Below are positions 1 to 34,222 of a stretch of 34,222 nt of DNA, piece after piece. Position 1 is the stretch's first letter. The number at the start of each line of letters is the position of its first letter. The notes beneath the pieces are model-generated. The model had not been told where the DNA came from. It ran no database searches and worked only from the letters and a program-made list of their open reading frames with translations. The position numbers and the translations under genes are program-made. Source of the DNA: Ilumatobacter sp. (GTDB lineage Bacteria; Actinomycetota; Acidimicrobiia; Acidimicrobiales; Ilumatobacteraceae); NCBI GenBank assembly GCA_013002175.1, contig JABDKP010000033.1, positions 1 through 34,222 on the forward strand, read 5' to 3'.

Positions 1-268
1 TGCCCGCGCCGGGCCCGGTGAGCTGGAGCAGGCGGGCGGGCGCGGCCGAGTCCGCCGGTGCGAACGGGACGTCGACGTCGATGATCGACCCGGCCGGGAG
101 CGCGACGACCGGCCGGTTCGCAGCGACGGGGTGCCCGTCGAGGAGGACGACCGCCGGCGCGGGCCGGCCGATGATCAGCTCGACGAGGTCGGACAGCCGT
201 GCAGATTCGTCGTTGACCTCGACCGACACGTCCGCCGCGCCGTGGGAGGTCCGCACGATGATGTCCAC
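1..268 (-). CDS. 5' part of an FtsK/SpoIIIE- or FHA-type protein (runs off the left edge)
   Basis: Only the first 89 codons lie in the window; the gene continues past the left edge. I chose the GTG at 268 because an in-frame TAG lies just upstream at 280-278 and because this frame gives a normal acidic/hydrophobic protein. The N-terminus (VDIIVRTSHGAADVSVEV, then a hydrophobic stretch ending LLQLTGPGAG) looks like the beta-grasp/ubiquitin-like start followed by the beginning of an FHA domain, as in actinobacterial FtsK/SpoIIIE ATPases related to EccC/EssC. The ATPase itself would be outside the window, so the family is a guess from a short segment. It lies 28 bases after the ecm stop on the same strand and could be co-transcribed. 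An ATG at 273 is in another frame and gives an unlikely Arg/Thr/Ser-rich product. Confidence 0.5.
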   Translation of the reverse strand, partial: MDIIVRTSHGAADVSVEVNDESARLSDLVELIIGRPAPAVVLLDGHPVAANRPVVALPAGSIIDVDVPFAPADSAAPARLLQLTGPGAG

Positions 269-296
269 GTCATGACACTACGTTCGCCCGTCCCTC

Positions 297-2276
297 TCAG
301 ACGGTCGTTCGGTTCGCCGCGGCGAGTTCGGCGATGTCACGCATGATCGACGCGATCTCGAAGTCCTTCGGTGTGTAGACCTTGGCGATGCCGATCGAGG
401 CGAGCTGTTTGCGGTCGTCCTCCGGGATGATGCCGCCGACCACGACGGGGACATCGACGCCCATCGACCGCAGGTGTTCGAGCACGGCGGGTACCAGGCT
501 GAGGTGCGACCCCGACAGGATCGACAAGCCGATCACGTCGGGATCCTCGTCGCGTGCCGACGCGGCGATCTGCTCGGGGGTCAGCCGGATGCCGGCGTAG
601 ACCACCTCCATCCCCGAATCGCGCGCAGCGACCGCGATCTGTTCGGCCCCGTTCGAGTGGCCGTCGAGGCCGGGCTTCGCGACGAGCAGCTTCGGCGGTC
701 CGCCGGCCATCGACCGCACGTAGTCGGCGACGTCGCCGAGCCCACTCGCCGAGCCGGTCGCACCGGCGACACCGGTGGGCGCGCGGAACTCGCCGAACAC
801 TTCACGCATCACGTCCCCCCACTCGCCGGTTGTGCCCCCTGCCTTCGCGAGAGCGATCGACGGGGGCACCACGTTGTCGTCGCCGCTCGCGGCCCGCCGC
901 AGGTCGGCGAGCGCGGCGCGCACGGCATCGTCATCGCGGGCGGCGCGCCAGGCGAGGACGTCGGTCGTCATGTCCGCTTCGACCGCGGGGTCGACGGTGA
1001 GGATCGCGCCGTCACCACCGAGCGGCGAGTCGGCGGTCTCGACGAAGCAGTTGACGCCGACGACCTGTTGTTCGCCGGTCGCGATCCGACGCGTGCGCGC
1101 CGCCATCGACGCCACCAGCCGTGACTTCAACGCGTCGACGGCCTCGAACGCACCGCCCATCGCGAGGACTTCGTCGAGTTCGGCCTGAGCTGCGGCGCGC
1201 AACTCGTCGGTGCGGCGCTCGACGACGACCGAGCCGTCGAAGATGTCGTCGTGTTCGAGGAGGTCGGTCTCGAATGCCAACACCTGTTGCATTCGCAGTG
1301 ACCACTGCTGGTCCCACGGTGTCGGCAGGCCGAGCGCCTCGTTCCAGGCGGGGAGCTGCACCGACCGGGCCCTCGCCCGCTTCGACAGCGTCACCCCCAG
1401 CATCTCCAACACGATCCGCTGCACGTTGTTCTCCGGCTGCGCCTCGGTGAGCCCGAGCGAGTTGACCTGCACGCCGTAGCGGAAGCGCAGCGCCTTGTCG
1501 TCGGTCACGCCGTACCGCTCGCGGCCGATCTGCTCCCACATCGCGGTCATCGCGCGCAGCTTGCAGATCTCCTCGACGAACCGGATGCCGGCGTTGACGA
1601 AGAACGAGATCGACCCGAAGACCTGGGCGAAGGCGTCGTCGGACACCTGCGTCGACTCCCGCACGGCGTCGAGCACGCCGATCGCGGTGGCCATCGAATA
1701 GGCGATCTCCTGCTCGGGCGTCGCGCCCGCCTCCTGGAGGTGGTACGAGCAGACGTTCATCGGGTTCCACCTCGGCGCGTGCTGCGCGCACCAGGCGATC
1801 ATGTCGACGATCAGACGGCGAGACGGCACCGGCGGGAAGATGTGGGTACCTCGCGACAGGTACTCCTTCACGATGTCGTTCTGCGTGGTGCCGCGGAGCG
1901 CGTCGGTGGGCACGCCCTGTTCGTCCGCGTTGGCGACGTAGAGCGCGAGCAACCACGCGGCGGTGGCGTTGATCGTCATCGACGTGTTCGTTTCGCCCGG
2001 CGCGATGCCGTCGAGCAGCGTGCGCATGTGTCCGAGGTGCGCGACCGGCACGCCGACCTTGCCGACTTCGCCTCGGGCCATCTCGGAGTCCGGGTCGTAC
2101 CCGGTCTGGGTCGGCAGATCGAACGCGATCGACAGGCCGGTCTGACCCTTCGCGATGTTCGTCCGGTACAGCTCGTTGGACGCGCCCGCCGTCGAATGGC
2201 CCGAGTAGGTGCGCATCATCCACGGCCGATCCGGGCGTCGCGCGCCGTCGGCCGGAGCGGTCCGTGACGTGTCCAT
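297..2276 (-). CDS. ecm: Ethylmalonyl-CoA mutase (coenzyme B12-dependent), MeaA type
   Basis: Single-chain B12-dependent acyl-CoA mutase of 659 residues. It is expected to convert ethylmalonyl-CoA to methylsuccinyl-CoA in the ethylmalonyl-CoA pathway. The N-terminal half is the substrate-binding barrel with family blocks DRPWMMRTYSGHSTA, KGQTGLSIAFDLPTQTGYD, TSMTINATAAWLLALY and MNVCSYHLQEAGATPEQE. The C-terminal third is the cobalamin domain, with the DxHxxG cobalt-ligand motif at D538-H540-G543 followed by SILSGSH and VVVGGIIP. The length and the AMGGAFEAVD-type linker fit Ecm/MeaA better than the larger two-subunit methylmalonyl-CoA mutases. The open frame extends 32 codons further upstream, but homology starts near the ATG at 2276 (MDTSRTAP), which I take as the start. 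Its upstream neighbour on the same strand is aat, 258 bases away; hbd, two genes upstream, is metabolically related. Confidence 0.93.
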   Translation of the reverse strand: MDTSRTAPADGARRPDRPWMMRTYSGHSTAGASNELYRTNIAKGQTGLSIAFDLPTQTGYDPDSEMARGEVGKVGVPVAHLGHMRTLLDGIAPGETNTSMTINATAAWLLALYVANADEQGVPTDALRGTTQNDIVKEYLSRGTHIFPPVPSRRLIVDMIAWCAQHAPRWNPMNVCSYHLQEAGATPEQEIAYSMATAIGVLDAVRESTQVSDDAFAQVFGSISFFVNAGIRFVEEICKLRAMTAMWEQIGRERYGVTDDKALRFRYGVQVNSLGLTEAQPENNVQRIVLEMLGVTLSKRARARSVQLPAWNEALGLPTPWDQQWSLRMQQVLAFETDLLEHDDIFDGSVVVERRTDELRAAAQAELDEVLAMGGAFEAVDALKSRLVASMAARTRRIATGEQQVVGVNCFVETADSPLGGDGAILTVDPAVEADMTTDVLAWRAARDDDAVRAALADLRRAASGDDNVVPPSIALAKAGGTTGEWGDVMREVFGEFRAPTGVAGATGSASGLGDVADYVRSMAGGPPKLLVAKPGLDGHSNGAEQIAVAARDSGMEVVYAGIRLTPEQIAASARDEDPDVIGLSILSGSHLSLVPAVLEHLRSMGVDVPVVVGGIIPEDDRKQLASIGIAKVYTPKDFEIASIMRDIAELAAANRTTV

Positions 2277-2394
2277 CCCGTGAGTGTTGTGCGTCCGGGA
2301 AGAAATCCTCAAGTTCGTGCTGCAGGGGCCGAAGAAATCAATGTCCGAGCGAGCCCGCAGAACCACCCCCATCGCTCAGAGAAAATCGCAGCCG

Positions 2395-2485
2395 GAACGT
2401 CCCGCTCCCCCTGGCGGGGCGTTCATGGCTCGGAGGTTTCCCCTTTTGGCGGGAACCCGCCGGCCGGATGGCGGATCCGGCCGGC
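2395..2485 (-). other. Three adjacent or overlapping hairpins in the aat-ecm gap (possible ecm leader structure)
   Basis: Three inverted repeats are visible. The first is 2395-2405 with 2414-2424 (11-base arms with one G-U pair, 8-base loop). The second is 2448-2453 with 2456-2461 (GGCGGG/CCCGCC, 2-base spacer). The third is 2459-2469 with 2475-2485 (GCCGGCCGGAT with ATCCGGCCGGC, 5-base loop). The second and third overlap, so they would be alternative folds. On the minus strand this is the transcript between aat and ecm. I recognise no Rfam class; the B12-box sequence of cobalamin riboswitches is not present. It could be a leader RNA, part of a terminator complex, or a dispersed GC-rich repeat. 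Confidence 0.4.
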
Positions 2486-2496
2486 GCTGGACGCAG

Positions 2497-2529
2497 GCGA
2501 GCGGAGTGGCCAACGGCCGCTCCGCTCGC
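2497..2529 (-). terminator. Strong hairpin directly after aat (possible terminator)
   Basis: Arms 2497-2506 (GCGAGCGGAG) and 2520-2529 (CTCCGCTCGC) pair perfectly. They continue through a G-U pair into GGCC/GGCC around an AAC loop, giving a stem of about 15 base pairs. It begins five bases after the aat stop codon (2537-2535) on the minus strand. There is no run of U after it, so it is not a textbook intrinsic terminator; it may act as a weak terminator or as an RNA 3'-end stabiliser. Confidence 0.45.
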
Positions 2530-2534
2530 TGTCG

Positions 2535-3230
2535 TCACCCCCAACGTGCTGCGCCCACCTCGTCCGCACAGGCGAGGGCGAGGTCGCGGAGGTACTGCGT
2601 CCGGTCGATCTCGATCGCCCCGAGTGACGCCAGGTGATCGGTTCGCCATTGGATGTCCAGCATCGTCGCCCCGGTCTCGTTGAGCTGGTCGACGAGCGCG
2701 ACGAGCGCCACCTTCGAGGCGTCGGTGGCCCGGTGGAACATCGACTCACCCGCGAAGAACCTGTTGATGCGGACGCCGTACAGTCCGCCGACCAGTTCGC
2801 CGTCGCGGTACGTCTCCACCGAGTGCGCCCAGCCGAGTTCGAACAGTCGTTGGTAGGCGTCGACGAACTCCGGCGTGATCCAACGGCCGGTCCGACCGAT
2901 GTCGGCACACCCCTCGATGACCTCGCGGAAGCGGGTGTCGAACGCGACATCGAAGTGTCGGCAGCTGCGGCGCAGCGACCGGGACACTCGCAGGCCGTCG
3001 AGCGGAATCACCCCGCGCGGATCGGGTGAGTACCACGCGATCTTGCTGCGGCGCTTTTCGGGGTCGACCGGCATCGGGAAGAGTCCGGCGCGATATGCGG
3101 CGAGCAGCGTGCCCGGTTCGAGGTCGGCGCCGAGGGCGACGAGGTCCTGACGCGGGACGGCATCGCGCGGGTCGGGCAGGGTGTACCGCGACGACGGTGG
3201 CTCCGTCCGATGGCGACGCACGCAGTCCAT
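2535..3230 (-). CDS. aat: Leucyl/phenylalanyl-tRNA-protein transferase
   Basis: 231 residues, the usual length. The enzyme transfers Leu or Phe from aminoacyl-tRNA to the N-terminal Arg or Lys of proteins, marking them for ClpS/ClpAP degradation in the bacterial N-degron pathway. Family blocks are easy to see: SRYTLPDPRDA near the N-terminus, GADLEPGTLLAAYRAGLFPMP (about 34-54), IAWYSPDPRGVIPLD (64-78), the core AGESMFHRATDASKVAL (160-176), and MLDIQWRTDHLASLGA (190-205). I use the ATG at 3230 because the open frame further upstream has no similarity to the family. It lies between hbd (103 bases upstream, same strand) and the hairpin cluster. No TANNNT box or good Shine-Dalgarno site is seen right at this start, so it may be read through from hbd. 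Confidence 0.94.
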   Translation of the reverse strand: MDCVRRHRTEPPSSRYTLPDPRDAVPRQDLVALGADLEPGTLLAAYRAGLFPMPVDPEKRRSKIAWYSPDPRGVIPLDGLRVSRSLRRSCRHFDVAFDTRFREVIEGCADIGRTGRWITPEFVDAYQRLFELGWAHSVETYRDGELVGGLYGVRINRFFAGESMFHRATDASKVALVALVDQLNETGATMLDIQWRTDHLASLGAIEIDRTQYLRDLALACADEVGAARWG

Positions 3231-3333
3231 GCTGCATGGTGGCAAATCGACGGCCACAACCCGCCACACAGCGCGCACTCTTGACCAGAAGTCACAGGTC
3301 GAACACTCTCCGTGCTCGTCAGGCCACCACGTG

Positions 3334-4185
3334 TCAGTACTGGCGGAACCCCCGCCCCGTCTTGCGGCCGAGATGTCCGGCCGCGACCATCCGGCGCAAC
3401 CGCGGCACCGCGGCATAGTTCGGATCGCGGTATTCCGCGTACAGCGCGTCGAGGATCGCCACCGAGGTGTCGAGGCCGACGAGGTCGAGCAGCGCGAACG
3501 GGCCCATCGGGAAGTTGCAACCGCCCCGCATCGCGGTGTCGATCGCGTCCATCGAGGCGGTGCCGGACTCGAGCATCCGCACCGCATTGTTGAGGTACGG
3601 AAACAACAGCGCGTTCACGATGAACCCCGCACGGTCCTCGACGACGACGGCGTCCTTGCCGCACGACTCGACGAATTGGGTGGCGGCGGACATCGTGTCG
3701 TCGCTTGCCGTCAGCGGCCTGATCACCTCGACGAGCGACATCATCGGCGCGGGATTGAAGAAGTGGATGCCACACACGCGGTCGGGCCGCTGGGTCATCA
3801 TCGCCAACTCGACCACCGGCAACGTCGATGTGTTCGTGGCGAGGATGCCCTCGGGCTTCACGATCTGTTCGAGTTCGGCGAACATCGCGCGTTTGATGTC
3901 CAGGTCCTCGACGATGCTCTCGATGACGAGGTCGCAGTCGGCGAGTTGTCCGAGGTGGTCGGTGACGGTGATCCGGCCGAGGATCGCCTGACGGTCGTCC
4001 TCGGTCATCCGCTCCTTCGCGACATGCCGGGCGAGACCGTCGCCGACCTTGGTCAGCACCGCGTCCGCCCCCGCCTGAGTGCGCGAGCGGACGACGACGT
4101 CCATCCCGGCACGCGCGATCACCTCGGCGAGACCCGACCCCATGATCCCGGATCCGACAACTCCGACTCGTGAAACATCTGCCAT
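3334..4185 (-). CDS. hbd: 3-hydroxybutyryl-CoA dehydrogenase
   Basis: 283 residues. NAD(P)-dependent oxidation/reduction between 3-hydroxyacyl-CoA and 3-oxoacyl-CoA, here probably the C4 substrate, feeding butyrate/polyhydroxybutyrate metabolism or the ethylmalonyl-CoA pathway. The Rossmann motif GSGIMGSGLA is at residues 11-20. Active-site residues fit the family: Ser119, His141 in HFFNPAPMMSLVEV, Asn144, Glu153 and Asn191. The C-terminal helical domain contains GFIVNALLFPYLNNAVRML and NFPMGPFALLDLVGLD. The start at 4185 is fixed by a TAAAGT -10 box six bases upstream (leaderless mRNA predicted) and by an 18-base palindrome right behind it. The gene is divergent from the mrp operon. Cooperation with ecm, two genes downstream, is an inference from function. 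Confidence 0.93.
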   Translation of the reverse strand: MADVSRVGVVGSGIMGSGLAEVIARAGMDVVVRSRTQAGADAVLTKVGDGLARHVAKERMTEDDRQAILGRITVTDHLGQLADCDLVIESIVEDLDIKRAMFAELEQIVKPEGILATNTSTLPVVELAMMTQRPDRVCGIHFFNPAPMMSLVEVIRPLTASDDTMSAATQFVESCGKDAVVVEDRAGFIVNALLFPYLNNAVRMLESGTASMDAIDTAMRGGCNFPMGPFALLDLVGLDTSVAILDALYAEYRDPNYAAVPRLRRMVAAGHLGRKTGRGFRQY

Positions 4186-4191
4186 GACCCA

Positions 4192-4197
4192 ACTTTA
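4192..4197 (-). promoter_or_regulatory. -10 box of a leaderless hbd promoter
   Basis: TAAAGT on the minus strand, six bases before the hbd ATG. It fits the TANNNT pattern that recurs before many starts in this window. No clear -35 element is visible. Confidence 0.5.
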
Positions 4198-4214
4198 GTT
4201 ACCGATGGGTAACT
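4197..4214. promoter_or_regulatory. 18-base palindrome between hbd and mrpA, likely repressor operator
   Basis: AGTTACC-GATG-GGTAACT: two perfect 7-base arms around a 4-base centre. It overlaps the first base of the hbd -10 box and fills the -10/-35 spacer, where a repressor would block transcription. The TTAC...GTAA form resembles operators of TetR-family regulators. No regulator gene lies next to it. It also lies before the mrpA start, so it might act on both directions. Confidence 0.5.
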
Positions 4215-4239
4215 CGCGACGAATCCGGCACGACCTGCG

Positions 4240-4245
4240 TATCGT
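4240..4245 (+). promoter_or_regulatory. Possible -10 box for the mrp operon
   Basis: TATCGT lies 34 bases before the chosen mrpA ATG at 4280 and would give a leader of about 27 bases. There is no convincing -35 hexamer. Confidence 0.3.
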
Positions 4246-4279
4246 TTCGACCCGACGTCTCGCCGATGTCGGACCTCGC

Positions 4280-6751
4280 ATGTTCGTCCTCCTCGCCCTC
4301 CACCTCGTTGTCGGCACGGCGGCGATCGCCTCCGGTCGGCAGCTCGGACGCTGGGCGTTCGCCCTGGCTGCGAGCGCACCGGCGGCGACCTTGATCTGGC
4401 TGCTCACCCAGGCCGGTGACGTCGTCGACGGCTCGCCGGCGGTCGCCCGCTTCGAATGGGTCGATCAGTTGGGTCTCGCGCTCGACCTCGTCCTCGACGG
4501 GTTTGCGTTGCTGATGGTCTCGATCGTGTCCGGGATCGGGTTGCTGATCTGCGTCTACGCGATCGCCTACTTCGCCCCGCACGATCCTGCCGGCGACGAC
4601 ACTGAGACCGAGGCCCACCACCCCCGTGCGGTCGGACGTCTCGCCGGGATGATGACGCTGTTCGCCGGCGCGATGCTCGGCATCGTCCTGTCCGATCACC
4701 TCATCGCGTTGTTCGTGTTCTGGGAGTTGACGTCGATCACGTCGTACCTCCTGATCGGCAACGACGACACCAACCCCCGGGCCCGGGCGGCCGCCCTGCA
4801 GGCGATCCTGATCACGGGCATGGGCGGCCTGGCACTGCTCGCCGGGCTGATCATCATCGGCCAGGCGGGCGGCACGTACCGGATCACCGAACTGGTCGCC
4901 GACCCGCCGACCGGATCGATCGTCAACGCGGGACTGATCTGCGTACTGGTCGGCGCGTTCACGAAGTCCGCCCAGGCACCGTTCAGCAGTTGGCTGCCGG
5001 GTGCGATGGTCGCGCCCACGCCCGTCAGCGCGTATCTCCACTCCGCCACGATGGTCAAGGCCGGCGTCTACCTCGTCGCCCGCTTCGCCCCGCTGTTCGC
5101 GATCGCCGGCAGCTGGCGCGTGCTGGTGCTCACCGTCGGCTCGGCGACGATGCTGATCGGTGGGTTGCGAGCATTGCGCCAGACCGACCTCAAACTGCTG
5201 CTGGCGTACGGCACGGTCAGCCAACTCGGGTTCATGATGCTGCTGCTCGGCACGGGGCTCGACCACATCGCGCTCGCCGGTGTCGTCCTGCTGCTCGCCC
5301 ACGCCGCGTTCAAGGCGACGCTGTTCATGATCGTCGGGATCATCGATCACGAGACCGGCACGCGCGATGTCCGGCGGCTCCACGGATTCGGGCCCCGTTG
5401 GCGCGTCACCCAGTTCTGTGCCGTCATCGCCGCCGCGTCGATGGCCGGCGTGCCGTTGCTGTTCGGCTTCATCTCCAAAGAACTTGCGCTCGAGGGCTAC
5501 CTCGAGCACGGCGACGTCACCGGAGCGGCGGTGGTGTTGATCGTGATCGTCGCCGCGTCGGTGCTGACGTTCGCCTACTCCGCGCGATTCGTGCTCGGGA
5601 TGTTCGGCGTCCTCGCTGCACCGGACGCCGACCCGACCGACATCGCGCTCACCCGCGACGCCCACGCACCGGGCTGGTTGTTCCTCGCGCCGGCTGCGTC
5701 GCTGACGGCCCTGACGTTGGCGTTCGGTCTTGTACCGCAGTCGCTCGACCAGTTCGTCGACGCCGCGCTCGGCGCGCTGCACCCGTCGGCGGAGACGGTG
5801 CACCTCCATCTGTGGAACGGGTTCACCGGTGCCTTCGTGCTGTCGTCGATCGTGATCCTCGGCGGCGTGCTGCTGACCGTGTTCCGCCGCCCGGTCGCTG
5901 CGGCGCAGCGCTCCGGTGCGGCCGCGTTGCGTTTCGTCCCGACTGCGGACCGATCGTTCAACGCCCTGCTGCGGTGGACGGGTGTCACGGCGCGGCGCGT
6001 CACCGCGACGGTGCAGAACGGGTCGTTGCCGATCTACGTCTCGGTGATCGTGCTCGTCGCCACCGTCGTGCCCCTGATCGCGTTCGTCGGCGATTTCGAC
6101 GGGTTCCCGCAGTTGGTCGAGAGCCCGGTCCACGTCGCGCTCGTCGGGGCCATGGTCGGCGCGGCGCTGGCCGCGTCGATCGTGCGACGGCGGATCGCCG
6201 GCGCGCTGATGCTGGGCGCGGTCGGCTACCTGATGGCCGGGCTGTACGTCACGCAGGGAGCGCCGGACCTCGCGCTGACGCAGTTCGCGATCGAGACGCT
6301 GAGCACGGTGCTGTTCGTGCTCGTGCTGCGCCACCTCCCCAGTTCCTGGTCCCACCGCGCGCCGGCGATCGCGGCACCGATGCGGGTCGGTGTGTCGCTC
6401 GCGGTCGGGGCGACGATCTTCGTGTTCGCGCTCGTCGCGAGCGGCGCCCGCGACAACGTCGCCGGCCCGCAGCAGTCCGAGGTGATGATCGACAGCTCGC
6501 TGCCGAAGGGCAAGGGCCACAACGTCGTCAACGTCATCCTCGTCGACTTCCGCGGCTGGGACACATTGGGCGAGATCACCGTGCTGCTCGTCGCCGCCGC
6601 CGGCGCGGTCAGCCTGGCGCGAACTGGCCGGCGGCGCGGTGACGGCGGGCCGACGCTCGAGGAGTTGCTCGACGAGCTCGAACCGGCGACCGATGTCGAC
6701 GGCGCAGTCGACCGCGAACTGGACGACCTCGACGTCGAGGTGCCCCGTTGA
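4280..6751 (+). CDS. mrpA: Mrp Na+/H+ antiporter subunit A
   Basis: About 823 residues; the large subunit of the Mrp cation/proton antiporter, related to complex I subunit NuoL. It has many membrane spans. The key glutamate is in LFVFWELTSITSYL (Glu149), and the antiporter block APFSSWLPGAMVAPTPVSAYLHSATMVKAGVY follows. Near residues 640-690 is the DUF4040 segment (GAVGYLMAGLYVTQGAPDLALTQFAIETL). Near 745-775 is the MrpB-like tail NVILVDFRGWDTLGEITVLL. So this is the long MrpA with the usual C-terminal extension. An ATG at 4205 is in frame, but the extra 25 residues are Arg-rich, unlike MrpA, and that ATG falls inside the palindrome. I prefer the ATG at 4280 (MFVLLALHLVVG). First gene of a seven-gene operon. 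Confidence 0.94.
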   Translation: MFVLLALHLVVGTAAIASGRQLGRWAFALAASAPAATLIWLLTQAGDVVDGSPAVARFEWVDQLGLALDLVLDGFALLMVSIVSGIGLLICVYAIAYFAPHDPAGDDTETEAHHPRAVGRLAGMMTLFAGAMLGIVLSDHLIALFVFWELTSITSYLLIGNDDTNPRARAAALQAILITGMGGLALLAGLIIIGQAGGTYRITELVADPPTGSIVNAGLICVLVGAFTKSAQAPFSSWLPGAMVAPTPVSAYLHSATMVKAGVYLVARFAPLFAIAGSWRVLVLTVGSATMLIGGLRALRQTDLKLLLAYGTVSQLGFMMLLLGTGLDHIALAGVVLLLAHAAFKATLFMIVGIIDHETGTRDVRRLHGFGPRWRVTQFCAVIAAASMAGVPLLFGFISKELALEGYLEHGDVTGAAVVLIVIVAASVLTFAYSARFVLGMFGVLAAPDADPTDIALTRDAHAPGWLFLAPAASLTALTLAFGLVPQSLDQFVDAALGALHPSAETVHLHLWNGFTGAFVLSSIVILGGVLLTVFRRPVAAAQRSGAAALRFVPTADRSFNALLRWTGVTARRVTATVQNGSLPIYVSVIVLVATVVPLIAFVGDFDGFPQLVESPVHVALVGAMVGAALAASIVRRRIAGALMLGAVGYLMAGLYVTQGAPDLALTQFAIETLSTVLFVLVLRHLPSSWSHRAPAIAAPMRVGVSLAVGATIFVFALVASGARDNVAGPQQSEVMIDSSLPKGKGHNVVNVILVDFRGWDTLGEITVLLVAAAGAVSLARTGRRRGDGGPTLEELLDELEPATDVDGAVDRELDDLDVEVPR

Positions 6752-7254
6752 GCACGCAGGCCCCCACGTCAGGACCGCAGCGGCTGGTCATCCTCGATCA
6801 GTCGATCAAGGTCCTCTACCAGTCGATCCTGGTGTTGTCGCTGTACTTCCTCTTCGCCGGCCACAACCTGCCGGGCGGCGGGTTCGTCGGCGGGTTGACC
6901 GCCGGCGCGGCGGTGTCGCTGCGGTACGTGTCGGGCGGAGCGATGGCCGTGCGTACGGCCTTCCGTCTCCCGTCGCACATCGTGCTGGGACTGGGCCTGC
7001 TCGTGTCAGCGGGAACCGCGCTGATACCGGTCGTGCTCGGCGGCGCGGTACTCGAGCACGGCGACCGCGAGGTCGGCCTTCCGATCTTCGGCGACGTCAA
7101 GTTCGTCAGCGCCCTCGCCTTCGACATCGGTGTCTACCTCGTCGTCGTCGGACTGGTGCTGATGGCGTTCGCCGCGTTCGGCGACGACCTCGGGCCGATC
7201 GAGTCGACCGCGCCGCCGGAGCCGCCCGATGGAACCGGTCGGGAGGCGTCGTGA
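6748..7254 (+). CDS. mrpB: Mrp Na+/H+ antiporter subunit B
   Basis: 168 residues starting at a TTG that overlaps the mrpA stop (TTGA). The MnhB/MrpB signature is clear: LVILDQSIKVLYQSILVLSLYFLFAGHN, then PGGGFVGGLTAGAAVSLRYVSGG. Four membrane spans are visible, with the last at about 125-145. The short N-terminal piece before ILDQSI is polar. Subunit B forms part of the membrane core with MrpA and MrpC. The start codon is unusual, but the overlap with mrpA and the family start leave no better choice. Confidence 0.9.
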   Translation: MSTQAPTSGPQRLVILDQSIKVLYQSILVLSLYFLFAGHNLPGGGFVGGLTAGAAVSLRYVSGGAMAVRTAFRLPSHIVLGLGLLVSAGTALIPVVLGGAVLEHGDREVGLPIFGDVKFVSALAFDIGVYLVVVGLVLMAFAAFGDDLGPIESTAPPEPPDGTGREAS

Positions 7255-7670
7255 GCGTCCTGCTGGCGTTCCTCGCCGCGGCGCTGTTCGGCACCGGGAC
7301 GTTCCTCCTGTTGCAGCGCCGGCTCTCGCGGATCATCATCGGGATCGGGCTGATCGGCCATGGCTCGAACGTGCTGCTGCTGACCTCGGGCGGCGGCCGC
7401 GGGCTGCCCCCGATCATCGACTCCGCCGATCCGACCGACTTCTCGGACCCGCTTCCGCAGGCACTCGCACTCACGTCGATCGTGATCACGTTCGGTGTCA
7501 CGGCGTTCCTGTTCGCACTCGGATACCGCAGCTGGAAGATCACCCACGACGACATCGTCGAGGACGACGTGGAGGACCGCTACATCGCGCGCCGCGTCGT
7601 CGTCGACCAGATGGTTGCCGAGGGTGAAGCCGCCGCGCGCGAGATCGAACTCGACGAGGATCGCGGATGA
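7251..7670 (+). CDS. mrpC: Mrp Na+/H+ antiporter subunit C
   Basis: 139 residues from a GTG at 7251 that overlaps the mrpB stop, with the Shine-Dalgarno-like GGGAGG at 7241-7246. It is a NuoK-like three-span protein: the N-terminal helix, then IIIGIGLIGHGSNVLLLTSGG, then PLPQALALTSIVITFGVTAFLFALGYR. The cytoplasmic tail of about 35 residues is rich in Asp/Glu (DDIVEDDVEDRY...EIELDED) and longer than in many MrpC proteins. Third gene of the operon. Confidence 0.92.
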   Translation: MSVLLAFLAAALFGTGTFLLLQRRLSRIIIGIGLIGHGSNVLLLTSGGGRGLPPIIDSADPTDFSDPLPQALALTSIVITFGVTAFLFALGYRSWKITHDDIVEDDVEDRYIARRVVVDQMVAEGEAAAREIELDEDRG

Positions 7671-9247
7671 TCGGCGCCGTGGACTTCGCGACGTGGGGCG
7701 GCCACCTGGCTGCTGACGCGCTCGCCCCCGACCGTGGCTCGATCGACGTGCTCGTCCCGTTTTCCGTGATCGTCCCGCTCGTCGCGGCCGCCGTCAGCGT
7801 CATCGCGGCCCGCAACCGCATCGCCCAACGGGTGATCGGCCTCGGGGCGCTGCTGGCGGTGCTCGTCGCGAACGTCGTGTTGCTCGTGCGGGTCGACGAC
7901 ATGGCCGAGGGGATCGCGGTGTCACAGGCCGGGGGCTGGGCCGCGCCACTCGGCATCTCGCTGGTCGTCGACCGACTCGCCGCGATCATGCTCGTCGTCT
8001 CGTCGCTGATGTTGGTGAGCGTGCTCGTGTTCGCGATCGGGCAACAGGCCGAGGAGCGCCGGTTCGCCGCGTTCCATCCGGTGTACCTCGTGCTCGCAGC
8101 CGGCGTGTCGGCGAGCTTCATCACCGGCGACCTGTTCAACCTGTTCGTCGCATTCGAGATGATGCTCGTCGCGAGCTACGTCCTGCTGACGCTCGGCGGG
8201 CGACCCGGCCAGGTCCGTTCGGGCATGTCCTACGTCGTGATCAGCCTGATCGCTTCGACGTTCTTCATCACCGCGCTCGCGCTCGTCTACTCGGCGACCG
8301 GGACCGTCAACATGGCCGAGTTGTCCGAGCGGATCCCGCAGCTTCCGAGTGGCGTGCAGACCGGCTTCTCGCTGCTGCTGATCATCGTGTTCGGGATCAA
8401 GGCCGGCCTCTTCCCGTTGTTCTTCTGGCTGCCCGACAGCTATCCCACCGCACCGAACGCGGTCACCGCGATCTTCGCCGGCCTGCTGACGAAAGTCGGC
8501 GTCTACGCGATCATCCGGACCCAGCTGCTGCTGTTCCCGGACGACGCCCGTCAGGGGACGCTGCTGCTCGTCGTCGCGGCGTTGACGATGATCACCGGCG
8601 TGCTCGGTGCGATCGCCCAGGACGACCTCCAGCGGATCCTGTCGTTCCACATCATCAGCCACATCGGCTACATGATCTTCGGTCTCGCACTGTTCACGCT
8701 CGCCGGCATCGCCGGAGCCATCTTCTACATCGTCCACCACATCGTCGTGAAGACCGCGCTGTTCCTCGTGGCGGGGATGATCGAACGCAAGGCGGGGTCC
8801 GACCGGCTGTCGCGCATCGGCGGGATGGTGCGCAGCGCGCCGATGATCGCAGTGTTGTTCGCGTTCCCCGCACTGAGCATCGTCGGCATCCCGCCGTTCT
8901 CCGGCTTCGTCGCGAAGTTCGCGCTCGTCGATGCTGGGATCTCGGTCGAACAGTGGCCGATCGTCGCGGTCGCGCTGGCGGTCAGCCTGTTGACGATGTA
9001 CGTGATGGGGCGGATCTGGGCCGGCGCCTTCTGGGGCACCTGCGAGGACGCCGCAGTCTCCGACCGGTTGCGTCCGGGCCAGACGAGGGTCCCCCTGCTG
9101 ATGACGCTCTCGACCGCGGTCGTGGTGGCGGCGTCGATTGCGCTCGTCGTCTTCGCCGGGCCGATGTACGACCTCGCAGAGCGGGCGGCCGTCGACCTGC
9201 TGGTGCCGCAGAACTACGTCCAGCAGGTGCTCGGAGCGACCAAGTGA
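7667..9247 (+). CDS. mrpD: Mrp Na+/H+ antiporter subunit D
   Basis: 526 residues, start ATG overlapping the mrpC stop (ATGA). It is the second large antiporter-like subunit, related to NuoM/NuoN. The essential glutamate is Glu164 in FNLFVAFEMMLVASYVLL. The conserved lysine block is FPLFFWLPDSYPTAPNAVTAIFAGLLTKVGVYAII. A second block around VHHIVVKTALFLVAGMIERKAGS is also present. About 14 membrane spans are visible by eye. It transports protons in the Mrp complex. Confidence 0.94.
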   Translation: MIGAVDFATWGGHLAADALAPDRGSIDVLVPFSVIVPLVAAAVSVIAARNRIAQRVIGLGALLAVLVANVVLLVRVDDMAEGIAVSQAGGWAAPLGISLVVDRLAAIMLVVSSLMLVSVLVFAIGQQAEERRFAAFHPVYLVLAAGVSASFITGDLFNLFVAFEMMLVASYVLLTLGGRPGQVRSGMSYVVISLIASTFFITALALVYSATGTVNMAELSERIPQLPSGVQTGFSLLLIIVFGIKAGLFPLFFWLPDSYPTAPNAVTAIFAGLLTKVGVYAIIRTQLLLFPDDARQGTLLLVVAALTMITGVLGAIAQDDLQRILSFHIISHIGYMIFGLALFTLAGIAGAIFYIVHHIVVKTALFLVAGMIERKAGSDRLSRIGGMVRSAPMIAVLFAFPALSIVGIPPFSGFVAKFALVDAGISVEQWPIVAVALAVSLLTMYVMGRIWAGAFWGTCEDAAVSDRLRPGQTRVPLLMTLSTAVVVAASIALVVFAGPMYDLAERAAVDLLVPQNYVQQVLGATK

Positions 9248-9819
9248 ACCGGTACGTCCGACTCCCGATGCTGCTGCTGTGGCTGACCACGCTGTGGATC
9301 GCGCTGTGGGGCGACCTGTCGCTCGGCAACGTCGTCGGAGGTTTCGCGGTGGCCGTCGGGGTCCTGATGGTGGCGCGTCCGACCGGTGTGTCCGGTCTCG
9401 AGCGTTACCACTTCCGGCCGGTCGCCGCCGTCCAGTACGGCCTGTACTTCCTCGCGCTGCTCGTCGTCTCGAACCTGATGGTCGCCTGGGAGATCGTGAC
9501 CCCGAAGACCCATCTGACGCGGGCGATCATCAGAGTTCCCATGCATTCGAGGTCCGCCGGCGTCGTCACACTGATCGCGAACTCGATCACGCTGACGCCG
9601 GGCACGATCACCGTGGACGTCGCCGAGCGCGACGACGACGGGACCGTTCGGCGCGACCTGTTCATCCACATCCTCCAGCTGGGAGACATCCCGTCGGTCA
9701 AGCGAGACATGCTCAAACTGGAACGCCTCGCGATCAAGGCATTCGGCGAGTCGGACGACCTCGCGGCGGTGGAGGCGACGTTGGCGGCGCTCGGCGACGA
9801 ACGGGAGATGTCCGGATGA
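9244..9819 (+). CDS. mrpE: Mrp Na+/H+ antiporter subunit E
   Basis: 191 residues from a GTG overlapping the mrpD stop. Hydrophobic N-terminal half with about three spans (LLLWLTTLWIALWGD, NVVGGFAVAVGVLMV, YGLYFLALLVVSNLMVAWEIV), then the soluble MrpE domain with the conserved block SRSAGVVTLIANSITLTPGTITVDV. In the family this domain is cytoplasmic and needed for complex stability. The C-terminal tail is acidic and helical. Confidence 0.92.
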   Translation: MNRYVRLPMLLLWLTTLWIALWGDLSLGNVVGGFAVAVGVLMVARPTGVSGLERYHFRPVAAVQYGLYFLALLVVSNLMVAWEIVTPKTHLTRAIIRVPMHSRSAGVVTLIANSITLTPGTITVDVAERDDDGTVRRDLFIHILQLGDIPSVKRDMLKLERLAIKAFGESDDLAAVEATLAALGDEREMSG

Positions 9820-10067
9820 GTGTCGTTGCACTGACGCTGTTGGTCCTTGCCGGAGCCGCCTTTCTCTACCGCGTCGTCAGCGGGCCGTCGATCCCGGATC
9901 GCGTGGTCGCGCTCGACGGGCTGCTGTCGGTGATCGTGATCGGGATCGTCGTCGCCGCCGCGAGGGCCGACAGCGGGATCATCCTCTCCACCGTGCTCGT
10001 CGTGGCACTCGTCGGCTTCGTCGGCACGACCGCGCTCGCCCGGTTCGTCGAACGGCGGGGTGGATGA
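9816..10067 (+). CDS. mrpF: Mrp Na+/H+ antiporter subunit F
   Basis: 83 residues, ATG overlapping the mrpE stop (ATGA). It is a small three-span protein with the family motif YRVVSGPSIPDRVVALDGL at residues 18-36. Its ion-path aspartates are Asp28 and Asp34. The last helix IILSTVLVVALVGFVGTTALARF is typical. Confidence 0.93.
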   Translation: MSVVALTLLVLAGAAFLYRVVSGPSIPDRVVALDGLLSVIVIGIVVAAARADSGIILSTVLVVALVGFVGTTALARFVERRGG

Positions 10068-10423
10068 TGGGCGTCGTCGCCGGGGCGCTGCTCATCGCGG
10101 GATCGCTGTTCACGATGCTGGGCGGCATCGGCGTCCTGCGCTTCCCGGACGTGATGGCACGAATGCACGCCGCGGCCAAGGCGCCGACGTTGGGCCTGAT
10201 CCTCGTGGCGGTCGGGGCCGCGATCGAGATCGGCACCGCCCACGCGATCGGCACCCTGGTGCTCGTGGTCATCCTCCAACTCCTGACCTCACCCGTGGCC
10301 ACGCACATGCTCGGGCGGGCTTCGCACGGCCAGGTCGAGATCACGCTCGACGGTGGTGACGCACTCGCCGAGCATCTGCGCGAGTCGGCCGAGGGTGGCG
10401 CCGCCGGGACCGACCGCCCGTAG
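10064..10423 (+). CDS. mrpG: Mrp Na+/H+ antiporter subunit G
   Basis: 119 residues, start ATG at 10064 overlapping the mrpF stop; a second ATG follows at once (10067) and could serve instead. Three spans with the MrpG/MnhG signature GGIGVLRFPDVMARMHAAAKAPTLG at residues 20-44. The polar C-terminal tail (about 85-119) is Gly/Glu-rich. Last gene of the complete mrpABCDEFG set; no obvious terminator follows. Confidence 0.93.
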   Translation: MMGVVAGALLIAGSLFTMLGGIGVLRFPDVMARMHAAAKAPTLGLILVAVGAAIEIGTAHAIGTLVLVVILQLLTSPVATHMLGRASHGQVEITLDGGDALAEHLRESAEGGAAGTDRP

Positions 10424-10440
10424 CGCCGACCCCTCCCCGA

Positions 10441-10446
10441 TAGCGT
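10441..10446 (+). promoter_or_regulatory. -10 box of a leaderless methyltransferase promoter
   Basis: TAGCGT ending eight bases before the ATG at 10455, matching the TANNNT-spacer-start pattern seen across the window. It lies in the 31-base gap after mrpG and suggests separate transcription. Confidence 0.45.
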
Positions 10447-10454
10447 CTCGACCG

Positions 10455-11303
10455 ATGCGAGGCCTCAGCAGGTCGCGGTCGCTGCGCGAGATCTTCGACC
10501 GCAACGAGGGCCGCCTGATCCACAAGTGTGACCACTACTTCGAGATCTACGAGCGGCACTTCGCCCGGTTCCGTGGCCGCGCCCCACGGATCCTCGAGAT
10601 CGGTGTCTTCCACGGCGGCTCGCTCGAGATGTGGCGGACGTATTTCGGTCGTGGCACGCATGTCGTCGGTGTCGACATCGAACCCCGCTGTGCCACGCTC
10701 GCCGGACGGGGGATCGACATCCGGATCGGCGACCAGGGCGACGCCGCGTTCCTCCGGCGCGTCGCGGAGGAGGACGGCCCGTTCGACATCGTGATCGAGG
10801 ACGGGAGCCACCTGCCGGAGCACCAGATCCTCGCGTTCGCGGAGCTCTGGCCGTCCGTGAACGACGGCGGCGTGCTGCTGGTCGAGGACCTCTGCACCAA
10901 CTACTGGCCCGAGTACGGCGGCCGGCGCGGCGGCGAGGGCATGTTCATGGAGTTCGTCAAGCCGCTCGTCGACGAGATCAACGGCTTCAACAGCCGGACC
11001 GACGACTTCGAGCCGACCGACTTCACCCGCACGTGCACCGGGATGCACGTGTACGACAGCGTCGTCGTGTTCGACCGTGGTGATCACCGACCGCTGAACA
11101 CGTCGATGACCGGCCGACCCAGTTTCGGGACCGTCGACGAACTCGAACCGCACCACGTGGCGGCAATCGAGGCGATGAACCGGCCGATGCGTCGGGTCCG
11201 TCGGGCAATGCGGTCGCCGGTACGCACGGCCGAGAAGGTGGCCAACCGCCTCCGACGGACGGCGCTCGGGGTGCTCAGGCGACGAGGATCGTCACCGAGC
11301 TGA
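10455..11303 (+). CDS. Class I SAM-dependent methyltransferase (macrocin/sugar O-methyltransferase-like)
   Basis: 282 residues. The SAM-binding motif I is ILEIGVFHGGSLEMW (46-60). The acidic residue after strand 2 is Asp74 in GVDIEPRC. FDIVIEDGSH (110-119) is the motif IV region typical of the TylF/CmcI-like group that methylates sugars or hydroxylated natural products. The preceding HYFEIYERHFARFRGR is common in these proteins. The Arg-rich C-terminal tail (about 240-282) is extra and poorly conserved in appearance. I use the ATG at 10455 because a TAGCGT box precedes it; the upstream extension to 10353 is Ser/Pro-rich and overlaps mrpG. Its 3' end overlaps the convergent cyclophilin gene by 29 bases. 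The true acceptor is unknown. Confidence 0.78.
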   Translation: MRGLSRSRSLREIFDRNEGRLIHKCDHYFEIYERHFARFRGRAPRILEIGVFHGGSLEMWRTYFGRGTHVVGVDIEPRCATLAGRGIDIRIGDQGDAAFLRRVAEEDGPFDIVIEDGSHLPEHQILAFAELWPSVNDGGVLLVEDLCTNYWPEYGGRRGGEGMFMEFVKPLVDEINGFNSRTDDFEPTDFTRTCTGMHVYDSVVVFDRGDHRPLNTSMTGRPSFGTVDELEPHHVAAIEAMNRPMRRVRRAMRSPVRTAEKVANRLRRTALGVLRRRGSSPS

Positions 11304-12084
11304 TCTCGACCGGTTCGCTCGGCGCGCCCTCGGGGGTGCCGACCGCCTCGATCGGCTTGACCGTCTCGTCGAATCCGTCGGCGACCTGGCCGAACAGTGC
11401 GTACGCGGGCGGCAACTCGACACCCTGCTGGCCGGTGATGATGAAGAACTGGCTGCCGTTGGAGTCGGGGCCGCTGTTGGCCATGGCGATCGACCCGAGC
11501 AGGTACTCGCCTGCCTGCGGCAACTCGTCGGCGAACTGGTAGCCGGGTCCGCCCAGGCCAGTGCCCTCCGGGTCGCCGCACTGCACCACGAAGCCCGGGA
11601 TGATCCGGTGGCAGACCGTGCCGTCGAAGTAGCCGTTCCGGGCGAGGAACACGAAGTTGTTGACCGTGACCGGCGCCTGCTGCTGGTCGAGGTCGACGGT
11701 GAACTCGCCCATGTTCGTCGTGATCAGCGCCCGATACTCGACGTCGGGATCGATGCACATCGGCGGCGGTGCGTCGAACGTCTGGGTCTGTTCGTCGGTG
11801 CCGCCGGGTGGCGGGCAGCCCTCCGGGACGATCTCGCCCGTCGACTCGTCGACGACGCTGGTGCCGGCAGTGGTGTCCGCCGGCGGCAGCGTGGCGGCCG
11901 GTGTCGCATCGTCGTCGTCGCCGATGAATGTGTTGGCGATGAATGCGATGCCGAACACCGCGATGATCGCGCCGGCGACGATGACGCCGATCCTGGTCGT
12001 GCGCTGCCGTGACTGGGCCCGCGCCTCCTCGTGCTCTTTCAGTGCCCGGTTCGCCCGCTGACGTTCTCGCTTCTCGGTTCCCAC
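11275..12084 (-). CDS. Membrane-anchored peptidyl-prolyl cis-trans isomerase (cyclophilin)
   Basis: 269 residues from a GTG. A short basic cytoplasmic N-terminus (1-31) precedes one membrane span (about 32-52). A Thr/Ala/Pro/Asp-rich linker (55-115) leads to an extracytoplasmic cyclophilin domain (116-268). The catalytic arginine is Arg160 in CHRIIPGFVVQCGDPEGTG; the NGSQFFI motif (209-215) and ALFGQV (229-234) are present. Unlike most cyclophilins it has Cys158 and Cys168 around the active site, and Cys90 and Cys110 in the linker region, which could form disulfides outside the membrane. It should help fold exported proteins. A TAGCCT box nine bases upstream suggests a leaderless mRNA. Confidence 0.9.
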   Translation of the reverse strand: MGTEKRERQRANRALKEHEEARAQSRQRTTRIGVIVAGAIIAVFGIAFIANTFIGDDDDATPAATLPPADTTAGTSVVDESTGEIVPEGCPPPGGTDEQTQTFDAPPPMCIDPDVEYRALITTNMGEFTVDLDQQQAPVTVNNFVFLARNGYFDGTVCHRIIPGFVVQCGDPEGTGLGGPGYQFADELPQAGEYLLGSIAMANSGPDSNGSQFFIITGQQGVELPPAYALFGQVADGFDETVKPIEAVGTPEGAPSEPVEISSVTILVA

Positions 12085-12093
12085 AGTGCGCTG

Positions 12094-12099
12094 AGGCTA
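12094..12099 (-). promoter_or_regulatory. -10 box of the cyclophilin promoter
   Basis: TAGCCT on the minus strand ending nine bases before the GTG at 12084. Confidence 0.4.
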
Positions 12100-12253
12100 T
12101 CGGTGCGACGGCGTGCGCCACCGGCACGCAGGCGCTCAAGCACCGGGCCGAATGCGCCGATACACGCACACGGCGTGACGACCACGCCGGAAACGAAACT
12201 GCGGGGTGTGTCGAGGTGGGATCCGGCGCGCGGCCGCCTGGCGGGACAACCGA

Positions 12254-13315
12254 GTGGCACTTCTCTCAGATCACGACACGCGGACCGACGACTGGACGGT
12301 GGTGGAGGTCGCCCCTCCATCCGACCGCGCCGCGTCCCTGCGCGCGTGGTCCGGGGCGATCGTCACGGCGACCGGGCTGACCGGTTGGATCGGATGGCTG
12401 ACGTGGCGCATCGCCACGCCCACGATGACGTTCACCGGCCTGGCGGTGCTCGTCGCCGAGTTGGTCGCGTTCGCAGCCGCATTGACCGTCAGCGCCGGCC
12501 TCGTCGTCACGCGGCCGGTCCCGCGTCGCAATCGCCGCGCCTCCGATCGGGGGCGACCGCTGCTGATCCGGCTCGCGGAGGCGTTCGACATCGGTGCGGT
12601 CGTCAGCGAGTCGGCGTGCCAACCCCTGGGCGACGACACCGGTGAGATCGCGTGGGCTCGTCGCGGCATTCGTGTCCTCGGAGAGCAGCGCCCCACCATG
12701 ATCGCGGCGGGCGGCCTGCGCGACGCGGCATGGTCGGTCGTTGCGATCGACGGGTTGCGCCGCGCCTTCGCGGTCGGCGTGCTCGTTGTCGTGTTGTTCA
12801 GCGGGTCGGTGCCGTTCGAGCGACCGCCCGTGGCCACGACGTCGATGTTGGCCGGCGGGTTGATGCTGGTGTCGCTCGGGCACTGGCTGATGTCGGCGGG
12901 CCACCTGCGACCCGGCGCTCGGTTCATCTGGTCGATGTCGTCGATCGGCGCGGGGTTGGGCGACGGCGTGTCCCGCTCGGGTCGCCCGATCAGGTGGATG
13001 GCGACGATGGCGACGCTCGTCGTGCTCAACATCAGCATCGCGCTGCGCGGAATCAGTGACCGCTGGACGCACGGTCTCGGCCCGATGGATCGGGATGGGC
13101 GGATCGCCGCGATGTCGGTCGCGCTCGTGTTCGTGATCGCCGGTGGGGTCGCACTGGCGCGGATGCCCCGTCCGGAGGAAGGGTTCTACGGGGCGACGCG
13201 CCGTCTCGAGGAGGACTCGGTCCGCCGTCTCGCCCTCGGGCTGACGCTGCTGGTCGCGATCGTCGGCTTCGTCGCCGGGATCCTGCCGGCCGACGCCGCG
13301 ACCGCCGCCCGCTGA
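12254..13315 (+). CDS. Multi-span membrane protein of unknown function
   Basis: 353 residues if started at the GTG at 12254; an upstream GTG at 12206 is in frame but adds an Arg/Ala-rich stretch. I do not recognise the family. About seven hydrophobic segments are visible, near residues 33-52, 60-86, 170-186, 195-213, 247-266, 284-302 and 326-346. Between spans two and three is a soluble region of about 80 residues (VSESACQPLGDDTGEIAWARRGIRV) that could be a cytoplasmic or extracytoplasmic domain. The protein is divergent from the cyclophilin gene across a 169-base gap with no clear promoter box. It ends 42 bases before moaD. Codon use and GC look like the neighbours, so it is probably a resident gene. 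Confidence 0.7.
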   Translation: MALLSDHDTRTDDWTVVEVAPPSDRAASLRAWSGAIVTATGLTGWIGWLTWRIATPTMTFTGLAVLVAELVAFAAALTVSAGLVVTRPVPRRNRRASDRGRPLLIRLAEAFDIGAVVSESACQPLGDDTGEIAWARRGIRVLGEQRPTMIAAGGLRDAAWSVVAIDGLRRAFAVGVLVVVLFSGSVPFERPPVATTSMLAGGLMLVSLGHWLMSAGHLRPGARFIWSMSSIGAGLGDGVSRSGRPIRWMATMATLVVLNISIALRGISDRWTHGLGPMDRDGRIAAMSVALVFVIAGGVALARMPRPEEGFYGATRRLEEDSVRRLALGLTLLVAIVGFVAGILPADAATAAR

Positions 13316-13344
13316 CGGTCTCCGTTCCGGTCGGCCGGTACCGG

Positions 13345-13350
13345 TAGATT
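13345..13350 (+). promoter_or_regulatory. -10 box of the moaD-rsiG promoter (leaderless)
   Basis: TAGATT ending seven bases before the ATG at 13358. This is one of the clearest examples of the window-wide pattern. Confidence 0.55.
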
Positions 13351-13357
13351 GGTCACG

Positions 13358-13600
13358 ATGGCACGGCTGCGTCTGTTCGCTTCGGCCCGCGAGGCCGCCG
13401 GCACCGGCACCGACGCGCTCGACGGCGCCACCGTCGCCGATGTGCTCGACGCAGCCGAACACCGCTACGGCCCACGGTTCAGCGAGGTCCTGACCACCTG
13501 CCGCGTCTGGGTCAACGGCGATGCCGTCGGTCTCGACACCGTGGTGGGCCCGAACGACGAAGTGGCGGTCCTGCCGCCCGTATCTGGAGGATGTACGTGA
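13358..13600 (+). CDS. MoaD/ThiS-family sulfur carrier protein with a -GG-Cys-Thr tail
   Basis: 80 residues with a beta-grasp fold pattern: MARLRLFASAREAAGTG at the start, VWVNGDAV in the middle and DEVAVLPPVSGG near the end. In this family the C-terminal Gly-Gly is adenylated by a MoeB/ThiF-type enzyme and then carries sulfur as a thiocarboxylate, for molybdopterin or other biosynthesis. Here two residues (Cys-Thr) follow the Gly-Gly, so it would need trimming before use, or is not activated in the usual way. The two Gly codons and the next base also form the GGAGG ribosome site for the following gene. Start chosen at the ATG at 13358 because of the TAGATT box. No other molybdopterin gene is nearby. 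Confidence 0.82.
   Translation: MARLRLFASAREAAGTGTDALDGATVADVLDAAEHRYGPRFSEVLTTCRVWVNGDAVGLDTVVGPNDEVAVLPPVSGGCT
13586..13590 (+). promoter_or_regulatory. Shine-Dalgarno site inside moaD that sets the rsiG start
   Basis: GGAGG six bases before the GTG at 13597. It rules out the ATG at 13591, which would have no spacer at all. Confidence 0.65.
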
Positions 13601-14112
13601 CCGAGACCAACATCGAGCACCAGGACCCGAGCGATCTGTCGCTTCCGGAACTGCGGTCATTGCGTCAACGGCTGCAGCACGAGGACGACGTGGTCTCCTA
13701 TGCCCGGCGCGTCGCCCAGGCGAGGCTCGACCTCGTCAGCACCGAACTCGAGCGGCGCGCCGCCCGCGACGGCTCGGATGGCGGTGACAGCGACATCAGC
13801 GGCGAGATCGAGAAGGTCCTCTCCCACCATCTGACGGGCGGGCCGGCACGGCCACCGCGGCCGACCGAGGACCTCACCGACAACACGCTGATCGACGAGC
13901 TCGACGAGCTGTGCGCCGAGCATCATTACGGCCGGATCGACGAACTCGACGCCGACCAACTCGCCGCGCTGTCGTCGGCGATCGAGGGCTTCGAGGCGAA
14001 GGTGTCCTCCGATCGGCGCCAGCGGTTCGACCGTCTCGACGAACTGAGCGCCGAACTGGTGCGCCGGTACCGCTCGGGCGAAGCCGACGTCGACTCGCTG
14101 CTCGCCGACTGA
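13597..14112 (+). CDS. rsiG: RsiG-type c-di-GMP-responsive anti-sigma factor candidate
   Basis: 171 residues, mostly helical and charged, GTG start overlapping the moaD stop (GTGA). It matches the RsiG family, which in Streptomyces holds the sigma factor WhiG when loaded with cyclic di-GMP. The family signature is E-x3-S-x2-R-x3-Q-x3-D in two antiparallel helices. The first copy here is Asp30-Ser34-Arg37-Gln41-Asp45 (Glu changed to Asp). The second is Glu133-Ser137-Arg140-Phe144-Asp148 (Gln changed to Phe). The N-terminal LSLPELRSLR and the C-terminal SAELVRRYRSGEADVDSLLA also look like RsiG. A variable linker lies between (55-95). No WhiG-like sigma factor or GGDEF/EAL gene is in the window. 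The family assignment rests on motif spacing and remembered sequences. Confidence 0.8.
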   Translation: MTETNIEHQDPSDLSLPELRSLRQRLQHEDDVVSYARRVAQARLDLVSTELERRAARDGSDGGDSDISGEIEKVLSHHLTGGPARPPRPTEDLTDNTLIDELDELCAEHHYGRIDELDADQLAALSSAIEGFEAKVSSDRRQRFDRLDELSAELVRRYRSGEADVDSLLAD

Positions 14113-14165
14113 GGCGACGCGGCCCGCGCCTGGCGCCCGGACGGGCCGATCTCGGCGGCCGTTGT

Positions 14166-14171
14166 TAACGT
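14166..14171 (+). promoter_or_regulatory. -10 box of a leaderless mshA promoter
   Basis: TAACGT ending seven bases before the GTG at 14179. Confidence 0.5.
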
Positions 14172-14178
14172 CGGTGCG

Positions 14179-15402
14179 GTGGTGCATCGAGTCGCAGTGA
14201 TCTCACTTCACACGTCGCCACTGCTGCAACCCGGCTCGGGAGACAGCGGCGGCATGAACGTCTACGTGCGAGAGCTGGTCTCGTCCCTGTCCCAGAGCGG
14301 CCTCGACTGCACGACGTTCACCCGCGCGGACCGCGAGGGGTTGCCCGCCGAGGTGCTCATCGAGCCGAACCATCGCGTCGTGCACATCGAGGCCGGCCCA
14401 CACCACCTCCCGAAGGAGGCGCTGCCGGAGGTTTCCGACAAGTTCTGTGCGGGTGTACTGACGTGGATGGAGGCGCACGGTCTGCCGGATCTGATCCACG
14501 GCAACTACTGGCTCAGTGGCGTCGTCGGCCACCACCTCAAGCACGTGCTCGACGTGCCGTTCGTGTCGACGTTCCACACGCTGGCACGGGTCAAGGCGGA
14601 GGGCGGCGACCCCGAGCCGATGTGGCGCGATCGCGCCGAGGCCGAGATCATCCAGTGTTCGGATGCGATCTGTGTGAGCTGTGAGGAGGAGGAGTTGCAG
14701 TTCCGGCGGTTGTACGGCGACCCGCACGGCCGGATCGAGATCATCGCGCCGGGGGTCGAGCACGCACTGTTCGCGCCGGGCGCCCAGAGTGGCGCGCGGG
14801 ACGCGATCGGCTTCCCACCCGACCGCCCGCTGCTGTTGTTCGTCGGACGCATCCAGCCGCTCAAGGGCCCGGACCTCGCGATCAGGGCGCTCGCGGAGCT
14901 GAATCGGCCCGACGTGCAACTCGCGATCGTCGGCGGTGCGAGCGGGCACGACGGCGACGATCATGCCGAGGACGCCCACGCCCTCGTCGACGAGCTCGGG
15001 CTGCACGACCAGGTCCACTGGATCGCCCCGCAGCCGCACCACATCCTGTCGTCGTGGTACCGCGCAGCCGACGTCGTGATCGTTCCGAGCCGCAGCGAGA
15101 GCTTCGGGCTGGTCGCCCTCGAAGCTGCGGCGTGCGGGATCCCGGTCGTGGCCAGCGCGGTCGGCGGGCTGCTCAGCCTCGTCGACGACGGCTCGACCGG
15201 GTTCCTGATCGACGGTCGCAATCCCGCCGACTACGCCAAAGCGGTCGCGACGATCCTCGACGACCCGACGATGCAGGCGGCGATGAGGTCGGCCGCCGTC
15301 GAGCGAGCCAGGCGCTACACCTGGAGCGCCGCCGCAGCGCACCTCCGTTCGCTGTACGAGCAGATCGCCGTCGGCCCGCTGGTGAGCTGCGAGGACCCGT
15401 GA
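14179..15402 (+). CDS. mshA: MshA-type glycosyltransferase (mycothiol biosynthesis)
   Basis: 407 residues, a GT4/GT-B glycosyltransferase. MshA joins N-acetylglucosamine from UDP-GlcNAc to inositol 3-phosphate, the first step of mycothiol synthesis. The N-terminal block VAVISLHTSPLLQPGSGDSGGMNVYVREL with GGMN at 24-27 is characteristic. HGNYWLSGVVGHHL and TFHTLARVK follow. The nucleotide-binding half has FVGRIQPLKGPDLAI and the E-x7-E motif at Glu307-Glu315 (ESFGLVALE). GTG at 14179 is supported by the TAACGT box; a GTG follows directly at 14182. The following YbjN gene overlaps the stop by one base, as in mycobacteria, where a YbjN-type gene also follows mshA. A related GT4 enzyme with another acceptor cannot be excluded. 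Confidence 0.85.
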   Translation: MVHRVAVISLHTSPLLQPGSGDSGGMNVYVRELVSSLSQSGLDCTTFTRADREGLPAEVLIEPNHRVVHIEAGPHHLPKEALPEVSDKFCAGVLTWMEAHGLPDLIHGNYWLSGVVGHHLKHVLDVPFVSTFHTLARVKAEGGDPEPMWRDRAEAEIIQCSDAICVSCEEEELQFRRLYGDPHGRIEIIAPGVEHALFAPGAQSGARDAIGFPPDRPLLLFVGRIQPLKGPDLAIRALAELNRPDVQLAIVGGASGHDGDDHAEDAHALVDELGLHDQVHWIAPQPHHILSSWYRAADVVIVPSRSESFGLVALEAAACGIPVVASAVGGLLSLVDDGSTGFLIDGRNPADYAKAVATILDDPTMQAAMRSAAVERARRYTWSAAAAHLRSLYEQIAVGPLVSCEDP

Positions 15403-15869
15403 TGACCGACGCCTACGACGGGCCGTCGCTCGCCGCACTCGAAACCCGGATCGACGAGTGGCTGGCCGAACTCGACGCCGAGCACGACCACATCGTCGCG
15501 ATCGACCGCGCGACCGACGGGCCGACGCGGTGGTACGTCCGGATGCGCGGTGACGAGAAGGACTTCACTGCGGTGTGGCTGACGCTCGGCCAGCGGACCC
15601 TGAAGTACGAGACGTACGTGATGCCGGCCCCCGAGGAGGGGCACGCCGAGCTGTACGAACAGCTGCTGCGTCGGAACGACCGCCTCGTCGGGGCGCACTT
15701 CTCGATCGGGTTCGAGGATGCGATCTTTCTCCGCGGCGAGATCCCGGTGACACAGGTCGAGCGCGCCGAACTGGACCGGGTGCTCGGCACGCTGTACTCC
15801 CAGGTCGAGCTCAGCTTCCGGGCGCTGCTGCGGATCGGCTTCGCGAGTCGGTTCGCCACCGAATCGTGA
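15402..15869 (+). CDS. YbjN-family protein (type III chaperone-like fold)
   Basis: 155 residues; ATG at 15402 overlaps the last base of the mshA stop (TGATG), so the two genes are translationally coupled. The family fold is suggested by WYVRMRGDEKDFTAVWLTLGQRTLKYETYVMPAPEE, then LYEQLLRRNDRLVGAHFSIGFEDAIFLRGEIP, and the C-terminal LDRVLGTLYSQVELSFRALLRIGF. YbjN proteins have no known enzymatic activity; they are thought to act as regulators or chaperone-like partners. The pairing with mshA is conserved in mycobacteria and points to a link with mycothiol or redox balance, but this is inference. Confidence 0.82.
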   Translation: MTDAYDGPSLAALETRIDEWLAELDAEHDHIVAIDRATDGPTRWYVRMRGDEKDFTAVWLTLGQRTLKYETYVMPAPEEGHAELYEQLLRRNDRLVGAHFSIGFEDAIFLRGEIPVTQVERAELDRVLGTLYSQVELSFRALLRIGFASRFATES

Positions 15870-15913
15870 CGCCGACGTGTTCCGCCGGCCGGCTCGGCGT
15901 GCCCACTGTCCTG

Positions 15914-15965
15914 TGTCCGGACGGGTACGCCTCGGGGGAGTCGGTCCCTCGTGCCCGTCCGGACA
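15914..15965 (+). terminator. 12-base perfect inverted repeat after the YbjN gene
   Basis: Arms 15914-15925 (TGTCCGGACGGG) and 15954-15965 (CCCGTCCGGACA) are perfectly complementary. The 28-base loop holds a second small stem (GGGA/TCCC). It lies 44 bases after the stop and 30 bases before the proC -10 box. No T-run follows, so it may be a GC-only terminator or a regulatory structure ahead of proC. Confidence 0.45.
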
Positions 15966-15994
15966 GGCCGCGGTCCGTGCTGCCGGTGCACCAG

Positions 15995-16000
15995 TAGCGT
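15995..16000 (+). promoter_or_regulatory. -10 box of a leaderless proC promoter
   Basis: TAGCGT ending seven bases before the ATG at 16008. Confidence 0.55.
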
Positions 16001-16007
16001 CGACTCG

Positions 16008-16799
16008 ATGAGCGACGCAGTGGAGTTGGTGATCGTGGGCGGCGGCAACATGGGCGCGGCCCTGGTCGGGGGGATCGTCGCGTCCGGAGCGTTCGCCCCC
16101 GACGGTCTCGCCGTCGTCGAGCTGGTCGACTCCCGCCGCGACGAATTGCGCGAGATGTTTCCGGACGTCGCGGTCGTCGAGTCGGTACCCGCGTGCCGGG
16201 GCGCAGTGCTGGCAGTGAAGCCCGGCGATGCGGCGGCCGCGGCGCGCACCGCACGCGATGCGGGCGCCACCCGGCTGCTGTCGATCGCCGCCGGCGTCGC
16301 GCTGAGCACGCTCGAGGAGGCCGCCGGCGACGGGGTCGCCGTCGTGCGCGCGATGCCGAACACGCCGGCGCTCGTCGGCCTCGGTACCGCGGCGATCGCG
16401 GGCGGTCGGCACGCGACCGATGACGACCTGCAGTGGGCCGAGTCGATCCTGTCGGCGGTCGGCATCGTCGACCGCCTCCCGGAGGAGCAGCTCGATGCGT
16501 TCACCGGCGTCGCGGGGTCCGGCCCGGCGTACGTCTTCTACGTCGCCGAAGCGTTGACCGAGGCCGCGGTCACCGAAGGCATCGCCCGGCCGATTGCCGA
16601 GCGCGTCGTTGCGCAGCTGCTGCTCGGCGCGTCCACGTTGCTGGCGCGCGACGGCGACCCCGCAGGTCTGCGCGCCAAGGTCACGTCGCCCGGCGGCACG
16701 ACCGCGGCCGGCGTGCGCGCCCTCGACGAGCTCGCCGTGCGGGATGCGTTCGAGGCGGCGGTGCGAGCGGCGACGGCGCGCAGTCGCGAGCTCGGCTGA
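16008..16799 (+). CDS. proC: Pyrroline-5-carboxylate reductase
   Basis: 263 residues. Last step of proline synthesis: NAD(P)H-dependent reduction of pyrroline-5-carboxylate. The dinucleotide motif is VIVGGGNMGAALVGG (9-23). The middle has RAMPNTPALVGLGTAAI. The C-terminal dimer/substrate domain has GVAGSGPAYVFYVAEAL (about 167-183) and the signature VTSPGGTTAAGVRAL (about 224-238). The start is at 16008 because the upstream frame is Arg/Cys-rich and a TAGCGT box sits seven bases before this ATG. It is convergent with the DUF62 gene across a 201-base gap. Confidence 0.94.
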   Translation: MSDAVELVIVGGGNMGAALVGGIVASGAFAPDGLAVVELVDSRRDELREMFPDVAVVESVPACRGAVLAVKPGDAAAAARTARDAGATRLLSIAAGVALSTLEEAAGDGVAVVRAMPNTPALVGLGTAAIAGGRHATDDDLQWAESILSAVGIVDRLPEEQLDAFTGVAGSGPAYVFYVAEALTEAAVTEGIARPIAERVVAQLLLGASTLLARDGDPAGLRAKVTSPGGTTAAGVRALDELAVRDAFEAAVRAATARSRELG

Positions 16800-16909
16800 A
16801 CCCGACCCGGAACGCGCCGGACCGGACGCGACAGAGCCGATGCCAACCCCCCAGATGACACCGGCTCCGTTACGCGCCGTCCATCGTTTCCGACGGACGA
16901 GATCACTCA

Positions 16910-16928
16910 GTGTCACGATAGGTGACAC
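16910..16928. repeat. Inverted repeat in the proC/DUF62 convergent gap
   Basis: GTGTCAC-GATAG-GTGACAC, 7-base perfect arms with a 5-base centre. It lies between two convergent stop codons and might help end both transcripts, though no T-run is present. The rest of 16800-17000 shows nothing I can identify. Confidence 0.4.
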
Positions 16929-17000
16929 GAGATGACCGAGACAAGGGCCACTTTGCTGGAGCGATGCAGCCTGCGCCCGCAGCCCACTCCGCCGACCGGT

Positions 17001-17879
17001 TCAGTGCGGGCGGATCGACACCGGTTGCGAACCCGGCTGCGCGTCATCGTCTCCGGCGGTGAGTGTCACCTGGTCACCGACGTCGAGACCGAGTTCGGCG
17101 GCCGCGGATCGCTGATCCATGGCGACGGCGAGCATGCCGCTGGAGTCGACCACGAGGCCGACCGCCCCACCCGGCAGTTCCGCGTAGGACCTGGCCCGTC
17201 GCGCGCTGCGCGTCGTGCCCCCGGTCGGGTCGGTCGGCACGCTGAAGCGGATGTCGACGCGATCGCCGAACCGCTCGGAGAGGTCGGCCGGGCCGACGTT
17301 GAGTTGAGCGTTGCCGAACCGGTCGACCCAGAGCACCTGTGCGATCACGGTCGTGTCGTCGGCCTGCGGGAGCGGGACGACACCCGGCAGCAGCAGCCCG
17401 GCGTCGATCGGCTCGCCGAGTTCTGACAGGTCGACGCCGTTGCAGAGATGCGCGGCGGCCGGCGCGAACACGTCACGACCGGCGAACGTTGCGCCCACTG
17501 CCGGGAGTTGACGTTCGGTGTTGGTCAACTCGACCACCCGGCCGGCCCCGCCTGCCATCGACACCGCCGGCGCGAGCAGGCCGTTGTCGGGGCCGATCAG
17601 CACCCCCTCGCCGTCGGCGACCTCGATCGCGACGCCTCTGCGGGCGGACGCGACGCCGGGGTCGACGACCGCCAGCACCACCCCGGATGCGACGTAGCTG
17701 ATGCTGCGGGCGAGTGCGAGCGATCCGGCGCGGACGTCGAACGGGGCGATGCCGTGCGTCAGGTCGATGACGACCGCATGTGGGGCGATCTCACGGATCA
17801 CCGATTTCACGACGCCGACGAACTCGTCCTGGGTGCCGAAGTCGCTGAGAAAGGACACCGTCTCGTATGCGCGCGCCAC
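17001..17879 (-). CDS. S-adenosyl-L-methionine hydrolase (adenosine-forming), DUF62 family
   Basis: 292 residues from a GTG. This family uses hydroxide to split SAM into adenosine and methionine and is related to fluorinase and chlorinase. Blocks seen: FLSDFGTQDEFVGVVK (10-25), IDLTHGIAPFDVRAGSLAL (38-56), VVDPGVASARRG (71-82), GPDNGLL (96-102) and TFAGRDVFAPAAAHLCNG (131-148). Asp73, Arg80 and His144 are good candidates for the Asp-Arg-His triad described for archaeal SAM hydrolases. The halogenase-specific loop could not be judged by eye, so hydrolase is the default call. A TAGGTT box ends six bases before the start. It is divergent from ctaB. Confidence 0.88.
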   Translation of the reverse strand: MARAYETVSFLSDFGTQDEFVGVVKSVIREIAPHAVVIDLTHGIAPFDVRAGSLALARSISYVASGVVLAVVDPGVASARRGVAIEVADGEGVLIGPDNGLLAPAVSMAGGAGRVVELTNTERQLPAVGATFAGRDVFAPAAAHLCNGVDLSELGEPIDAGLLLPGVVPLPQADDTTVIAQVLWVDRFGNAQLNVGPADLSERFGDRVDIRFSVPTDPTGGTTRSARRARSYAELPGGAVGLVVDSSGMLAVAMDQRSAAAELGLDVGDQVTLTAGDDDAQPGSQPVSIRPH

Positions 17880-17885
17880 AGCGTG

Positions 17886-17891
17886 AACCTA
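17886..17891 (-). promoter_or_regulatory. -10 box of the DUF62 gene (leaderless)
   Basis: TAGGTT on the minus strand ending six bases before the GTG at 17879. Confidence 0.5.
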
Positions 17892-17941
17892 TCGGCACGC
17901 CGGCGCGCGAGTTGCCTGGAGCCGCGCGGTGTGTCACGTCG

Positions 17942-17947
17942 TACACT
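17942..17947 (+). promoter_or_regulatory. -10 box of a leaderless ctaB promoter
   Basis: TACACT ending seven bases before the ATG at 17955; the gap shared with the divergent DUF62 gene is only 75 bases. Confidence 0.55.
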
Positions 17948-17954
17948 CCACGGA

Positions 17955-18896
17955 ATGGCCGTCGGTTCCCGCCCACTCGTGCCGTCGCGGCTCGCGCCCG
18001 GCGGGCTCGGCCACGGGACGCGCCGCACACCGACGAGCGTGATCGGGTCGTACGTCGCGCTCACGAAGCCGCGGATCATCGAGCTGCTGCTGATCACCAC
18101 CGTTCCGACGATGGTGCTCGCGCAGCGGGGGTGGCCGGCGACGTCACTGGTGGCCGTCACGCTGCTCGGCGGAGCGCTGTCGGCCGGCGGCGCGAACGCG
18201 GTCAACATGTACGTCGACCGCGACATCGACGCCTTGATGCAGCGCACGCAGGAGCGACCGCTCGTCACCGGCGCGATCGCGCCGCGCAATGCGCTCGTGT
18301 TCGCCCTGGCACTGGAGGTCGTGGCGTTCGCAGTGCTGTGGGCCGGCGCCAACCTGCTGTCGGCGGTGCTCGCCCTGTCCGCGGCGGCGTTCTACATCGG
18401 GGTCTACACGTTGTGGCTGAAGCGCACGAGCCGCCAGAACATCGTCATCGGCGGCGCCGCCGGCGCGGTCCCCGTGCTGGTCGGGTGGACCGCCGTCCAG
18501 GATTCGCTGGCCTGGGCGCCGGTCGTGCTGTTCGTCGTGATGTTCCTGTGGACACCACCGCATTTCTGGGCGCTGGCCGTCAAGTACGCGGACGACTACC
18601 GGGCTGCGGACGTCCCGATGCTGCCATCGGTCGTCCCGCTGCCGCAGGCGGTTCGTCAGATGGTCTGGTACACGGTCGCGCTCGTCATCGCCACTCTGGT
18701 GCTCGTGCCGGTGGCCGATCTCGGCTGGATCTACGGGGTCGCCGCAGCGGTGCTGGGGGCGCTCTTCCTCGCCGGCACGATCGCCCTCGAGCGGCGCCCC
18801 ACGCCCGCGGCCAGCATGCGCCTCTTCGGCTTCTCGATCACTTATGTCACGCTGCTGTTCGCGGCGATGACCGTGGACGTGTTCGTCGGCAGGTGA
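17955..18896 (+). CDS. ctaB: Protoheme IX farnesyltransferase (heme O synthase)
   Basis: 313 residues; attaches a farnesyl group to heme b to make heme O, the precursor of heme A for the oxidase encoded downstream. It is a UbiA-type prenyltransferase with about nine spans. The first Asp-rich motif is N84-x3-D88-x3-D92 (in NMYVDRDIDALMQRT), and the second is in the KYADDYRAADVPMLP region. LTKPRIIELLLITTVPTM and FLWTPPHFWALA are also typical. The start is the ATG at 17955, with a TACACT box seven bases upstream; the longer frame upstream is antisense to DUF62. It is separated from the oxidase operon by 180 bases. Confidence 0.94.
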   Translation: MAVGSRPLVPSRLAPGGLGHGTRRTPTSVIGSYVALTKPRIIELLLITTVPTMVLAQRGWPATSLVAVTLLGGALSAGGANAVNMYVDRDIDALMQRTQERPLVTGAIAPRNALVFALALEVVAFAVLWAGANLLSAVLALSAAAFYIGVYTLWLKRTSRQNIVIGGAAGAVPVLVGWTAVQDSLAWAPVVLFVVMFLWTPPHFWALAVKYADDYRAADVPMLPSVVPLPQAVRQMVWYTVALVIATLVLVPVADLGWIYGVAAAVLGALFLAGTIALERRPTPAASMRLFGFSITYVTLLFAAMTVDVFVGR

Positions 18897-18983
18897 TCGT
18901 GGCCCGTCGACAACCCGGGTCGGAGGCTGCCGCGACCGGCGAGGATTCTGCAGATGATTTCTGCCGCCGTGGCCGCGTCCAAG

Positions 18984-18989
18984 TAGTCT
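18984..18989 (+). promoter_or_regulatory. Probable -10 box for the oxidase operon
   Basis: TAGTCT, 87 bases before the start codon at 19077. Transcription would begin at about 18996-18999, at the GTG of a 21-codon open frame. No -35 box is clear. Confidence 0.4.
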
Positions 18990-18998
18990 CGGGCCGTT

Positions 18999-19064
18999 GT
19001 GTACCACCGCATCACGATCGTCGGCCCTGCGCCGCGCCACGAGACCTCGTTCGTCGAAAAGTGA
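18999..19064 (+). CDS. Possible 21-residue leader peptide before the oxidase operon
   Basis: GTG start nine bases after the TAGTCT box, stop TGA at 19062-19064, 12 bases before the next gene. The product would be MYHRITIVGPAPRHETSFVEK. Position and spacing fit a leaderless small open frame. There is no run of a single amino acid that would point to attenuation. It may be chance. Confidence 0.25.
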   Translation: MYHRITIVGPAPRHETSFVEK

Positions 19065-19076
19065 GCCCCTCGTCGT

Positions 19077-20729
19077 ATGACCACCATTGACCCAACCTCC
19101 GATGCCGTCGGCCACGCGGGCGACCGCTCCGATGATGTCGCGGCGGCCGACAGCCGGGCTGAACTGCTGCTCGCAGGAATCGCCGACTGGTTGACGTCCA
19201 CCGATCACAAGCGGATCGGCCGGCTGTTCCTGGGCGGCGGCTTCATCGGGCTGCTCGCCACCGCCATCGTCAACATCGTGCTCGGCATCGAGCGAGGCGA
19301 CATCGCCACCGTCGACGGCGACGCAATCGCCCAACTGCTCGATGCCCAACGGGTCGGCCTGGTGTTCGGCACGCTGTTGCCGCTGTCGCTGGGGCTGTGC
19401 ATCGCGGTCGTTCCGCTGCAACTCGGTGCCCGCTCGCTCGCCTTTCCCCGTCTCGCCGCGACCGGCTTCTGGATGTGGGTCGGCGGCCTCGTGTTCAGCG
19501 TGATCGCCCTCGTCAACGACGGTGGCGGCCTCGGCGGCGATGCCGACATGGTCGACCTGTTCATCGCCTCCCACGGCCTGATGGCGATCGGGCTCACCGC
19601 CGCCGCCGGCTCGATCGCCACGAGCGTGCTCACCACCCGTGCCCCGGGCATGACGATGCGGCGGGTGCCGTTCTTCTCGATGTCGGCCCTGATCACTGCG
19701 CTCGGCCTGCTCCTCGTGATGCCGGTCCTGCTCGGCACGCTGACCTACCTGTTCCTCGACCACCGCAACGCGCGTACCGGTTTCGGCGGCAACACCGGCA
19801 TCTACGAGTGGGCGTTGTGGGTGTTCACGCAGCCGACGACGTTCCTGTTCGCAATCCCCGCGATCGGCGTGCTCGCCGAAGGCGCCCCGCTGCTGTTCCG
19901 CCTGCGGACGCCGGCGCGTGGCGTGATGTTCGCAGGGCTCGGGCTGATCGGCGTGGCCGCGTTCACCGGTGTCGCCCAGCAGTCGGTGCACAACCTGCCG
20001 TGGGCCGGCAGCGACCTCTACATCGGTGGCGGCGACGACCTCCGCGACAAGCTGGCCGACGCAGTGCCGTGGGCGATGTTCAATCTCCTGCCGCTGCTCG
20101 GTCTCGTGGTCGTCGTGCTGATGTCGCTGTTCCTCGCCAAGCCGGTCAAGGGTGCCCGACCGAATCTCTCGCCGGCGTTCGCGTTCGGGTTCCTCGGCGC
20201 CGGGATGGTCCTCATGGGCATGCTCGGCACGGCCCTGTTCGCCATTGACGATCTCGCGCTCCAGGGCACCGTCTTCGAAGAGGGTGCGCTGATCTACGTC
20301 ACCTACGGGGCAGCGCTCGGGATCATGGGCGGCGTTGCGTTCTGGGCTCCCAAGCTGTGGGGCCGGACGCTGCCCGCAGGCCAACTGTTGCCGCTCGCCG
20401 GGCTCGGGTTGATCGCCACCGTGCTGGCTTCGCTGCCGAGCTACGTCGAGGGCTTCGACACGTCGCGAGACATCTACAGCATCGCCGTCCTCGCCGGCCA
20501 CGTGCTGATGGCGCTGACCGCCCTGGCGTTCGTCGCCCTGCTCGCCACGACGCTGCGCAACGATGACGCCGACCACGCCGACGACCCGTACGACGCCCAG
20601 ACGCTGGAGTGGACGACACCGTCGCCTGCGCCGCACGGCAACTTCGTCGATGTCCCCACGGTGATGTCGGCCGAGCCGCTGCTCGACATCAAGCCGACCG
20701 CCTCGACCACGACCGGGAGTGATGCGTGA
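19077..20729 (+). CDS. Degenerate heme-copper oxidase subunit I homolog lacking all six metal-ligand histidines
   Basis: 550 residues, about 12 spans. It clearly belongs to the oxidase subunit I family. TSTDHKRIGRLF (40-51) matches the TVDHKKIG start of CtaD. PLQLGARSLAFPRL (113-126) and TTRAPGMTMRRVPFFSMSAL (186-205) match conserved loops, and QTLEWTTPSPAPHGNF (508-523) matches the CtaD C-terminal block. Aligned by eye with the ctaD at 23810, every catalytic ligand is gone. The low-spin heme histidine is Gln91. The CuB histidine of the GHPEVY motif is Gln252 and its cross-linked tyrosine is Phe256. The CuB His-His pair is Gln301-Gln302. The two histidines of HFH are Ala404 and Ile406. The frame is intact, so it is a maintained gene, not a pseudogene. 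It should not bind heme or reduce oxygen; a structural, assembly or regulatory role is inferred. The weak ribosome site AAAAGTGAG lies upstream. Confidence 0.85.
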   Translation: MTTIDPTSDAVGHAGDRSDDVAAADSRAELLLAGIADWLTSTDHKRIGRLFLGGGFIGLLATAIVNIVLGIERGDIATVDGDAIAQLLDAQRVGLVFGTLLPLSLGLCIAVVPLQLGARSLAFPRLAATGFWMWVGGLVFSVIALVNDGGGLGGDADMVDLFIASHGLMAIGLTAAAGSIATSVLTTRAPGMTMRRVPFFSMSALITALGLLLVMPVLLGTLTYLFLDHRNARTGFGGNTGIYEWALWVFTQPTTFLFAIPAIGVLAEGAPLLFRLRTPARGVMFAGLGLIGVAAFTGVAQQSVHNLPWAGSDLYIGGGDDLRDKLADAVPWAMFNLLPLLGLVVVVLMSLFLAKPVKGARPNLSPAFAFGFLGAGMVLMGMLGTALFAIDDLALQGTVFEEGALIYVTYGAALGIMGGVAFWAPKLWGRTLPAGQLLPLAGLGLIATVLASLPSYVEGFDTSRDIYSIAVLAGHVLMALTALAFVALLATTLRNDDADHADDPYDAQTLEWTTPSPAPHGNFVDVPTVMSAEPLLDIKPTASTTTGSDA

Positions 20730-21304
20730 TGGAAGCCCTCGCCGCCGGCCCCGCCCCGGCTCCCCGCCGCCAGTTGATCGTCGGTTCGGCGCTCGCGTCG
20801 GTCGCGATGTTGATGCTGACCGGCGGCATGCTCGCCGTCTGGTCGTTGCAGCGTCGCCGCACGGTCGACCTCGGCGAGACCTGGCTGCCGAGCGGCGTCA
20901 CCGTGCCCGAGGTGCCGGTCAACGTCACGCTCCTCGCCTTCATCGGCATCTGCACGTTCGCCCAGTGGGCGGTCTACGCGGCCAAGCGTGGCGACCGTGC
21001 CCATACGGCGTTCGCGCTCGCCGTCACCGTGCTGACGGCGGTGATGGTGATCAACGCCCAGGCGTTCATCTACTCGGAGATGGGGCTCGGCATCGGCGAC
21101 GGCACATACGCGGCGATGTTCTACGCCGTGACCGGGATGTTCCTCGCGCTGATGACGATCGGCGTGATTCTCGCCGCCGTCGCCGCCTTCCGCTTCCTGG
21201 GCGGCCGGAGCGATCGTGAGATCGTCGCCGCCCACGCCATCTACTGGTACACCGTCGCCATCATCTTCTCGGCCATCTGGTTCGTCGTCTACGTCACGAA
21301 ATGA
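20729..21304 (+). CDS. Oxidase subunit III-like membrane protein (shadow module)
   Basis: 191 residues from the ATG at 20729, which overlaps the previous stop; a GTG one codon earlier is also possible. About five hydrophobic spans. It looks like a distant paralog of the ctaE product at 25809. The final helices align as IYWYTVAIIFSAIWFVVYV against LYWHFVDIVWIIIFTLVYL. The conserved His of YWHF is Tyr here, and the GFHGVH motif is replaced by a plain hydrophobic stretch. An extra loop follows span one (QRRRTVDLGETWLPSGVTVPEVPVN). It pairs with the ligand-less subunit I just upstream. The family call is by alignment of hydrophobic pattern and the last helix, so it is less sure than its neighbours. 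Confidence 0.65.
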   Translation: MEALAAGPAPAPRRQLIVGSALASVAMLMLTGGMLAVWSLQRRRTVDLGETWLPSGVTVPEVPVNVTLLAFIGICTFAQWAVYAAKRGDRAHTAFALAVTVLTAVMVINAQAFIYSEMGLGIGDGTYAAMFYAVTGMFLALMTIGVILAAVAAFRFLGGRSDREIVAAHAIYWYTVAIIFSAIWFVVYVTK

Positions 21305-21312
21305 CCCGCTGA

Positions 21313-22506
21313 ATGTTCACCACAGGTTCCAAACTCCTCATCGGTTCGTCGGTCCTCGCAACGCTTGCGGCGATCGTCTACGGCGTCACGCAGGTGGACT
21401 CGCTGGGCATCGTCGGGCTCACGTCGGCGGCGATCGCCCTGGCGTTTCTCGCCGGCGTCAACGTCTGGGCACGGGATTCCAACGTGTCGTCGATGGACAG
21501 TACTGCCGTCGCCACGGCCGAGGCTGCCGACGCACCGCCGGGCGCCAGCATCTGGCCGATGGTGTTCGCGGTCGGCGCAGCGACCGCGCTGCTCGGCCTC
21601 GTCACGCAACAGTCGATCTTCACGATCGGGCTCGTCGTCGCCTTCTCCGCCGGTGCCCAGTGGATGATCCAGGCGTGGGCCGAAGCGGCGTCGCCTGACG
21701 CAGCGGTGGCGACCCATGTCCGCAGCCGACTGGCGAACCCGCTCGAGTACCCGCTGCTCGGTGCAGTCGCGGTCGGCGCGATCGCGTTCTCGTTCAGCCG
21801 GGTGATGCTGTGGCTGTCGAAGACGAACACCGTGATTGCGTTCGTCGTGCTCGCTGCGGTTGTCGCCGGCATCGCGTTCTACTTCGCCTTCCGTCCGTCG
21901 GTCACGAGCGGCGCGATCGGTGGCGCCCTGGCCGTCTTCGCGATCGCGGTCGTCGCCGGAGGCGTCGCGGCGGGCGTCGACGGGCAACGTGACATCCACG
22001 TCCACGAGACCACCGCCGACCTCGCGCTGGAAGGGCACTGCGACAGTCCGGACGAGTTCGAGCCGGACGAGAAGGCGAGCCAGACCGTCGCGGCCAAGTC
22101 CAGCCTGGCCGCCGAGGTCATCCTCACCGAGTCCGGCGAGCTCGAATTCGACGTGCCCGGCCCGATCGAATCAGGTGGTCTCGGCCTGACGCTGCCACGG
22201 GCCAACCCGAACAACATCCTGTTCCGCAACGAGTCCGGCGAGCACCGCCGGCTCACCGTGGATCTCGGGCCGTTGTCCGAGGACGAGATCGCCGAACTCG
22301 AGGAAGCCGCCGCGGAGGACTCGCACGGCGAGGAGGCCCACGTGTCCGAGCGTCGCCAGATCTGCACGACGCTGATCGAAGAGGGCAGTGTGCAGCTGCT
22401 CACGCTGATCATCGCCGAGCCGAGCCTGCCCTACGACGACGACCCGGAGGCATACCGGTTCTTCGTGCCCGGCACCGACGCCGAGCTGAACCTGGTGGTG
22501 CCATGA
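21313..22506 (+). CDS. Subunit IV-like membrane protein with extracytoplasmic cupredoxin-like domain (shadow module)
   Basis: 397 residues. About seven spans occupy residues 7-25, 30-52, 80-98, 100-120, 146-166, 172-193 and 198-222. The first four, with a polar loop at 53-79, resemble actinobacterial oxidase subunit IV (CtaF). Residues 224-397 form an acidic soluble domain, probably outside the membrane. NPNNILFRNESGEHRRLTVDLG and the C-terminal YRFFVPGTDAELNLVV follow a cupredoxin pattern, but the usual C-x-x-PGH-x-x-M copper site is replaced by VPGTDAEL. Two cysteines (243, 351) could form a disulfide. Its stop overlaps the ctaC start (ATGA), tying it to the working oxidase operon. Function unknown; the cupredoxin reading is a suggestion. 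Confidence 0.6.
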   Translation: MFTTGSKLLIGSSVLATLAAIVYGVTQVDSLGIVGLTSAAIALAFLAGVNVWARDSNVSSMDSTAVATAEAADAPPGASIWPMVFAVGAATALLGLVTQQSIFTIGLVVAFSAGAQWMIQAWAEAASPDAAVATHVRSRLANPLEYPLLGAVAVGAIAFSFSRVMLWLSKTNTVIAFVVLAAVVAGIAFYFAFRPSVTSGAIGGALAVFAIAVVAGGVAAGVDGQRDIHVHETTADLALEGHCDSPDEFEPDEKASQTVAAKSSLAAEVILTESGELEFDVPGPIESGGLGLTLPRANPNNILFRNESGEHRRLTVDLGPLSEDEIAELEEAAAEDSHGEEAHVSERRQICTTLIEEGSVQLLTLIIAEPSLPYDDDPEAYRFFVPGTDAELNLVVP

Positions 22507-23774
22507 GTCTCGATCGCACGCCCCGGAACGAGCGCACAAGCATGCAGGTCGCGAAATCCACAACTACCTTCGATGCCGTGAATCCTGGTCGCCTCGCACG
22601 TCTCGGCTCCGTGGCGATGCTCGCCGCGCTCGTCGCCGGTTGTGCCAACGACGCTCCGCAGGACACGTGGCAACCGGCGGGCGAGAATGCCCAGAAGATC
22701 CATGATCTCCAGTGGCCGGTCTTCCTGGTCGCCGGTCTCGTCGGCGTCGCCGTGTTCGGTGTGTTGTTCTACGCCCTCTGGCGCTACCGCGACACCGGGC
22801 AGCCGATCCCGAAGCAGATCCACGGCCGCCCGAAGCTCGAGATCGGTCTGACGATCCTGCCGGCGGTGATCCTGATCTTCGTCGCCGTCCCCACCGTCGG
22901 CACGCTGATCGACCTCGCCGACACCGATGACACCGACTGCATCATCAACGTCACCGGACAGCAGTGGTGGTGGGAGATCGACTACCCGGTACAGGACGGA
23001 TGCGGCGGGATCTCCGAGCCGATCATCACATCCGGCCAGATGGTGATCGAGGTCGGCACCAACGTGATCGTGCGGGGCACGAGCCGCGACGTGATCCACT
23101 CGTGGTGGATCCCGCGCCTCAACGGCAAGCGGGACATGGTCCCCGGCCGCGTCCACACGAACCGCCTGCAGGCCGAAGCGCCCGGCATCTACGCCGGCCA
23201 GTGCACCGAGTTCTGCGGGCTGAGCCATGCCAACATGCGGATGGAAGTCATCGCGATGGAGCACGACGACTTCGAGGCGTGGAAGGCCAACCAGCTGGAG
23301 GCCTACGCCGCCCCCGAACCCGAGTCGCTCGCAGCCGAGGGCGAGAGCACGTTCATCTCCCAGTGCGCCCGCTGTCACCAGGTCAACGGTCTGGAGAACA
23401 GCGACGGCGAGCTGATCATCGCCAGGCCCGACCTCAATGTGTGGTCGGGTGCCGCTCCGAATCTCACCAAGCTGATGACCCGCAACACGTTCGCGGGCGC
23501 GTCGTTCGACCTGCTCAGCGACGTCTGCCGCCCGCTCGTCTGGGAGGCGCCGTCCGACCTGGTGGGCGAGCGGTACAACGAAGGTGTGTCCGCCGACTGC
23601 CTCAATGAGGTCGACCTGCGCGAGTGGTTGCGCAATCCGCCGGCGAAGAAGCCGATGTACACCGACCCGACGAAGCTCGAAGCGACCAACGGCCTGCCCC
23701 GTGGCATGCCCTTCCTTGCGCTCAGCGAGGACCAGATCGATCAGCTGATCGCCTATCTCCTGGAACGCAAGTGA
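22503..23774 (+). CDS. ctaC: Cytochrome c oxidase subunit II with fused cytochrome c domain (caa3 type)
   Basis: 423 residues. A lipoprotein signal is present (LVAGC, lipid-anchored Cys47), then two spans (about 71-93, 114-135). The CuA domain ligands are His199, Cys234, Glu236, Cys238, His242 and Met245 (GQCTEFCGLSHANM). The aromatic electron-entry patch is QQWWWEID (153-160). A fused cytochrome c domain follows, with CxxCH at Cys288-Cys291-His292 and a likely axial Met402 in GMPFLAL. Cys146/Cys167 and Cys342/Cys366 are extra pairs that could form disulfides. The ATG overlaps the previous stop. The heme fusion indicates a caa3-type enzyme that takes electrons through its own cytochrome c domain. 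Confidence 0.94.
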   Translation: MSLDRTPRNERTSMQVAKSTTTFDAVNPGRLARLGSVAMLAALVAGCANDAPQDTWQPAGENAQKIHDLQWPVFLVAGLVGVAVFGVLFYALWRYRDTGQPIPKQIHGRPKLEIGLTILPAVILIFVAVPTVGTLIDLADTDDTDCIINVTGQQWWWEIDYPVQDGCGGISEPIITSGQMVIEVGTNVIVRGTSRDVIHSWWIPRLNGKRDMVPGRVHTNRLQAEAPGIYAGQCTEFCGLSHANMRMEVIAMEHDDFEAWKANQLEAYAAPEPESLAAEGESTFISQCARCHQVNGLENSDGELIIARPDLNVWSGAAPNLTKLMTRNTFAGASFDLLSDVCRPLVWEAPSDLVGERYNEGVSADCLNEVDLREWLRNPPAKKPMYTDPTKLEATNGLPRGMPFLALSEDQIDQLIAYLLERK

Positions 23775-23809
23775 TGACACAACCGACACGGAACCCGAGA
23801 GACTGACCC

Positions 23810-25816
23810 ATGGCCATCATCGAACGCCCGGCCGACGTGCCCGCCGTCGTGGTGCCGACGCCGACGGCATCGACCAACTTCGGTTACTTCCGGCGCCCGG
23901 TCGAGACGACCGGCTGGAAGTCGTGGGCCTTCACGGTCGACCACAAGAAGATCGGCATCATGTACGGCGTCGCCGCGATGTTCTTCTTCCTCGTCGGCGG
24001 ACTCGAGGCCGGGTTGATCCGTTGGCAGCTCGCCCAGGCGGACGGCACGATCCTGTCGGCCGACAAGTACAACCAGATGTTCACGATGCACGCGACCACG
24101 ATGGTCTTCCTGTTCGTGATGCCGATGGCGGCCGCGTTCGCCAACTACTTCATCCCGTTGCAGGTCGGCGCTCGTGACGTCGCCTTCCCGCGGCTCAACG
24201 CGCTCAGCCTGTGGGTGTTCATCTTCGGCGGAGTCTTCCTGAACACGTCGTGGTTCCTCGGCGGCGCAGCCGACGGTGGCTGGTTCATGTACGCGCCGAA
24301 CAGCTCCGGCATCTTCTCGCCCAGCAATGGCGTCGACTTCTGGGCGCTCGGCCTGCAGATCACCGGCATCGCGTCACTGGTCGGTGCGATCAACCTGATC
24401 GTGACGGTGCTCAACATGCGCGCCCCCGGCATGTCGATGATGCGGATGCCGATCTTCACGTGGATGGCCTTCGTCGTGCAGATGCTGCTGCTCTTCGCGA
24501 TCCCGGTGATCACCGTGGCGCTGTTCCTGCTGATGTTCCAGCGCTCGTACGGTGCGACGTTCTTCTCGGTCGAGGCCGGTGCGGACCCGTTGCTGTGGCA
24601 GCACCTGTTCTGGATCTTCGGGCATCCCGAGGTGTACATCCTCGTGTTGCCGAGCTTCGGCATCATCTCCGAGGTGCTGCCGGTGTTCTCCCGCAAGCCG
24701 CTGTTCGGCTACCCGTTCGTCGTGTTCTCCGGCGCGGCCATCGGCTTCGTCGGGTGGGGCGTGTGGGCGCACCACATGTTCGCCTCCGGCCTCGGCCCGG
24801 TGTCGGTCGCGGTGTTCTCGGTGGCCACGATGGCAATCGCCGTGCCGACCGGCGTCAAGATCATCAACTGGACGCTCACGGTCTGGGGCGGCAAGTTGTG
24901 GTTCACGACGGCGATGCTGTTCGCCATCGGCCTGATCGTGCAGTTCACGATCGGCGGCCTGTCGGGTGTCACCCACGCGGTCGCACCGTCGGACACGCAG
25001 CAGACCGACACGTACTACATCGTCGCCCACTTCCACTACGTGATCTTCGGCGGGGCGGTGCTCGGGCTGTTCGCCGGTTTCTACTACTGGTGGCCGAAGG
25101 TGTTCGGCAAGTTGCTCAGCGAGACCCTCGGCAAGTGGAACTTCTGGCTGATGATCATCGGGATGAACCTGACGTTCGGCCCGATGCACATCCTCGGGTT
25201 GCAGGGTCAGCCGCGCCGGATGTACATCTGGACCGACTATCGCGCCGGCGAGGGCTTCTTCAACCTCGGGTTCTGGAACCTGATCGCCTCGCTGGGCACG
25301 ATCGTGCTGGGCGTCGGGATCTTCATGTTCCTCGTCAACGTCTGGGTCACCCATCGTCCGGGCAGCACGACCCTCGCGGCACCGGAAGACCCGTGGGACG
25401 CACGCAGCCTCGAGTGGATGTCGACGTCGCCGCCGAAGCCGCACAACTACGACCGCACGCCGATCGTCCACGACCTCGACGAGTTCTTCCACCGCAAGTA
25501 CGAAGACGTCGGCGAGGGCGACGACCACGACTACGTATTGCGGGCGTCCGGTGCCGAGGTCATCGCGGAGGAAGAGCGCAACGCCGATGCGCACATCCAC
25601 CTCCCGGCGCCGTCGTACTGGCCGATCGTGCTCGCCGCGGCGCTGCCGATCATGGCGTACGGCGTGATCTACAACACCCTGCTGATCGTCGCCGGGGCCG
25701 CCGTCGCGGTGATGGCGATGTTCGGCTGGGCGCTCGAGCCAGCCGACGCCGAGCCGTCGGACTTCGATCCGCCGCCGCCCGAACCCGCGACCGGAACGGA
25801 GCTCGCCAATGTCTGA
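23810..25816 (+). CDS. ctaD: Cytochrome c oxidase subunit I (catalytic, aa3 type)
   Basis: 668 residues with about 14 spans. All ligands are present: heme a His94 and His409, heme a3 His407, CuB His272, His321 and His322, and the cross-linked Tyr276 (GHPEVY). Lys350 (PTGVKIINW) marks the K proton path. Asp124 in VGARDVAFPR lies at the D-path entry position. About 110 extra C-terminal residues include two more spans (612-632, 635-655) and a Pro/Asp-rich end. These may replace part of another subunit. It reduces oxygen to water and pumps protons. It begins 35 bases after ctaC and overlaps ctaE by eight bases. Confidence 0.95.
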   Translation: MAIIERPADVPAVVVPTPTASTNFGYFRRPVETTGWKSWAFTVDHKKIGIMYGVAAMFFFLVGGLEAGLIRWQLAQADGTILSADKYNQMFTMHATTMVFLFVMPMAAAFANYFIPLQVGARDVAFPRLNALSLWVFIFGGVFLNTSWFLGGAADGGWFMYAPNSSGIFSPSNGVDFWALGLQITGIASLVGAINLIVTVLNMRAPGMSMMRMPIFTWMAFVVQMLLLFAIPVITVALFLLMFQRSYGATFFSVEAGADPLLWQHLFWIFGHPEVYILVLPSFGIISEVLPVFSRKPLFGYPFVVFSGAAIGFVGWGVWAHHMFASGLGPVSVAVFSVATMAIAVPTGVKIINWTLTVWGGKLWFTTAMLFAIGLIVQFTIGGLSGVTHAVAPSDTQQTDTYYIVAHFHYVIFGGAVLGLFAGFYYWWPKVFGKLLSETLGKWNFWLMIIGMNLTFGPMHILGLQGQPRRMYIWTDYRAGEGFFNLGFWNLIASLGTIVLGVGIFMFLVNVWVTHRPGSTTLAAPEDPWDARSLEWMSTSPPKPHNYDRTPIVHDLDEFFHRKYEDVGEGDDHDYVLRASGAEVIAEEERNADAHIHLPAPSYWPIVLAAALPIMAYGVIYNTLLIVAGAAVAVMAMFGWALEPADAEPSDFDPPPPEPATGTELANV

Positions 25817-26504
25817 TTCGGTGATCTCCGACACGGTCAAGGACGCGATCGACATCGTCAAGGACCACGCCGACGACGTCCATGACCACGACGTGCACGC
25901 CGGCGACGTCGCCGACGATCACGGCGACCACGGCGGTCACCATTCGTCGCTCGGGTTGTCGAACACGAAGCTCGCGATGTGGTTGTTCCTCGGGTCCGAG
26001 TGCCTGCTGTTCGGTGGCCTGATCTCCACCTACATGCTGTATCGCAACCGGCACTCGGCGAACCTCGGCCCCGACCAGTTGTGGGACATCCCGTTCACGT
26101 CGGCGTCCAGCTTCGTGCTGCTGACGTCGTCGTTGACGATGGTGCTGGCCGTGTCGGCCGCAACCCGCGGCGACCTCCGCCGCACGAAGATCTTCCTGAC
26201 GGTCACCGCCCTCCTCGGCGGCCTGTTCGTCGCCGGGCAGATCTATGAGTTCACGACGTTCTACCGCGAGGGGCTCGGGTTCACGACGAGCCTGTTCTCG
26301 TCGAGCTTCTTCACGCTCACCGGCTTCCACGGCGTCCACGTGTCGGTCGGCATCATCATGCTGATCGCACTCGTCGGCATGCTGTCGAAGAACAAAGTCT
26401 CAGGCGACAACGCCGAGACGGTCGAGATGGTCGGCCTCTACTGGCACTTCGTCGACATCGTCTGGATCATCATCTTCACGCTCGTCTACCTGATTCCGGC
26501 CTGA
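25809..26504 (+). CDS. ctaE: Cytochrome c oxidase subunit III
   Basis: 231 residues. The first 48 residues are soluble and very His/Asp-rich (eight His between 20 and 45). Five spans follow, with family blocks KLAMWLFLGSECLLFGGLIS, QIYEFTTFYREGLGF, FFTLTGFHGVHVSVGI and GLYWHFVDIVWIIIFTLVYL. The five-span form is usual for this branch. The start lies within the end of ctaD, so translation is coupled. The His-rich N-terminus is on the cytoplasmic side and could bind metal; this is not a common feature of subunit III. Confidence 0.94.
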   Translation: MSDSVISDTVKDAIDIVKDHADDVHDHDVHAGDVADDHGDHGGHHSSLGLSNTKLAMWLFLGSECLLFGGLISTYMLYRNRHSANLGPDQLWDIPFTSASSFVLLTSSLTMVLAVSAATRGDLRRTKIFLTVTALLGGLFVAGQIYEFTTFYREGLGFTTSLFSSSFFTLTGFHGVHVSVGIIMLIALVGMLSKNKVSGDNAETVEMVGLYWHFVDIVWIIIFTLVYLIPA

Positions 26505-26507
26505 CCC

Positions 26508-26858
26508 ATGACTGAGACACATTCCCCGACCGACGACGAGATTCTCGCCGCGACGCCGCACGCCGACGAGAAGCACGACAACCTGCACGGCCCGACCGAC
26601 AAGCAGTTCATCGTCATCTTCGTCGTCCTCGCCGTCGTCACCAGTGTCGAAGTGGCGATCAGCTACGCGGACATCGGCCCGTTGTTCCTGCCGGTGCTGC
26701 TGCTGCTGATGGTCGCCAAGTTCTTCGGCGTCGTCTGGTACTTCATGCACGTCAAGTTCGACCACCAGCTCTTCGGTCGGTTGTTCTACATCGGCCTCGG
26801 GCTCGCGGCCGGCGTGTACGTCATCATGCTCACCACGTTCCGGTTCTTCGGAGCCTGA
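26508..26858 (+). CDS. Cytochrome c oxidase subunit IV (prokaryotic COX4 type)
   Basis: 116 residues, start three bases after the ctaE stop. A polar N-terminus of about 30 residues is rich in His, Asp and Glu. Three spans follow, near residues 34-54, 58-80 and 88-108. The motif KFFGVVWYFMHVKFDHQLFGRLFYIGLGLA is typical of prokaryotic subunit IV. It is a small accessory subunit that stabilises the CuB site region. Confidence 0.88.
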   Translation: MTETHSPTDDEILAATPHADEKHDNLHGPTDKQFIVIFVVLAVVTSVEVAISYADIGPLFLPVLLLLMVAKFFGVVWYFMHVKFDHQLFGRLFYIGLGLAAGVYVIMLTTFRFFGA

Positions 26859-26883
26859 CGCTCACCACCGTCTCCTTGCGCTG

Positions 26884-26889
26884 AGGAGG
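26884..26889 (+). promoter_or_regulatory. Strong Shine-Dalgarno site before ctaG
   Basis: AGGAGG seven bases before the ATG at 26897. It is the best ribosome site in the operon and fixes the start. Confidence 0.65.
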
Positions 26890-26896
26890 GCCCACG

Positions 26897-27808
26897 ATGG
26901 CCCCGGTCACCCAGGCGTCTCTCGACGTCGATCCCTGGAAATTCCAGTGGCACCCGGAAGTGTGGGTGCTGGTCGCGTTCCTCACCGGCGCGTTCGTCTA
27001 CATGGTGCGCGTGATCGGGCCGCGGGCGGTACCGGCCGGCGAACCCGTCGTCACCAGGCGCAACCTGTACGCGTTCGTCGGGGCGATGGCGATGCTGTGG
27101 GTCGCCAGCGATTGGCCGCTGCACGACATCTCCGAGGAGTACCTGTACTCCGCGCACATGCTCCAGCACATGATGCTCAGCTACTTCCTGCCGCCGCTGG
27201 CGCTGCTGGCGACGCCACCCTGGCTGCTGCGTGTGCTGATCGGCGACGGGCGGCTCTATCGGGCGACCGCGTTCCTCGCGCGGCCGGTCGTCGCCGGTGT
27301 GCTGTTCAACGTCGTCGTGATGGTGACCCACATCCCGCTCGTCGTCACTGCGTCGGTCGAGAGCGGGCCGCTGCACTACTCCCTGCATGCCGCGGTCGTG
27401 CTGCTGTCACTGCTGATGTGGATGCCGGTCGTCGGACCGATCCGCGAGTGGCATCTCGGTCCGCTCGGCAAATGCATCTACCTGTTCCTCCAGTCGGTCG
27501 TGCCGACGGTCCCGGCGGCGTGGCTGACGTTCGCGGACGGCGCGGTGTACCAGAGCTACGACATCCCGGTGCGGGTGTTCGGGTGGAGCGTCACCGTCGA
27601 CCAGCAGCTCGCCGGCGCGATCATGAAGACCGGTGGATCGATCTTCCTCTGGTCGATCGTGGTGTACATCTTCTTCGCCCGGTTCGCGAGCGGCTACGGC
27701 AGATCCCAGGACTACCGGCGCGATCCGGTCGCCGATCGTCCGCTCACGACCGCCGACGTCGAGCGCGAGTTCGCCAGTTCGCACGCACCGACGGATCGCC
27801 GGCCGTAG
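26897..27808 (+). CDS. ctaG: Cytochrome c oxidase assembly protein, Caa3_CtaG family
   Basis: 303 residues, seven spans. Members of this family are needed to assemble caa3-type oxidase, probably by delivering copper to CuB. Typical blocks are FQWHPEVWVLVAFL at the N-terminus, SAHMLQHMMLSYFLPPLALLATP (about 75-97), THIPLVV and HYSLHAAVVLLSLLMWMPVVGP. The His and Met residues in HMLQHMM are likely metal ligands. The C-terminal tail (about 268-303) is Arg-rich and polar. It closes the oxidase operon. Confidence 0.92.
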   Translation: MAPVTQASLDVDPWKFQWHPEVWVLVAFLTGAFVYMVRVIGPRAVPAGEPVVTRRNLYAFVGAMAMLWVASDWPLHDISEEYLYSAHMLQHMMLSYFLPPLALLATPPWLLRVLIGDGRLYRATAFLARPVVAGVLFNVVVMVTHIPLVVTASVESGPLHYSLHAAVVLLSLLMWMPVVGPIREWHLGPLGKCIYLFLQSVVPTVPAAWLTFADGAVYQSYDIPVRVFGWSVTVDQQLAGAIMKTGGSIFLWSIVVYIFFARFASGYGRSQDYRRDPVADRPLTTADVEREFASSHAPTDRRP

Positions 27809-27819
27809 CCCTCGTCGTT

Positions 27820-27834
27820 GCGCGCTGGGCGCGC
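27820..27834 (+). terminator. Short GC hairpin after ctaG
   Basis: GCGCGC-TGG-GCGCGC, perfect 6-base arms and 3-base loop, 11 bases after the ctaG stop. No T-run follows. It is a weak candidate for the end of the oxidase operon. Confidence 0.35.
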
Positions 27835-27842
27835 CCCACTGC

Positions 27843-27848
27843 TAACTT
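27843..27848 (+). promoter_or_regulatory. -10 box of the deacetylase gene
   Basis: TAACTT, 32 bases before the ATG at 27881. It would give a leader of about 25 bases that carries a GGGGAG ribosome site (27866-27871). Confidence 0.4.
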
Positions 27849-27880
27849 CGCCCCAGGTAGTGGACGGGGAGACGACAAGC

Positions 27881-28921
27881 ATGACGCCGTCGCGTCGACA
27901 ATTTCTGAAGTTCTCGGCCGGCGTCGGTGTCGGCCTGGTCGGTGGCGCTCGGTTCGCGTCCGCCCAGGAGCCGCCACCCGACCCGGTCGACCCCATCGAC
28001 CCCATCGACCCGATGCCGGTCATGGTCAGGGCCGACGCTCTCGACCAGGCAACGCGCGGCCAGCAGGTCCAGATCAATCCACCGCCCCCGCCACCGCCGG
28101 CCAACCGCTGGTCGCCCGGTGACTTCATCTCGAACGTGGTCGTCGAGAACCGGCACATGGCGTTCACGTTCGACGACGGCCCCTCACCGAGCAACACCTA
28201 CACCGTTCTGCGGGCGTTGCGCGATCGAGGGGCGAAGGCGACGTTCTTCCTCGTCGGTGTCAACGTCCGCGCCTGGCCCCAGATCGCCCGCGACATCGTC
28301 AGCGAGGGCCACGAGCTGGGCAACCACAGCATCTACCACACGCCGTACCGCGCGTCGTCGCTGGCCAGTCAGATCCGCGGCAACCAGTCGATCATCCAGC
28401 AGGAGACCGGCGTGGTGCCGGTGGTCCACCGCGCTCCCGGCCTCACCAGGGGGTCGTCGATCCTGTTCACGTGCGCACAGGAGAACCTGTACGAGTGCCA
28501 CACCCACATGGGCACGTCCGACTACGTCTCGCCGCGCTGGTCGTCGTCGCGCCTGATCTCGCAGTTCTCGTCGAACCTGCGCAACGGATCGTTCCCGATC
28601 TACCACGATGGCGGGCCCAGCCGCCCGACGCGCTATGCCGTCGGGGCGATGGTCGACATCGCGCTCGCGCGGGGCTACGGCCTGCACACCGCGACCGGCC
28701 TGGTCAACATCGGTACGCCGGTGCCGGGTCGGCAGAGTTACCCCTTCCTCAGCCGGGCCGATGCCGAGCACGCCGGCCATGACGTCAACTGCTGCCCGTA
28801 CGACGCCCGCGCCGGACTGCTCGAACGGCTGGAGAATCCCACGGTCAAGCACGCCGAGCGCAGCCGCATCGTCGAGCAGTTGGCGATGTTTGACGACCAC
28901 CTGAAGCTCGAAGGCGAGTAA
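27881..28921 (+). CDS. Tat-exported polysaccharide deacetylase (NodB/CE4 family)
   Basis: 346 residues. A twin-arginine signal (SRRQFLK at 4-10, hydrophobic core to about 27, ASAQ cleavage region) is followed by a Pro/Asp-rich linker with DPIDPIDP and a run of seven prolines (31-80). The NodB domain starts near 90. The metal and catalytic residues are Asp98-Asp99 in TFDDGPS and His149 and His153 in NHSIYH. The RAPG and YHDGG blocks are also present. Such enzymes remove acetyl groups from peptidoglycan, chitin-like or other polymers; the target is unknown. Start ATG at 27881 is set by the ribosome site GGGGAG and the Tat signal. Residues about 288-346 are a helical C-terminal extension with a Cys-Cys pair. 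Confidence 0.88.
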   Translation: MTPSRRQFLKFSAGVGVGLVGGARFASAQEPPPDPVDPIDPIDPMPVMVRADALDQATRGQQVQINPPPPPPPANRWSPGDFISNVVVENRHMAFTFDDGPSPSNTYTVLRALRDRGAKATFFLVGVNVRAWPQIARDIVSEGHELGNHSIYHTPYRASSLASQIRGNQSIIQQETGVVPVVHRAPGLTRGSSILFTCAQENLYECHTHMGTSDYVSPRWSSSRLISQFSSNLRNGSFPIYHDGGPSRPTRYAVGAMVDIALARGYGLHTATGLVNIGTPVPGRQSYPFLSRADAEHAGHDVNCCPYDARAGLLERLENPTVKHAERSRIVEQLAMFDDHLKLEGE

Positions 28922-28950
28922 CCGGCCCGAGCGCGACCGGGCGCGACGGA

Positions 28951-28956
28951 TAGCCT
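28951..28956 (+). promoter_or_regulatory. -10 box of a leaderless serS promoter
   Basis: TAGCCT ending eight bases before the GTG at 28965. Confidence 0.5.
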
Positions 28957-28964
28957 GACCACCC

Positions 28965-30326
28965 GTGATCGACCAACGGCTGCTGCGGACCGACTTCGAC
29001 GCAGTGCACGCCGCGCTCGCGCGACGGGGTTCCCCGGCACTTCTCGAAGATCTCGGTTCGGCCGCATCGCTCGACGCGCGACTGCGGGACATCCAGGGCG
29101 AGCGCGACGACGTGCGGGCGGAGGTGAACGCGCTGTCGAAGCAGGTCGGCACGCTGCGCCGTGACGGCGCCGTCGCGGAGGCCGAGGCGCTGCAGGCGCA
29201 GAGCCGTGAACTCGGCGCCACCGAGAAACGCCTCGACGCCGAGCACGACGACGCGTCGGCCCAGCTGAGGGAACTCCTGCTCGGGATCCCGAACGTGCCA
29301 CATGCCGACGTACCCGACGGCGCCAGCGACGCCGACAACCCGATCGTGACCGGTCCGGTCGGCCTACCGGACACCTTCCCCGACTGGCAGCGCGTCCCGC
29401 ACTGGGAGGCGGCGACGCAACTGGGGATCCTCGACAACGAGCGGGCGGTCAAGATCAGCGGCTCGATGTTCACGATGCAGCGCGGCGCAGGGGCCACACT
29501 CGTGCGCGCGCTGTGCCAGTACGCCCTCGACATCAATGCCGACGTCCACGAGGAAGTGCGCGCCCCGTCGCTCGTCAGTACCGCCACGCTGACCGCGACC
29601 GGGCAGTTGCCGAAGTTCGCCGACGATGCGTACGCCATCGAACGCGACGACCTGTGGGCGAGCCCCACCGCCGAGGCACCGCTCACGTCGATCTACGCCG
29701 ACGAGATCCTCGACGACCACGAGTTGCCGATCCGGCTGATGGCGCACAGCTCGTCGTATCGGCGCGAAGCCGGGTCGGCCGGACGCGACACCCGCGGCAT
29801 GCTGCGCACCCACGAGTTCGACAAGGTCGAGTTGATGGCCTATGCGACGCCGACCGTGGCCCCCGAGCTGCTCGCCGACATGGTCGGGCGCGCCGAGCGG
29901 GCGATCGAAGGGTTGAAGCTGCCGTACCGCACCATCGAGATCTGCGCCGGCGACCTGGGTCAGAGTCACCACCGGAGCTTCGACGTCGAGGTGTACGCAC
30001 CCGGTGCCGACGTGTGGCTCGAGGTGTCGTCGATCAGCTGGCTGGGCGACTACCAGGCCCGGCGGGCGAACATCCGGTTCCGCCGCCACGATGCGGATGG
30101 CAAGCCGCTGAAGGGGACCGAGTTCGCGCACACGCTCAACGGTTCGGCGCTGGCGGTGCCCCGTGTGTGGGCCGCGATCGTCGAGAACTACCGCAACGAG
30201 GACGGCAGCATCACCATCCCCGAGGTGCTCCACCCCTACATGCGCGGCATCACGCGCATCGAGCCGTCGTCGTGCCAGGCACGGCGACGACTCGATGCAC
30301 CTGGCGGATCGGGCACTGATGGCTGA
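28965..30326 (+). CDS. serS: Serine-tRNA ligase
   Basis: 453 residues from a GTG. The N-terminal helical arm (about 30-105) binds the tRNA(Ser) long variable arm. The class II catalytic core has motif 2 at SSYRREAGSAGRDTRGM and motif 3 at LNGSALAVPRVWAAIVENY. GQSHHRSFDVEVYAPG and SSISWLGDYQARRANIRFR are also family blocks. The latter has Ile and Trp where many SerRS have Cys and Asn, as I recall for a branch of bacterial enzymes. The C-terminus carries about 20 polar residues beyond the usual end and overlaps the pdxH start by eight bases. Confidence 0.94.
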   Translation: MIDQRLLRTDFDAVHAALARRGSPALLEDLGSAASLDARLRDIQGERDDVRAEVNALSKQVGTLRRDGAVAEAEALQAQSRELGATEKRLDAEHDDASAQLRELLLGIPNVPHADVPDGASDADNPIVTGPVGLPDTFPDWQRVPHWEAATQLGILDNERAVKISGSMFTMQRGAGATLVRALCQYALDINADVHEEVRAPSLVSTATLTATGQLPKFADDAYAIERDDLWASPTAEAPLTSIYADEILDDHELPIRLMAHSSSYRREAGSAGRDTRGMLRTHEFDKVELMAYATPTVAPELLADMVGRAERAIEGLKLPYRTIEICAGDLGQSHHRSFDVEVYAPGADVWLEVSSISWLGDYQARRANIRFRRHDADGKPLKGTEFAHTLNGSALAVPRVWAAIVENYRNEDGSITIPEVLHPYMRGITRIEPSSCQARRRLDAPGGSGTDG

Positions 30327-30960
30327 TTCGATTCGGGATCGGCGAACGCAGTACGAGACGGCGGGGATCGACGTCGGCGACCTCGATCCCGATCCGATGA
30401 CGCAGTGGCGCACGTGGCACGCCGAAGCGCTCGACGCCGGGATCGTGGAACCGAACGCGATGACGTTGTCGACGGTCGGCTCGGATGGCACACCCGACGC
30501 CCGGATGGTCCTCGTCCGTGGTGCCGACGCCGGTTTCGAGTTCTACACCAACTACGACTCGCCGAAGAGCCGCCAGCTCCGCACCACGCCGGTCGCGTCG
30601 GCCACGTTCGGTTGGCTGGACCTCCATCGCCAGGTGCGGGCGCGAGGCACCGTCGAGGCGATGTCGGCAGCCGACAACGACGCATACTTCGCATCGCGGC
30701 CGCGAGGTTCGCAGCTCGGCGCGTGGGCCTCCCCGCAGAGCGAGGTGATCGTCGACCGCGACACGCTCGACCGGCTGGTGGCCCACGCGACGGCCCGCTT
30801 CGCCGATGCGGACGTCGTGCCGCGGCCCGACAACTGGGGCGGCTGGCGTCTCGTGCCGACCGAGTGGGAGTTCTGGCAGGGTCGCCCCAGCCGGCTCCAC
30901 GATCGGCTGCGCTACCGACCCGGGGACGGCCGCTGGGTGATCGATCGGCTCGCACCCTGA
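30319..30960 (+). CDS. pdxH: Pyridoxamine/pyridoxine 5'-phosphate oxidase
   Basis: 213 residues from the ATG at 30319 (MADSIRDRRTQYE), overlapping the serS stop. An in-frame ATG at 30295 would add eight residues. FMN-dependent enzyme making pyridoxal 5'-phosphate. Blocks: EPNAMTLSTVGSDGTPDARMVLVRG, FYTNYDSPKSRQL (FMN/phosphate binding), YFASRPRGSQLGAWASPQS, and the C-terminal signature EFWQGRPSRLHDRLRYR with the substrate-binding Arg and His. Confidence 0.94.
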   Translation: MADSIRDRRTQYETAGIDVGDLDPDPMTQWRTWHAEALDAGIVEPNAMTLSTVGSDGTPDARMVLVRGADAGFEFYTNYDSPKSRQLRTTPVASATFGWLDLHRQVRARGTVEAMSAADNDAYFASRPRGSQLGAWASPQSEVIVDRDTLDRLVAHATARFADADVVPRPDNWGGWRLVPTEWEFWQGRPSRLHDRLRYRPGDGRWVIDRLAP

Positions 30961-30968
30961 CACAGGCC

Positions 30969-31010
30969 GGTCGAACCAATCGAGAAACAGGATCGGCTGC
31001 GGGTTGAACC
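30969..31010 (+). repeat. Direct repeat GGTYGAACC before the response regulator
   Basis: GGTCGAACC (30969-30977) and GGTTGAACC (31002-31010), spaced 33 bases apart, about three DNA turns. This could be a binding site for the response regulator. The evidence is only the repeat and its position. Confidence 0.3.
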
Positions 31011-31038
31011 GCGTCAACAGACCGGCGAGGCTGGGGAG

Positions 31039-31722
31039 ATGACGAAGGTGCTGGTGGTCGACGACGAGCCGACCGTCCGCGAGGTCGTCGCCGGGTACCT
31101 GCGGCGCGACGGCCACGACGTGGCGGAAGCCGCCGACGGTCATCGCGCGCTCGAACTCCTCGACGAGGACCCGCCGGACCTGGTCGTGCTCGACATGATG
31201 CTGCCCGGCGTCAACGGGCTGGACATCCTGCGCCGCGTCCGCGCCGTCAGTTCGATCCCCGTGATCATGCTGACGGCGCGGGCCGAAGAGTCCGACCGGG
31301 TGTCCGGTCTCGAGCTCGGTGCCGACGACTACGTCGTCAAACCATTCTCCCCGCGTGAGCTCGCAGCGCGCGTCAACGGCGTGCTGCGCCGCACTGCGGG
31401 CCGCACCGACGACGTGCCGGCCACCCTCTCGTTCGACGGCCTGGAGATCGACCCGCTCAGCCGTGACGTCACGCTCGACGGCACCGTCATCGACATGACA
31501 CCGAAGGAGTTCGACGTCCTGCTGTTCCTCGCCCGCTCGCCGCGGCAGGTGTTCTCGCGTGCCCAATTGCTCGAGTCGGTCTGGCAATCGTCACCCGAGT
31601 GGCAGGATCCGGCCACCGTCACGGTCCACGTCAGGCGCATCCGCAACAAGATCGAGAGCGACCCCGAACATCCGCGCTGGATCACCACGGTGTGGGGCGT
31701 CGGGTACAGGTTCGAGTCATGA
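31039..31722 (+). CDS. OmpR/PhoB-family response regulator
   Basis: 227 residues. The receiver domain (1-118) has Asp9-Asp10, the phospho-acceptor Asp52 in LVVLDMMLPG, Thr76 and Lys98 in DDYVVKPF. The winged-helix DNA-binding domain (about 128-226) has MTPKEFDVLLFLARSP and TVTVHVRRIRNKIESDP...WGVGYRFES. It is followed directly by its kinase (ATGA overlap). The ATG at 31039 has GGGGAG touching it, so ribosome spacing is poor; a long 5' leader from pdxH may be used. The signal and targets are unknown. Confidence 0.92.
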   Translation: MTKVLVVDDEPTVREVVAGYLRRDGHDVAEAADGHRALELLDEDPPDLVVLDMMLPGVNGLDILRRVRAVSSIPVIMLTARAEESDRVSGLELGADDYVVKPFSPRELAARVNGVLRRTAGRTDDVPATLSFDGLEIDPLSRDVTLDGTVIDMTPKEFDVLLFLARSPRQVFSRAQLLESVWQSSPEWQDPATVTVHVRRIRNKIESDPEHPRWITTVWGVGYRFES

Positions 31723-32795
31723 CCCAGGTCCCCGCCCCCGTCGACGTCGTCGGTGGCCCGACCGCGCTCCGTCATCGCCGTCATCGGATGAACCGGCTCG
31801 GCCGTCGGTTCGTCGGAGCCACGCTCGCCGTCCTCGGCGTCGCGATCATGATGATCGCGGTCGCGGCGAACGCGATGTTCATCGAGAAGCACGACCTCAA
31901 CCTGCTGATGTGGGTGCTCGTCCCGGCGGTGCTCGCCGCGGCGATGGTGGCGATGCTGATGGCCCGACCGGTCGCCCGCGACGCCAAGCGGATCTGCGAC
32001 GCGGCGATGCGCGTGGCCGACGGCGATCTGTCCGCCCGCACCGGTGTCATCCGCAACGACGAGCTCGGCGAGGCGGCCGAGATGTTCGACTTGATGGTCG
32101 ACCGGCTGTTCGCGGTCGAGCGGGAACGATCCCTGATGCTGTCGTCGATCTCGCACGACCTGCGCACACCGCTGGCCTCCCTGCGGGCCGCGGTCGAGGC
32201 GATCCGCGACGGCGTCGCCGACGATCCCGATCTGTACCTCGTCGGGATGGAACGCCAGGTCCGGGCGCTGTCGTCGCTGGTCGACGACCTGCAGCTCCAC
32301 ACGCAGCTGATCAGCGGCACCCTGCAACTCAACCGGGCGCGGCTCGACCTCACCGAACTGGCCGACGAATCGATGGAGATCGTGCGGCCGCTGGCCGAGA
32401 CGCGCGGCATCAAGCTGCTGCTCGAAGCGGTCGAGCGGGTGATGGTCGACGCCGACGGGTCGCAGCTCGCACGCGTCATCCGCAACCTGCTGGACAACGC
32501 GATCCGGCATGCGCCCGACGGCTCCGTGGTGCTGGTGCAGGTCGTGCGCAATAGCGATCAGGTGATCCTGCGGGTGCACGACGAAGGGCTCGGCTTCCCG
32601 GCCGACTTCCGTGACCGCGCGTTCGAACCGTTCACCCGGGCGGATCCCGCACGCGACACCCGCACCGGCACTGCCGGGCTCGGGTTGTCGATCGCCCGTG
32701 GCATCGTGGCGGCCCATCAAGGCAGCGTGTCGATCGGCAACGGCCCTGGTGGCGAAGTGCAGATCGTGCTGCCGACGCCGCCCGCTTCGCGCTGA
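31719..32795 (+). CDS. Sensor histidine kinase
   Basis: 358 residues. Two spans (about 33-53 and 61-82) are joined by a loop of only about eight residues, so there is almost no outside sensor domain. A HAMP region (82-130) follows, then the phospho-acceptor His146 in SSISHDLRTPLASL. The ATP-binding part has the N box RVIRNLLDNAIRHAPDGS, the G1 box VHDEGLGFP with FEPFTRAD, and the G2 box GTAGLGLSIARGIV. It pairs with the upstream response regulator. The short loop suggests it senses a membrane or cytoplasmic cue, or works with another protein. Ends five bases before the convergent hydrolase gene. Confidence 0.92.
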   Translation: MTQVPAPVDVVGGPTALRHRRHRMNRLGRRFVGATLAVLGVAIMMIAVAANAMFIEKHDLNLLMWVLVPAVLAAAMVAMLMARPVARDAKRICDAAMRVADGDLSARTGVIRNDELGEAAEMFDLMVDRLFAVERERSLMLSSISHDLRTPLASLRAAVEAIRDGVADDPDLYLVGMERQVRALSSLVDDLQLHTQLISGTLQLNRARLDLTELADESMEIVRPLAETRGIKLLLEAVERVMVDADGSQLARVIRNLLDNAIRHAPDGSVVLVQVVRNSDQVILRVHDEGLGFPADFRDRAFEPFTRADPARDTRTGTAGLGLSIARGIVAAHQGSVSIGNGPGGEVQIVLPTPPASR

Positions 32796-32800
32796 GCCGG

Positions 32801-33415
32801 TCAGTTCTCGGCGACGCACTCCCAGTTCTGGACCGCATCCACCAGCCCGTCGATCAACGCCAACGTGTGCGGCGTCAGGCCCGGCCCTTCCCAATCCCAC
32901 CACAGCGGGCTCGACCCCCGCACCCGGGGCGGCAACTCGATCTGCACACCGCCGAGGCGGGGCAGGTTGACCGGGTTCTGCGGATGCAACCCGCGTAGCG
33001 GTTTGGGAATCACGTCGAGGTCGGTGACGATGTCGTAGGCCGGCAGTGTGCGGCGCAGCGCCGTGCCCACATGCTGCGCGAACGCTCGGTTGCCGCCGCC
33101 GAGCAGCAATGACGTGAACAGCCCGCGCCGACCGAACCCGTGGACGGTCACCACCAGGTCGATGTGGTCGATGAACGAGGAGAGCCGTGGCGACTCTTCC
33201 GGCCGGACCTTGATCGACGGAAGGTGCTCGCGCATCGGGACGGGCTGCACCACGCCGTAGTACGACGCGCCGGACTGCTCCGCGGCCCGGGCCGCGATCA
33301 CGTCGGTCATCAGCTCGAGGTTGCCCCCGTGGTACGCCATGAAGCCGACGCGGCTGCGCAGTTCGCAGACTTCCTCGACGCCGGGAGCGTCGAGGATTGC
33401 CGCGAACTCGGTCAT
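32801..33415 (-). CDS. Poly-gamma-glutamate hydrolase family protein (YmaC/YjqB type)
   Basis: 204 residues. Zinc-peptidase-like fold related to phage poly-gamma-glutamate hydrolase PghP. Candidate zinc ligands are His29 and Glu34 in FMAYHGGNLELMTD and His92 in VVTVHGFGRRG. Downstream blocks are LGGGNRAFAQHVGTALRR and HPQNPVNLPRLGGVQIELPPRVR. No signal peptide is seen, so it probably acts in the cytoplasm, perhaps on gamma-linked peptides or polyglutamylated compounds. The ATG at 33415 is preceded by CACAAT six bases upstream, a weaker version of the -10 pattern. The longer open frame upstream is antisense to orn. Confidence 0.8.
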   Translation of the reverse strand: MTEFAAILDAPGVEEVCELRSRVGFMAYHGGNLELMTDVIAARAAEQSGASYYGVVQPVPMREHLPSIKVRPEESPRLSSFIDHIDLVVTVHGFGRRGLFTSLLLGGGNRAFAQHVGTALRRTLPAYDIVTDLDVIPKPLRGLHPQNPVNLPRLGGVQIELPPRVRGSSPLWWDWEGPGLTPHTLALIDGLVDAVQNWECVAEN

Positions 33416-33514
33416 CGATCCATTGTGGCCGCCCGTGCATCGTCGTGCGAGTCGAGCGACCGGTCGAGCCGTGATGTTCGATGTGGTGTCAGACAGAAGG
33501 CGGACGCGGTCCTC

Positions 33515-33520
33515 TACGAT
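33515..33520 (+). promoter_or_regulatory. -10 box of a leaderless orn promoter
   Basis: TACGAT ending seven bases before the ATG at 33528. It overlaps the earlier in-frame ATG at 33519, so that codon is unlikely to be the start. Confidence 0.5.
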
Positions 33521-33527
33521 GCTCCCG

Positions 33528-34100
33528 ATGCTCGTCTGGATGGATCTGGAGATGACCGGGTTGGACCACACGTCCGACGTGATCGTCGAGATCGCCACGT
33601 TGATCACCGACGACGAACTCGAGATCGTCGCCGAAGGGCCCGACCTGGTCGTGCACGCCACCGACGAACAGTTGGCGGCGATGGACCCGTTCGTCGTCGA
33701 GATGCACACGCGCTCCGGGTTGCTGGACCAGATCAAGGCGTCGACGATCACGCTCGAGCAGGCCGGCGCCGAGACGCTGGAGTTCATCAAGCAGCACGTG
33801 CCCGAACCGATGACGGTGCCGCTGTGCGGCAACTCGATCGGGACCGACCGACGGTTCCTCGCGGCGTACCTGCCGGAGATCGAGAACCACCTGCACTACC
33901 GCTCGATCGACGTGTCCAGCGTCAAGGAACTCGTCAAGCGGTGGTACCCGGACATCGACATCCAGCGCCCTCGCGGGCAGGGGCTGCACCGTGCGCTCGA
34001 CGACATCCGCGAGTCGATCCGTGAGCTGGTCTACTACCGCACCGCGGTGTTCGTCGACCCCGGTTCGCTCGCCGATCGGCTCGCCGACGAATCCGAGTGA
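33528..34100 (+). CDS. orn: Oligoribonuclease
   Basis: 190 residues. DEDDh-type 3'-5' exonuclease that degrades dinucleotides, including pGpG from c-di-GMP breakdown. Catalytic residues: Asp6 and Glu8 in WMDLEMTGLD, Asp107 in GNSIGTDRRFL, His154 and Asp159 in GLHRALDDI. YRSIDVSSVKEL (124-135) is also typical. An ATG three codons earlier (33519) is in frame, but a TACGAT box placed seven bases before 33528 favours the shorter form. It shares a 112-base gap with the divergent hydrolase gene. Its role in finishing c-di-GMP turnover is relevant to the RsiG-type gene in this window. Confidence 0.95.
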   Translation: MLVWMDLEMTGLDHTSDVIVEIATLITDDELEIVAEGPDLVVHATDEQLAAMDPFVVEMHTRSGLLDQIKASTITLEQAGAETLEFIKQHVPEPMTVPLCGNSIGTDRRFLAAYLPEIENHLHYRSIDVSSVKELVKRWYPDIDIQRPRGQGLHRALDDIRESIRELVYYRTAVFVDPGSLADRLADESE

Positions 34101-34222
34101 CGATCGCCGGGTCGCCCACCCGGATCCCGTCTCCCGCGACTTCGACCGGCCGCGCGACGTCTCCACGGCACAGGCGCCGAGGCGCCGCGGTCAGGCGTCC
34201 GGGTTCGAAAGAGGTTCCGAAC
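34101..34222 (+). other. End of window after orn, no gene identified
   Basis: Contains the small hairpin GGCGC-CGAG-GCGCC (34172-34185 region), which may end the orn transcript. No complete coding frame or tRNA is visible before the edge. Confidence 0.3.

Follow-up and report, generated by a model that had tools for sequence, protein, structure and literature searches.

The 34,222-nucleotide stretch of Ilumatobacter DNA analysed here (the window) contains a caa3 oxidase operon that includes three additional genes, encoding a subunit I-like protein, a subunit III-like protein and a protein we call X (Table 1). This three-gene module sits between ctaB and ctaC-D-E-F-G, with the gene for the subunit I paralogue first. 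From the paralogue through ctaD, adjacent genes overlap by 4 bases or stand within 40 bases of each other, and the 4-base overlaps suggest that the operon is read as a single transcript; a promoter scan returned nothing informative. The C-terminal extension of the window CtaD (residues 599-643) matches Cyt_c_ox_IV, so that the active subunit I carries a fused subunit IV-like piece.

Table 1 Genes and sites of the oxidase operon and its three-gene module in the window
Feature	Position	Strand	Evidence
ctaB-like gene of the UbiA family (open frame; ctaB as used here begins near 18036)	17448..18896	+	Pfam UbiA 205.8 bits, residues 214-462
COX1-like pseudo-subunit I, 550 aa, without heme or CuB ligands	19077..20729	+	Alignments, Pfam, AlphaFold2, Foldseek, tree
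Codons 251-256 (TQPTTF)	19827..19844	+	At the GHPEVY site of CtaD (CuB ligand His272, Tyr276)
Codons 301-302 (QQ)	19977..19982	+	Opposite the CtaD CuB pair His321/His322 in larger alignments; pairwise alignment differs
Subunit III-like, 192 aa, 4-base overlap with the preceding paralogue gene	20726..21304	+	Pfam COX3 54 bits; synteny
Protein X, 397 aa: membrane part weakly Cyt_c_ox_IV-like plus C-terminal cupredoxin-fold domain	21313..22506	+	Pfam, AlphaFold2, Foldseek
ctaC, subunit II with fused cytochrome c	22503..23774	+	
ctaD, active-type subunit I, all ligands present	23810..25816	+	Pfam COX1 507 bits; alignments
ctaE, subunit III	25809..26504	+	Pfam COX3 70.3 bits
ctaF-like, subunit IV	26508..26858	+	Pfam COX4_pro 38.9 bits
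ctaG-like caa3 assembly factor	26897..27808	+	Pfam Caa3_CtaG 121.6 bits

It is the metal sites that define heme-copper oxidases. The initial annotation had described the paralogue gene as an intact frame lacking the six metal ligands and the cross-linked tyrosine, a description borne out by its match to Pfam COX1 (81.6 bits against a cut-off of 34.8), which establishes homology to that family, and by alignments and structure prediction. In place of the low-spin heme histidine pair, the paralogue has Gln91 and Ile406, the heme a3 histidine is replaced by Ala404 and the cross-linked tyrosine by Phe256. Pairwise and multiple alignments agree on the paralogue/CtaD pairs Gln91/His94, Gln252/His272, Phe256/Tyr276, Ala404/His407 and Ile406/His409. 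The CuB pair His321/His322 falls opposite Gly310-Ser311 in the pairwise alignment and opposite Gln301-Gln302 in larger multiple alignments. The latter placement, which is also that of the initial annotation, is better supported because intermediate relatives (GAWAQ or GAFAQ) bridge the motifs of CtaD (GVWAHH) and the window (TGVAQQ), and neither placement puts a histidine at this pair. The AlphaFold2 model of the paralogue, built with 58 sequences, is helical (mean pLDDT 90.5, pTM 0.91), and its first ten PDB matches in Foldseek are subunit I of bo3, aa3 and caa3 oxidases (query TM 0.74-0.78). Four COX1-family matches, the window paralogue among them, were found in its own genome. On a separate contig of 3,272 bases in that genome lies a second X-ctaC-ctaD copy (L171, contig C162), with a ctaD 82% identical to that of the window, which is either a second operon or related-strain DNA in the bin.

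The residues equivalent to D132, N139, E286 and K362 are Ser, Ala, Thr and Val in the alignment (for D132, E286 and K362 we assume the Rhodobacter numbering of D- and K-channel residues), and both propionate arginine positions fall in an alignment gap. D132 is substituted in all 106 derived paralogues tabulated. The replaced D- and K-channel residues thus leave proton conduction, one of the roles first proposed for this protein, without support as far as the classical routes are concerned. The four polar replacements at the ligand positions are all Gln (91, 252, 301 and 302), not three of four as first counted. The related proposal of a patterned glutamine replacement holds for two positions, as Gln252 and Gln301 are conserved (47 and 50 of 58 aligned homologues, respectively), whereas Gln91 (7 of 58) and Gln302 (13 of 58) are local and positions 404 and 406 vary. 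A strict all-Gln code is ruled out, as Gln is common at only two positions among the 58 homologues. Perhaps Gln252 and Gln301, at former CuB positions, serve to close the empty cavity.

To place the gene among its relatives, we collected COX1-like frames lacking His at CtaD column 272 and obtained 131 distinct paralogues. Among 120 paralogue frames of at least 450 aa, 10 with an identical core and then 1 more were removed, and shorter fragments were left out. Selection on this criterion makes the lack of the His272 ligand a given; the coincidence of the set with one clade is an independent result. In a tree from which the ligand columns and their four neighbours on either side were excluded, the 131 paralogues formed a single clade with support of 1.0, and no His272-bearing sequence fell inside it. 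All six histidines and the tyrosine were present in 115 of 117 CtaD-type sequences, with the other two masked or cut there. Of the three CuB histidines, each paralogue has at most one, and the 7 that have one of the other two may owe it to alignment chance. The heme histidines are less uniformly lost: 7 of the 131 retain all three, 6 retain only the low-spin pair and 118 have fewer, comprising 100 without any, 13 with only the first and 5 with other combinations. Within the clade of 73 that includes the window paralogue, 66 have no heme histidine and 7 only the first. On one side of the deepest split all 8 members retain the heme pair, a grouping with support of 0.19 when L184 is included and 0.998 for the 7 without it; several deep branches are poorly supported (0.19-0.77), including places at the base of the paralogue clade. 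The sisters L118 and L162 keep the first low-spin histidine and the heme a3 histidine and have lost the second low-spin histidine, a pattern at odds with a simple order of loss.

The membrane part of protein X weakly resembles Cyt_c_ox_IV, with a Pfam score of 19.9 bits that is below the cut-off of 26.9. The AlphaFold2 model of X has a pTM of 0.50 overall, with residues 261-397 in blocks of pLDDT 78-94, and the top Foldseek matches were auracyanin (E 2.2e-5) and Cupredoxin_1, indicating a cupredoxin fold; the Cys-His-Met copper motif (CxxHxxM) was not found in the window X. Six relatives (L043, L044, L046, L047, L185 and L189) carry a GRPE/GRPD motif, in which Arg replaces the CuB histidine and the adjacent acidic residue is kept, and in each of these X ends in a type-1 copper motif. 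A Pfam cupredoxin domain was detected in X of all five copper-motif loci scanned, four above the cut-off and one (L046) below it. In their membrane parts, X of the window family and X of the copper-motif relatives are one and the same protein (hhalign 99.9%). Between their C-terminal domains hhalign found no sequence match (probability 2.8%), and the likeness is by fold alone. In several other loci (L107, L109, L116, L117, L132 and others) the cupredoxin domain is gone and X instead ends in a His/Asp/Glu-rich tail, which might bind metal loosely.

Across the clade, the copper motif of X goes with the heme ligands of the paralogue. A type-1 copper motif was present in X of 8 of the 13 loci with the low-spin histidine pair and in none of the 84 loci without it, with 34 X sequences not fetched and some of those scored as motif-less truncated at contig ends (for example, L038, L072, L073, L076, L077 and L097); common descent of the sequences means that these counts are not independent trials. 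The motif is missing from five of the 13 heme-pair loci, one of which (L130) has all three heme histidines, and L052 has GRPE, yet its X lacks the motif. One further X with an intact copper motif lies at a contig start with the upstream module cut off (L177, genome G036); it is outside these counts and is probably another early-type module. From this association, together with the ligand states, the module seems to be descended from a CuB-less heme/blue-copper form that lost its metals stepwise. We infer both the order of the losses and the binding of heme and copper in the intermediates.

To assess how widespread the paralogue is, we searched related genomes. Some COX1 match to the paralogue query, ordinary CtaD included, was found in 58 of 60 relatives. 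Our sample of the order Acidimicrobiales comprised 59 genomes, 35 of which have a CtaD of this operon type. The paralogue was found in 34 of these 35, and in the remaining one (G129) the contig begins inside the III-like gene. In 31 of the 35, the paralogue match shares contig and strand with ctaD and starts 4.1-5.1 kb upstream of it; in G387 it lies 9.4 kb upstream, and in G021 and G047 it is on another contig. A same-genus relative (G006) carries a paralogue lacking all ligands (L009) in the same operon (L172). Among the 24 genomes without this ctaD type, G058 and G410 carry the paralogue, the ctaD of G410 being cut at a contig end and operon-type CtaD being absent from G058, and G039 has a divergent paralogue below the threshold (L052). 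The others of the 24 gave matches mostly below about 390 bits, with CtaD-like scores, and were read for ligands in part; the ligands are complete in all low-scoring loci of the order that were read (L151, L156, L157, L173-L175, L179, L180 and L187). In searches of the class and the phylum (119 and 246 genomes, respectively), all matches above 450 bits among those listed were within the order and the best outside it scored 413 bits, with weak paralogues overlapping ordinary CtaD in score (for example, 324 bits in G053). Six loci outside the order that were read (L147-L150, L165 and L166) each have the six histidines and the tyrosine. Thus, the paralogue is likely to be absent outside Acidimicrobiales.

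The gene order ctaB, paralogue, III-like, X, ctaC, ctaD, ctaE, ctaF, ctaG recurs in most homologous loci with enough flanking sequence. The exceptions are L038, which lacks ctaC and ctaD nearby; L184, with a 4.7-kb gap ahead of ctaC; and L052, in which BLAST found no III-like gene. In L038 (G058, about 6000-8200), the X frame is 144 aa long and stops beside opposite-strand ABC transporter-like genes, perhaps as a result of misassembly, the other reading being a real break-up of the operon. The roughly 4.7 kb between X and ctaC in L184 (G387, about 4860-9550), a heme-pair-retaining member, contain no match to a protein of the operon. Of 86 loci examined for it, 84 encode a CtaC with both a CuA-type motif and CxxCH, which gives the true oxidase an electron entry of its own.

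The paralogue is under purifying selection. Against three relatives, dN/dS was 0.20, 0.20 and 0.28 for the paralogue and 0.12, 0.11 and 0.19 for ctaD, with values of 0.16, 0.20 and 0.29 for the III-like gene and 0.19, 0.23 and 0.26 for X (a simple counting method, with synonymous distances of 0.35-1.10 for the four genes). Sixty columns are invariant across 14 diverse homologues. Many of the residues that the window family conserves belong to cytoplasmic motifs also found in real oxidases, around DHKxIG, PLQxGAR, FPR, RAPGM, WxPKxxG, TLEW and NF. Columns at least 90% conserved in CtaD are kept in at least 80% of paralogues at 31 of 66 positions in the inner (cytoplasmic) half and 8 of 55 in the outer half (Fisher p 0.0002, with sites that are not independent and a topology assigned from the helices of the model), although loss in the outer half would be expected even without docking of the inner face because the catalytic residues of CtaD cluster there. 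The paralogue of the window lineage looks metal-free and yet retained, having lost its catalytic residues and kept its sequence under selection as a pseudoenzyme does. That it is a ligand-free pseudo-enzyme maintained by selection had been proposed at the outset and is upheld by the 131 relatives in one clade, their conserved synteny and the dN/dS of 0.20-0.28. It occurs in nearly all sampled genomes with this ctaD type, and by far the most copies have long frames. The initial interpretation had missed that the III-like protein and X belong with it, that X has a motif-less cupredoxin domain and that some relatives are intermediate forms with heme ligands and a blue-copper motif. A pseudogene or an assembly error is ruled out by the 131 homologues, one of which comes from a 99% complete genome in a single contig.

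Collectively, our results lead us to favour, with somewhat better than even confidence, a reading in which the window protein is the core of a three-protein pseudo-oxidase module, metal-free and permanently partnered, in a non-catalytic role, with the caa3 oxidase of its operon. On this view, a duplicated oxidase core would first have lost CuB, with the heme ligands and the type-1 copper motif on X still present; heme a3 would then have been lost, and later the low-spin heme and blue copper, in several lineages. The window lineage would be left metal-free, with no electron path. The paralogue and the III-like protein would keep much of the shared cytoplasmic face and dock onto or stabilize the CtaC-D-E complex, and the module would act like the catalytically silent half of a heterodimer with the caa3 oxidase. 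Binding to CtaD, a stabilizing role and the absence of metal from the window protein are all predictions of this model.

The main rival, which we regard as unlikely, is an assembly factor: the module would hold CtaD or its cofactors only while the oxidase is being built and be no part of the finished enzyme. Its place after ctaB and ahead of ctaC, in an operon with ctaG at the far end, would suit such a role, as would its empty ligand sites and partly kept cytoplasmic face, but a twelve-helix protein with two partners would presumably be large for a chaperone, and the intermediates resemble redox proteins rather than chaperones. The module might also form a separate membrane complex that has only the transcript in common with the oxidase, such as a transporter or a conduit for ions or protons. 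The I-like, III-like and weakly IV-like proteins make up a self-sufficient set, and G058 has the module without this ctaD type. We nevertheless consider this quite unlikely, given that the paralogue is paired with ctaD in 34 of 35 genomes and that the D132, N139, E286 and K362 equivalents are replaced, with the propionate arginine positions in a gap.

Slightly less credence again goes to a cofactor still bound through other residues, such as a quinone or a heme with non-classical ligands. The conservation of Gln252 and Gln301 at two former CuB positions would be in keeping with this idea, as would the quinone described at the subunit I-subunit I interface of the Aquifex oxidase (PMC8251803), but the ligand columns of the window's clade of 73 hold no conserved histidine. 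A decaying duplicate heading for loss is scarcely tenable, even though the ligands are lost, the paralogue evolves faster than ctaD and a few copies look broken (two in-frame TGA codons in L033 and a split frame in L103 and L017). That most copies by far have long open frames, together with the dN/dS of 0.20-0.28 and the 60 invariant columns, speaks against decay for the family as a whole. A role of the module in replacing complex III is unsupported and improbable, because cytochrome b matches (PF13631) were found in all 11 genomes tested, 8 of them paralogue carriers (G000, G006, G037, G041, G043, G044, G048 and G052) and 3 without sign of the paralogue (G029, G056 and G071); NrfD matches were found in 6 of the 11.

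The preferred reading, a silent partner of the caa3 oxidase, can be extended to a bolder proposal that we advance only tentatively, as somewhat doubtful. Some Acidimicrobiales may harbour a living, undescribed class of CuB-less heme-copper oxidase, in which electrons would pass from the blue copper of X to a low-spin heme and, in 7 of the 131 paralogues, also to a high-spin heme. The class would serve alongside the true oxidase as a redox relay or a gas sensor, and most of its descendants, including that of the window, would have become the metal-stripped, silent half of a two-core oxidase.

This branch of the family is widespread in one bacterial order, where its metal sites have seemingly been lost stepwise, and yet it has been kept, with intermediates still present. 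It thereby provides a natural series in which to study the role of the oxidase scaffold beyond its chemistry and the order in which a bioenergetic metalloenzyme can be dismantled, and it bears on whether an oxidase could operate as an asymmetric complex of two cores. Genes of this kind may well be labelled cytochrome c oxidase subunit I by automatic annotation, in which case oxidases would be miscounted in metagenomes. Among the best-ranked literature matches, judged by title and the start of the abstract and with most subscription papers outside the scope, we found no earlier description of a ligand-free COX1 paralogue or module, and neither is mentioned in the passages of PMC8239418 and PMC9145763 that were consulted.

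Compared with known systems, the window paralogue is closest to subunit I of A-family oxidases (CtaD/CoxA of aa3 and caa3 enzymes), with which it shares sequence homology, fold, cytoplasmic loop motifs and operon neighbours, but unlike them it has no heme ligands, CuB ligands, cross-linked tyrosine or D- and K-channel residues. In cytochrome bd oxidase, CydB is homologous to the heme-bearing subunit, has none of its hemes and forms a pair with it. The window paralogue is likewise a homologue that appears to lack the cofactors, but CydB belongs to an unrelated family and the pairing of the window paralogue is a proposal. The blue copper proteins auracyanin and Cupredoxin_1 share the cupredoxin fold with the model of the window X, and CxxHxxM occurs in eight of its relatives; unlike these blue copper proteins, the window X lacks the copper motif and is fused to a membrane domain. 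Finally, PMC8251803 describes a subunit I-subunit I homodimer in the Aquifex aeolicus oxidase, a precedent for such contact in a heme-copper oxidase, although that enzyme is of the B family and both of its halves are active.
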